Assembly (NCBI RefSeq): GCF_019175385.1
Contig: NC_083337.1
Location: 42,880,938-42,944,937, forward strand
Length of the DNA stretch: 64,000 bases
Direction of reading: 5' to 3'
DNA from: Lycium barbarum
Taxonomy: Eukaryota; Streptophyta; Magnoliopsida; Solanales; Solanaceae
Both the position numbers and the translations under genes were made by a program. Below, in pieces: positions 1-64,000 of the stretch (position 1 is the first letter of the stretch; each line of letters starts with the position of its first letter). Below the pieces are notes generated by a model. The model ran no database searches, was not told where the DNA came from, and was given only the letters and a program-made list of their open reading frames with translations.

Positions 1-964
1 ATTGTGAAATGCAGGTGATGTAGATGAATGATGATTGTTGCCTATTATATTGTGACAGTTGTTATGGATGTTTGGGAGTTGATACATGATAGGGTGAAAG
101 TAGTATAAACAAAGGAAACGCTGCCCAATTTTCTTTAGCTTTAATAAGCATGTTTAAGTAATCGATTAGCTAATGTTAATGCGAATTCTCTTGAAGGTAA
201 AAACGTGGGTATTGAAGGAGAACAAGCAATCGATTGATTTGTCAAACGAAAAAGGTATGTGAAGGTAGTGCTTTCTTTCTATGGCATGAATCCTATGGCA
301 TGATTTTTCCTTCTTCTCCACGAATCCTCTATACCCCGGAAAGCTAAGAATCTATCTTCATGAATAGCTACATGAGATAAGAGATACATTATAAGCCTAA
401 TAATGATGATGATGAGCTTAAGTGTAAAGATTCTAGAGTTCATGATATGATATTGCTACAAAGCTAATGATGTTGTTTACCGTATACACTCACCTTATAT
501 ACTATTTCCTTCAAGGTGAGGCAGAATGCTTATAAATGCTCCATAATTGAATCGGGGGTTCACGACCTTATGTCACCTCGATAAAGTATAGCTGTCTTTG
601 AGTTTCTACGCATGCATTATGATGAGTACATCTTGATGATATCACACCGCGCCTATATGGTCGGGCAGACACCGCTAAGGTGGGCAGCGTATACAGTTTG
701 TCTAGATAGCATGGCAGACACCACTAGTAGGCGGCATGAGATGGTACCCCGGACGCGAGAGGCCTAGACACAGGGTAATGATTATCACACCGTACCTATA
801 TGGACGGGCATCTTATACATTTATGCATATATGATATGATGACGATTATGAAGTAAGCCATCATGTATTATTTCTTTTATAAGTGATAGTCAGATACAAT
901 TGCTCCTTATTTGATGCTTCGTTTATCTCATTGACGTATTATTATTACCTATGCCTCTCATACT

Positions 965-1021
965 CAGTACAATGTTCGTACTGACGTCCGTTTTCTTTGG
1001 ACGTTGTGTTCATGCCCACAG
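965..1021 (+). other. LTR hairpin block, copy 1
   Basis: Stem 1 is CAGTAC-7 nt-GTACTG (965-983). Stem 2 is ACGTCC-9 nt-GGACGT. Stem 3 is TTGTG...CACAG, where most families have CTGCG...CGCAG, so one C-G pair has become T-A on both sides. The partner hairpin at 1142-1160 is GACGGG-7 nt-CCCGTC, a perfect stem. Confidence 0.7.
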
Positions 1022-1234
1022 GTAGACAGGGAGGTGAGCTTGATCCAGACTCGTAGGAGCTATTAGCTGACTTGAGAGCACTCCATTGTTCTAGAGGTGC
1101 CTTTGATTATTGTTTTGTGTACATATGTACATTTTGGGCACGACGGGGTTCTATCCCGTCCGTATGTCTAGTACTCTAGTAGAGGCTCGCAGATACGTAG
1201 GTGTGGGTTATATGGTCTTACGATGTTGCCATTG

Positions 1235-1240
<6 letters not shown>

Positions 1241-1275
<35 letters not shown>
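1241..1275. repeat. (TA)n microsatellite
   Basis: Uninterrupted TA dinucleotide tract of about 35 bases inside the LTR, downstream of the hairpin blocks. Confidence 0.9.
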
Positions 1276-1278
<3 letters not shown>

Positions 1279-1433
1279 CATTTTGATAGCCGAAAGGCTT
1301 ATGTATATAAAAGTATTTGTGTTCTCAAATGAAAAATGCTTTTTTTATGATTTGAGTACGATGAGTAATAGAATGAGTGGTGCTCGGGGGTTAGCCCCGG
1401 GTACCCGTCACGGCCCCTAGTCGGGTCATGACA

Positions 1434-2706
1434 TATATGCATTGCACGCATTCTCTCATAATTATCATGCATGGCCGATACCCGATGATGATCCGGTATC
1501 GTTTATTGAGTGAAACTGATATGTGTTAAACACTTTTACTTGAGTGATTCTGAAAAAGGCCGATGTCCGCAGATCCATTCCGGAATCATTGTTTATACGA
1601 AACTAACACTTGATAAACTCTTTTACTTGAGTGATTTTGAGGAGGCCGATATCCGGGGTTCAATTCTGGAATCGCTGATATTTGACAACTCTTTTGAGTG
1701 ATTATGAGGAGGCCGATGTCCGATGGTATATTTGGGCATCGTTGTTGCATGCCCATTTCTGATGTTATGCCAGATTCGATTGTTGTGAATAGGCTCCGCG
1801 AGTCCCCCAAAGTGGTGCCGGTGAGACCCCCCTGTGAGCACCTAGCCAGGGTCTCGTCTATCTGTTTCGCAAAGATCCAGGACCGGTGACACTTAGACTT
1901 CGCGAGTCAAACTGGGTTGTGCTGCCGAGACGTCGATATTCCATCTGGAGTACATGTGTAGATCTCATTTTGCATAGCATGGCATGACATCACATTCATT
2001 CCATTATTGCATTGCATTGCATTATGACTTGTGTGAGATGTCGTGATGATTGTACTGTGACGATTTGTGGTGTTGATTCTATTGTGTTGCTGGTCCCAAG
2101 ATTGGATATACTCAGACTTATCATATTGGGGTTAGATACTTGCATAGGTGTTGATGGATACTCGATTATAATTGTACTGTTCCATGCGTGATTGATTTAC
2201 TTGTTTATCTGCATTATTTTCTGAATTGTGTTAACTATGCTTAGTCGGCCTATGATGCCTACCAGTACTGTTGTTTGTGTTGACCTGCACTTGCTGCATT
2301 CTTTTATGAATGCTGATTATCAGGCCAGATCTACTTCTCTGACTCGTGGCTGATCGACTCTTCAGCTTCTACTTGAGTTTTCTAGGGTGAGCATGGCGTC
2401 CGCGGACCTCGAAGACTCATCTTTTGCTTATGTCTTACTTTCACTCAAGACATGATTTGAGACATTTATGTATTTTTATTCAGAACTTAATATTAGGATT
2501 TTTGATGCTCTTGTATGACCAGACCAGATACTAGGGTGGATTCAGTTACTTCCGCACTTATCTATATTATATCATATTGTGAGACTTACGTCATTTACTT
2601 CTTCCACTATTTTATTATGTTTATTGATTGAGAACATTGAGTTAAGGGTTCGCCTATCGCGGTGGGAACGGTAGGTGCCCGAGCGAGCCCAAAATGGGTC
2701 GTGACG
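1434..2706 (+). mobile_element. LTR fragment of an E/K-like family
   Basis: This segment starts abruptly after the previous LTR and ends in AAAATGGGTCGTGACG at 2706. Just upstream is a reverse-complement-like version of the E and K termini (GGTTCGCCTAT...GTAGGTGCC). CTAGGGTGAGCATGG near 2383 also has a counterpart in K (57,790 region). It therefore reads as the 3' part of a plus-strand LTR interrupted by, or fused to, the LTR at 1-1433. No coding region is visible. Confidence 0.6.
1469..1745 (+). repeat. Imperfect tandem repeats of about 70-90 bp
   Basis: Four decayed units each contain a GGCCGATnnCCG core (about 1470, 1559, 1646 and 1710). Three of them are preceded by TTTT...GAGTGATT and separated by variants of CTGATA...ACAACTC. 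The units lie inside the LTR fragment, at the place where other LTRs here carry GC-rich tandem hairpins. Confidence 0.6.
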
Positions 2707-4173
2707 ATCTTAGTCTTCATGAAATAGTAATATTTGTTTTATTTCATAAAGTATTTATAATTTATTGGTGATATATTTACCACTTTAAACGTAGAATAAT
2801 TAAGGGGATATTATTTTAATAATAATAATAATATGATATAAGGATCGAAATAATTGGTCACAAGTGTCCTGCACATGTACATATATTAGGTACACTTATT
2901 ATGACTCCTTAAATTCAAAAGGGATATTTTATTTCAGTGGAAAGTGGCCCCACGTGTCTTTATGTCACTACAAATTAGGACAAAAGAAAAGGTTTTCTTC
3001 CATATAACATTTTCACTGTGGGAGCTATGAACATTTTTTATGCAAAACCTCTCCACATATGAAAAGACATATTAGTTCTAGTACGTTTTGTTTTGGAAGA
3101 TCAACAAGTACCTCAGCAAAAATTTTGTGCTCTATATTTCAGCAACTTAGTTCTTTTTATCAATAAAATAGCAACATTCTTGCATATATTCCAATGGAAG
3201 ACGTATAATCCCTCTCATGAGAAACATAGCCGGTTTTGTTCACTACTACGATCTCGTTATTCCATTTTCTCGCGTTGTTGAATTCGGGCTTCCTTTGAGG
3301 TGAAGTAAGGTTGAAGAAGAATACTTCGTGGCATATAAGGTAAGAATTCTTCACTCCCGGATATATTTAAATTCGCCCAAGTCATAGCTAAATTGTGAGA
3401 TGAGAAATACAGAACTAATAGCGGGAAATCGTAATAGGTGATGTTATTGTCGTTGAGTTGTGGAATGCTCTTGATGGTTACTCTAATGTTGTTTAGTGGA
3501 TGGAAGGTCATGAAAGATAGATTTAGTAGTTGTTGTTGTTATACTAAAAGTATACGTGAAAGGAGGTGTATAGAAATGTTGGTATATTGATTTATATTGG
3601 GTGGTCTGAGTATATTCTTTAGTTTCTCCATGACTAGTATTCAAGGGAGGTAATTGAAACTTGTTGTTAATCTCGTTGGTTTTGTTGTTGAAGTTATGGG
3701 TGTGTATGAAGTAGGAGAAATGCTGCCTGATTCTTTTTAGAAACTCATTATCGTTCGATATACCCTGTATACTAGTATTCGCTAAATTAATGGATGTATT
3801 GTCATTATTGTAGGTTGAAGTGCTAATTGAGCCGAGTTCTTTATTGAGTGCATATTGACGACAAGAGGTAGGTTAAGGTTATCCTTTCTTTTATTTTAGC
3901 ATGACCCATGATATTACGAAACCTAAACGAATGTTGCTCTATAATTATTCAACTCTTAGAACGTTAGAGAAGTTTACTTTATGACACTCATATGATTGAG
4001 CTTCCAAGAATATTGTTCCTTATGTTCGTAAGTCCTGAAGGGGCATGTACAAGGTTTCACATTTCCACACATTTCTTCATTTATTCCAAGTTCCAAAGGG
4101 GGCGTATGAAAATGATGACTAGATAGTCACTCCGAAGGGAGTTTCGAGTCTTATAAGTTTGGTCATGCATCAT

Positions 4174-4177
<4 letters not shown>

Positions 4178-4211
<34 letters not shown>
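4178..4211. repeat. (AT)n microsatellite
   Basis: AT dinucleotide tract of about 34 bases inside the LTR, upstream of the hairpin block. Confidence 0.9.
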
Positions 4212-4215
<4 letters not shown>

Positions 4216-4289
4216 TTTCCAAAGTTGACTCCTACATTCTTCTTATCCTTTGAGTCTTGATATGTTGTTTCATTTCTTCCTTACATACT

Positions 4290-4349
4290 CAGTACATTAT
4301 TCGTAGTGACGTCCCTTTGCCTTGGGGCACTGTGTTTCGTGGTACACAG
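4290..4349 (+). other. LTR hairpin block, copy 2
   Basis: Stem 1 is CAGTAC-7 nt-GTAGTG, with one mismatch. Stem 2 is GTCCC-8 nt-GGGGC. Stem 3 is CTGTG-10 nt-CACAG, perfect and compensating relative to the usual CTGCG...CGCAG. The fourth hairpin at 4489-4507 is GTCGGG-7 nt-CCCGAC, a perfect stem that differs in both arms from copy 1. Confidence 0.7.
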
Positions 4350-4791
4350 GTGTGGATAGATGAGTAGAGGACACTCGCCATAGGATGCTCTCGAGCTATT
4401 AACTAGATTGGTGAACTCTATTTCTATTTCGAGTATTGCCGAGTCGGAATACATATGCATATATACGTGTCATATGCATTATGGGTATGTCGGGGCCCTG
4501 TCCCGACCTATGTTATGGTATCTTGGTTCATGTTAGAGACTTTGCAGACAGTGTTTTGGGCATGGTGTGTCGAGATGTCGGCAGTGTCTATAGCAGTCGT
4601 GTAGATCTGTTGATTCATCTGTATTCTTCACGAAAGGTTTTACCGAGTTTACGATAATTTGATAGCAAGCATGAAATGAATGGTTTATGGGCTCACGTAA
4701 GGATAATATAGGCGAAATGAATAGCATGGTGATGCTCGGTCAGGCAGAGCATTGGTTGTTGGTCGCGGTCCTTCGGTTTGGGTCATGACAT

Positions 4792-5139
4792 GGGCCATTC
4801 AAAGTTCTTGAAATAATCAATAACATTGCCTGCAAGATTGACTTTCCAAGTGAGTATAATGTTCATAATGTTTTCAATGTAAGTGATCTTTCCTCTAGTG
4901 TTGTAGGTATGAATTTACATTCGAGCACGAATATTCTCCAAGAAGGGGAGGATGATATGAACCCAGCAAGCATAAGGCCATGCACTAGGAGTCAAGCAAG
5001 AGAACTTCAAGAGTTGCAAGCCTTGTTCATGAAGAGGAAGCCTTGGAAAAGATTGGAGAGAAGACCTCCCGAATTCACAACATTTGGGAGTTGGCATTGG
5101 AAGATTTGTAAAGTGGCTGGATGCGCAGAATGGCTATAA
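4792..5139 (+). pseudogene. Gypsy pol 3' end (integrase C-terminus), left copy
   Basis: The frame is open from the LTR junction at 4791 to a stop at 5139. It starts GPFKVLEIINN and continues with a segment ending EYNVHNVFNVSDLS. This matches the integrase C-terminal pattern of Ty3/gypsy polyproteins, in which a GPF(K/Q)VLERI strand is followed by a Y(K/N)VDLP..FNVSDL strand. A short hydrophilic tail with LQEGEDD follows, a common end in this group. Everything upstream (gag, protease, RT, RNase H, catalytic core) is cut off by the LTR. The last ~35 residues (WKRLERRPPEF...) match nothing I recognise. The clade is not assigned because the diagnostic domains are missing. Confidence 0.75.
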
Positions 5140-6055
5140 GTGCAGCTATGGGGATAAGATTGCAATCGAAGGTCATATTTGCAAATTATGAGGTTAGAAT
5201 GGCAATTTGAGGTCATAATTGCAAGTTATCAGACTTTTGATGCAATTGAAGACCTGTGTGGGTAATTTTGCAAAAGAGCCACTTTAGGGCCCTTTGGTGT
5301 AATAAGCACTAGTATTAATATGGCACTTAGCATTCATTTCATGGTTAGCCTGAATTTTGTGTGAACTCACATATTGAGAGATTTTAGTTAATAGATAGTT
5401 TGTTTGGTTACCTACACTAAGTGTGATTTCATTATTGCAAATTGAATTGCTTGTCCATTGAATTCATCTAGATTGCTCATATGTGGATTCTAATTGAGTC
5501 TGCTAATTGATTCAAATTGCTTTGGTTGTTCGATTGAATTTAAAATAGGAGGGTCTAAGATTCATATACTTAGATTTGCCTATAGCATTCATTACCAATT
5601 AGGTCAAGTATCTATCCTCTAATCTCCATAATCCCCAATTTTTCATCAATCTTTTGTTTTCCTTTGTTTTTTTTTAATTCTTAGAGTTTCCCTAGGCTGA
5701 TTGTTATCCTAGTTAGTTGGGGGTTTTCTTTGATAGTTTCTCCCAGCTTCTTATTCTTAATTATTCATCCTCCTACTCTTTTTCTTCTTCATGGGAATGG
5801 TTATTGCGTATTTTATAAACTCCTTTTGTGCTACGCCTTTGGTGAGGTGACTTGTTCCTTATATTTCCATATGTGTAGATTATCCATATATGTTCCTGTA
5901 TCCCCACACACAGGCCTATTTACTCTGATTGAGGACTATTGTTGGGGACCCAATCTTTCTTTCATTTTTTTGTGCCTTCTAATCTAGATTCAAAATGTAT
6001 TTTCCATTCCGGGTGTTGCTTGATCCTTTGATTTACCCTGACTTCTCTAGCTATA
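5140..6055 (+). other. Noncoding 3' flank of the truncated gypsy, left copy
   Basis: AT-rich sequence between the pol stop and the E terminus. Short repeated phrases (GCAATTGAAG, GGTCATA(A/T)TTGCAA) occur just after the stop. It is probably the 3' UTR and LTR of the host gypsy element, but I find no clear polypurine tract or TG start. It ends in CTATA, the left flank of E. The 85-codon ORF at 5730 has no recognisable content. Confidence 0.4.
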
Positions 6056-7129
6056 TGTCACGACCCCAAATTCAGAGTCGTGAAGGCACCTACCCCCACC
6101 CCGTAGGCGAACCATCCACAACCGATTAATTAACTCAAACAAGTTTAGAAGGTGGAAAGAACAAGAGAACAAATTTTAAGGTCTTAATAATATCTCATGA
6201 TACGTAGGAGAATAATTACAAGCATCCCAAAATCGGGTGTCATAGTACAAGAACTCCTAAGATGGAACACTGTCCGAATGAGAAAAGATAGAAATAAGTA
6301 AATAAAAAAGAATTTGGTTCCATGGATCTGCCAACAGCTCACCCTGAATCCTTCGAAAGCACTCCTTAACAGACTATGAAGTTTCGAGCTCCGCTCATGC
6401 TAGGAACTGAACTTGAACTCAAAAAGGGGTTAGCATGTGTAGAGTAAGTACGGGAATTTAATGCGTACTCAACAGCTTCATTGACCTACCCTAAACTAAA
6501 CTGGTGACGAGGATTTATCTTACGAATGCTTAGTTTCACACTAAGCCACGATTAGTCCAACATCATAACATAATAAGTTACAAGCCTAAATATGAGAATC
6601 CTCCGAGTTCACAAGTATTCAAATTGTCATTTAAGTGGGATAAGTACATTTCAATCAACAATTCAAGTAAGTCACCCAACGAGGAGTTCTTAAAAAGATA
6701 TCATATGTGAATGCATAGAAATGCAAGGCCTTTCCATCACTGATACACACACGCTCCGTAATATGGAATACGTGACCCATGGGGCGAGGTCCATATACCA
6801 CCCCGAATCATTTTCCATCGGGTTCTTAGCCACCTCAGGCTTCCAACCTTTATAGTTAGACAATTAGGCTCACATTACCTATCTCTAGGCAATAGGTTCA
6901 GATGACATATACTTAGCTAATTAGGCTCACATTACCTGTCTTTAGCCAATTTGGCTCCTTACATTCGCATCACTCTATCCGGAACCATTTCTTGTCGGAC
7001 AGCACATATGTATCCTCAAGTGTAATAAGCATAAGATACTATATGAAAGCAAAACGTAACATTTAGACCAAACTTCTAGACAATTCCCATAACATGGCAC
7101 CTGTACCCAATACAAGTGCTCGTTACCTC
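6056..7129 (-). mobile_element. E 3' LTR, first ~1.07 kb, left copy
   Basis: Begins TGTCACGACCCC, the reverse complement of the LTR end, preceded by CTATA as in the right copy at 14080-14084. The sequence runs parallel to 14085-15158 and stops at ...GTTACCTC, where H starts. The right copy continues without interruption, so this is the filled version of the site. Confidence 0.8.
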
Positions 7130-7420
7130 TGTTACACGGCGCCTTCCTGAGACTTCTTGGAAGGGCAACGTAAGGCTAAGCAACCGATGATTCCAAGGTT
7201 ACTGTCCGCCAACTGGGGTCCCCTCCGCACGCTAGACGAGACTGTCAGTGCCGTGCGGGAAAACCAATGTCAAGAGCAATTGAGAGAACAGGAAAGTGAA
7301 TTGAGAAAAGAGTTGTTTGCATTAATGAAAGCTATTACAAAGAAAGCAAGCGGTGTCGAGGGGGAGAGACACCAGTACAGAGAATTGATTGCTTGCTTGA
7401 AAGTTTTGATTGCTTGATCC
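7130..7420 (-). other. H 3' terminal region, possible short LTR
   Basis: TGTTACACGG at 7130 could be the reverse complement of an LTR end. Near 7420, TTGATCCCCCCTAATAATGC gives TTAGGGGGGA on the element strand, a possible polypurine tract, although no TG follows it directly. An 86-codon plus-strand ORF (7157-7417) covers this stretch but matches no known protein. With the other LTR missing, the LTR call cannot be confirmed. Confidence 0.35.
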
Positions 7421-7539
7421 CCCCTAATAATGCTTTAAAAATAAAAACCCAAGTCATAGAACTAGACATAGGCTTGCTAGAGAATCACAACCAAAAATAC
7501 ATAAAGTAAACTACTCTATAATTACAACAAAAGAGACAT

Positions 7540-7880
7540 AACTAGAGCAGGTCCATGTGCACCCTTGGTCGGGGCACTGCCGTGCGCGCAGGGCATGGTG
7601 CGCGTGCGCACTGAGGCGCAGGCACTAGGCGCTGAGCGCTGGCACTGTAGCAGAGCTGCATTGTCACTGGGCGCTGGGCACGCGTTGAGGCACGGCCAGC
7701 GCAGGGGTGCGAGCGAGGGACATTGATGGGGTGACATTGGCAGAAGCAACCTTGTCACTTGGGTCGTCCGAGACCACGGGGCCGTCCATGGCGCTAGGCG
7801 CTGAGAGGCTTGCCATGGCGCCATGGGGCGCGCCCAAGGGGTCATGGGGCATGCCTGGAAAGCCGCCCATGACATTCTCC
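7540..7880. repeat. GC-rich low-complexity stretch
   Basis: GC content is far above the surroundings, with recurring GGCGCTGGGC / GGCGCTGAG words. It underlies the Ala/Pro/Ser-rich tail of the H polyprotein and continues past its stop at 7664, so the repetition is at DNA level as well as in the protein. Confidence 0.5.
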
Positions 7881-9384
7881 CCCACCTGAGTTAGCGACGT
7901 CCTCGGCGCCTTGCTTGCAAGATAGTCATCGATCAGGTGCTTGTAGGCTTTGAGGCTGGTGCCCCTCTCCCATGTATTCTCTTCAGCATCACATCCCAGC
8001 CATTTCACCAGGAACTCTTGGTGATCTTTCCTTGAGGCATGTATGACTCGATCGTTGAGGATAGCTTCTACTACCCTTTTCCCAGTTGCTTGTGGGCCTC
8101 GAATACTGGGTATTGTGAGCTGGCTGCATGAAGGGTCATCTGTGTCTTCTCGAAAAGGCTTTAAAAGACTGACATGGAACACAGGATGAATCTTCCACCA
8201 AGCTGGGGTGTCCACCCAGTATGCTACCTTCCCGATGCGCCTCTCAATGGACAGAGGGCCAATGTATTTTTGCAACAGGCAAGGGTCGTGGACTCCTGCA
8301 AATAGGTATCTCTTGGGGATCTTCACCATCACCTTGTCCCCAACCTGATATTCCACAAAACGACGATTCTGATCAGCATGTCTCTTCATCCGCTTTTGTG
8401 CTTTTACCAGATAGCTCCGCACTATCTCTAGATTCTGCTTCCATTCTTTTGAGAAGCTAGCTACTCGTGGAGATTTGGCCATGTTTGGGGCATTCACAGT
8501 GTGTGGGAGTAGCGGTTGCTGCCCGGTAACAATTTCAAAAGCGCTCCTATTTGTGCTAGAGCTCTTTTGTGAGTTGAAACACAGTTTGGCCGCATCCAAT
8601 AGCTTCACCCAATTCTTCTGCGAGCCGGTAACAAAGTGCCGCAAGTATTCCTCTAACATGCCATTGAACCGCTCCGTCTGACCATCGAATTGCGGTTTAA
8701 AACTCGAGCTGTGGCTCAATTTAGACCCCAAGCACTTAAAGAGCTCGGTCCAAAAGTTGCTGGTGAAGCGAGAGTCGCGGTCACTAACAATATCCTTGGG
8801 CAGGCCCTAATATTTGACAACATGAGTGAAGAAGAGTCGAGTTGTCTCCTCTGCTGATATATACTTGGGTGCTGCAATGAAAGTAGCATACTTATAAAAC
8901 CAATCAACCACGACTAAGATAGTCGTGAGATCTCCAACCTTGGGCAAGCCGGTGATGAAATCCAGTGAGACGCTTTCCCAAGGCCTCTTTGGAACAGGTA
9001 AGGGCTCCAACAGGCCCACTTGTGTCAAACGGTCAGACTTGTCTTTCTGGCATACTAAGCAAGGTTTTACATACTGAGCGACATCATCTGCCATCTGGGG
9101 CCAATAATATGCACAGCGTAGCAATGCCATGGTACGTTCTTCTCCAGGGTGGCCTGCCCATAGAGTATTGTGACATTCCATCAGGAGAGTTCTCTGCAAA
9201 TCTCCTCCTTTAGGAACGTAAAGGCGTTTCCCTTTTTCTTTCAGGAACCCATCTTCCATGTAGAACTGGCGAGTTTTTCCTTGACCTGCCAGGTCAACCA
9301 AATACTGTGCCGAAGGGTCCTTGGTGAGAAGGCCCTGGATTTGATCTTTTATGGTGGTAGCCACCTCGCTCCCCCTAAGGGTGG
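7664..9384 (-). pseudogene. H integrase and chromodomain
   Basis: Integrase inserts element cDNA, and the chromodomain usually steers it to marked chromatin. Visible are the zinc-binding pattern (HNTLWAGHPG...CLVCQ), the catalytic D in SLDFITGLP, the D in IVSDRDSRF, and E exactly 36 residues later in DGQTERFN (D,D-35-E). The usual HPQTDG is altered to KPQFDG. The frame is broken by TAG at 8807-8809, where a Trp is expected (VVKY-GLPKD). The chromodomain lies at residues 218-275 of the downstream frame (7664-8731), with EFLVKWLGCDAEENTWE. A GC-rich tail of about 80 residues follows, rich in Ala, Pro and Ser, which I do not recognise. Confidence 0.85.
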
Positions 9385-10058
9385 CAAGCAGGCATACCGA
9401 TGCTAGATCGTCCCTTCGACTCAGTGCATCCGCAACATGATTGGTCTTCCCACTTCGCTATTCCAGATTGAAGTGAAATTCCGCTAGAAGTTCTTGCCAT
9501 TTAGCCTGGCGGCCATTTAGGTTTGGCTGGGTCATAAAGTGACTGACAGCCGTGTTGTCCATTTTCACCACGAAAGGGGAACCCAGAAGATAATGCCTCC
9601 AAAGGCAAGCAATGGACGACAGCCAATAATTCTTTCTCATGAGCCGCATAGCGCCGTTCCGCATCTTTCAATTTTCGACTTTTGTAGGCCACCAGGTGCC
9701 CCTCTTGTAGCAAGACTCCGCCCAAGGCGTAATCAGATTCATCCGTCTCTACTTCGAAGGGTCTGGTCAAGTCGGGCAAGGCCAAAACAGGGCTACTAGA
9801 CATAGCCACTATTAGTGAGTTGAAAGCGTCTGCTCTCTTTGGCGACCAGTCCTAAGGTGTGATCTTCTTGAGAAGCTGTGTCAGTGGTAATGCAATGAGG
9901 CAGTAGTTCTTGACGAACCGTCGATAAAAGTTGCATAGGCCAAGGAACGCCCTCAAGGCATGGATATCCTTGGGTGGTGGCCAATCTGTGACAGCCTTGA
10001 TCTTTTGTTGGTCCATCTTGATGCGACCTTCTTCAACAACATGCCCAAGGAAGTCAAT
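9385..10058 (-). pseudogene. H RT C-terminus and RNase H, frameshifted
   Basis: This continues the RT frame after the TAG at 10059-10061. The thumb/connection motif FLGLCNFYRRFV lies in one frame. A second stop interrupts TP-DWSPK where Trp is expected. RNase H shows the first Asp context VETDESDYALGG and Glu in HEKELLAVVH. Near 9610 the frame shifts by one base and continues with VKMDNTAVSHF (third Asp). A further stop at 9458-9460 precedes NHVADALSRRD, with the last Asp. Every catalytic residue can still be read, so decay is by point mutations. Confidence 0.85.
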
Positions 10059-12530
10059 CTATTTCTGAGCAAAGGAGCATTTGGATAGCTTTACGTACAA
10101 TCCATGCTCCCGCAACCGAGCTAGGACTTTCCTTAGGTGCTCCAGGTGTTCGCCTAACGTTTTGCTGTACACCACAATGTCGTCCAGGTATACCACCACA
10201 AATTCATCAATGTATTCTCGAAAGACCTGGTTCATTAGAGTGCAAAACGTGGCTGGAGCATTGGTCAGACTGAACGGCATGACCAGGAAGTCGAACGAGC
10301 CATATCTTGTCACACATGTCGTCTTGGACTCGTCTCCTTCCGCAATGCGGACTTGCCAATAACATGTTTTCAGGTCTATTTTGGTGAACACTGTGGCACC
10401 GCCCAGTCTGTCAAACGAGTCCGCCATCAGTGGTATGGGGTACTTGTTCTTCACGGTGATCTTGTTGAGGGCCCTATAGTCAACACAAAGCCTTAGGGTG
10501 CCATCGTGTTTCTTTTGGAATAGTACAGGTGACCCATAAGGAGACTTGGAGGGCACGATGATCCCCGTGTCCAGCATCTCCGTCAACTGTCTCCGAAACT
10601 CGGTGAGTTCGGGTTGTGACATTCTGTAGGGTGCCCGGGCAGGTGGCTTCGCGCCCGGCACTAATGCAATTTCATGATCGACCGTCCGCCTAGGCGGGAG
10701 TCGTTTCGACATATCTTGCGGCATGACATCCTCAAATTCCTTCATGAGCTCCTTCACGGGCATTGGAATGGGACCCGAAGAACGCTCAATCTCTTCAATG
10801 CAAAGGGTAGCTAGGAACGTGGGTTCTTGTCGATGGACCCTCTTCTTCAGCTGCAATGCAGAGATGTTTCCTGAAGCCATCTTTATGGTTGTGCATGGGA
10901 CAATGCAGGGTTTGGCCCCGTTTGCTCCCATCATCAGAAGCACATCCGCGTAGGGTATGGGAATGATGTTAGTTTGTCTCATGAATTCCAACCCCACTAT
11001 CAAGTCGAAGTCATCAATGATCACTACCCGAAGGTCGAACTTGCCTTCATAAGGACCCATCTTTACCGGCACTCCTTTGGCTATCCCACCCACCAATTGG
11101 GGCGGTGAGTTGATAGCTTTGACACGACCTTTACCCTTTCTAACAACTAGACCAAGGCGTTCTACTTCTGTGGTGGCCAGATAATTGTGCATAGCACCTG
11201 TGTCTATCATGGCCTTAATAGGTTTGCCATTTACTCTCAAGTCGACAAACATCAGGGTCTTCTCCTTGCTGGGAGGAGGCTCGTTGCCTGCCTTTGTCTT
11301 TCCCCTCTTGGCAGTCGAGCTTGGCTCTTTCTTTTTGCATATGCCGACCCTGGTGCCCTCTACAGCGTTGGAAATGGAACAAACAAGTGCATTGAAGGCA
11401 CCTATTGGTTCTGTCTGATCCGCATCATCCTCATCATCGTCCGTCCCATCATCTAGAATTTGATGGGCATTCATCTGTGCCTGTGGGCATTCATTGTTCC
11501 AATGTGGTCCGCCGCAATGACGACATCCTGAGGGGGGCTTCCGCCCCCGATCATTATTATGAGATGCAGCACTATTGCTGCCTGAGGAGGAACCTTTAGA
11601 TTTGGTCACACTACGATCTCCCCCACTTCGGCTGGGGCCAGCATTGTAGGATTGGCCCCCTTTGAATCCCCCACGGGCTGGTGGTTGAGGTCTATCCTTT
11701 CGAGCATCCACTTGGTAGTCACTGAGGCATTCCGCATCTTGGATAGCTTTGGGCAAGGAATCCACCCTTTGTCTTTGTATTTCCATACGGGCATAGGGTT
11801 TCAAACCTTCCATGAACGTGAAAAGCTTGTCCTTGTCGCCCATGTCCCTTATGTTCAACATGAGTGCAGAGAACTCGCGGACATAATCTCGGACTGACTT
11901 CGTTTGCCTGAGTTCCCGAAGTTTCCTCCGTGCATTATACTCGACGTTCTCGGGGAAGAACTGTAAACAAATTGCTGCTTTTAGTTCTTCCCATGTCTCA
12001 AGAGCATCCTCACCTGCCTTGATAGCTTCATATTTCACACGCCACCAGAGTTTGGCGTCGCCTTGTAAATACATGGCAGAAGTTGCTACCTTCTTGGGCT
12101 CCTCCAATTCTCCCACAGCGTCGAAGTACTGCTCGATGTCAAAGATTAAATTTTCCACTTCTTTGGCGTTTCGAGCACCCTGATAGGGCTTTGGTTCAGG
12201 AATCTTGAGTTTCTGGGGTGCCGCGGCAATGTTTGCCGCGCCCCCAATAGGATTTCCCCCTCCTCGGAGTAGGCCCTGTAAGGCAGCGTTGACAACATTG
12301 ACCTGATTAGTCATGTTGTCGATGGTTACTTGCATGGCAGTCATTCTATCTGCCTCCTGAGTCCTATGGGCCAGGTCTTCATCTCTTTGTGCGGCAGCCG
12401 TCTGTGCGGCTGCATCAGTGTCAGTGGGAATATTCACAATGTCTTGTTCGGCCTGCCGCATCCAGCGGTCCAGGTCCTCCACCCTTTCGGTCACGGGTCG
12501 AAATCTATTGACCGCAGTTTCCAAAATCAA
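10059..12530 (-). pseudogene. H gag-protease-RT
   Basis: An 823-codon open frame with no convincing Met start. It remains open upstream to the junction at 12542, so the true gag start is lost. Residues ~105-275 are the gag capsid region ([24 protein letters not shown]). One zinc knuckle, [13 protein letters not shown], is at ~336-348. An acidic run follows. The protease has IDTGAMHNY at ~442-450. RT runs from ~610, with [12 protein letters not shown] and the active site YLDD at ~781-784. The frame ends at AQK-stop (TAG), just before IDFLGH. Typical chromovirus polyproteins read straight through here, so the stop is damage. Gag, protease and RT would act in cytoplasmic particles and reverse transcription. 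Confidence 0.88.
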
Positions 12531-12819
12531 GAAGCGGTCACGATGGTATCTTGGTTCATGTTAGAGACTTTGCAGACAGTGTTTTGGGCATGGTGTGTCG
12601 AGATGTCGGCAGTGTCTATAGCAGTCGTGTAGATCTGTTGATTCATCTGTATTCTTCACGAAAGGTTTTACCGAGTTTACGATAATTTGATAGCAAGCAT
12701 GAAATGAATGGTTTATGGGCTCAAGTAAGGATAATAGAGGCGAAATGAATAGCATGGTGATGCTTGGTCAGGCAGAGCATTGGTTGTTGGTCGCGGTCCT
12801 TCGGTTTGGGTCATGACAT

Positions 12820-13167
12820 GGGCCATTCAAAGTTCTTGAAATAATCAATAACATTGCCTGCAAGATTGACTTTCCAAGTGAGTATAATTTTCATAATGTT
12901 TTCAATGTAAGTGATCTTTCCTCTGGTGTTGTAGGTATGAATTTACATTCGAGCACGAATCTTCTCCAAGAAGGGGAGGAAGATATGAACTCAACAAGCA
13001 TAAGGCCATGCACTAGGAGTCAAGCAAGAGAACTTCAAGAGTTGCAAGCCTTGTTCATGCAGAGGAAGCCTTGGAAAAGATTGGAGAGAAGACCTCCCGA
13101 ATTCACAACATTTGGGAGTTGGAATTGGAAGATTTGTAAAGTGGCTGGATGCGCAGAATGGCTATAA
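12820..13167 (+). pseudogene. Gypsy pol 3' end (integrase C-terminus), right copy
   Basis: The same reading frame as at 4792-5139, starting GPFKVLEIINN after the LTR end at 12818 and stopping at 13167. It differs from the left copy by a handful of substitutions (for example N-to-S-type changes around TSIRPCTRSQ, and MQRK for MKRK), and none breaks the frame. It has the same truncated content, only the integrase C-terminal strands and tail, and cannot be functional alone. The LTR fragment before it (12543-12818) is the 3' end of the 2707-4790 LTR type. Confidence 0.75.
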
Positions 13168-14084
13168 GTGTAGCTATGGGGCTAAAATTGCAGTTGGAGG
13201 TCATATTTGCAAATTATGAGGTTAGAACGGCAATTTGAGGTCATAATTGCAAGTTATCAGACTTTTGATGCAATTGAAGACCCGTGTGGGTAATTTTGCA
13301 AAAGAGCCACTTTAGGGCCCTTTGGTGTAATATGCACTAGTATTAATATGGCACTTAGCATTCATTTCATGGTTAGCCTGAATTTTGTGTGAACTCACAT
13401 ATTGAGAGATTTTAGTTAATAGATAGTTTGTTTGGTTACCTACACTAAGTGTGATTTCATTATTGCAAATTGAATTGCTTATCCATTGAATTCATCTAGA
13501 TTGCTCATATGTGGATTCTAATTGAGTCTGCTAATTGATTCAAATTGCTTTGGTTCTTCGATTGAATTCAAAATAGGAGGGTCTAAGTTTCATAGACTTA
13601 GATTTGCCTATAGGATTCATTTCCAATTAGGTCAAGTATCTATCCACTAATCTCCATAATCCCCAATTTTTCATCAATCTTTTGTTTTCCTTTGTTTTTG
13701 TGTAATTCTTAGAGTTTCCCTAGGCTGATTGTTAGCCTAGTTAGTTGGGGGTTTTCTTTGATAGTTTGTCCCAGCTTCTTATTCTTAATTATTCATCCTC
13801 CTACTCTTTTTCTTCTTCATGGGAATGGATATTGGGTATTTTATAAACTCCTTTTGTGCTACGCCTATGGTGAGGTGACTTGTTCCTTATATTTCCATAT
13901 GTGTAGATTATCCATATATGTTCCTGTATCCCCACACACAGGCCTATTTACTCTGATCGAGGACTATTGTTGGGGACCCAATCTTTTTTTCATTTGTTTC
14001 GTGCCTTCTAATCTAGATTCAAAATGTATTTTCCATTCCGGGTGCTGCTTGATCCTTTGATTTACCCTGACTTCTCTAGCTATA
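13168..14084 (+). other. Noncoding 3' flank of the truncated gypsy, right copy
   Basis: Parallel to 5140-6055. It ends in CTATA (14080-14084), directly before the E terminus, and this is the likely left target-site copy of E. The matching right-hand copy was not found because the other end of E is truncated. Confidence 0.45.
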
Positions 14085-16211
14085 TGTCACGACCCCAAAT
14101 TCAGAGCCGTGAAGGCACCTACCCCCCACCCCGTAGGCGAACCATCCACAACCGATTAATTAACTCAAACAAGTTTAGAAGGTGGAAAGAACAAGAGAAC
14201 AATTTTTCAAGTCTTAATAATATCTCATGATACGTAGGAGAATAATTACAAGCATCCCAAAATCGGGTGTCATAGTACAAGAACTCCTAAGATGGAACAC
14301 TGTCCGAATGAGAAAAGATAGAAATAAGTAAATAAAAAAGAATCTGGTTCCATGGATCAGCCAACAGCTCACCCCGAATCCTTCAAAAGCACTCCTTAAC
14401 AGACTATGAAGTTTCGAGCTCCGCTCATGCTAGGAACTGAACTTGAACTCAAAAAGGGGTTAGCATGTGTAGAGTAAGTACGAGAATTTAATGCGTACTC
14501 AACAGCTTCATTGACCTACCCTAAACTAAACTGGTGACGAGGATTTATCTTATGAATGCTTAGTTCACACTAAGCCACGATTAGTCCAACATCACAACAT
14601 AATAAGTTACAAGCCTAAGTATGCGAATCCTCCAAGTTCACAAGTATTCAAATTGTCATTTAAGTGGGATAAGTACATTTCAATCAACAATTCAAGTAAG
14701 TCCCCCAACGAGGAGTTCTTAAAAAGATATCATATGTGAATGCATAGAAATGCAAGGCCTTTCCATCGCTGATACACACACGCTCCGTAATATGGAATAC
14801 CTGACCCATGGGGCGAGGTCCATATACCACCCCGAATCATTTTCCATCGGGTTCTTAGCCACCTCAGGCTTCCAACCTTTATAGTTAGACAATTAGGCTC
14901 ACATTACCTATGTCTAGGCAATAGTTTCAGATGACATATACTTAGCTAATTAGGCTCACATTACCTGTCTTTAGCCAATTTGGCTCCTTACATTCGCATC
15001 ACTCTATCCGGAACCATTTCTCGTCGGACATCACATATGTATCCTCAAGTGTAATAAGCATAAGATACCATATGAAAGCAAAACATAACATTCAGACCGA
15101 ACTTCTAGACAATTCCCATAACATGGCACCTGTACCCAATACAAGTGCTCGTTACCTCACATGTATCGGTACCCCCTTAATTTCATAATTGCACCCTCTT
15201 TATTAGTTTATTTTAACCAACCACGCGCTTTATATAGGGTCAAGTGAGGTCTAAATTGCCTGATTAAGAGTCCGACACCTACAACGAAGCCTTGCCTTTT
15301 CGTAGATCCTCTGTATGTTCCCAATCTGATCTAATACTAATTCTACATTAGCACACGAGCCCGCAGACACCCATATTGCTATGATCTGGTTCCAAACACA
15401 AAACGTCACCCAAAAAGGCAATCCCAAGCCCTGAAGGGAAAAGCTTTAATTTCAGTCTTAAATCAGTTTACCCATGTCTCATTTAACCTATATCCCAAAA
15501 ATTAGTCAAACCCGTCATCAAATGATCTACCAATTCCAAAGAATCCATATTTTCAACTTAGCGTTCTTGAATCCTAATCCTTTACCCAAATCATGATTTC
15601 TAATAAGATATTCCATAGTAAACCAAGCTATAATGGTAAAAGGAAGGTTAGAAACTTACTCCTGCAAAGAGTCTTGAAGAACCCTTCCAAAATATCCCAA
15701 ATCCGAGGTATAGAGCGCAAAATATGAAATGAAATGTCCAAAATTTGAAATGGGGTTTAAGTTTTTGCCCAGCTATACCCTTCTTCACGATCGCAGGTCC
15801 AACCGTTGCGATCGCTGGATCTCGAGGGCTTACCCTTCGGGATCGTGAACCTAGGCATTGCGACCTCCATGACCAAACAGGCAGTAGCTAGCAATCATGG
15901 CTGGTGCCACGCGATCGTGATGAATAACACCAACAACAGCACACTAGAAAAATCTAGTGTGTACCTAACATGGAATCAACCCTTAGAATTCATCCATAAC
16001 CCCCCGAACACAAACCAAATACACATTTCAGTCATAAAACATAATGTAAACCTGCTCGCACACACAAAACGATCACATGGGTTAGTCTTGACCGATGTTG
16101 ACCGTGGTCAACTCCAAATCACTTCAAAAACCACAATCCCAACAAAAGGTCCAAAATATCCCCTAGTCCCTTGGGAACCGAACCATCGACTTGACTAAGT
16201 CATAAATCACA
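14085..16211 (-). mobile_element. E 3' LTR
   Basis: On the left it starts TGTCACGACCCC (reverse complement of the LTR end). It aligns over its length with the E 5' LTR (51959-52438 and 54907-56758), including CGATCGC-rich palindromic sequence around 15780-15920 and a donor-like TAAGTTTCTAACC near 15650. About 230 bp present in the other LTR near 55490-55700 are absent here. The right limit (TGTGATTT at 16211, minus strand) is a guess. The 130-codon plus ORF at 15806 overlaps the palindromic region and has no protein signature. Confidence 0.7.
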
Positions 16212-16336
16212 TTCCAGACCTAGCGAAATAAATGAAAGTTTGAAGAAGTCTCGTTTACCCCTGATCTTGACTTTGGTGGACCATTCTCATTTCTTAGCTT
16301 AAGAATTTCCAAAATATCCCTTTTTTAACCCAAAAC

Positions 16337-17245
16337 TCATCCTATTGTCTCGGGAATCGTGCAACCATCCTTGCAAGTCAAAATGGAAATCGACTCTTCC
16401 TCAAAAGTCAAGTTCTCATTAAGCAACACTGAATCCCATTGAATTACATGAAAACCATTCGAATGGTACTTCTTGAGCATTAAAACACCCTCATCATCAA
16501 GAATATCCTCCTTGGCCTTTCTTTGCAACACTTTGTCGTGAATCTGACACAATTTCACATTCTTAAACTGTTGACCCCAATCTGCTCCAATAAGGAGGAT
16601 TGTGCCTCCACACAAGGTAGAACCTTTCCAGGTTCCAAAATATCAAGTCTCAGCATACTATTTGCCAAAGACTGAACATCCATATCCAACGGATGCTCTC
16701 CTATGTGCAACTAAACTAGGCTACCCATAGTCACCGCCTTCCAACTCAAGGAAATCACTCTACAAAACCACTCTACAAAACGCCGATAGTAAATAGCGAG
16801 GCCAATGAAACTCCAAATCTTGATAACCGAAGTAGGTCTAACGCAATCGAGAACCACTTCGATCTTCTTAGGATCCGCCATAATACCATCTTTAGACACT
16901 ACATGTCCCAAGAACGCCATAGAACTGAGCCAAAACTCACACTTTGGAAACATAGCATAGAGTCGCTTCTCCTTCAGAATATTTAAATACTGCTCGTGCT
17001 CTTCTCTACTACGAGAGTAAATTAAAATATCATAGACGAAGACAATCACAAGAGAATCCATGTATATCCTGAAGACATCGTTCATAAAATCCATAAATGC
17101 TTCTAGGGCATTGGTCAACCTAAAAGACATGACTAAACCTCATAGTGACCATGAACAGTTCTGAAGCCGTCTTAGAGATATTGTCTGTCCTAATCTTTAA
17201 CTGGTAATAACCAAATCTCAAATCAATCTTAGAGAAGATCGATGT
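16337..17245 (-). pseudogene. E pol, downstream part: RT palm and thumb, then deleted
   Basis: This continues the E RT after the B insertion. IFSKIDLRFGYYQLKI leads into SFRLTNALEAFMDFMN and ILIYSRSREEHEQYL, with FLGHVVSKDG and YYRRFVEWF in the thumb. The catalytic motif reads FVYDIL where FIDDIL is expected, so the first active-site Asp is Tyr. RNase H is almost entirely missing: the frame jumps to the linker segment SLANSMLRLDILEPGKV. A short piece of the pre-integrase region follows (ILDDEGVLML), then a fragment near the chromodomain (NENLTFEEESISIL). Integrase is gone and several frames are used. The motif set is Tekay-like, so this is an old, internally deleted relative of B. Confidence 0.8.
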
Positions 17246-17641
17246 TGTTACACCTCGAAAAATTTTCCGTTGGTACGCAAGAGAATGAACTAATGATGAA
17301 TATGAGTGCATGATGTCCATGAGCAAGAAACGACGTTTGATGACCTTAGGATAGATTTCGAAAGTATCCGATGTGAGACGTGGAAGTTGGCTAAGTTAAG
17401 ATGAGATACAATGTGAGCAATGCATGTGCATGGACGGGGGTGATTAAAATGAGAAGTCTAAGAAATATGGGAAGTTGCAGAATTGCAACTGCCCAGTGGT
17501 CGTAAATCGTAAAATATGGACCGTAAATTGCAATACGGTCCGTAAACTGGCAGTCGTAAACTGCCATGCAAGGTTTCAACTTTCTGCCAGCCGAGGAAAT
17601 GGTTAAATACGACCTGGTGGACGGACCGTAAAGTTATTTAC
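17246..17641 (+). mobile_element. B 5' LTR, first 396 bp
   Basis: Starts TGTTACACCTCG and matches 46934-47330. From about 17505 it carries repeated CCGTAAA / TACGGTCCGTAAA palindromic words. It is interrupted by D after TTTAC (17637-17641). The uninterrupted B 3' LTR reads GATTTACGGCCC at this point. Confidence 0.9.
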
Positions 17642-20600
17642 TGTCACGACCCAACCCCGTAGGCCGCGACTGGCACCCTACTTAGGCACCCCAAACAGAC
17701 TCACAAACCAGATCATCATATTCAGACTCATTCAGACTTAACATACGTTATTCGAACTGAAAACTAATAGCAGACGTTACACAAGCATTGAACAAACACT
17801 TATCTTAAGCGGTCGCCCGTGCAGGACAGTCATATCAAAATCAGAAAGGTGGCGGAATATACATCGCCCAAATGCACACACACACACGTACAAACTTATG
17901 GGCCGTCTTGGCCATAATAGCATACGGGCCGCTTAAGAACGTAAAACAGAACCACATACGAACACACCGGACCCACGACCCACAAATATGACTACAGGCC
18001 TCTAAAACAAAACAGAACATACGAACATATGACGGGACAGGGCCCCGCCGTACCCACACAGCCACAAATGCACAGAATCCACACACAGCAAAAGGTATGT
18101 ACCAAAGGTTAAGCTCCGGATCAAGGGGAGCTCGCCCAAAATAGCAGAATAGGTAGCCTAAACCGGAGGATCACCCAAACGAGCTTCTATACCTGCGGGC
18201 ATGAAACGCAGCCCCCCCGAAGAACAGGGGGTCAGTACGGGAGAAGTACTGAGTATGTAAAGCAGAAGGTACAGAAATCACAATCCTAACTGGAGTCAGA
18301 AGGAACAAACACAAACGTCAAAGTAGCAAATCAAGCCTGTACGGAAGATAAATGTACAAATTCAAATAAAAAATCATGTATAGGGCTTAGGAACGTGGTC
18401 ACCCCCGACGCTGGTGCCACAACACATCATACTCCAGAAGTTTTTTTCAAATCTCCGTACAGTCTCCAGACAAATCGTATCACACACATACCACATCATC
18501 AGAACATATCAAATGCCATATCACATCATAACTCCATAGACGGTAACCGGCCCTATGGCGAGGCCTCGGAAACCATAACACATCATACTTCCGAATATGG
18601 TATAGCACGTACGAGCACAAAGCCGGCTCGGGTACCGACGAACGAAATCATAGCGAATGGCACGAACGGAGTAGTGCAGAAACCATATGCATATCAAAAG
18701 TAATTTACAAGACTCGACATATAATTACATATAGGCATATACCGACGCCAGAAGGCTCGGGGTAGGAGTCAGGGCGATCAAAATTTATATATGGAAGTTA
18801 CGAAGTTCCAAACTGCAAAACCTTTGAAAAGCAATTCACAGATCATTTTCCGAAAATCTAACATCATTCATAGTACAAAACGTTCAATAACGATACAGGA
18901 AATTTCAAACGGACCTTTGAGTCATAGGCAAATGATTACTGTTCATATCGAACGAAAATGAGCCAAACAACCAAATAAGGGAAGCCTCGGGGCTTGCGGG
19001 CCCACCTTGAGTCAAATCGAGGCGGCGGACACAAATCACAGACTTTAGGCTCCATAAAGCCATCTACGAAAGTTTCGGAGAGATTCGGACACAATAGCAA
19101 AAGTTATGAAGGTTTGAACATTCTTTCAACCAAATGTAAGGAATAGGCTTCAATTGCGCTGAATGAATAGTAGCCAAAATTAAACTTGGATTTCCAAGAA
19201 CAGAATTATCCCCGAGGGTCCGATCTTAACCTAGTATAACTAGGACATGCCAAAAGAAGGAAAGGTAGGCTTTACATACCTGGATTGCGCCTTACGCTCG
19301 TCAAATCTCAATTCCCGTTTCGTCCAAAAACTGCAAATGGTCACTTTTACCAGTTACTATTCATGAAAGTTAATATCTTAGTCTTTGGGCTATACATGGC
19401 TACCAAAATTTCGGCAGCATTTCCCCTATAAATCTAACACCCCCGAGACTTAGCTCGGCTCAAAATACATCAACAACAACAACCCAAACATCATCAAACA
19501 ACATAAACCACAATCAAGTCATTCTAACTTTAAAGTTCTGCCTTACTACACAAGTTGACAACTTTCATTCAAACTTCACAATTCCAAACTTATGCCCACA
19601 TTATTGTATTCATTCACCCATTCAAGATTATTCAAACCCATCCCAATTACACTCCAAACAATATACAAAATTTCCCGAAGTTCATTACTTTCCATATTTC
19701 ATCCAAAACATCAAAAACTTACGGCGAACATTCTAACTCGCATTGTTTCATTCCAAATTCATTAACATCATCCATAAGTCACATTTAAAGTCTTTTAGTA
19801 TCATAGATATACAGCGATATACACGAATATGCCAAAGGTATATACTTTCCGATAATGTTCCGAAATCATTTTTCAACACCAATTCAATTCGTTAAACGAT
19901 CATTTACGTCACAAATGTCACAACGACGCAATAAACAAACTAAACAAGATCAAATTCACACTTCTTTCTCCTTCTTAGGCACACGACCACAACACCTTAT
20001 ACACACACACCCACGGTTTTCTACACACATCAAAACTACGGGATTCTCGTCTATTCTCAATCCTTAACACATTCATACCAATTCCATAACATTTGAGGGT
20101 AAAAATTCTTACCTTTTCTTGAATTTCCGACTTGCCGCAAACGCGTACCTTTCGCCAAATTAATTATACCTCGTTGAAGAGGGTCTTGAGTACTTTACAA
20201 ATATGGGAGAATCAAGATACTTGGATTAGAATCAAAGGCTTGGGATTTTTTTTTTTTTTTTGGAAAGGGGTTCGGCCGAAGGGCTCCTAGAGCTCAAAGT
20301 TGAAGTTGAAATTTTTTCTTGATAATTTCCAAGTATTACATTGATATATATATCCATATAGAGGTCATGTGCATAGCACATGACTTTTAAAAGTGGGCTT
20401 GGCCCATGCCTAGTGGCCGGCCACCCCACCTCTTTGGGCCCAAATTTTTATTTCAATTTCCTTGGCCCAATTCATTAAAAGTCCCGTTTTGTAATTCCCG
20501 AAACTAATTTCCGAAATTCCAAATTTACCCTCGGCCTTCCCCGATGTCTTAACATTAATGATTTCATAACCAACATAGTCACATCAACTAGAATCAAAAT

Positions 20601-20669
20601 ATTCCCTCATAACACACAAGTCTTAATCATTTCTTGATTTCCAATTATACGAAAACACGGGACATAACA
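17642..20669 (-). mobile_element. D 3' LTR
   Basis: On the plus strand it runs TGTCACGACCC...GACATAACA, hence TGTTATGTC...GTGACA in element orientation. From its 5' end it carries a TATA-like TATATATAT (about 20343-20352), a donor-like AAGGTAAGAATTTTT (about 20103-20117), a CAAAATTTCGGCAGC variant of the GCTGCCGAAATTTCGG block (19405 region), a second donor-like AGGTATGTAAAG (about 19269-19281), the hairpin block (18193-18251) and the fourth hairpin (18031-18049). Confidence 0.92.
18193..18251 (-). other. LTR hairpin block, copy 3 (D 3' LTR)
   Basis: Stem 1 is CAGTAC-7 nt-GTACTG. Stem 2 is CCCCC...GGGGG, replacing the CGTCC...GGACG pair seen in A and B, so both arms changed together. Stem 3 is CTGCG-9 nt-CGCAG. 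The fourth hairpin is at 18031-18049 (GGCGGG-7 nt-CCCGTC on the element strand, one G-U pair). Confidence 0.7.
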
Positions 20670-20705
20670 TTCTCCCCCCCTTAAGAACATTCGTCCTCGA
20701 ATGTT
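20670..20705 (-). promoter_or_regulatory. D polypurine tract and upstream palindrome
   Basis: In element orientation the palindrome AACATTCGAGGACGAATGTT (20686-20705) is followed by AAGGGGGGGAGAA and then the LTR start. The purine run is the expected second-strand primer. The 8-bp inverted repeat with an AGGA centre recurs at the same place in A, B and J. Confidence 0.85.
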
Positions 20706-21004
20706 AAGTTGACCTCATGGGGCGTCATACTACTTCGGAAGGGTTCTCTTTATAGTCGTCCTTTGTTGATTTTTCCGACATGGCTTCTTCACCAACATTA
20801 TGGGGTAATTAATTTTTTTCACATCACTGATTCAAATGCCTTCTCATACCCCACCTGGTTATCGGACCATAGACTGTATTCTCGTAACAGACGAATGCTT
20901 CTCAGACATTACAATTAACATCGCTTCTAGCTACACTTCTGGGTTCCTTACCACATCGTCGTAATCTCACTTTACTTCACACCAGACACTTTATGCCAAA
21001 CAGA

Positions 21005-21380
21005 TTCAGAGCTAGGGTCGGACGCGTATAAGCATATCGGACGGATTCATAGTCAAAATCAGAGGTACGGAAGTATGTCAGACAAATCTGAGATCGGAGT
21101 CAGACATACAGAGAGGTATCCGACAGATTTGAAATCAGAATCAGATGTACAGAATTGTATCATACAGAGTCGTGATCAAAGTCAGACAGACCGAAATGTA
21201 TCAGACATACGGAGATGTATCAGACAGACGCGTGATCAAAATCAGACGCACAGAGGTGTGTCAGACAGAAACGTATTCAGAATCAGACGCACAAAAAAAT
21301 TCATCAGACGGGAACATAATCGAGCTCAGAAATACAGAGGCGTACTAGGCAGAGCCTTATCGGAATCGGGAGTGTAGAAG
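21005..21380 (-). repeat. Imperfect tandem repeats, about 48-bp unit
   Basis: Plus-strand units are built from GTATCAGACAGA, CGTGATCAAAATCAGAC and CACAGAGGTGTGTCAGAC words. The array is open in one plus frame (21075-21377), which reads as decayed 16-residue repeats such as QTRDQNQTHRGVSD. The frame runs antisense to the element and has no known match. I treat it as a DNA repeat. Confidence 0.6.
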
Positions 21381-21448
21381 TACAACAGATAGAATGTCGA
21401 ATTAGAATCAAATCGCTCCTATTAAGGCTCCAATGATTCATGAGAATT

Positions 21449-21469
21449 CCCCCCCCCCCCCCCCCCCCC
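21449..21469. repeat. Poly-C tract, 21 bases
   Basis: Homopolymer of C (G on the element strand), next to AATTC, inside the D noncoding stretch. Confidence 0.9.
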
Positions 21470-21873
21470 TTATTTTTTGTGAACTTGTTTGCCAAGTGGT
21501 CATACAAATTGTCTTGCGTGTCGCTCATCGGCTCCTTCAGAGGTTCCGCTTATTCACACTTCTTATTCTTCATCACTCACAGTATTATTCGCCTGGACTC
21601 GGCTCTTGTTCCATATGGACACCAAACGAAAATCATACACACACACATACACACACTTACTAATACCTTACTGGCGAATGTCTCAGACTGTTGTTCAAAT
21701 TCGTTCAATTTCCCAAGCGGTAGTGTACCCTTTTCTTTTTGCCCATTTAGTCCGCCTCGTTCTGCGTGACTCCTGTCAGGGCATTAATTACCCCACACAT
21801 TTTATTTTCCTTTTGGTTACTCCAAATTTCCATTCATATTTATCATACTCTCACTTGTGAAAAACTTTGCATT

Positions 21874-21927
21874 ACTTCCCAGGGGGTCACCCATCCCAGA
21901 ATTGCTCTGGCTTGAGCACGCTTAACC
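21874..21927 (-). promoter_or_regulatory. 5S rRNA-derived segment with Pol III boxes (D)
   Basis: On the element strand it reads GGTTAAGCGTGCTCAAGCC, then GAGCAATTCTGG, then GATGGGTGACCCCCTGGGAA. This follows plant 5S rRNA from about position 47 to 100, through box A, the intermediate element and box C. The box C stretch is unchanged from what I recall of plant 5S. A TTTTT run, a possible Pol III stop, lies 9 bases downstream (AAAAA at 21860-21864 on plus). Confidence 0.8.
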
Positions 21928-22270
21928 CCGAAACTTTCATGCATTTTGACGCGTTAGGGCTGATATAATTTCGTCAATTGCCCCGCACGACCTTTGTCAC
22001 GTAATTTTGGGGCCAATCGGGGTCTTAGAAAAAAAAATTCGGGAAGTTTTCGTAGTGGGTCCCACTCCGACCCAAAGAGGTCGTTTGCTCTTCTGGCTAT
22101 ATGGTTTATCGCTTTAGCCTGTCAAATTCCCTATATTCGCCTCCCACATGAATAGATGGCTGCCTCAAATATTTTCATTGATTCGGATTCTTACCCTACT
22201 TTTACTGACACGCAGAAAGAGAATATCGCGTAATATACTGGAGTACAGACCTATCGGTGCACATATTCAT

Positions 22271-23722
22271 TCAAAAAAAGGTTAGTAATATACCTGGGTC
22301 TGCGTCTGGTGATGCCTCTGGGTCCCGCCGACCAGTCAAAGCGTATATGCGGTTCGAGGGACCGCTAGAATCTGAACCCCCACCACGGCCTCTACCGCAG
22401 CCCGCTGGGGCTGGCATACCTCGCCCCGTGGAGCGCGTGGCCGAAGGGGTAGATGGCGAACCAGCAACGGATCTCGTCGGCTGTGCTGCGCTACCAGAAC
22501 CGCCTGCCCACGGACAGTCTCGCATGATATAGCCCTGGCGGCCGCAAGCAAAACAGGCCCCTGTGTCCCTGAAGCACTCACCTGGGTGCGATCTTCCACA
22601 ATACAAACACGGAGGCATAGGTGGCCTAGTCTGACCGGGACCCCTGCTCGCCTGAGGACCTGGGGCTCTGGAACTCTGGTCTGCCCTGGACGGTCCTGCG
22701 CCATCAAATCGCTTACTAGCAGACTGGGTGTCCCGGCCTAACGGAGGGAAGTACCCACTGGCCTGATAGTGAGGCTGCCCGCCCCGAGAATCTCCAGAAT
22801 ACCCCGCTGATCTGGTCCTCTTGGGCCGTCTCCCATCATACTCTCTGCTGGCCCGATCTGCTCGGTGCCGGTTCTCCATCCCCTGGGCGTAGGCCTGTAG
22901 ACGGGCAATGTCCATATCTGTCTGCAATGACACCGCCATACAGCCGTCGATCAAGTAACGATCCAACCCCATAACATATCTATGCATCCGATCAGACATA
23001 TCTGCTACCACGGCAGGTGCATACCGGGCCAGGGAATCAAACTCCAGATTATATTCACGAACGCTTCGACCCCTCTGCTGCAGATGAAAAAACCGATCAG
23101 CTCGCTCCCGTCGTAACTCTGGGGGCAGAAAGTGGCGGGTGAAAGCAGTCACAAACTGATCCCACGTAGCTGGAGGAGCACTGTCACCCCTGGATAACTC
23201 CCAAGTCTCATACCAGTGAGCGGCAACATCCCGAAGTCTATGCGAGGCCAGCTCAACCGACTCGGTCTCTGAAGCCCTGACCAAGTCTAATGCACTCCGC
23301 ATCCCCCGAATAAAGTCATGGGGGTCCTCGTCGGGCTTAGACCCGAAAAACTCTGGAGGGCCACATAATAAGAACTCCCGAACTCTCAGGCTGTCCCGCC
23401 TGTCATCATCATCATCGTCCCTCCGCCCGCGTCGGCGAGCCTGTCCTGCCACCAGTGTAGTTAGCAACTGTACAGCCTCCCTCAGGGTCCTATCCTCCGC
23501 CCCTGGCTGAGGAGCTGGAGTCTCAGGAGCGGGTACACGGACCTCTGGAGCTGCTGAAGGTCCTGCTCCAGGCTGTACTAGTGGGGGTGTAGCAAACCCC
23601 TCAGAATGAGGCACAACCTCAGGCAAATCATAAACACGAGCCCGGGTAGCTCGCTGTGCCTGACTAGTCTCTCCCATCCTCGCTTTGCCCTTCTGGGCCG
23701 CCGTTGCCTTCTTCGGAGGCAT
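22271..23722 (-). CDS. D gag polyprotein (intact, gag only)
   Basis: Gag forms the virus-like particle and binds the element RNA. The frame is fully open for 483 codons. I start at MPPKKATAAQKG (23722), which matches the gag starts of A (MPPKR) and B (MPKKK); four codons upstream are also open. The retrotransposon gag core lies at ~115-265 (EFFGSKPDEDPHDFI, TESVELASHRLRD, LARYAPAVVADMSDR). A basic, glycine-rich linker follows, with a short knuckle CLYCGRSHPGEC (~372-383) and a second knuckle CFACGRQGYIMRDC (~390-403). In the second knuckle the zinc-binding His is Tyr (TAT for CAT). The frame stops just after IYALTGR...PGILLTFF, where the protease would begin in B. It is the only long undamaged coding region in the window. 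Confidence 0.9.
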   Translation of the reverse strand: MPPKKATAAQKGKARMGETSQAQRATRARVYDLPEVVPHSEGFATPPLVQPGAGPSAAPEVRVPAPETPAPQPGAEDRTLREAVQLLTTLVAGQARRRGRRDDDDDDRRDSLRVREFLLCGPPEFFGSKPDEDPHDFIRGMRSALDLVRASETESVELASHRLRDVAAHWYETWELSRGDSAPPATWDQFVTAFTRHFLPPELRRERADRFFHLQQRGRSVREYNLEFDSLARYAPAVVADMSDRMHRYVMGLDRYLIDGCMAVSLQTDMDIARLQAYAQGMENRHRADRASREYDGRRPKRTRSAGYSGDSRGGQPHYQASGYFPPLGRDTQSASKRFDGAGPSRADQSSRAPGPQASRGPGQTRPPMPPCLYCGRSHPGECFRDTGACFACGRQGYIMRDCPWAGGSGSAAQPTRSVAGSPSTPSATRSTGRGMPAPAGCGRGRGGGSDSSGPSNRIYALTGRRDPEASPDADPGILLTFF

Positions 23723-23926
23723 CACTGCAAACACAATAGCGGGTCAGATCAGAATCACCCTAATAGCACAGCTCTATCGCACGATCTAAGATTCCAAAGA
23801 AGAGTAACACCCTAAATGCCCTGTAGCTTCCTGTTTATAGATGAGGTGCACAACACATCGATAAACAAGACTCTACGAGACACGGCCTGTAGACATTCCA
23901 AGGAAAAACCGCTCTGATACCACTTC
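23723..23926 (-). promoter_or_regulatory. D leader with initiator-Met tRNA primer site
   Basis: Directly after the 5' LTR comes GAAG, then TGGTATCAGAGC (23911-23922 on plus), complementary to the 3' end of initiator tRNA-Met. The leader down to gag shares blocks with A and B: CCGTGTCT-GTAGAGTCTTG-TTAT, TATAAACAGGA, GGGCATTTAGG and GATCGTGCGATAGAGCT. Its conservation suggests a packaging or dimerisation role. Confidence 0.85.
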
Positions 23927-26900
23927 TGTCACGACCCAACCCCGTGGGCCCCGACTGGCACCCTACTTAGGCACCCCAAACAGACTCACAAACCAGATCA
24001 TCATATTCAGACTCATTCAGACTTAACATACGTTATTCGAACTGAAAACTAATAGCAGACGTTACACAAGCATTGAACAAACACTTATCTTAAGCGGTCG
24101 CCCGTGCAGGACAGTCATATCAAAATCAGAAAGGTGGCGGAATATACATCGCCCAAATGCACACACACACACGTACAAACTTATGGGCCGTCTTGGCCAT
24201 AATAGCATACGGGCCGCTTAAGAACGTAAAACAGAACCACATACGAACACACCGGACCCACGACCCACAAATATGACTACAGGCCTCTAAAACAAAACAG
24301 AACATACGAACATATGACGGGACAGGGCCCCGCCGTACCCACACAGCCACAAATGCACAGAATCCACACACAGCAAAAGGTATGTACCAAAGGTTAAGCT
24401 CCGGATCAAGGGGAGCTCGCCCAAAATAGCAGAATAGGTAGCCTAAACCGGAGGATCACCCAAACGAGCTTCTATACCTGCGGGCATGAAACGCAGCCCC
24501 CCCGAAGAACAGGGGGTCAGTACGGGAGAAGTACTGAGTATGTAAAGCAGAAGGTACAGAAATCACAATCCTAACTGGAGTCAGAAGGAACAAACACAAA
24601 CGTCAAAGTAGAAAATCAAGCCTGTACGGAAGATAAATGTACAAATTCAAATAAAAATCATGTATAGGGCTTAGGAACGTGGTCACCCCCGATGCTGGTG
24701 CCACAACACATCATACTCCAGAAGTTTTTTTCAAATCTCCGTACAGTCTCCAGACAAAACGTATCACACACATACCACATCATCAGAACATATCAAATGC
24801 CATATCACATCATAACTCCATAGACGGTAACCGGCCCTATGGCGAGGCCTCGGAAACCGTAACACATCATACTTCCGAATATGGTATAGCGCGTACGAGC
24901 ACAAAGCCGGCTCGGGTATCGACGAACGAAATCATAGCGAATGGCACGAACGGAGTAGTGCAGAAACTATATGCATATCAAAAGTAATTTACAAGACTGG
25001 ACATATAATTACATATAGGCATATACCGACGCCAGAAGACTCGGGGTAGGAGTCAGGGCGATCAAAATTTATATATGGAAGTTACGAAGTTCCAAACTGC
25101 AAAACCATTGAAAAGCAATTCACAGATCATTTTCCGAAAATCTAACATCATTCATAGTACAAAACGTTCAATAACGATACAGGAAATTTCAAACGGACCG
25201 TTGAGTCATAGGCAAATGATTACTATTCATATCGAACGAAAATGAGCCAAACCACCAAATAAGGGAAGCCTCGGGGCTTGCGGGCCCGCCTTGAGTCAAA
25301 TCGAGGCGGCGGACACAAATCACAGACTTTAGGCTCCATAAAGCCATCTACGAAAGTTTCGGAGAGATTCAGACACAATAGCAAAAGTTATGAAGGTTTG
25401 AACATTCTTTCAACCAAATGTAAGGAATAGGCTTCAATTGCGCTGAATGAATAGTGGCCAAAATTAAACTTGGATTTCCAAGAACAGAATTATCCCCGAG
25501 GGTCCGATCTTAACCTAGTATAACTAGGACATGCCAAAAGAAGGAAAGGTAGGCTTTACATACCTGGATTGCGCCTTACGCTCGTCAAATCTCAATTCCC
25601 GTTTCGTCCAAAAACTGCAAATGGTCACTTTTACCAGTTACTATTCATGAAAGTTAACATCTTAGTCTTTGGGCTATACTTGGCTACCGAAATTTCGGCA
25701 GCATTTTCCCTATAAATCTAACACCCCCGAGACTTAGCTCGGCTCAAAATACATCAACAACAACAACCCAAACATCATCAAACAACATAAACCACAATCA
25801 AGTCATTCTAACTTTAAAGTTCTACCTTACTACACAAGTTGACAACTTTCATTCAAACTTCACAATTCCAAACTTATGCCCACATTATTGTATTCATTCA
25901 CCCATTCAAGATTATTCAAACCAATCCCAATTACACTCCAAACAATATACAAAATTTCCCGAAGTTCATTACTTTCCATATTTCATCCAAAACATCAAAA
26001 ACTTACGGCGAATATTCTAACTCGCATTGTTTCATTCCAAATTCATTAACATCAACCATAAGTCACATTTAAAGTCTTTTAGTATCATAGATATACAGCG
26101 ATATACACAAATATGCCAAAGGTATATACTTTCCGATAATGTTCCGAAATCATTTTTCAACACCAATTCAATTCGTTAAACGATCATTTACGTCATAAAT
26201 GTCACAACGACGCAATAAACAAACTAAACAAGATCAAATTCACACTTCTTTCTCCTTCTTAGGCACACGACCACAACACCTTATACACACACACCCACGG
26301 TTTTCTACACACATCAAAACTACGAGATTCTCGTCTATTCTCAATCCTTAACACATTCATACCAATTCCATAACATTTGAGGGGCAAAATTCTTACCTTT
26401 CCTTGAATTTACGACTTGCCGCAAACGCGTACCTTTCGCCAAATTAATTATACCCCGTTGAAGAGGGTCTTGAGTACTTTACAAATATGGGAGAATTAAG
26501 ATACTTAGATTAGAATCAAAGGCTTGGGAATTTTTGTTTTTGGAAAGGGGTTCGGCCGAAGGGCTCCTAGAGCTCAAAGTTGAAGTTGAAATTTTTTCTT
26601 GATAATTTCCAAGTATTACATTGATATATATCCATATAGAGGTCATGTGCATAGCACATGACTTTTAAAAGTGGGCTTGGCCCATGCCTAGTGGCCGGCC
26701 ACCCCACCTCTTTGGGCCCAAATTTTTATTTCAATTTCCTTGGCCCAATTCATTAAAAGTCCCGTTTTGTAATTCCCGAAACTAATTTCGGAAATTCCAA
26801 ATTTAACCTCGGCCTTCCCCGATGTCTTAACATTAATGATTTCATAACCAACATAGTCACATCAACTAGAATCAAAATATTCCCTCATAACACACAAGTC

Positions 26901-26947
26901 TTAATCATTTCTTGATTTCCAATTATACGAAAACACGGGACATAACA
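23927..26947 (-). mobile_element. D 5' LTR
   Basis: Same order of elements as the 3' LTR, including the hairpin block (24478-24536) and fourth hairpin (24316-24334). It keeps the exact CCGAAATTTCGGCAGC form (about 25686) where the other copy has CAAAATTTCGG. Differences between the two LTRs are sparse single bases and short indels, for example in the poly-T near 20248 versus 26530. Confidence 0.92.
24478..24536 (-). other. LTR hairpin block, copy 4 (D 5' LTR)
   Basis: Same as copy 3: CAGTAC-7 nt-GTACTG, then the CCCCC...GGGGG stem, then CTGCG...CGCAG. Fourth hairpin at 24316-24334. Confidence 0.7.
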
Positions 26948-28055
26948 TTTATGGCCCGTAAACCATGGTCGTAAACCACCATGCAGGCAGCCCAGCTTCT
27001 GGTTCTTGTTCTGGAAATGGTTAAATACGCCCATGGAGGACGAGCCGTATAGTGGAATACGGTCCGTAAACCTCCATGGACGACCACTGTTCATCTCAGC
27101 AGAGATTTCACAAGTCATTTAATAAAGGGACCAACACTTGTTTTATTTCATTACAACATTACTCCACTTCTCTCTAAAACTTCTCTCTACATTTATTATA
27201 TGAGTTTTCAAGGATTATAAGCCATCAATAACATTAATACAAGTGAATCAAGGATAAGGGAATCATCAAGGATCATCCAAGTCAAGATATGCAAATGGAG
27301 AAAAACTAGAGTTTTGCTCAAAGTGGAGTATTATTAACCAAAGCTTGTTCTTACAACTTCTAAGGTAAGATTCATGATTTTTACATGATGTTTAGGGTAT
27401 TGGAGAATTAAAATACTTGGATTGTAGAAAATGTGGTCAACTAGGTCATAAATGGTGAATAGTGGCCTTTTGAGGAATAGTTTGAATTGAATCATGAATG
27501 TTGTTGTGTTGTGATAGGAACGCATTATAAATGGTACTAAGATCATGAAATAGACACTTTAGACGAATGGACGAAGTTGGATGTTATGACCATTAATATG
27601 GGAGAATTAGAAGCAAATTGAGAAATCTAGATAATGTGGATGATGAATGACTAATGGCCATTGTTATGATATTAATGAAGGTATAGACGCTAGCATTGGA
27701 AGGAAACGTGCAAGTGTAGAATAGTCCCACGAAAAGATATGTAAGGCTAACCCTTCTTTCATAAGGCATGGTTCTTGGCCAAATTTCTAATTCCTCTATA
27801 TGAGTATGTTGTATTCAAGTGATTGACACTCCGAGCTCATAAGCTCATGGTCCTTAACATGTACTACGATTGTACTACGCCGTCATATGACGAGTAAGCC
27901 TAAGATGTGGATGTAGCAATAATGATGATGACAGCGATGACGATAATGATAATAATGATGCTAAAGGTGCCTACGGGCTATTATATTCACATGTGCCCAT
28001 GAAGGGCTATAATGACATCCCGAGCTTAGAATGCCGGGTAGAATATATGTATATG

Positions 28056-28093
<38 letters not shown>

Positions 28094-28467
28094 TATGTAT
28101 AAAGTATGTATACGATTACGTAACGCGCGCACACCTCTGCAGATGGTACGGATAACCCTGAAGCCTTGGTAGGGCCAGGTAGATATAACATTGAGCCTTG
28201 GTTGGCTAAGTACGTATGAAACACCGAACCTTATGGTCGGGCACGCTATGTATGTATATAAGTGTATGAATATGTATATAATAGGAATATGAATGTGATA
28301 AGACTATGTATAAGAATACGAATAAGGACATGCATACGAATATGAGCACAAGTATGGTACGAGTGCTTTTATGGAATACGGATGATGACGTAGGTGTACA
28401 AATACATATGAAAAATAGAAAGTCCTACGAAAGGCAGGTATGCGCTATGACGATGATATTATTGTCT

Positions 28468-28483
28468 CCCCCCCCCCCCCCCC
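28468..28483. repeat. Poly-C tract in the B 5' LTR, 16 bases
   Basis: The same tract in the B 3' LTR (48826-48852) is 27 bases, so it has changed length since insertion. Confidence 0.9.
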
Positions 28484-28549
28484 GTCCTATGCTAATTCAT
28501 ATGTTGTTCATGATGCTTATTTATTGATGTTGCTCATGCTTTACATACT

Positions 28550-28607
28550 CAGTACATTCTTCGTACTGACGTCCCTTTTATTTGTGGACGCTGCGTCATG
28601 CGCGCAG
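28550..28607 (+). other. LTR hairpin block, copy 5 (B 5' LTR)
   Basis: CAGTAC-7 nt-GTACTG, CGTCC...GGACG and CTGCG...CGCAG, all perfect. The fourth hairpin at 28728-28746 is AGCGGG-GTCCTGT-CCCGCT, a perfect stem with its own base pairs. Confidence 0.72.
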
Positions 28608-29051
28608 GTGCACAGGAAGACAGACTTGATCCATAGCTTCCTATAACGAGATTACATAGAGAGCTCCATTTCCTTCGGAGCCATATCTTTTGGGTACTCA
28701 TTCTTTTGTGTATAAAATTATGGGCATAGCGGGGTCCTGTCCCGCTAAAGTGATATGTTATACTCTTAGAGGCTCGTGGACATGTGTGTGGGTGGGTAGA
28801 TGTGTTTGGCCTTGTCGGCCTATGTTTTGTATATCATTTTGTCGGCCACGTTGGCCCATGTACATTGATGTGGCATAGATGCCTATGATGATATAAGTGT
28901 GTTGTTGTCCAAATGGGACTAGTTGGCGAATGAATGGAAATGCATGTATAATTAGGTGGCTCACCTAGATGTAAGCAAAAGAGTAAGCTGAGAGGGTGCC
29001 CGGGTGGGCTAGCGCCGGGTGCTCGTCGCGGCCCCGAGTCGGGTCGTGACA

Positions 29052-29261
29052 AAAGTGGTATCAGAGCAGTTCAGTCCTAGGATGTGTCTACGACCCGTGT
29101 CTAGTAGAGTCTTGGTTATGGGTGTGTTTCGTACCACACTTATAAACAAGAAGCTGCGGACATTTTAGGAATATATGACCTTCTTTCTTCATAAGAATCG
29201 TGCGATAGAGCTATGATGTAAGAAATTCTTGTTCCTAAATCGTGTGTTGTGTATTTGAGAG
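29052..29261 (+). promoter_or_regulatory. B leader with initiator-Met tRNA primer site
   Basis: The LTR end is followed by AAAG and TGGTATCAGAGC (29056-29067). The leader then carries GTGTCTAGTAGAGTCTTGG, CTTATAAACAAGA and ATCGTGCGATAGAGCTATG before the gag start at 29262. The same blocks in the same order occur in A (32951-33163) and D. Confidence 0.88.
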
Positions 29262-29430
29262 ATGCCTAAAAAGAAAAAGGCTACAGCAGCCCAAAAGGGC
29301 AAGACGGTGGCAGAAAAGCGGGCTGAAAGAGCACCGCCACCGGTAGTAGAGGAAGATGAGTCCCAGAGTGCGGCTCAATTTCAGTCCTCCCAGACAGTGC
29401 CTATTACCGAGGAGCACGTGGGAGCCTCAG
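29262..29430 (+). pseudogene. B gag, N-terminal piece (interrupted by A)
   Basis: The first 56 codons of the B polyprotein, starting MPKKKKATAAQKGKT, a basic N-terminus like those of A and D. The frame is broken by the A insertion after CTCAG (29426-29430). Reading on from 38912, with the TSD counted once, continues the same frame (APPPAPPPNASG), so no bases were lost at this insertion. Confidence 0.88.
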
Positions 29431-32400
29431 TGTTATATCCTGTATTTTATACGTTCGGATATTCCAAGGTAGTCGTGACGAAGTTGAGGGAATGACCATT
29501 TCCCAAATGTACTTCAATGTACAAGTGGATTATAAATATTATTTACAACATTAGTATCATGGAAATAACATGGATGGTTAAGGACGAAACGGTAATTTCA
29601 CAAGGTGTTCATGAAGGTTCTTGAAAGGCCATAGTGGTTATGTACCCTATGTGGACTAAGACTTACATAAGAAGACACTTAGTCTTCTTTATTCATTTTT
29701 GAGAAAACTCAAGAAAATGGGAGAAAATTTTAGAAAAGAAAGAAAGGAGGGCTAAGTGTGAATTACAAAAATTATATGGGCCAAAGGTTGCATGGAAAGA
29801 CATTAGTCTTCCTTATTTAGACTTAAGGAAATTCAAGAAAAAGGAGGAATTTTCTAGAAAAGAATGGAAGGGGTCATGTAGTCATATTTTTGTGTTGAGG
29901 GACTTATTCATAAATATGGAAAAAAATGGGTGGAAGACTTGTAAAAAGTTATTCCAATATTCATTATTTCTCTAGAAATTTCAAGAGAGTGAAGAACAAA
30001 AAGAAGAGGAGAAAAACAAGAAGGCATTTCGGCCAAGAGGAAAACAATTCCAAGAAAATTTCAAAAAAAATCTTCAAAATCATTTCCTACCAATTAGAGG
30101 GTCCTTAACAAGGTGGAGTTGTTGTTGGAGCAAGAAAAGCTTATATTCTTTCAAGCTACAAAATATAGCCAAGTGAAGAGTTGAAGCAAGAAGGTAAGAA
30201 TTCATCCTTTTCTTATGTGTTATGGATGTTGTGCATGTTGTAGTGTGTAAAATGAGTGAAATTTATGGAGAATAAGAATGTAAGGGTGTGGCCGTGTGTA
30301 CCTAGGTAGATGTAGGAAATTATGTTTAATTATTGTGTCTAGCATTGGGTTGTTATTGTTGTGAATGTTATGTCGATAAGAGAAGTTGAATGATTTTGGA
30401 GAGGTTGTAGTTATGAACGCATGATGGTGGCCGTGTGGTATATTGTATGTATAAACATGTGTATGTGTTGAATGGTGGAAGAAGATGAGCTAATTTTATT
30501 TAGTGTTTTGGTTGTTGTTGTATCGTGGATACTATGTTGTTAATGAATGCATAATAATCTTGTGAAGTTGTAGAAGTTGGAGACTTGTGATTGAGGTATT
30601 TAAATTGAATATTATGTTCTTGTATGTATGGAGGATAATGTTGTTAGTATGGTATTGTTGGCATATGAATTATAATGTTCTTATTGGAGTTGGAAAGTTT
30701 TTGGAAGAAGAAGTAAATTGATTGAATATGGAAATTGTTAGTATTGTTGTTGGCATTGTTGTTGAATTATGTTAATAGTTTGGCCGGGTTTGAATTCCCG
30801 GATTGTGTTTGACGAGAATTTGACTAAATTGAATGTCGAGGATGGTATATTTACAGAGGAGGTGCTGCCGAAATTTCGGTAGCCAAGTATTACCTTAAGA
30901 TTTCAACTCTAAGTATCCTAATGAGAGTTTTGGGTAAAATTGACCAATTTGCAGATTTCGACGAGATTGCAACGTGAATTTGGAATAGCTAAAGGAGCGG
31001 AAAAAGGTATGTAAGGCTTCACCCTTCTTTCTATGGCATGTCTTGGATGTAATAAGTCGGTTACGAGCCTCGGGGACAACCCTATTCCCCGGAATCCGCA
31101 CCTAAAGTTTTCCACTTTTTGTTCAATAGAATTGAACTAGAAAATGTGCAAATGGTAGAAAGACCTCCTAAACCTCTAGAAGTTGCATAAATGGGACCCG
31201 ATTACCCTAGAACCCTCACATGTAATGCGAAGACATGTAACATATGTAAATCGTACACGCTACCTCATCCGGCCCGAGGTGGGCCTGTTACTCTCGGATT
31301 TTCCTTACAGTCTTGCTTGACTTACTTGAAGTGAATCCAAAGGGAACCTTTGATCCCGATTTCGTTACCAACTGATAAGTACTATGACTCCTCTAACGAG
31401 GGCACTTCCATGACGATAATGATAACAATGATGTTAGATAAGAGGATATGCCTATGATACGTACTACCGGAACGACTCTATGACTAAGATGACTAAGCTA
31501 AGTAACTTATGTAAACATGAAAAAGATAAACTAATTTTTGAATCTTATTTATATTTCCTAGCTATGACTTTATTTTCTAAAGATTTCAAAGTCTATGAAC
31601 TGTCATCTATGATGCCCACGATTTCATTCTACGTTTACTTTAATATTATTCTCCGTTGATAGTCTCACCTTAAAATACTCGTTCCTTCAAGGTGAGACAA
31701 AGCGATCACGAGTATTCTATAATGTAATCGGAGGTTACCGACTTTATGTCACTCCGATAGACGTAACTTTCCTTGGACGCCCGTGCATGCTGGTTATATG
31801 ATACAGGGATATGTGTATGGACATGTATAGGTATATAGGACAAGTATTTGTATATAAGACATGTATATGTATAATAGAGAAGTGAATGTACACGTATATG
31901 TATATGGGGAAAGGGGAAGGGCCACTGTTATATCACCACCTGATTCAACTGGATTTCATCCTGGACGCGGGATATGGGAGAGCCATACGCGGCGTCTGTA
32001 TATATATATAATGTATGATATACATGATATGATGTGTTGGGACACCGTTGGGGAGGGGGGTTGGGAGAGCCGATGTATTCGGCGTCTGTAAATGTGAGTA
32101 AAAGATACCGTTTACTGAATTGTACTGTTTTTTGTATATGAGAATAAGGGACACCGTGTTCTGAAAAAGGGGCTATGCTATGACATGATACGCTATGCCA
32201 AAATATACTATAATATGAGAAGCTACGACATGACATAATACGACACGCTATGATAGGGCAGGATACAATATGATAAAACATGACACGATATAAATCCAAT
32301 TTTCTGTGTCTACGAGAAAGAAATGTCTCAAAGAGAAAAGGACAAGCCTACATGATAGCCGGCCTGAAACAGAGGCCTTCCCACGTACAGGTTACTTTCC

Positions 32401-32950
32401 TGCCTCCTTATATGTCCTATGACTCCATGATATTATTAATCGTACTCTATGTTACTGTTTATATTATCTTTTATGCCTTACATACTCGGTACACTATTCG
32501 TACTGACGTCCCTTCTTGTGGACGCTGCGTTTCATGCCGCGCAGGTCAGTAGACAGGTGGACTTGATCCTTAGGAGCTCTACCAGCGGTACTCTACAGCG
32601 CTCTAGTTGTCCCGGAGTCTCACTTCAGTGGTACTATTTTGTGTATGTATTCTCGGGCACGACAGTACTCGGCCCTTTCTATGTGTAAATGTACTATGTC
32701 TAGAGGCTCGTAGACAGATAGGTACAGTCAGTCAGGTACAGGTATATGCATGGTGTCTCGGCATGATTGTTGTATAAAGTAATAACGAAGTTTACTAGTT
32801 CATGTTCAGAATGACGCTGCTAATATTAATGTTCAAAAAAAAAAGTGGCTCTGTTTACTCGGCTTGCTAAGAGGTAAAGGTAATATGATAGACAAGGGGT
32901 GCTCGGTACAAGTATCGGGTACTCGTCACGGCCCTAGTTGGGTCGTGACA
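29431..32950 (+). mobile_element. A 5' LTR
   Basis: TGTTATATCC...GGTCGTGACA. Ordered marks: donor-like AAGGTAAGAATTC (about 30191), CTGCCGAAATTTCGGTAG (about 30865), second donor-like GGTATGTAAGG (31006), hairpin block (32487-32544). About three mismatches to the 3' LTR occur in the first 200 bases and they are sparse elsewhere, so A is among the younger insertions. Confidence 0.93.
32487..32544 (+). other. LTR hairpin block, copy 6 (A 5' LTR)
   Basis: CGGTAC-7 nt-GTACTG (one G-U pair), CGTCC...GGACG, CTGCG...CGCAG. The usual fourth hairpin is not clearly present. The equivalent place (about 32655-32678) reads GGGCACGACAGTACTCGGCCC, a different weak stem. Confidence 0.68.
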
Positions 32951-33163
32951 GAAGTGGTATCAGAGCAGTTCGGTCCTAGGGGTTTGTCTACAAGCCGTGT
33001 CTAGTAGAGTCTTGTTTATGGGTGTGTAGCGCGCCACGCTTATAAACAGGAGACTACAGGGCATTTAGGAAATATGACCTTCTTTGTGTCCTAAGATCGT
33101 GCGATAGAGCTATGCTATCAGGCTTCCACATTCCTTTCCTAATCCTATGCTATGGTTTCAATA
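32951..33163 (+). promoter_or_regulatory. A leader with initiator-Met tRNA primer site
   Basis: GAAG then TGGTATCAGAGC at 32955-32966. It shares with B and D the blocks GTGTCTAGTAGAGTCTTG, CTTATAAACAGGAGACTACA, GGGCATTTAGG and GATCGTGCGATAGAGCTATG. Confidence 0.88.
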
Positions 33164-34582
33164 ATGCCGCCGAAGAGAAAGGCTACGACGGCCGAGAAAA
33201 CCAAGAGGGTGGCGGGCAGCAGAGTCGAGCGGGAGCTAGAAGAAGGAGAATCTCATAATGAAGCTCCCCCTCAGACTTTTCCTGCTCCCCCTGCACCAGC
33301 AAAGCAGGAAAGAGTTCCAGCTCCAGGCCCCGCACCTCCAGTCCCACCGCCAGTAGCTCCGGGTTAGCAGATGGCAGAGGCCATCCAGTTATTGACCCAG
33401 TTAGTTGCCGCACAGGCTCAGCGGCAAGATGTAGACTTGGGAGACAAGGCGGTAAGTGCAAGAGCCCGTGACTTTATTACCCTGAAGCCGCCAGAGTTTT
33501 ATGGGTCAAAACCAGAGGAAGACCCGCAGAGCTTTATAGATGAGATGCTGAGGACTCTGAGGATTATACATGCTTCAGATACGGAGTCCGTAGAGTTGGC
33601 TTCATACAGGCTGCGGGATGTGGCAGTTCTGTGGTACAGTAGCTGGATATCATCGAGGGGAGCAAATGCACCCCCTCCGATTTGGTAGGAGTTCACTGAG
33701 GCGTTCTTGCGACATTTCCTACCGCCAGAGGTTCGACAGGCTCGAGCCGATATGTTCTTGAACCTGAGACAGGGAAGTATGAGCATTCGAGAATACAGCC
33801 TCCGTTTTAACTCATTAGCCAGGTATGCCCCAGCCATGATAGCTGATAGGGGAGATCATGTGCACCGATTTGTGAGTGGGCTAGGGCCACATTTGGTTAA
33901 GGAATGTTTGACGGCTTCACTGCAGGACGGGATGACTATTACCCGCATCCAGGCCCACGCCCAAAATCTGGAAGAACAGTACCAGTCACGGAGAGAGGAG
34001 CGTTATTCAGATAGGGGTCCCAGAAAAAGGGGCAGATCTTCTGGGGCTAGAAGCGAGTATAGAGGGGGGCAGGCAAAAGAGTAGTCTAGGTATTCAGGCC
34101 AATCAGTGGCCAGTGCACCACCTCGATTTGCGGATAGAAGATTTGACCGCTCCGCCTATTCGGGACCAGATCAGGGTACTAGAGCTTCAGGATCCCAGTA
34201 CAGAGCTGATTTTAGCAGGACGGGGCTGCACCCACCACAATGTGCTCGGTGTGGCAAGGCCCACTCTGGGCAGTGCTACCTAGACACCGGTGGTTGTTTT
34301 ACCTGTGGTCGAACTGACCATTTTGTACGTGACTGCCCACTAAAGGATGAAGGAGGCCGAACTCAGCCAGCCGGATCAGCAATCGGTTCATCGTCGACCG
34401 TGCGCCCTCGTGGACAGACTTCCCAGGCTCCAGCGGGCCGCGGCCGAGGTAGAGGAGGGGCACCTAGTTCAGCCGGTCCTCCGCACCGCCTATATGCACT
34501 GACAGGACGACAGGACCCTGAACCTTCCGCAGACGCGGCCACAGGTACTTTTTCAGTATTTTCTATGATAACCGTGTGTTAA
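33164..34582 (+). pseudogene. A gag (one frame, three TAG stops)
   Basis: Gag only, starting MPPKRKATTAEKT. All pieces lie in one frame, with no frameshift. TAG stops fall at 33365-33367, 33686-33688 and 34082-34084. The first two are where Gln is likely (PPIW-stop-EF aligns with PPVWQEF in B). The core motifs are EFYGSKPEEDPQSFIDEM, TESVELASYRLRD and LARYAPAMIADRGD. The two knuckles CARCGKAHSGQC and CFTCGRTDHFVRDC are both intact. It ends LYALTGRQ...GTFSVFSMITVC, at the same place as D and just short of where the B protease begins. All three stops fit C-to-T decay of CAG. A cannot make full gag now, yet its recent LTRs mean that it moved not long ago, so gag may have been supplied by another copy. 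Confidence 0.88.
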
Positions 34583-35359
34583 TCAATTAAGATTTTATTT
34601 TACTCTATATTGTCCTCTGTATTACTGAACATATTAAGAGTTTGGAAATTTGGACGAAAAGTGGATATACGCATAGGTAAAAAGGCGGATACTGGAGATT
34701 GCGGAGGTTAGAACTGTAAATAAAAGAAAAGACGTGTTACGCGGACGTTTCGAAACCTGCTAAGACCCCAACGCGTCCCATATTATGCGACATAAGTAGT
34801 ACGGGGAGGCGGAGGTAGAAGTACTAACACCGAGACACTGAAAAGCATTAAAGTTTCAAGGTTAAGCGTGCTCAGGTGGGAGTAATTCCATGATGGGTGA
34901 CCCCCTGGGAAATATACTGAAAATTTCATAAATACGGAAACAAGAGATGAGTGTAAAATTAGGTAGCCCAGAGTAAATTGGGGTGTGGAAGCGGTTAGAA
35001 ACCCCACACGAGTCATATAGGCCGAGACGGACTAAACTAACAGAAAAAGGGAAGCCATGACAACATAAAGCTTTGGGAATAAAGGAGAAAAGTACAGGTG
35101 TCACAGGGTGGGACCAATATTGAGTCCACACTAGCTAAGGCAAGGAATCCCTAATATGGCGGCATACGGGAACGTGTCTAGTGAGGGGATAGACGCGGCG
35201 GATGCCACGAAAAAGGGATTATAACCGTGAAGGTCGCAAGAGGCAACCTAAGCTCCCAAAATGAATATGCTAAGTGACATGAGGCATCTACAGAGGAGAC
35301 CTCCCCGAAATAATATACTACGCTATGAGGCCAGTTCAACATTCGAGGACGAATGTTCT
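34583..35359 (+). other. A noncoding stretch replacing pol
   Basis: No pol motif is seen. It contains the 5S-like segment (34860-34912) and, about 100-160 bases further, GACGGACTAAAC and AAAAAGGG words that also occur at the same relative place in D. A 10-base word palindrome with the purine tract closes the region. Confidence 0.65.
34860..34912 (+). promoter_or_regulatory. 5S rRNA-derived segment with Pol III boxes (A)
   Basis: Reads GGTTAAGCGTGCTCAGGTGG, AGTAATTCCAT, GATGGGTGACCCCCTGGGAA, sense relative to the element. Box A is slightly changed, the middle element is decayed, and box C is identical to D. The flank AAAGTTTC just upstream is also shared with D. Only TTT follows here, with no clear Pol III stop. 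Confidence 0.78.
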
Positions 35360-35374
35360 AAAGGGGGGGGAGGA
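35338..35374 (+). promoter_or_regulatory. A polypurine tract and upstream palindrome
   Basis: AACATTCGAGGACGAATGTT (35338-35357), then AAAGGGGGGGGAGGA directly before the LTR start at 35375. Confidence 0.88.
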
Positions 35375-38300
35375 TGTTATATCCTGTATTTTATACGTTC
35401 GGATATTCCAAGGTAGTCGTGACGAAGTTGAGGGAATGACCATTTCCCAAATGTACTTCAATGTACAAGTGGATTATAAATATTATTTACGACATTAGTA
35501 TCATGGAAATAACGTGGATGGTTAGGGACGAAACGGTAATTTCACAAGGTGTTCATGAAGGTTCTTGAAAGGCCATAGTGGTTGTGTACCCTATGTGGAC
35601 TAAGACTTACATAAGAAGACACTTAGTCTTCTTTATTCATTTTTGAGAAAACTCAAGAAAATGGGAGAAAATTTTAGAAAAGAAAGAAAGGAGGGCTAAG
35701 TGTGAATTACAAAAATTATATGGGCCAAAGGTTGCATGGAAAGACATTAGTCTTCCTTATTTAGACTTAAGGAAATTCAAGAAAAAGGAGGAATTTTCTA
35801 GAAAAGAATGGAAGGGGTCATGTAGTCATATTTTTGTGTTGAGGGACTTATTCATAAATATGGAAAAAAATGGGTGGAAGACTTGTATAAAGTTATTCCA
35901 ATATTCATTATTTCTCTAGAAATTTCAAGAGAGTGAAGAAAAAAAAGAAGAGGAGAAAAACAAGAAGGCATTTCGGCCAAGAGGAAAAACATTCCAAGAA
36001 AATTTCAAAAAATTTCTTCAAAATCATTTCCTACCAATTAGAGGGTCCTTAACAAGGTGGAGTTGTTGTTGGAGCAAGAAAAGCTTATATTCTTTCAAGC
36101 TACAAAATATAGCCAAGTGAAGAGTTGAAGCAAGAAAGTAATAATTCATCCTTTTCTTATGTGTTATGGATGTTGTGCATGTTGTAGTGTGTAAAATGAG
36201 TGAAATTTATGGAGAATAAGAATATAAGGGTGTGGTCGTGTGTACCTATGTAGATGTAGGAAATTATGTTTAATTATTGTGTCTAGCATTGGGTTGTTAT
36301 TGTTGTGAATGTTATGTCGATAAGAGAAGTTGAATGATTTTGGAGAGGTTGTAGTTATGAATGAATGATGGTGGCCGTGTGGTATATTGTATGTATAACC
36401 GTGTGTATGTGTTGAATGGTGGAAGAAGATGAGCTAATTTTATTTAGTGTTTTGGTTGTTGTATCGTGGATACTATGTTGTTAATGAATGCATAATAATC
36501 TTGTGAAGTTGTAGAAGTTGGAGACTTATGATTGAGGTATTTAAATTGAATATTATGTTCTTGTATGTATGGAGGATAATGTTGTTAGTATGGTATTGTT
36601 GGCATATGAATTATAATGTTCTTATTGGAGTTGGAAAGTTTTTGGAAGAAGAAGTAAATTGATTGAATATGGAAATTGTTAGTATTGTTGTTGGCATTGT
36701 TGTTGAATTATGTTAGTAGTTTGGCCGGGTTTGAATTCCCGGATTGTGTTTGACGAGAATTTGACTAAATTGAATGTCGAGGATGGTATATTTACAGAGG
36801 AGGTGCTGCCGAAATTTCGGTAGCCAAGTATTACCTTAAGATTTGAACTCTAAGTATCCTAATGAGAGTTTTGGGTAAAAATGACCAATTTGCAGATTTC
36901 GACGAGATTGCAACGTGAATTTGGAATAGCTAAAGGAGCGGAAAAAGGTATGTAAGGCTTCACCCTTCTTTCTATGGCATGTCTTGGATGTAATAAGTCG
37001 GTTACGAGCCTCGGGGACAACCCTATTCCCCGGAATCCGCACCTAAAGTTTTCCACTTTTTGTTCAATAGAATTGAACTAGAAAATGTGCAAATGGTAGA
37101 AAGACCTCCTAAACCTCTAGAAGTTGCATAAATGGGACCCGATTACCCTAGAACCCTCACATGTAATGCGAAGACATGTAACATATGTAAATCGTACACG
37201 CTGCCTCATCCGGCCCGAGGTGGGCCTGTTACTCTCGGATTTTCCTTACAGTCTTGCTTGACTTACTTGAAGTGAATCCAAAGGGAACCTTTGATCCCGA
37301 TTTTGTTACCAACTGATAAGTACTATGACTCCTCTAACGAGGGAACTTCCATGACGATAATGATAACAATGATGTTAGATAAGAGGATATGCCTATGATA
37401 CGTACTACCGGAACGACTCAATGACTAAGATGATTAAGCTAAGTATCTTATGTAAACATGAAAAAGATAAACTAATTTTTGAATCTTATTTATATTTCTT
37501 AGCTATGACTTTATTTTCCAAAGATTTCAAAGTCTATGAACTGTCATCTATGATGCCCACGATTTCATTCTACGTTTACTTTAATATTATTCTCCGTTGA
37601 TAGTCTCACCTTAAAATACTCGTTCCTTCAAGGTGAGACAAAGCGATCACGAGTATTCTATAATGTAATCGGAGGTTACCGACTTTATGTCACTCCGATA
37701 GACGTAACTTTCCTTGGACTCCCGTGCATGCTGGTTATATGATACAGGGATATGTGTATGGACATGTATAGGTATATAGGACAAGTATTTGTATATAAAA
37801 CATGTATATGTATAATAGAGAAGTAAATGTACACGTATATGTATATGGGGAAAGGGGAAGGGCCACTGTTATATCACCACCTGATTCAGCTGGATTCCAT
37901 CCTGGACGCGGGATGCCCGGACGCTGGATATGGGAGAGCCGTACGCGGCGTCTCTATATATATATGATGTATGATATACATGATATGATGTGTTGGGACA
38001 CCGTTGGGGAGGGGGGTTGGGAGAGCTGATGCATTCGGAGTCTGTAAATGTGAGTAAAAGATACCGTTTACTGAATTGTACTGTTTTCTGTATACGAGAA
38101 TAAGGGACACCGTGTTCTGAAAAACGGGCTATGCTATGACATGATATGCTATGCCAAGATATATTATAATATGAGATGCTACGACATGACATAATACGAC
38201 ACACTATGATAGGGCAGGATATAATATGATAAAACATGACACGATATAAATCAAATTTTCTGTGTCTACGAGAAAGAAATGTCTCAAAGAGAAAAGGACA

Positions 38301-38906
38301 AGCCTACATGATAGCTGGCCTGAAACAGAGGCCTTCCCACGTACAGGTTACTTTCCTGCCTCGTTATATGTCCTATGACTCCATGATATTATTAATCGTA
38401 CTCTATGTTACTGTTTATATTATCTTTTATGCCTTACATACTCGGTACAGTATTCATACTGACGTCCCTTCTTGTGGACGCTGCATTTCATGCCGAGCAG
38501 GTTAGTAGACAGGTGGACTTGATCCTTAGGAGCTCTACCAGCGGTACTCTACAGCGCTCCAGTTGTCCCGGAGTCTCACTTCAGTGGTACTATTTTGTGT
38601 ATGTATTCTCGGGCACGACAGTACTCGGCCCTTTCTATGTGTAAATGTACTATGTCTAGAGGCTCGTAGACAGATAGGTACAGTCAGTCAGGTACAGGTA
38701 TATGTATGGTGTCTCGGCATGATTGTTGTATAAAGTAATAACGAAGTTTACTAGTTCATGTTCAGAATGACGTTGCTAATATTAATGTTCAAAAAAAAAA
38801 GTGGCTCTGTTTACTCGGCTTGCTAAGAGGTAAAGGTAATATGATAGACAAGGGGTGCTCGGTACAAGTATCGGGTACTCGTCACGGCCCTAGTCGGGTC
38901 GTGGCA
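35375..38906 (+). mobile_element. A 3' LTR
   Basis: TGTTATATCC...GTCGTGGCA. The last bases read GTGGCA where the 5' LTR has GTGACA, a post-insertion change in the terminal repeat. The donor-like site is also altered (AAAGTAATAATT near 36135 against AAGGTAAGAATT). It contains the hairpin block at 38443-38500. Confidence 0.93.
38443..38500 (+). other. LTR hairpin block, copy 7 (A 3' LTR)
   Basis: CGGTAC-7 nt-ATACTG, CGTCC...GGACG, CTGCA...AGCAG. Two stems have picked up a mismatch relative to the 5' LTR copy. Confidence 0.65.
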
Positions 38907-38911
38907 CTCAG

Positions 38912-39300
38912 CCCCACCTCCAGCTCCTCCACCGAATGCTTCGGGCTAACATGTGAGAGAGGCCATAAATTTGTTGACTCAGTTGGTTGCGGCCCAGACT
39001 CAGAGGCCAAGCGCAGGGCAAGGTGACACGGCTGTTAGTGCAAGGGCCCGTGACTTCATTGCTTTGAAACCCCCGGAATTCTTTGGGTCGACACCGGAGG
39101 AGGATCCCCAGGACTTTATTGATGGTATGCTAAAGACGCTCCGGTTGATACATGCTTCAGACACCGAGTCGGTAGAGCTAGCCTCCTACAGATTGAGAGA
39201 TATCTCGATCCAGTGGTATACAGTATGGATGGCTTCGCGGGGAGCCAATGCACCTCCGCCGGTATGGCAAGAGTTTGTCGATGCTTTTCTCCGTCATTTC
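38912..39300 (+). pseudogene. B gag, middle piece
   Basis: Resumes the B frame after A. The proline-rich APPPAPPPNASG is followed by TAA at 38947-38949, then REAINLLTQLV. The gag core continues with EFFGSTPEEDPQDFIDGM, TESVELASYRLRD, ANAPPPVWQEFVDAFLRHF and stops at 39300, where C is inserted. The TAA sits at exactly the codon where A has TAG (G-stop-Q/H-M/V in both); D has no stop there. Apart from this codon the piece is open. Confidence 0.88.
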
Positions 39301-39743
39301 TGTCACGACCCAACCCCGCGGGCCGCGACTGGTACCCCAACTGGGTACCCATACGTACCTACCCGATCGAATTTCGAATCATACGGATTTTTTTTTTTTT
39401 TTTTTTTAAAACAAAAATTACAAAAGTAGGCCGATGCAAATACGGCACGCGCGCAACCATACGTATATATACATATATACCTGAACATACAGACATTTAC
39501 AAGTAAGCCGATAAGGCTAACATACAGACGAAACCCGTAACCCACACATCTATCTACAGGCCTCTACAGACATACAGAATCATATGACGGGATAGGGCCC
39601 CGCCGTACCCAGAATATACAGACATACAGAGCACACAAAGATAGAAGGTATATACCAAAGATATATGCTCCGAGTCAAAGGAGCTCTTCAAGTAGCAGAA
39701 TCGGAAACCTACGCGGGCGGCGTATCACCTGGTGCGTCTGTAC

Positions 39744-39799
39744 CTGCGGGCATGTAGCGCAGCCCCCGAAGAACGGGGGTCAGTACGAAAAATGTACCG
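39744..39799 (-). other. LTR hairpin block, copy 8 (C)
   Basis: Element strand: CGGTAC-7 nt-GTACTG, then CCCCCG-5 nt-CGGGGG (perfect 6 bp), then CTGCG...CGCAG. Fourth hairpin 39586-39604: GGCGGG-GCCCTAT-CCCGTC. Confidence 0.7.
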
Positions 39800-39834
39800 A
39801 GTATGTAAAGCAGAAACATAACAGATATAAACAT

Positions 39835-40110
39835 AGTCCGAACCGGAGTCACAGAAATATAACGGACAGAACCATAAATCAGACTGACGAACAGAGTTAT
39901 GATCCAGACAGACATACAGAATCGTGTTCCATACAAATAAACAGAATTATAGTTCGGACAGACAGACGGAATCATAATACGGACGGACGGGCAGAATCAG
40001 AACCCATACGGACATACAGAGTCAGAATCCATACGGACATACAGAAATAGTCGAAGCACAGACGGACAGACAGTAGTATGACGGACAGAATTATGCATGC
40101 AGAGTAGCAC
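39835..40110. repeat. Short degenerate repeats with CAGACATACAGAATC units
   Basis: About ten partial units built from CGGACAGACAGACGGAAT, CATACGGACATACAGA and similar words inside LTR C. Comparable words (CAGACATACAGAG) make up the D internal repeat at 21005-21380. Confidence 0.5.
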
Positions 40111-42484
40111 AGAGTCATACAAAATCATACAGAGGCGTGTGCTTTATAAATACAGATGGCATACGCATATATTCATACAGATCCCGGCCCTGTCTGGGGG
40201 CGCGGTAACAGAACCCGGCCCTCTTAGTACGGGACGCGGTGGACAGACAGAATCAAATCAGATCATATGCCATCCTGGCCGCCATCCCCATACACAGATC
40301 ATATAGACATACAGATCCCGGCCCGTACGCCGAGGGACGCGGTGAACAATGCAGAGAAATGTGCACGATAACAGAACCTGGCCCGGGTCGCAGTGAAAGA
40401 ATGCATTGAGACAGACACGAATCGATAAATGAGTAACCACCTACCTACAAACTCAACATACAGACTCGATCAATCAGAAGGGTGCCAAACGGCGAGCCAA
40501 AATCAGAATATCCAGATAGTATGCATAGCACGCGCTCATATCCTAGTTAGGAAGGCACGACAGATTATCAGAATGGGATGCTCGGATGTTCAGAAATAAT
40601 ATTGTATAAATTACACAAAAATATCCATAATATTCACAAAATAATAGTTCAGAAGTTTTTGGAGAAGATCGGACCAAAACAGAAGTATTTTAAAAATCGC
40701 ACCGGAAGTATCGGGCCTTGTGGGCCCACCTCGGACCAACCCGAGGCTACATACGTAAATTACTGATGATTGACCTTATGAGGTCACCCATACTCATTCG
40801 GAAGTGTTCCGACTCCGTTTGGGGAAGTTTTGTACAAAATCTCACTTTAAGGGCAATTTGCAATAAAATAGTTTCAATTGAATTGAAGGAATTGGAGCGG
40901 TTTTCCGTCTCGAATTCCGGGGAACGGAGTCGGACCTAGGGCTCGCGGCCGAGCCTACCACATCCAGAACATGCGTAGGAGCGTATAGAAGTGCTTCACA
41001 TACCTCGATGGCGCCTTATGCTCGCTCGGCGTCAATCCAAATTTCGTCCAAAATCTGGAAATGGTCAAGTTTACCATTTGGTTAGTTTCATTCTTTCAAT
41101 ACTCTATCTTTACACATAATTGCCTACCGAAATTTCGGCAGCATTTCCTCTGTATATACGACATCCCCGAGACTTAGCTCGGCTCAATTTAGCAACACAA
41201 CAACCCAGAGAATGATATCAAAACAACAACAAACATCAAGACATACATTAAGGCATCATTAGCCATCTTCCAACATAACGAAACATTTTTCGTTTCAAAC
41301 TTACATTTCCAAACCAAACTTATTATTTTCGCATCTATTATCCATCAAGATCATTATAGCATACGTCGGAGGCATATCATACCATTTCCACACAATATCC
41401 ACACGATATACAAACATACAAACTTTCCATTAAAGCCACTACTTATCCAATTTTTCCAACCTTCCACATACAAGTTCATCAACACGTTTTTACATTCCAA
41501 ATTCATTATCCTTAATCATATTTTCAAGAAATCGCGATAACGCGACATACTTTCCGACGACAACTTAATCAACACTTTCTTCGTTTTAGCTTAACCATTA
41601 TCCTTCCGTCTACTTCATAAGGCCATAACAACACAATTAACATGCTAACAAGATTTAACTCACCTTCCAACACCAACACACACACACGGCCACACCCCAA
41701 AATTCTCAATTTTCCTTAATTCATTCAACTTTCACTTCTAATACAATCTCCACCATCCTACAACTAACTTACACAAGAATTCAAACCATTAAAATCATGC
41801 AATAAATATATATGCATTCGGCCACCACCCATATTTTTCAACACACAAAATTTCCATGTTTTTCCTTCATTCACACATACTACAACATACATACATCATT
41901 TTTAACACAACAAAAGCATGAAATCCTTACCTTTCTTCAAGTTCTTCACTTGGGGTTGAAGTTGTTTTCTTGCCAAAATCTTTATATCAACTTGAAGAGC
42001 ACCTTGTGCTTAGTACAAATCTCACAAGAGATGAATTTTAGAACCAAGGAATGGGCTCCAATTTTTTTTTTTTTTCTTCCTTTCTTTTTCTTTCACACGA
42101 AACCTCCCCCTTTCTCTCTATATTTTTTTCTTGAATGTTCTAAGGGATGAACATTGATTCATGTATATATCCTTTATGCTAATTAGTCATGTGACTAGTC
42201 ACATGACCAATTTTAATGGTCTTGGGCCAACCATGGCCGGTTGGGCCTCCCTAATGGGCCTTGTTTTTCTTATTTTTTTTTGTCCAATAGGCTAGAATTT
42301 GTAATGTATGGAACAACTTCCCAAAATTCCAATTTTTGCCCTTGGCCACCTTTCGTAATTCCACACCATCAAATTCATAACCTACACGTGCATACCAAGG
42401 AATGTCCAATTATGGCCTTATTCATCACAAGCCCATTTATCCTGAATTTTCCGAATGAACAAAAATGTCGGATGTAACAATTTC

Positions 42485-45400
42485 ATGGCTCCAGAAGTTC
42501 GGCGAGCTAGGGCCGATAAATTCTTGAATTTGAGGCAAGGTAACATGAGAGCTACAGAGTATAGTCTCAGCTTTAACTCCTTGGCTAGATATGCTTCGGC
42601 CATGGTAGCGGATATGGGCGATCGGGTGCACCGGTTTGTGAAAGGCCTAGGGCTACACTTGATGGATAAATTCTTGACTGCGTCCCTTCAGGATGGCATG
42701 GATATTGCACGCATTCAGGCACATGCTCAGGAATTAGAGGAACACTTACAGCAGCGGAGAAATGAACGGGAGCAAGATAGGGGGCATAACAAGAGGGCTA
42801 GACCTTCGGGTTCGAGGGGCGAGTCCAGAGGCGGACACAGGCAGCAGTTTCCCAGCCCTTCGGGCTATTCCATGACCAGTCCACCTCCACGGTTTTCAGG
42901 CCAAGGCCTTGATAGATCTGTTCATTCAGGGCCGAGTCAGAGTTATTCGGGGTCCCAGTTTAGAGGTGATTCAGGCCAGTCAAGGCCACCTATACCACGA
43001 TGTTTCCAGTGTGGGAAGTTGCATTGGGGTCAATGTCGATTGGGTTCAGATGTTTGCTATTCATGTGGTCGACCGGGCCATATTATGCGTGATTGCCCCT
43101 CAGTGCATGGTAGAGGTAGGACCCAGCCATCAGGGTCGGTAGCCGGATCTTCGGCATATGTACGCCCTACGGGGCCAGGTTCACATGCGCCAGTCGGCCA
43201 TGGTAGAGGTAGAGGCAAAGCTCCCAGTACTAGCGGTCCTCAGCACCGTATTTATGCTTTGGCTGGACGCCAAGATCTTGAGTCTTCTCCTGATGTGGTC
43301 ACAGGTATATTATCGGTATGCTCTCATGATGTATATGCTTTGATTGATCCGGGCTCCATATTATCATATGTTACTCCATATATTGCGGGTCGATTTATAA
43401 TTGAGCCGGAGTCTATCAAACCTTTTAAGGTGTCTACACCCGTGGGTGACTCGGTAATAGCTAGCCGAGTATATAGGAATTGTGTAATATTGATTTGTGA
43501 TCGTCGTACCATGATTGATTTGCATGAGCTCGAAATGGTAGATTTTGACGTTATTGTGGGCATGGATTGGTTGGCTTCTTGTTATGCCAATGTTGATTGC
43601 CGAATGAAGATGGTTCATTTCCAGTTTCCTGGAGAACCAGTCTTAGAATGGAAAGGGAATGCGGCATCACCAAAAGGTAGGTTTATTTCCTATCTAAAGG
43701 CAAGGAAGATGATCACGAAAGGGTGTATTTATCACCTAGTGCGAGTTCAAGATGTAGAAGCTGAGTCGCCGACTCTTCAGTCAGTTCCGGTAGTGAATGA
43801 ATTTCCGGATGTGTTCCCGGTAGAGCTTCCAGGCCTTCCTCCCGAGCGAGAGATCGATTTTGCGATTGATGTGTTGCCAGACACTAAACCCGTATCTATT
43901 CCTCCCTATAGGATGGCACCCGCAGAGTTGAAAGAGTTAAAGGAGCAATTAAAAGACTTGCTTGAAAAAGGCTTCATTAGGCCTAGTGTATCCCCGTGGG
44001 GAGCACCCGTATTGTTCGTCCGGAAGAAGGACGGCTCCTTGAGAATGTGCATTGATTATCGGCAATTGAATAAAGTGATGATTAAGAACAAGTATCCCCT
44101 CCCGGGGATTGATGATTTATTTGATCAATTGCAAGGTGCCAAATGGTTTTCAAAGATTGATTTGAGGTCCGGGTATCACCAAGTAAGAGTTAGGGAGAAA
44201 GATATCCCTAAGACAGCTTTCAGAACAAGATATGGCCATTTCGAGTTCCGAGTAATGTCGTTTGAGTTAACTAATGCCCCGACAGTGTTTATAGACCTAA
44301 TGAACAATGTATTAAGACCTTTTCTGGATCTATTTGTAATTGTATTCATCGACGACATCTTAGTGTATTCTAGATCCGAGGACGAGCATGCGGATCATTT
44401 GTGAATTGTCCTTGGAGTTCTTCGAGCTCGAGCGTTGTTTGCAAAATTGTCCAAGTGTGAGTTTTGGTTGAACTCGGTATCATTTCTTGGCCACATTGTT
44501 GCAGCTGACAGTATTCGAGTAGATAGCCAAGAGATTGAGGCCGTGAAGACTTGGCCAAGGCCCACGACTCCTACGGAGGTTCGTAGCTTTTTGGGCTTAG
44601 CAGGCTATTACAAAAGATTTGTTGAGGGTTTTTCTTCTATTTCTGCGCCACTCACCAAGTTGACTCAGAAGTCAGCTAAGTTTCAATGGACAGATGCTTC
44701 CGAGCGTAGTTTCCAAGAGTTGAAAGACCGATTGACTTCTGCCCCAGTCTTGACACTTCCAGAGGGATTGGAAGGGTATGTCGTTTATTGTGACGCTTCA
44801 GGTGTTGGGCTAAGCTGTGTATTGATGCAAAATGGTAAGGTGATTGCGTATGCTTCTAGACAATTACGGAAACATGAACAGAACTATCCAACCCATGATT
44901 TAGAATTAGCCGCAGTGGTCCATGCATTAAAGATATGGCGACATTATTTATATGGTGTCCATGTGGATGTTTATACAGATCATAAGAGCCTTCAGTATAT
45001 CTTCAAGCAGAAAGAGATGAATTTGCGACAACGACGATGGTTGGAGTTGCTAAAGGATTACGATGTTGATATCTTATATCACCCCGGAAAGGCTAACGTT
45101 GTGGCTGACGCTATTAGCCGCAGATCCATGGGAAGTCTAAGTGATATACGATCAGAAAAGAAAGAGATGGCCCGTGAGCTTCAAGAGTTGGCGAGCCTAG
45201 GAGTCCGAGTAGTGGACTCAGGTAGCAGCGGAGCTACTATTCAGAATTCAGCCGTTTCATCGCTAGTAGCGGAAGTAAAAGAGCGACAATATAAGGATCC
45301 CATGCTAATGCAGTACAGAGATACACTCCCTCAGAAGGAGGAGTCATCATTTGATATTTCGGAAGACGGAGTTCTCCGATGTCGAGGCAAGTTATGTGTT

Positions 45401-46726
45401 CCCGATGTGATAGGTCTACGTCACCAAATATTGAGGGAAGCTCATTGTTCCCGTTACTCCGTTCACCCAGGAGCGACGAAAATGTATCATGATCTTAAGT
45501 CTATATATTGGTGGAATGGGATGAAGAAAGATATAGCGGAATTCGTAGCTCAGTGTCCTAACTGCCAACAAGTGAAGATTGATCACCAAAAGCTGGGTGG
45601 ATTATTGCAAGCTATAGAAATCCCAACTTGGAAATGGGAAGTGATTAATATGGATTTCATTACAGGGTTACCCCGTTTTCGACGCAAGTATGATTCTATA
45701 TGGGTGATCGTGGGTAGACTCACAAAGTCAGCGCATTTCTTACCGGTCAGAACGACTTATATGGCAGAAGATTATGCGAGGCTTTATCTTAAAGTGATAG
45801 TGAAACTCCATGGCGTTCCAGTATCTATTATCTCCGATAGAGGGACCCAGTTTACAACCAAGTTTTGGAGATCGTTCCAAGAGGGTCTAGGGACCCAAGT
45901 GCTCCTTAGCACGGCGTTTCACCCACAGACCGATGGGCAGGCCGAACGTACCATTCATACTCTTGAAGATATGTTGCGAGCATGTATGATAGATTTTGGA
46001 GGAAACTGGGATAATCATTTGCCACTCATTGAGTTTGCTTACAATAACAGTTATCATTCTAGCATTCAAATGGCGCCATATGAGGCTTTATATGGGCGAA
46101 AGTGTAGATCCCCGATTGGGTGGTTCGAAACTGGAGAGGCCAAGTTGATAGGGCCAGATTTGGTCCAGCAAGCTATAGAGAAAGTCAAGCTTATACAAGA
46201 TCGGTTGTTAGCGGCTCAAGGTCGCCAGAAGTCCTATGCAGATAATCGTCGAAGGGACTTAGAGTTCAAAGTTAAGGATTGGGTTTTCTTGAAAGTGTCG
46301 CCAATGAAAGGCGTTATGAGATTTGGCAAAAAGGGGAAGCTCAGTCCCCGGTATATCGGACCCTATGAGATTGTGCGAAAAATAGGCAAAGTGGCCTATG
46401 AGCTAGATCTACCTCCGGATTTGGAGTCAGTTCATCCAGTATTTCATGTCTCGATGCTTCGGAAGTGTGTTGCAGATCCTACGAGAATCGTCCCAGTGAA
46501 TGATATTCAAGTGACAGAAAAGTTAACTTATGATGAAATACCCATTGCCATATTAGATAGGCAAGTACGGAGACTTAGAAACAAGGAAGTGGCCTCAGTT
46601 AAGGTCTTATGGAGGAACAACAATCGAGAGGAAATGACATGGGGAGCAGAAGAGAGTATGCAATCCAAATACCCACATTTATTTCAGCCTTTGGACGAGG
46701 GCCAAGATGAGACGTCAAAATCATAA
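42485..46726 (+). pseudogene. B gag C-terminus, protease, RT, RNase H, integrase, chromodomain-like end
   Basis: One frame, broken only by TGA at 44402-44404 (DHL-stop-IVLGVL, probably CGA). Gag resumes at [13 protein letters not shown]. Knuckles are [12 protein letters not shown] (about 43001) and [14 protein letters not shown] (about 43055). The protease is [11 protein letters not shown] (about 43346), the DPG form common in this clade. RT has [10 protein letters not shown] and the active site FIDD (about 44345). RNase H keeps [22 protein letters not shown] and VADAISR. Integrase has [10 protein letters not shown]...CPNCQQ, D in [10 protein letters not shown] in IISDRGTQF and E 36 residues later in QAERT. 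The end ([20 protein letters not shown]...[11 protein letters not shown]) is the Tekay chromodomain-like tail. [10 protein letters not shown] shows Gly where Asp is usual, a non-catalytic site. Almost functional except for the stop and the insertions. Confidence 0.92.
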
Positions 46727-46933
46727 AGTATGCATGATTTCCTTTTTATGTTTTTGGGTCGTGTGTGGCCAAATTTTAAATGCTATTGTATTATTGCCCT
46801 GTGAGGCATTGTTATTGTGGGTTGTTGTGACAGGGTGGTAGTGCCACATTACAGAGGAAACTCTGGCAAAATGTTTATAGAAATCCCCCAAGCCTTTAAC
46901 ATTCGAGGACGAATGTTCCTAAGGGGCGTAGAA
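46727..46933 (+). promoter_or_regulatory. B 3' UTR, palindrome and polypurine tract
   Basis: About 170 bases of noncoding sequence after the pol stop, then AACATTCGAGGACGAATGTT (46898-46917) and AAGGGGCGTAGAA (46921-46933), directly before the 3' LTR. The purine run is shorter and more broken than in A, D and J. Confidence 0.85.
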
Positions 46934-47185
46934 TGTTACACCTCGGAAAATTTTCCGTTGGTACGCAAGAGAATGAACTAATGATGAATATGAGTGCATG
47001 ATGTCCATGAGCAAGAAACGACGTTTGACGATCTTAGGCAAGATTTCGAAAGTATCCGATGTGAGACGAGGAAGTTGGCTAAGTTAAGATGAGATACAAG
47101 GTGAGCAATGCATGTGCATGGACGGGGTGATTAAAATGAGAAGTCTAAGAAATATGGGAAGTTGCAGAATTGCAACTGCCCAGTG

Positions 47186-47445
47186 GTCGTAAATCGCAAA
47201 ATACGGACCGTAAATTGTAATACGGTCCGTAAACTGGCAGTCTTAAACTGCCATGCAAGGTTTCAACTTTCTGCCAGCCGAGGAAATGGTTAAATACGAC
47301 CTGGTGGACTGACCGTAAAGTGATTTACGGCCCATAAACCATGGTCGTAAACCACCATGCAGGCAGCCCAGCTTCTGGTTCTGGAAATAGTTAAATACGC
47401 CCATGGAGGACGAGCCGTATAGTGGAATACGGTCCGTAAACCTCC
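47186..47445 (+). promoter_or_regulatory. Array of TACGGTCCGTA-type palindromes in B U3
   Basis: TACGGACCGTAAA, TACGGTCCGTAAACTG, CTGACCGTAAAG, TTACGGCCCATAAACC and ATACGGTCCGTAAACC occur within 260 bases, upstream of the ATTAAATAAAGGG TATA-like sequence (about 47488). The same array in the B 5' LTR is split by D. The position upstream of a promoter suggests binding sites. Confidence 0.55.
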
Positions 47446-48825
47446 ATGGACGACCACTGTTCATCTCAGCACAGATTTCACAAGTCATTAAATAAAGGGA
47501 CCAACACTTGTTTTATTTCATTACAACATTACACCACTTCTCTCTAAAACTTCTCTCTACATTTATCATATGAGTTTTCAAGGATTATAAGTAATCAATA
47601 ACATTAAGACAAGTGAATCAAGGATAAGGGAATCATCAAGGATCATCCAAGTCAAGAAATGCAAATGGAGAAAAACTAGGGTTTTGCTCAAAGTGGAATA
47701 TTATTAACCAAAGCTTGTTCCTACAACTTCTAAGGTAAGATTCATGATTTTTACATGATGTTTAGGGTATTGGAGAATTAAAATACTTGGATTGTAGAAA
47801 ATGTGGTCAACTAGGTCATAAATGGTGAATAGTGGCATTTTGAGGAATAGTTTGAATTGAATCATGAATATTGTTGTGTTGTGATAGGAACGCATTATAA
47901 ATGGTACTAAGTTCATGGACTAGACACTTTAGATGAATGGACGAAGTTGGATGTCATGACCATGAATATGGGAGAATTAGAAGCAAATTGAGAAATCTAG
48001 ATAATGTGGATAATGTGAGTGACTAATGGCCATTGTTATGATATTAATGAAGGTATAGACGCTAGCATTGGAAGGAAACGTGCAAGTGTAGAATAGTCCG
48101 ACGAAAAGGTATGTAAGGCTAACCCTTCTTTCATAAGGCATGGTTCTTGGCCAAATTTCTAATTGCTCTATATGAGTATGTCGTATTCAAGTGATTGACA
48201 CTCCGAGCCCATAAGCTCATGATCCTTAACATGTACTACGATTGTACTACGCCGTCATATGACGAGTAAGCCTAAGATGTGGATGTAGCAATAATGATGA
48301 TGATAGCGATGACGATAATTATAATAATGATGCTAAAGGTGCCTACGGGCTATTATATTCACATGTGCCCATGAAGGGCTATAATGACACCCCGAGCTTA
48401 TAATGCCGGGTAGAATATATGTATATGGATGTATATATATATATATATGATTATGTATAAAGTATGTATACGATTACGTAACGCGCGCATACCTCTGCAA
48501 ATGGTACGGATAACCCTGAAGCCTTGGTAGGGCCAGGTAGAAATAACATTGAGCCTTGGTTGGCTAAGTACATATGAAACACCGAACCTTATGGTCGGGC
48601 ATGCTATGTATGTATATAAGTGTATGACTATATATATAATAGGAATATGAATGTGATAAGACTATGTATAAGAATACGAATAAGGACATGTATACGAATA
48701 TGAGCACAAGTATGGTACGAGTGCTTTTATGGAATACGGATGATGACGTAGGTGTAAAAATACGTATGAAAAATGGAAAGTCCTATGAAAGGCAGGTATG
48801 CGCTATGACGATGATATTATTGTCT

Positions 48826-48852
48826 CCCCCCCCCCCCCCCCCCCCCCCCCCC
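48826..48852. repeat. Poly-C tract in the B 3' LTR, 27 bases
   Basis: Counterpart of the 16-base tract at 28468-28483. Confidence 0.9.
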
Positions 48853-48917
48853 TCCTATGCTAATTCATATGTTGTTCATGATGCTTATTTATTGATGTTG
48901 CTCATGCTTTACATACT

Positions 48918-48975
48918 CAGTACATTCTTCGTACTGATGTCCCTTTTGTTTATGGACGCTGCGTCATGCCCGCAG
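48918..48975 (+). other. LTR hairpin block, copy 9 (B 3' LTR)
   Basis: CAGTAC-7 nt-GTACTG, TGTCC...GGACG (T-G pair where the 5' LTR has C-G), CTGCG...CGCAG. Fourth hairpin 49096-49114, perfect. Confidence 0.7.
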
Positions 48976-49419
48976 GTGCACAGGGAGACAGACTTGATCC
49001 ATAGCTGCCTATTCGGAGATTACATAGAGAGCTCCATTTCCTTCGGAGCCATATCTTTTGGGTACTCATTCTTTTGTGTATAAAATTATGGGCATAGCGG
49101 GGTCCTGTCCCGCTAATGTGATATGTTATACTCTTAGAGGCTCCTAGACATGTGTGTGTGTGGATAGATGTGTTTGGCCTTGTCGGCCTATGTTTTGTAT
49201 ATCATTTTGTCGGCCACGTTGGCCCATGTACATTGATGAGGCATAGATGCCTATGATGATATAAATGTGTTGTTGTCCAAATGGGACTAGTTGGCGAATG
49301 AAAGGAAATGCATGTATAATTATGTGGCTCACCTAGATGTAAGCAGAAGAGTAAGCTGAGAGGGTGCCCGGGTGGGCTAGCGCCGGGTGCTCGTCGCGGC
49401 CCCGAGTCGGGTCGTGACA

Positions 49420-50229
49420 GATGCAACCTGAAGCTGATCAAACAAATCACCAGTGCGAGGAATGGGATATTTGTTCTTGATTGTAACCTTGTTCAACTAT
49501 CAATAGTCAATAGACATACGCATAGTCCCATCCTTCTTCTAATGAAAACCTTACTAAACATGTCTTACAATTGCTCCTTTAATTTCTTCAACTCCGCTGG
49601 TACCATTGATATGGTGGAATAGAAATGGGCTTAGTGCCGGCTCTAAATCAATGCTGAATCGATACAACAATCTGGTGGAAGGCTCAGTAGATCTATCAGA
49701 AATACCTTAGGAAACTCCCTCACTAGTGATACAGAGTCAAAAGGTGGAGTACGATATATGTATCCCAAACATAAGCCAAATAATCCACAGCCTTTCTCAA
49801 CCATCCCATGAGCCCTAAGAAAGATATAACTCTCTTTGGCACATGTCTAATAGTAGCCTTCCACTCCCACCTAGGAACTCCTGGCATAATTAATGTAACT
49901 TTCTTGGCATAACAGTCCAAAATAACATGATAGGAGGAAAACTAATCATTGCCTAGAATAATGTGAAAATCTACCATGTCTAGAATCAACAAATCAGCAC
50001 AAGTGTCATATCCTATCAAAGTAACGACACGAGATCGGTATACTCGATACACCACTATAGAATCCCCGACAAGAGTAGAAACTCTACCAATGTACCTAAG
50101 TGACTCACATAACATATCCAGACCTAAAGAAAAATAAGTAGACACATACGAGTATGTAGAGCCTGGATCAAATAATGCCATAACAAACTGATGACACACA
50201 AAAATAGTACCAGTACTGACTGCCTCAGA
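49420..50229 (-). pseudogene. E protease and RT N-terminus
   Basis: The upstream half of the E pol, separated from 17245 by B. From the 5' side: MALFDPGSTYSYVS (protease, DPG form), MVDFHIILGND, VTLIMPGVPRWEWKAT, then LVREFPKVF. RT begins with [25 protein letters not shown] and [11 protein letters not shown], at which point B is inserted. Stops and frameshifts occur throughout (for example in MRMSIDY). The order and wording are those of Tekay-type polyproteins. It pairs with 16337-17245 as one gene. Confidence 0.82.
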
Positions 50230-51759
50230 AGTTTCTGTCTCTGGTCTACTTGGAAATGCATAGTACTAAGAACGATCACCCTCTGCCTGAGAACCTCCAT
50301 AGCCTGTCTGAATACCACCCCACTAGAGTAAGAACCACCTCTGCCAATTTGTCCACCGCCTCTAGTCGGTTGTGCTGTTGCCCTAGGTGTTGAAGCTTTA
50401 GAATTGAAGTGCGGGCCACTCTACATAAGTCTGGGGCAGTCTCTTACGAAATGACTTATGTCGCTACACTCAAAACATCACAGGCGTGCCATGGTCTGCT
50501 TAGAAGAGTTAGAATAACTAGAATGAAAACCTCGACCTTTGGGCCTAGAATAAGAACCCTAGGAACCCCATCCTAAACCATGTGCATCACAACCCGAAGA
50601 ACCACCTGTTAAAGTCTGAATCGCTGCCTAAACCGTTCTACTAAAATGGGGATGATAACCTCTCCCATGGTGACCCCTACCTCCAGATGAAGTACCTCCA
50701 GAAATGCCAGAGCTGCGGGGCTTCTTGCCAAATCTCCACCCAAATTCCTGGCACCTAATAGTCTCAAACTCTCTAGCGGCATCTACTACCCCCTGAAAAG
50801 TAACTCCAATAGCTTCCACATGAGTTGTTGCAACTCGAAGGGGACAAGTCAGTGCCTTAACAAACTTCCAAATCCTCTCAATATCATCAGGTAGAATCGT
50901 CAATGCATGGCATGACAAGGTATGGACCGTTATCTCATACTATATCACAGAGATCCCATCCCATTCCAACTTATCATACTACTCCCGCCTTTTCTCTCTC
51001 ACACTACGGGGAACCCACAAGTAAACTTAGTCTAAGTAAGTGGAAGCATCCTAGCTGGCTTAGTCTCAACCAAAACCCTCCATCATTGCTTGGCGGGACA
51101 AATCATCAGAAACACTATGAAATCAACACCGTTGGACACAACCAACCCTAGATTATGTAACCACTCATGATAACTAACCAATAACTAATACTCATCATCA
51201 TTAGGATGTCTCTCATATTGTTATGGCTTGATCTTCTTGAACTTGTCCCACCTTCTCTTCTCCTCTACGGTCATAGTAAGCTGAGTAAATAGTCAAATAA
51301 CAACAACTAGAACTGGAAAACTTGAAAACTGAGGAGCCACAACAGTAGCTGATTGTGCCCCTAGGGTCCGAAACCCTGTAACAACCACCAGATCGAAAGT
51401 ATGAACTCCAAATCTTGTATGAATACCCCTGGAATAGTTAGTAGTATGCCCCTGCCTTAACTTCAAAGAAGCTCAAAATATGCACCAAAGTGTACTGAAG
51501 AACAAGAGTAACAATGAATCCATTTGGTGCATGTGCCGGTCAACCTTGTCTGCCTGAACCGACTCCTCCTCCGGAATCTCCTCTAGGTCTGTTGTCACAT
51601 CCCTAGTATGGGCCTGAGCAGAAGCTAGTGTACGGGTTCTAGCTTGCATCTCCCTCCACCACGTCCCTTGCCTCCTCTACGAGCAATAGTCCTGGCAGCG
51701 GCTATGGGTGCAAGTGCAGGCTTATGGTCTGCAACAACAGCTTATCGAGTCCTAACCAT
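50230..51759 (-). pseudogene. E gag, heavily decayed
   Basis: A start is visible at 51759 (MVRTR, then a stop), followed by APIAAARTIARRGGKGRG, the basic N-terminal region. TMTVEEKRRWDKFKKIKP and HALTILPDDIERIWKFVKAL are capsid pieces. AREFETIRCQEFGWRF comes before the linker. One zinc knuckle, CFECSDISHFVRDC, is intact near 50437-50478. Many stops and frame changes. It is clearly more decayed than gag of A, B or D, in keeping with E being the host of B. Confidence 0.75.
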
Positions 51760-51958
51760 CGGTGAGAGAGTGAAACAAAGAAACTCTTAGAATCCATTGG
51801 AATTAAGTTCACACTACAATGAATGAAAGATTAGAGTGTTCCTAGATGTCCTATAGGCTCCCGTAGATAAGTGCGGAGCTCAACATACTAATCTGCACGA
51901 CTCTATGAGACATTTTTCTTATACTTGTGAGACCCGTGAACCTAAGCTCATACCAAAT
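51760..51958 (-). promoter_or_regulatory. E leader with damaged primer site
   Basis: Next to the LTR, the element strand reads ATTTGGTATGAGCTTAGG (51940-51957). This is the initiator-Met site TTGGTATCAGAGCC with two bases missing and one changed. Leader words CGTAGAGCTATG/AGAGTCGTGCAG are only loosely like those of A, B and D. Confidence 0.6.
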
Positions 51959-52438
51959 TTTCACGACCCTAAATTCTAAGCCGTGAAGGCACCTACCTTA
52001 TCCCGGTGGGTGAACCATCCACAACCGATTAATTAATTCAAACAAGTATAGAATGTGGAAATAATAAGAGAAAATGATTTGTCAATGTCTTAATAATATC
52101 TCATAATCATAAATACGTAGGAAAATAAGTACAACCATCGCAAAATTGGGTGTCATAGGACAAGAACTGTTAAGATGGAATCATAAGTTTGAAATAACAT
52201 CCAACTAATATTGTTTGAAAGAGGAAAGAAACAAATAAATGAAAAAGATTTCAGTTCCACGGATCAGCCAGCAGCTCACTGTAAATCATTCAAAAGCACT
52301 CATCAATCGGATATAAAGCCGAGCTCCGATCCTACTTGGAGGAGAAGCTACACTCAAAAAAGGCGCAACAAGTATAGAGTGAGTACATAAAATCAACGTG
52401 CACTCAGCAATAATAATCGATCGATCTTAAGCTAAAAC
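51959..52438 (-). mobile_element. E 5' LTR, first part
   Basis: Begins TTTCACGACCC where TGTCACGACCC is expected, a change in the terminal repeat. It matches 14085 onward (GTGAAGGCACCTACC, GAACCATCCACAACCG). It is interrupted by G after AAAAC (52434-52438). Confidence 0.82.
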
Positions 52439-52886
52439 TGTCACGACCCAATCAGAGGGCCATGACGGGCACCCGGTGCTAACCCACCCGGGCACCTCTT
52501 AACGTACATTTTCATTCACATCTAGGTGAGCCACATGGATTAATCATAATTTACATACATCAATAGTGTTAATCTCGTTGGGCAACAACACATTTATATC
52601 ATCATCAATAATGAAGCCTATATTCATATATACAAGCCGACGAGGCTATCAAAATGATATATAAAATAAGCGCCGACAATGCTGCAAGACATCTAACCAT
52701 ACACAACTGTGTACCTGCCTCTAAGAAGAGTAGGTAACAACATATAGGCCGGACAGTTCCCTGCCATGCCCATTTGTATGTACACAAAAGAATAATACCT
52801 AAAATCTGTAGCTCCAGATGAAATAGAGCTTCTCTATGTAGTCCCTGAATAAGAAATCTATGGATCGAGCCTATCTTCCTGTCCAC

Positions 52887-52943
52887 CTGCGGGCATGACG
52901 CAGCGTCGACAAACAAAAGGACGTCAGTATGAATAATGTACTG
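52887..52943 (-). other. LTR hairpin block, copy 10 (G)
   Basis: Element strand: CAGTAC-7 nt-ATACTG, CGTCC...CGACG (one mismatch), CTGCG...CGCAG. The fourth hairpin near 52741-52759 is weaker (GGCAGG...CCGGCC). Confidence 0.62.
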
Positions 52944-53124
52944 AGTATGTAAAGCACAATCAACACCATAGTAGAAGCATAAGATACAACACAATAAATA
53001 ATAGAAGATGTAGCATAAGATGGGAGAATCAGGAGGTAATAGAGTCATTTGTTCCTCTAGTGACCTTCATCATGTCTACTTACTTGTCTTTCATAGGGAC
53101 CTTCCATTTCTAATGCATACTCAT

Positions 53125-53132
<8 letters not shown>

Positions 53133-53175
<43 letters not shown>

Positions 53176-53205
53176 TATTCGTATTCATATTCATATTCAT
53201 ACTCG
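53133..53205. repeat. (TA)n tract followed by ATTCAT-type repeats
   Basis: About 40 bases of TA, then four to six GTATTCATATTCAT-type units. The position matches the AT tracts of the B LTRs. Confidence 0.85.
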
Positions 53206-54380
53206 TATCCATATCATACCCGACCATGAAGGTTCGGTGTTTCACATAGCCGACCATGACAAAGCTCGGTGATTATACATACCTGGCCCTACCAAGGCTC
53301 AGTGTTATCTGTACCCAACTGCATTGGTGTGCACGCGATAAGTATCATACCCGGCTATATAAGCTCGGTGTTACATAACAGTCATACATACTTAGACTCG
53401 TATACATGAAAGTCCACAAGTATCATCATATCATTGCTATCATAATCTCCGTTACATCTATCCTTAGAGGATCAACTATCATATAAAGGAGATACTAGTA
53501 ACGTAAAAGTATCGAGAATCATGAGCTTTGGAAATCTTAGAGATAGAGTCATTTGGAAGACATTATGGAACTCATGAAAGGATATATAACAAAGGAACCA
53601 TGCCTTAATAAAAGAAGGGTTAGCCTTACATACCTCTTTGTCTTCTTAACTAATTAATGTTCAACGTCGAATCTTGAAAAATCTACATTAGTAGGATTCA
53701 TACCATAGTTAAGCCTTAATGATGCTCCTACATTCAAACTAGCATAATTCGTGATCTAATGAAAATTAGGCAGCATTTCCCCTATTTCGTCAACTTCCAC
53801 CATATTACAAAACAACTCCCAAACATCCATAATATACCCACAATATCATAATCAAGCAATCACATTCCATTAAGACTTCAAAATTCATCCTCATGTTCAA
53901 CTTATACCAACAACCTCACACCCATTTTAACACATTTTCATACAATGCTTCCTTATCACCATTACTACCTTCCATAAAAATATTATATCCATATTATACC
54001 AAGAATCATGACTCAAATTAGCTTACTACTCAAAAACATCATAAAAGTTACATTTAACCCTCATTTTCTACTTTCTTCTTCAACCCAAGTTTCTCAACAA
54101 CTAAGAATTCATGATAACAATAAATAAGCATGAAACTAACCTTTTAACTCATGGGAAAGAGCTTTGGAGTAGCTATCAATTTAGGAAAAAACCCTAGCCT
54201 CAATATCCAAGAATCGCTTGTAGTCTACTAACCCTAGGAATACTTCTAACACATGAACACTTTGATTCTTGCCTCTTGATCTTTGTTTTGTCTTGGATTG
54301 GGGTGGAATAAGCTTGGAGAAGGGTTTAGAGCTCTTAAGACTTATGGAAAATGAAAAATTAAATAAAAGAACAAGAGCCC

Positions 54381-54390
54381 TCTATTTATA
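54381..54390 (-). promoter_or_regulatory. TATA box of LTR G
   Basis: TATAAATAGA on the element strand, followed by GGGCTCTTGTTC. The same TATA and downstream words occur in N (TATAAATAGATGACCCTTGTTC). A transcription start about 30 bases downstream is expected. Confidence 0.65.
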
Positions 54391-54417
54391 CAAAAATAGA
54401 GAAATCAGCCCGATGGA

Positions 54418-54545
54418 CTTATACGACCCGTATAAGTGTACTGTATAACACGACCATGGAAACTTCCCTTTTTGTAAAGGTTGAGTTATACAGACCCCCG
54501 TTATACGGACCGTATAAAGTTATACGGACCGCATAAGTGGTCATA
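54418..54545 (-). promoter_or_regulatory. Palindromic TATACGGACCGTATAA array in G U3
   Basis: Repeated TTATACGGTCCGTATAAC / CCACTTATACGG words just upstream of the TATA box. N carries the same set at 59445-59578, and B has a related TACGGTCCGTAAA array. Confidence 0.6.
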
Positions 54546-54906
54546 TAACTTCCAGTTGTGCGAAACTTTCTCTCATTGATTTGTTTGACTTCTAATCCTC
54601 GTGGAACATTATTTGCACTTACATAATACGTCATTAGCCATACAATAGGCCCTATAGCAGACCCTCAAGATATTCTAAATAACCATTAGCTCAATTATAG
54701 CGAAAACCTTTCCGAACACGACTTATATTTCACTTCCTTCAACTAACTAAATTTCACATATTCGTATGACTTCAAAATCTAATGGGATGCTACTTAAGTT
54801 ATCTAATACCTTCCTTAATATCGTAAGGATTTCATAATAACCTTAAGCTCACATTAGCCTATCCACAAGGCAACAAGTCCAAAAAATTTTGAGGTGTAAC
54901 AAAAAC

Positions 54907-56758
54907 GGTGAAGAGGGTTCATCTTACGAAGGCTTACTTCCACACTAAGCCACGATTAGTCCAACATAACAATAATTATAAGATTCAAGCCTAGGTGTGA
55001 GAATCCTCCAAGTTCACAAGTATATAAATAGTCATTTCAGAGGGATAAGTACATTCCAATCAACAATTCAAGTAAGTCACCCAACATGGAGTTCATAAAA
55101 TGATATGAAATGCGAATGCATTGCAATGCAATGCTTGGAGTTTCCATCACTGATGTACACACACTCCGTAATATGGAATACGTGGCCTATAGCGGACTCG
55201 CGAGGTACATACACAACCCAAAATCACTTCTCATCAGGTTCTTAGCCACCTTACACTTTCGACCTCTATACTTAGCCAATAAGGCTCACATTCCCTATCT
55301 CTAGCCCATTACGCTTATTTGACATATAATTATCCAATGAGGCTCACATTACTAGTCATTAACCAATTAGGCTTTTTACCATTCGCATTACTCCGTCTGG
55401 AACCATTTCTCATCTGACATCACAAATTTTTATTCAAGTGTGTAATATGCATAAGATACCATATGAAAGCATGACTATGACATGAACAACAATAAACAAC
55501 AAGGAAATTTAGTAAAAGGCTCAATCTTAGCTCTTTTCCACCTTTAAGTGAGTATTAAGGAGTGATGAGAACATATAATCACAATAAAGACAGGTAATGC
55601 ACATAGAATCAACAAACAAGAGATCTCATGTCTCATTCACAATCCAAGTAAATCAATCTAAGCTATTAGTAAATGCCCAAAGCGGCATTCAGACCAGACT
55701 CTATGGCTCGATTCTACACAAATTCCTATATCATGGCACCAGTACCCAATACAAGTGCTCGTCACTTCACAAGTATCGGGACCCTCTAAATTTCACCATT
55801 AGTATCTCTTTAGTAGTTCATTTTAACCAACCACAAACTTTAAATAGAGTCAAGTAAGGTCTCAACTTGCCTGATTAGGAGTCCGATGCCTACAACAAAG
55901 CCTTGCTCTTCCGTAGAGCTTTCGAATAATCTCAATCTTTTCACATATGGATTCTACATTAGCACATGATTCTGTAGACACCCATATTGCTATAATATAG
56001 TTCCATACCCAAAAAGGAAATCTCGAGTCCTGGAGGATAGAACTATAATTTCAGTACAAAATCAGTTTACCCATGACTCATAGAGCCTGTATCAAAAAAT
56101 GAGTCAAATCCATCATCATATGATCGATCAATTTGAAAGAATTCATATTTTCAACTTAAAGTTCTTAAATCCCAAATCGTTAACCCAAATCATGATCTCT
56201 AAGATGAAATTCATTAATAATTGAAGGTATAATGGTAAAAGGAAGGTTAGAAACTTACCCACATGAAAAATCTTGAAAAATCCTTCCAAAACCTACCAAA
56301 TCTGAGGTTTTGACCTCAAAATATGAATGAAATTTCCTAAATTCAAATTGGGATTTTAAGTTTCTGCCCTGCTTTTTCCTTTTTCACAAACGCCAGTCTC
56401 CCCATCGTGATCGCGGGACATCGAGAACTTACACTTTGCAATCGCGACAACCAAACATGCAGTATCTTGCGGTCGGGGCCTATGCTACGCGATCTTGATG
56501 AACAACACCAGTAGTAGCAAACCATAAAAATCGGGGGTGTTCCAAACTTGGAATCGTACCTCAAAATTCATCTGAAACCCCTCGAATAAAAACCAAATAT
56601 GTAATTTAGTCATAAAACATGCAAGGAACCTGCTAACACACTCAAAAGAATCACACGGGGTGATCTTGAGCAGATTTTGACCGTAGTCAACTTCAAATTA
56701 ATTCAAAAACTACAATCTCAACCAAATGTCCAAAATACCCCCGTATCCTTCATGAACT
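54907..56758 (-). mobile_element. E 5' LTR, second part
   Basis: Continues the LTR after G, parallel to 14540-16185. About 230 bases near 55490-55700 have no counterpart in the left LTR. It carries TAAGTTTCTAACC (56250) and CGATC-rich palindromic words (56390-56510). It ends at GAACTG, where a plus-strand LTR (M) begins, so the outer end and right TSD of E are not visible. Confidence 0.78.
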
Positions 56759-57476
56759 GTGCTACACCTCATAAAAGTTCATTGTTTGCACCATAAGTAA
56801 ACTAACGTAAGCTTATAGAGGACATGGAACCCTTCAAATAAGGTTTTTATTCAGTATGGAGTATATGTCGTGAAGCTTGGAGGTTATACGAATCGAAGGC
56901 AGTGCTTTCTGATGAATCTTTGCATCTGCGGATGGCGTCAGCGACACATTCGGGAGAATGCCACGCATTCTTAGTCATATATGGGGTGGAGAAGATAGCC
57001 AAAGTTTTTCCTAAAAAATGCCTTTACACATGTGGCATATGCGTCACAGATCCCATCGCATCGCCAAGGCGATAGCCGGCTTAACTTTTCATAAATTAGG
57101 TGGAAAGCTCATTTTAAGTCTTTTACTGATAAAACTTCGTCCCTACACTCTCCAAGTACCCTACTAGTAGTCATGAAGGCTCAAGGGTGATTCCAAGTGA
57201 TTACACCATATTCCCACATCAAAATCTAGCCTAGAAGAAGAATAACACCTCTATGGTGTTGTAGGGTGATTAAGGGTTATTCTGAGCAATGAGGGGATTG
57301 GTTTTTGAGTTGCAGCTATTTTTTAAGGTAAGTATATCACCTATTTGCTGGTGCTTAAGCTTGTTTTGGTGTTGATTGATGTAGATGATTAAATAAGGCA
57401 TGAAGTAGCACATGGAAATGCAAGTTGAGATAGTTGAGCTATGTGAGCTATTTTCTTGTTGTTTTTATGAAGTGAG
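56759..57476 (+). mobile_element. M: LTR 5' fragment
   Basis: Starts TGCTACACCTCATAAAAG, a variant of the TGTTACACCTCA start. It includes GCGATAGCC/GGCGATGC words (57045-57080), ATTCTGAGCAATGAGGGG and a donor-like AAGGTAAGTATATC (57329). It is cut off at 57476 by K. No coding sequence. Confidence 0.6.
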
Positions 57477-59071
57477 CGTCACATCCCAAATCGGGAACGT
57501 GGAGGCACCTACCCTTTTCCCACCTGGTAGGAAAACTCATCCCTTAATCAACATTCAAACAACAATAAAAGAACCGAACTAACATAAATATTTAACAAGT
57601 CTGAAATAGATAAGTAAATAAGTGCGGAAATATTTACATCAATCCCAAAATTCGGTCTAGGCAGTACAAGAGCCACTGCATAACAAAAAGTCAGAATACA
57701 TAGTATTAAAATGAAATACTGTCTCAGATGTAGCGAATAAGACAGTTAAAATAGGAGGAGTCGTCCGTGCTATGGATCTGTCCATGTGCTCACCCTAGAT
57801 GCTCGTCAGCATTGCCTCGAGAGTCAGTCTGGAAGGGAAGAATCTTGAGGAAAAGAAGTTGATCCAGCCACGTACTCTGCACTCATAAAAGAATGCAACA
57901 AGGTAGAATTAGTACAACAACACATACTGAGCAGGCATCATAGGTCGACAACAATTAGCTAACATATATATAAATAAGAGACTGAAGGTAGACATGCCCA
58001 CAACAAGTACAACCAACACTGTCCAAGAATAGAATCACAATCACCAAATACAAAGTCCTAATGTCACCACAATTACAGAATACCAAGTCTAAATGCCTCC
58101 ATAATTATAGATCACCAAGTACGAATATCATCACAAGTACAAGTACAAAGTCTGAATCCAACAGTACAAATATGTAAATAAGCATACAATGAAATACAAT
58201 GATAAACACATGCTCAAGTTGATATACCTCCACTCCTCGATAGTCATGACCCATGGGGGACTCGCGAAGTCCATGTACCTCTTGTAACGCACAACCCAAT
58301 CCAATATCTATTGCGGAATGTGCAACCCGGTCAAATATATGTTGTGGAACATTCACCCGGTCTAATAAATGTGTTGCGGCGCACAACCTGATCCCAATAT
58401 ATAAGTATGAATGCATGCATAATGTCAATGTCAACAAGAGTATATCAATGTCAAATCGTGCCACACATGGACACATATCTCAATAACAATCTAAATATCT
58501 ATTCCTTCCTCTTTACAAGACAATACTCAACAAATGAATGATATGGTTTCGCAATCAAGAATAAATGACTAATCACCAAGTCTAGTATCACAGATGTGGA
58601 AATAAGCCAATAGATCACAACAAGGAAACAAGCCACAATCAAACATTACCAACCTAATAAATCCATTCTAACTTCATACCCGAAGGCGTAACATGCTTTC
58701 TCCAACAACAACTAACTCTACATATGCCTTGCTAACTGAAGTTAAACCAAACCATACCTATTTAGTAGTCGAGCAATAGCCACGAATAATCACACCTTAG
58801 CTTTGACCTTTCATAGCGCCTCCAAATACTCAAAGACTAATCATATTCAATTCTAGATTAGAAATAATGAAGAACAATACCCATATTGCTATATTTCTAT
58901 TTTGAATCAAATTGAACAATGGAGAAAGAGGGAAACGAGCCCAGGAGGGTAAAACGGGCATCAATTTTCTAGGAGCTCAATCCTACAAGTCAATTGTAAA
59001 AATACTCAAGAGTAGGTAAATTTCAATATTTAAGTGAAAACCCCCAATATGGGTGTGAACCCTAATTTTTC
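57477..59071 (-). mobile_element. K: LTR 3' fragment (minus)
   Basis: Left end CGTCACATCCCAAATC, a decayed TGTCACGACCC, followed by GGAGGCACCTACCC as in E. It continues through ATGTGCTCACCCTAG (about 57785) to 59071, where N starts. The right, promoter-side end is not recognisable. No coding sequence. Confidence 0.6.
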
Positions 59072-59308
59072 TGTTACATCTCAGAAATTTCGGATTGTTG
59101 CCTTATAAGTAGGCTAACGTGAGCTTAAGGTGATTATGAAACTCTTACGAGATTAAGGAAAGAATTAGATAGCTTAAAGTGAATACTATAATATTTTGAA
59201 GTCATATGAATGTGTGAAATTTAATTTGTTGAAGGAAGTGAAATGTAAGTCGTGTTTGGAAAGGTTTCGTGATAGTTGACTTGATACGTATTTAGTAATG
59301 TCTTGGGC

Positions 59309-59323
59309 GGGGGGGGGGGGGGG
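59309..59323. repeat. Poly-G tract, 15 bases
   Basis: Homopolymer in N between the LTR start and the palindrome array. Confidence 0.9.
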
Positions 59324-59444
59324 AGGGGCAGCTACAGGGCCTATTTTATGGTTAATGAAGTGTTATATAAGTGCCAAGCAGGTTCCACAAGGATTGGAAG
59401 TCAAATGAATCAACGAGAGAAAGTTTCGGATAACAGCGAGTAAT

Positions 59445-59578
59445 ACGACCACTTATATGGTCGGTATAACTTTATACGGTCCGTATAAGGGGGTCCGTAT
59501 AACATGACCCTTAAAGAGAGGGGTACTTTCTTGGTGATGTTATACGGTCCACTTATACGGACCGTACAAGTGGTTCGA
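59445..59578 (+). promoter_or_regulatory. Palindromic TATACGGNCCGTATAA array in N U3
   Basis: TATATGGTCGGTATAAC, TTATACGGTCCGTATAAG, GGTCCGTATAAC, TTATACGGTCC and TTATACGGACCGTACAAG, ending about 30 bases upstream of the TATA box. Confidence 0.6.
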
Positions 59579-59610
59579 TAAGTCCATCGGGCCGATTTTT
59601 ATTTTTTTTA

Positions 59611-59620
59611 TATAAATAGA
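59611..59620 (+). promoter_or_regulatory. TATA box of LTR N
   Basis: TATAAATAGA after a T-rich run, in the same context as the G promoter. Confidence 0.65.
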
Positions 59621-60297
59621 TGACCCTTGTTCTTTTATCTCTTTTCCCACATTTCCAAAAGTATTGAGAGCGACAAAACCCTTCTCCAACCATATCCCAC
59701 TTCAACCCAAGAGAAAACAAATATCAAGAGGCATGAATCAAGATATCAATGTGTTAGAAGTCTTGGTAGGGTTAGTAGACTACAAGAAATTCTTGGGTAT
59801 TGAAGCTAGGGTTTTCATATAAGTTGATAGCTGCTCCAAAGCTCATTCTTATGAGATAAAAGGTTAGATTTCATGCTTATTTCATGTTATTAAGCATGCT
59901 TAGTTGTTGAACAACTTGGGTAAAAGGAGAAAGTAGAAGATGAGGTCTAAATGTAACTTTTATGATGTTTTTGAGCAGTAAGACAACTTGAATCATGATT
60001 CTTCGTATGATATGGATATATTCTTATTATAAAAGGTAATGATGATAATGAGGAAGCATTGTATGAAAATGTGCTAAGGGTTGATGTGAAGTTGTTAGTA
60101 TAAGTTGAACATGAGAATGAATTTTGAAGACTCAATGGAATGTGATTACTTGATTATGATATTGTGGATGTTATTATGGATGTTTGGGAGTTGTTTTGTA
60201 ATATGGTGGAAGTTGACGAAATAGGGGAAATGCTGCCTAATTTTCATTAGATCATGAATTATTCTAGTTTTCATTGAAGGGTATCATTGGGGCTTAA

Positions 60298-60410
60298 TGT
60301 CATGACCCAGCTAAGGGGCTACGATGGGTATTCGGAGCTGACTACTGAGCACCACTCCTTATGCTAATCGTCATACCTAACCAGAACATACACAATCGCG
60401 AAGGTAACAT

Positions 60411-60503
<93 letters not shown>
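60298..60503 (-). mobile_element. L: LTR 3' end fragment
   Basis: TGTCATGACCCAGCTAAGG at 60298 is an LTR terminus, preceded by CTTAA (possible TSD half). Only about 110 bases of LTR remain before a microsatellite and the J terminus. Confidence 0.6.

Positions 60504-60504
<1 letters not shown>
60413..60504. repeat. (AC)n(AT)n compound microsatellite
   Basis: About 28 AC units, then about 18 AT units, running directly into the J terminus TGTCACGACCC at 60504. Confidence 0.92.
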
Positions 60505-60507
<3 letters not shown>

Positions 60508-61085
60508 ACGACCCAACCCCGTAGGCCATGACTAGTTCCCGAGTTGGCCACTCGAATACATATCTGTTAGACATAGTCAAACTGAAACTAAACATAATCT
60601 GGAAGCTTGCGAAAACATAACGTTATCTCAGAACATCACATACATATATCAAGGCAACCTGTCTCCTGAGGAGTCACAACCATCAAAAGATTACATAGTA
60701 CACAAGCTGACAAGGCTGTCATAACGTATGGGAAAGTCCCAACTATACATACGCAAGCCGACAAGGCTGCCAGTACATACTAAATCCCAAATATGTATGT
60801 GCGCAAGCCGACAAGGCTGCTACTACGAATGGGAACGTCCAAAAATGCAAGTCATGCTAACAGAACCGAACAACATCTATATACAACCCACACATATGTC
60901 TACAGACCTCTAAGAGTATCGGTAGCGAAATATGATGGAAGAGGGCCCCGCCGTACCCCTGGATAAACATATACATATACATCATAAGATTTGAACCAAA
61001 AGTCTAGACTCCGGAACAACGGAGCTCTCCAAAACAACTGAGTAGAAGTCCTATGCTGAGGGGTCACCAAACCGACTATCTGTCC

Positions 61086-61142
61086 CTGCGGGCATGAAAC
61101 GCAGCCCCCCGAAGAAAGGGGGTCAGTACGGAATATGTACTG
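61086..61142 (-). other. LTR hairpin block, copy 11 (J)
   Basis: Element strand: CAGTAC-7 nt-GTACTG, CCCCC...GGGGG, CTGCG...CGCAG, all perfect. The fourth hairpin near 60930-60955 is damaged (GGCGGG...TCCATC). Confidence 0.68.
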
Positions 61143-61263
61143 AGTATATAAAGCATGAAATACAATAAGAAGGATCATAGCTGAAGTAGAGATTACCAGA
61201 AACAAGTATAATAATCAAGAAATCACTATACTTGTGCCTTACGAAACAAAATCATACATATCA

Positions 61264-61560
61264 TTATCATATACCGTACCCGGCAAATTATGGGACTCGG
61301 TGCCACAATCATATCATCATATCATCATATCATCATATACATATACCGAACCCGGCCCTCTAGTGAGGAACTCGGTGAATAAAGTCGTGTACACGTATAC
61401 TATACTCGGCCCATCATGGGACTCGGTGCCATAATCATATCATCATATCATCACATCATTATATCATTATATCATCATATAACGTACCCGGCCCTCTAGT
61501 GAGGGACTCGGTGAATAATGTAGTGAAACTGTACACGATAACATACCCGGCCCGGGACTC
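61264..61560 (-). repeat. Tandem units with GC hairpins, about 120 bp
   Basis: Two long units alternate ACCCGGC...GGGACTCGGTGCC and ACCCGGCCCTCTAGTGAGG-ACTCGGTGAAT, separated by ATCATATCATCATATC tracts. A final short CCCGGCCCGGGACTCGGTG follows. Each core can pair CCGGCCCTC with GAGGG-CTCGG. LTR C has related cores (40185-40400). Confidence 0.65.
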
Positions 61561-63752
61561 GGTGAAAGACGTAATGACAGCATGCACGAGCAGAGTAGTG
61601 AGTGACCATGTACAAACCAATTCATCATCTGAGGCTCAATAGAATAAGTAAAATAATCTAACACTTGAGTGTCAAAGGAGTCGGTCATGTCAAGTATCAC
61701 TCATATATTGTTATGGATTATGTCAAATGGAACTTCGGGAATCATAGACACATATCAAGCTAAGATGAAATAGCTTATGGAATTCAAGGACTCAATAGAA
61801 TGAGCAGAATATCAAACACTCGAGTATCAACGGTGATAGTCATGTTAGGTATCCTTTAAATGTCATTATGGACTATATCAGTAGAGCCTTGGGAATCATA
61901 GACATGTAGCAAGGTAATATGAAATAACTTATAGAAGTCGAGGACATTAGTCATCGTAGAGTTTTTAAGAATAGGAGCTTATATATACCGACTACTATCC
62001 AACGTATGGAAAACTTGAGAGGCAAGCTCAATAATGTTAAGAGTTCTAACATCAAGAAGTGAATAGAAATCATGAATCACACTCGAAACTTATGAATAGA
62101 ATTACCCCAAAGCTCATATCATACATCACTTATATCTAAGACATGCCAAAAGAAAGAAGGGACAACTTTACATACCTGTTAGAGGTTATTCGTAATCACG
62201 TTCGCTTCGCTGCCCCTTTAGCCTATTTAATATAAAATTAACGCTATAGTTAGTAAACTATACTTTATAGTTCGTAAATCTGTAGCCCATCGCTTATAGA
62301 ACTCATTCATTAACTTACACTTTCTTGATCGAGGTTATTCATTAGTTAAGGACTTAACGGAATTCGGGCAGCATTTCCCCTACATAATCAACAAAACCCG
62401 AGAATTTAACTCGGCCAAATCCTCAACAACAACACCAACAAACATATAATTAAGTCATTTCTCAAGGGTCCCCATCATTAACAATTCGAGAGTATGATCA
62501 AAACAGCCCCTATATACCCAATATACCATTATGCCGTATAACTTCTCCTTCTCCATAAATATGTAAAAACATCAATCAAAATTTCAACAACAATATAATA
62601 AAATATGTTCCAACAATTATAGTCATAAATAGCTCAAGAACACCTTCAAAACAGTCCACAAACAGCCCGTGAGCCAACAACAATATCATATACGATTTAC
62701 GGTATAATCTTTCGTATTTCTCGTCCCATGATTCAGCCATGACTTCAGTAAATTTAAATATACTTAGAGGAGGATAATTCTTACCTTACATGCCAAGGAA
62801 CATTCTTCTTCCACATTACTTCACCTTGAATAAATTCCAAATCCAATAGCACGACAAAACAGAACAACGAGATTGAAGGAGAGAGCAAAACCCGTATGTC
62901 GTTCTGGAGACGAAATATACATCTCTTCCTTAAAATGCAACATCCGTGGTTGCTCATTAAAGAGCAGATCGTTGCTGCCCTTGGAGCAAGCAACCCCCCT
63001 ACGTTCTTCTTCAATAAGGAAATCTTTTGGTCTTGGTTTTTTCTTATTTACTTGTTATATGAATTGTCCAAGTGAACTTGTGGTGGAATTCACGTATGCA
63101 GCACACCTAGGCAGCATATTTGTACTCTTTGAAGAGAAACTTAGTCTCTTTTGATGCCACCTATTACGTATGTGGCCCCTCCCATTATATGGCTGCCACC
63201 TCATGATTCCATGTAAGTTTTTGTAAGTGACAATTATCCATGTTATTCAATTAATACCATAATTAATTTCTTGATATCAATTCACTTTAATAACAATTAT
63301 TTTAATACACTTCATATACTCATTGCCATGATTATGTGACATAGCACCAGTCCATAGTCCCTTTTGGTACACATAAAATATTATTTTCAATCATCGTCGT
63401 CACACTCTTCCATCTTAAATCATTTCGGGACTTCATTCCTCGTATACACTGAGTTCTTGATTTTCATGCTTGAATATGACCAAATCCTTTGGCTCGAGTA
63501 AATTTTCTCATATTGGATGGTTCAATTTCCTAGTCCAAAAATACGGGTTATTATAGCTTGGACCGTATTTCATCAAATAAATTTCGAACCTCGACAAAAC
63601 TTATTTTCTGAGATTTGTTTAACTTCAAATATTTATAACACATCTATACCATTACTACAACCACCCCCAAGCTTGGGAGGATAACCTCATTTTCGTTACT
63701 AATATCATTTAAATCGCACGCTTTTCAACGCATGAAAATATGGGATGTAACA

Positions 63753-64000
63753 TCCTTCCCCCCTTTAGAACATTCGTCCTCGAATCTTAAACTAGTCCTG
63801 CGCTCCCAATACATCCTTAAATGTTCTTTTATTGGATTATGCTCTTCACATGCCTCTTATAACCTGTAGACCCTTCGCAGATATTACGAGTAAAATGAAA
63901 TTTCCCTTGGTGTAGCATTATTTCACTTCAATAACCTTACATTGCTCAGCTGTTACAGCCCATCTTCTGGACTCTTCGGCATCATGTATCACTTCTCGAC
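63753..64000 (-). mobile_element. J internal region, 3' end only
   Basis: Next to the LTR, the element strand has AAAGGGGGGAAGGA (polypurine tract), preceded by AACATTCGTCCTCGAATCTT (63769-63788), the same palindrome as in A, B and D with one mismatch. The remaining 210 bases show no pol motif, so J may also be gag-only, but too little is visible. Confidence 0.8.

What the first reader, a model, noticed from the sequence alone, without database searches (positions are those of the whole stretch)
965..1160. Three-hairpin block plus fourth hairpin, conserved in eleven LTRs with compensating changes
The same 56-60 bp block occurs at 965, 4290, 28550, 32487, 38443 and 48918 (plus), and at 18193, 24478, 39744, 52887 and 61086 (minus). 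Stem 1 is always a 6-bp arm, 7-nt loop, 6-bp arm. Stem 2 is CGTCC/GGACG in some families and CCCCC/GGGGG in others. Stem 3 is CTGCG/CGCAG or CTGTG/CACAG. The fourth hairpin has arms GACGGG/CCCGTC, GTCGGG/CCCGAC or AGCGGG/CCCGCT around a loop like GTCCTGT. Paired changes in LTRs that otherwise differ point to a selected RNA structure, for example for packaging, 3' end formation, strand transfer or export. The function is inference.
Basis: partly seen in the sequence, partly recalled or inferred. Interest (0 to 1): 0.9.

Follow-up and report, generated by a model that had tools for sequence, protein, structure and literature searches.

The report
Conserved RNA folds in plant retrotransposons
Tens of thousands of jumping-gene end sequences in a plant genome, probably goji berry, carry the same small set of RNA hairpins, and sampled copies also show a matching long-distance RNA pairing next to the copying start site, both kept by paired mutations, which suggests an undescribed RNA control element these parasites use to copy themselves.

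Summary
A covariance model finds exactly 11 copies of the three-hairpin block in the window (E ≤ 1.2e-15; next 0.63), from 8 lineages (C, D, E are LTR twins). The block is the only stretch matched in all 28 family pairs compared. The fourth hairpin is complete in 7 of 11.

The genome (1.67 Gb, probably Lycium barbarum) has 60,878 exact stem-1 hits, control 0. In 75 copies beside LTR/primer-site junctions plus 7 window copies, 96.7% of pair cells pair; shifted registers 27-50%. On a tree, 13 two-sided changes share a branch, 2.7 expected, 0/5000. G·U exceeds A·C, pointing to sense RNA.

New: an LTR motif after hairpin 4 pairs over 12 nt with the leader just 3' of the primer site. 36 distinct pairs covary (94.9% paired, shifts 26-46%), and a diverged second block type shows it on average. 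It resembles Ty1's R/post-PBS helix.

Most likely this is a cis-acting genomic-RNA platform for packaging and start of reverse transcription. Function and transcript ends are unshown.

The parts
957..1026 (+). block A: SL1 965-983, SL2 about 984-1003, SL3 1004-1021
1142..1160 (+). fourth hairpin of A (GACGGG/CCCGTC); LTR pairing motif at 1180-1195; LTR end at 1433
4282..4352 (+). block B (SL1 4290-4308, SL3 4330-4349; fourth hairpin 4489-4507; LTR motif 4534-4550)
28542..28610 (+). block C1 (SL1 28550-28568, SL3 28591-28607); fourth hairpin 28728-28746; LTR motif 28767-28782
29082..29096 (+). leader strand of the LTR-leader helix in element C, 3' of the PBS (29056)
48910..48978 (+). block C2 (3' LTR twin of C1); fourth hairpin 49096-49114; LTR motif 49135-49150
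32479..32547 (+). block D1 (SL1 32487-32505, SL3 32525-32544); fourth hairpin 4 of 6 pairs; LTR motif 32701-32716
32982..32996 (+). leader strand of the LTR-leader helix in element D, 3' of the PBS (32955)
38435..38503 (+). block D2 (3' LTR twin of D1); fourth hairpin 4 of 6 pairs; LTR motif 38657-38672
18190..18259 (-). block E1 (SL1 18251-18233, SL3 18211-18193); fourth hairpin 18049-18031; LTR motif 18004-17989
24475..24544 (-). block E2 (5' LTR twin of E1); fourth hairpin 24334-24316; LTR motif 24289-24274
23884..23896 (-). leader strand of the LTR-leader helix in element E, 3' of the PBS (23911-23922)
39741..39807 (-). block F (SL1 39799-39781, SL3 39762-39744); fourth hairpin 39604-39586; LTR motif 39566-39551
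52884..52951 (-). block G (SL1 52943-52925, SL3 52903-52887); fourth hairpin 5 of 6 pairs; weak LTR motif 52723-52708
61083..61150 (-). block H (SL1 61142-61124, SL3 61104-61086); fourth hairpin 5 of 6 pairs; LTR motif 60912-60897
2243..2320 (+). type II block: hairpins SL1 and SL3 without SL2, in a more diverged LTR
29431..32950 (+). 5' LTR of element D (twin 35375-38906); only a zinc-knuckle frame found inside; flanking CTCAG on both sides
17642..26947 (-). element E (LTRs 17642-20669 and 23927-26947) with a gag frame and no pol domain found, inserted in the 5' LTR of C
46934..49419 (+). 3' LTR of element C (5' LTR 17246-17641 plus 26948-29051); gag-pol frames 42446-46726

Best explanation
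The block is part of a conserved cis-acting RNA fold on the sense transcript of a Ty3/gypsy retrotransposon lineage with long LTRs. [quoted passage not shown] Shown: the conservation, the covariation, the register specificity, the strand bias, and the retention in elements D and E, in which no pol domain was found. Inferred: that the fold works in the genomic RNA, where the helix sets up tRNA annealing and the start of reverse transcription (like the Ty1 R/post-PBS helix) and the hairpins mark the RNA for Gag (packaging or dimerisation). Parts: RNA structure on the sense strand about 0.9; LTR-leader helix real about 0.93; function in genomic-RNA replication rather than 3' processing or translation about 0.55-0.6.
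For: SL1-3 in 82 rows (75 loci found through a LTR-end + PBS pattern, 7 window copies; 80 distinct): 96.7% of 1360 cells paired, 27-50% at slides, 100 double-change cells against 38 shuffled (0/500). Tree-aware: 13 same-branch two-sided changes over SL1-3 and the long helix against 2.7 expected, max 10 in 5000. Branch changes into G-U 58, into A-C 21; mutation background predicts .56-.57, observed .73, p = .0024 or .0009. LTR-leader helix: 36 distinct pairs from 73 loci, 94.9% of 432 cells paired at register 0, 26-46% at shifts of 1-4; 43 double-change cells, 1-20 at shifts; G-U 36, A-C 7; leaders dealt at random among the distinct pairs never reach it, 0/10000. Type II: hairpins 93.8% paired, slides 18-47%; helix energy -37.5 cognate, -34.1 permuted, 0/5000. 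The block region is the only stretch matched in all 28 family pairs compared. Elements D and E keep block, motif and leader strand. Unconstrained folds of 36 of 50 representatives give the helix (best 8 of its 12 pairs) mean probability 0.61, at least 0.5 in 22 of 36.
Against: No transcript ends were available, so presence of the block at the RNA 5' end is not shown. The 75 loci were taken from 100 junctions by a loose match to SL1 (at most 3 errors), so SL1 pairing is partly built in (SL2 and SL3 are not), and SL1 shows no double change; helix strands were located with loose patterns that are themselves complementary, which raises the paired percentage but not the covariation at the degenerate positions. 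One of the 13 same-branch changes (SL2 pair 1, C-G to A-A) breaks pairing. Random dealing of leaders does not keep relatedness (the slides and the tree test do). In type II the cognate leader ranks first in only 3 of 14. RNAalifold without guidance failed on the 82 rows and found only SL1 and SL3 on 34 dereplicated rows. Single-sequence folds of nine window copies gave z of -1.3 to -3.8 and all three hairpins together in 3 of 9. In 14 of 36 representatives the long helix has probability under 0.5. 11 of 100 junction loci lack a convincing SL1. Nothing here tests Gag binding, packaging or reverse transcription. Only one plant genome was held.
Confidence: 0.6

Rival explanations
1. The transcript starts downstream of the block (near hairpin 4), so SL1-SL3 lie in U3 and occur only near the 3' end of the RNA. 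There they would act in 3' end formation or stability, and the LTR motif of the 3' LTR would pair with the 5' leader and circularise the RNA, like Ty1 CYC5/CYC3.
For: TATAWA occurs at +130..+230 from the block start in 32 of 50 representatives, against 5-21 of 50 in five other 100-nt windows. Poly(A)-signal-like AAT[AG]A[AT] occurs in 16 of 50, mostly 40-160 nt before the LTR end. The helix strand 3' of the PBS is placed like CYC5 (PMC4974528, passages).
Against: 18 of 50 lack TATAWA there. The 60 nt just upstream of the block are pyrimidine-rich and A-poor, as at plant start regions (composition; the reading is recalled). The motif could equally be in R, present at both ends.
Confidence: 0.25
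2. The block is a DNA-level promoter or protein-binding dyad; complementary arms reflect symmetric binding sites.
For: SL1 is a 6-bp dyad with a 7-nt spacer in 11 of 11 window copies; it lies in a LTR that must hold a promoter.
Against: Arms change sequence together (CGTCC/GGACG to CCCCC/GGGGG) with loop lengths free, and G-U is tolerated more than A-C, which DNA would not care about; the LTR-leader pairing joins strands on the two sides of the PBS.
Confidence: 0.06
3. The block mainly sets the context of splice sites: CAG|GT at the 3' edge of SL3 is used for splicing in element or host transcripts.
For: A Lycium barbarum gene model (P0001) begins its LTR homology exactly at CAG|GTG after SL3; CAGGT is conserved in 10 of 11 window copies.
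Against: One gene model only; the genome search for its exons did not complete. It does not explain SL1, SL2 or the LTR-leader helix.
Confidence: 0.05
4. Shared ancestry alone: related LTRs look alike and the pairing is a by-product.
For: Families are related, many copies are decayed, and many double changes in SL2 and SL3 trace to few branches.
Against: Slid registers and the branch-placement null keep relatedness and do not reproduce it.
Confidence: 0.03

Closest known systems
Yeast Ty1 5' R / post-PBS helix (nt 1-7 with 264-270), part of the Ty1 5' pseudoknot
   Same: An LTR-derived segment pairs with sequence downstream of the primer site; in Ty1 it is required for efficient start of reverse transcription (PMC4974528, passages read).
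   Different: Ty1 is a copia-type element (recalled); its helix is 7 bp and starts at the RNA 5' end. Here 12 nt, with three main sequence versions that covary; no pseudoknot or function shown.
Ty1 CYC5/CYC3 and Ty3 bipartite PBS (RNA cyclisation)
   Same: CYC5 lies downstream of the PBS and pairs with a sequence at the RNA 3' end (PMC4974528, passages).
   Different: Here the LTR strand exists in both LTRs and which copy is used is unknown.
Ty3 dimerisation site and structured 5' end
   Same: Cis signals sit in the structured 5' end of a Ty3 genomic RNA (PMC11381356, passages, one of them from the abstract).
   Different: Ty3 uses a 6-nt palindrome in the top of a hairpin; SL3 loops here share only CAUG in most rows.
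BARE1/BARE2 of barley: packaging and dimerisation signals in a parasite element
   Same: A Gag-less element with conserved packaging and dimerisation signals is packaged in trans (PMC3735527, passages); here elements D and E keep the block, motif and leader strand.
   Different: Copia superfamily; no covariation-supported fold in the passages read.
Conserved stem-loops in long R regions of LTRs
   Same: A HMM survey of LTRs links residual conservation in long R regions to stem-loops (PMC3601003, passages).
   Different: That remark concerns retroviral groups; plant elements of this lineage were not among the models named in the passages.
Retroviral leader RNAs (HIV-1 TAR, DIS/SL1, psi; U5-leader pairing)
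   Same: Tandem hairpins and U5/leader pairing around the PBS (recalled).
   Different: No Rfam match in the window; different hosts and lineage.

Membership tests
Ty3/gypsy LTR retrotransposons | paired LTRs with TG...CA ends, tRNA PBS after the 5' LTR | tested here: met
   TGTTA starts and GTGACA ends (GTGGCA in D2), TGGTATCAGAGC after a 4-nt gap in elements C, D, E
Ty3/gypsy LTR retrotransposons | PR-RT-RNaseH-IN order | tested here: met
   RVP_2, RVT_1, RNaseH, Integrase_H2C2, rve, SH3_Tf2-1 in this order in L234; same domains over the two window frames 42446-46726
Tekay/Del chromoviruses | chromodomain after the integrase | tested here: not met
   No Pfam Chromo match in the type I pol frames, though the other element at 7664-12560 has one. 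The clade name is therefore not given; long LTRs only suggest it (recalled)
Ty1-like R/post-PBS helix | LTR segment complementary to sequence 3' of the PBS, kept by covariation | tested here: met
   (type I); on average also type II
Ty1-like R/post-PBS helix | LTR strand at the RNA 5' end (R) | not testable with these tools
   no transcript ends
Ty1-like R/post-PBS helix | needed for start of reverse transcription | not testable with these tools
   needs an experiment
Ty1 CYC5/CYC3 cyclisation | LTR strand supplied by the 3' end of the RNA | not testable with these tools
   transcript ends unknown
Retroviral packaging/dimerisation signal | Gag binding and kissing-loop palindrome | tested here: inconclusive
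   SL3 loop has a 4-nt palindrome CATG in most rows; Gag binding not testable
Any described RNA family in Rfam 15 | match above the gathering score | tested here: not met
   0 matches in the window
Hammerhead retrozymes | hammerhead ribozyme in the LTR | tested here: not met
   no Rfam match in the window

The most novel reading that the evidence does not exclude
The LTR-leader helix is an identity lock. Each family carries its own matching pair of codes (CTC/GAG, CCT/AGG, TCT/AGA in type I; unrelated versions in type II), so that only an RNA holding both the cognate LTR segment and leader adopts the form that is packaged and primed. Together with SL1-SL3 it would be an old RNA platform that decides which of many thousands of autonomous and non-autonomous copies can be mobilised.
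Probability: 0.2. Interest if true: 0.82.

Novelty: new variant of a known kind. Interest (0 to 1): 0.62.

Why it matters
Cis-acting RNA signals of plant Ty3/gypsy elements, which make up much of many plant genomes, seem hardly described (my searches found none). Here a compact fold and a long-range helix are supported by covariation in a sample of a very abundant family, and can be probed directly. If the helix works as in Ty1, it would extend a rule of reverse-transcription start from a yeast element to plant elements of another superfamily. It would also give a sequence-readable criterion for which defective copies can still be mobilised in trans.

Tried and rejected
Closing stem that would make SL1-SL3 a four-way junction (ATAC with GTAT): inspected by eye only, some copies pair; not counted. 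Hammerhead/retrozyme: no Rfam hit. Prokaryote contigs: one hit in Exiguobacterium, taken as chance from the pattern length, not examined. Protein search with the frame over block G: none at E ≤ 0.01. Literature: none of six block strings occurs in the held papers; no plant paper on such a fold was seen in the listings. Transcription start from TATA and poly(A) motifs: unresolved. My reading of A-runs as poly(A) traces was dropped: loci with 7 or more A are 3 of 50; a notebook line says 14 of 50 because the bins counted start positions, not loci. Complementarity in the three window elements alone was not above chance. Fourth hairpin in genomic type I loci: anchor found in 62 of 73, all six pairs in 45 of those 62; 26 distinct arm pairs average 5.15 of 6 against 4.83 shuffled, 0/5000 (the best-scoring anchor was taken). 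SL4 was counted with a loose pattern (71 of 73) without a chance control; some matches look spurious. Genome-wide SL3 counts: CTGCG/CGCAG 63,713 and CTGTG/CGCAG 4,890 (pattern controls 45 and 183); the two CACAG counts, which would complete the strand test, did not complete.

Full report
1. Where it lies. The window is plant DNA with nested Ty3/gypsy elements; LTRs measured in three elements are 2.5-3.5 kb, begin TGTTA and end GGGTCGTGACA (GTGGCA in one), followed by a tRNA-iMet-type primer site (the tRNA name is recalled). The genome held for it has 1.67 Gb. Its first contig has 171,831,605 bases; a protein that is 92% identical over 36 residues to a window LTR frame is annotated in Lycium barbarum on a contig of 171,835,435 bases, so the plant is probably goji. 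Element C (gag-pol domains), D (only a zinc-knuckle frame found) and E (a gag frame, no pol domain found, minus strand) are nested; twin LTRs are 95-98% identical.

2. The observation. All 11 blocks exist, and at E up to 1 the model R1 finds no others but one hit at 0.63 (R1 was trained on 75 genomic loci and 7 of the 11 copies). They are 8 lineages. Per-copy pairing is: SL1 6 of 6 in 8 of 11, SL2 (best nearby register) 5 of 5 in 10 of 11, SL3 5 of 5 in 10 of 11, fourth hairpin 6 of 6 in 7 of 11. A sensitive pairwise comparison of one LTR per family (upstream parts of A and B cut short, boundaries of F, G and H not known) finds a match at the block in all 28 pairs, in every pair covering at least -1..+35; outside the bins -50..+99 at most four other families match a given 50-nt bin. 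The blocks lie 471-647 nt before the LTR end.

3. More copies. The stem-1 pattern has 30,364 + 30,514 exact hits (control 0). To avoid choosing by structure I took the first 100 listed places of a LTR-end + PBS pattern (13,199 + 13,422 hits, control 0), fetched. By a loose match to the SL1 stretch within 900 nt, 75 of 100 carry the type I block (among them L137 with SL2 and SL3 lost, and L195 with the block 895 nt up), 14 a type II block, and 11 no convincing SL1. Of those 11, L133 and L220 keep SL3, the fourth hairpin and the motif, and L181, L217 and L223 keep a fourth hairpin and motif. Because rows were accepted through SL1, pairing in SL1 is partly built in; SL2, SL3 and the long helix are not.

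4. Covariation of SL1-SL3. 82 rows (75 loci + 7 window copies; 80 distinct): 96.7% of 1360 cells paired, 100 double-change cells against 38 after shuffling (0/500); slides 27-50% paired with 2-9 double cells; the number of pairs with any double change (3) is not above shuffling (335/500). SL2 position 2 has G-C 37, C-G 35, A-U 2, U-A 1; SL2 position 3 C-G 39, U-A 38; SL3 position 4 C-G 48, U-A 23. On a FastTree tree of 72 loci made from LTR and leader sequence without the block and the leader strand (the LTR strand was left in), joint parsimony gives 14 compensating double events over SL1-3 and the long helix. With each side scored alone, 13 two-sided changes share a branch, against 2.7 (sd 1.6, max 10) when right-side events are placed at random by branch length (0/5000); one of the 13 (SL2 position 1) breaks pairing. 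Contrary: RNAalifold on the 82 rows proposes one other small hairpin; on 34 rows below 90% identity it finds SL1 and SL3; on the 11 window rows it finds all four.

5. Which strand. In the tree, 58 changes lead into G·U and 21 into A·C. Rates of the same base changes in the tree alignment predict 0.56-0.57 for G·U; observed 0.73 (p = 0.0024 or 0.0009). In raw cells the block has G·U 44, A·C 18 and the long helix 36 and 7. DNA-level pairing predicts no such excess, and antisense RNA the opposite.

6. A new part: the LTR-leader helix. After the fourth hairpin the LTR has TAGA + GGCTCGTAGACA (or GGCCTG..., GGTCTG...). 31-35 nt after the LTR end, directly 3' of the PBS, the leader has the complement TGTCTACGAGCC (or CAGGCC, CAGACC). 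In 73 loci where both strands were located by loose patterns (75 type I minus L195 and L215) there are 36 distinct pairs: 11.39 of 12 paired, against 10.71 with leaders dealt at random (max 11.08 in 10,000); at shifts of 1-4, 26-46% paired against 94.9%, with 1-20 double-change cells against 43. Position 3: C-G 22, U-A 10; position 4: C-G 17, U-A 16; position 5: U-A 21, C-G 13. In the window, C, D and E show it (by my count 12-14 of 13-15 paired), though in single elements such scores are not above chance. In the 14 type II loci the mean cognate duplex energy is -37.5 against -34.1 with leaders permuted (0/5000), with different sequences; the cognate leader ranks first in only 3 of 14. In unconstrained folds of 36 of the 50 representatives the helix (best 8 of 12 pairs) has mean probability 0.61, at least 0.5 in 22.

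7. Type II. These LTRs have SL1 and a longer SL3 but no SL2: 15 rows (14 loci + window 2243-2320), 93.8% paired, slides 18-47%, 10 double cells against 3.6 (2/500). How far type II stands from type I is not settled: in four type II loci fetched downstream (L230-L233), the RNaseH-integrase part of L230 is 57% identical to the type I pol of L234, a stretch in L231 is 37%, L232 has a weak hit and L233 none; nested elements were not excluded. The chromodomain element in the window is 31-37% identical to type I, and R1 has no hit in it.

8. What it probably does. Shown: selected sense-strand RNA structure, tied to LTR and leader, retained in elements in which no pol was found. Inferred: action in the genomic RNA. 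The closest worked example is Ty1, where R nt 1-7 pair with 264-270 downstream of the PBS and are needed for efficient start of reverse transcription, and CYC5/CYC3 join the ends (PMC4974528, passages). Structured 5' ends with dimerisation signals are described for Ty3 (PMC11381356, passages), and packaging of a Gag-less parasite for BARE2 (PMC3735527, passages). I therefore favour: long helix = priming or strand-transfer architecture; SL1-SL3 and the fourth hairpin = recognition by Gag (packaging or dimerisation). Whether the block is at the RNA 5' end (R) or only near its 3' end (U3) is open: pyrimidine-rich sequence precedes the block, but TATAWA lies downstream of it in 32 of 50 representatives, and poly(A)-signal-like hexamers, present in 16 of 50, gather mostly 40-160 nt before the LTR end.

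9. Novelty. No Rfam family matches in the window; six strings of the block are absent from the held papers; the other nine literature searches answered showed no description in their listings. The kind (cis-acting retroelement leader RNA) is known; this fold and its covarying LTR-leader codes appear undescribed in what I could search.

Noticed in passing
   Followed up: yes
window 4515-7129 and 12543-15158: A 2.6-kb direct repeat (97% identical) flanks a minus-strand chromodomain element; both copies include the 3' end of the opposite-strand LTR B, so the repeat may not be a plain LTR pair.
   Followed up: partly
window 48973-49113: A Lycium barbarum gene model (P0001) matches this LTR and its homology starts exactly at CAG|GTG after SL3, as if a splice acceptor in the LTR were used.
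   Followed up: partly
window 28807-28819 (C1), and further downstream parts of LTRs C, F, G, H: Repeated short GCC-TTGTC-GGC hairpins downstream of the fourth hairpin.
   Followed up: no
proteins P0002-P0004: Short ENA contigs (525-814 bp) from unnamed samples encode the block in protein space, suggesting copies elsewhere.
   Followed up: partly
window about 39388-39407 (F, minus) and 32835-32844 (D1, plus): Runs of 10-20 A about 107-116 nt before the LTR end; runs of 7 or more A were found in only 3 of 50 representatives.
   Followed up: partly
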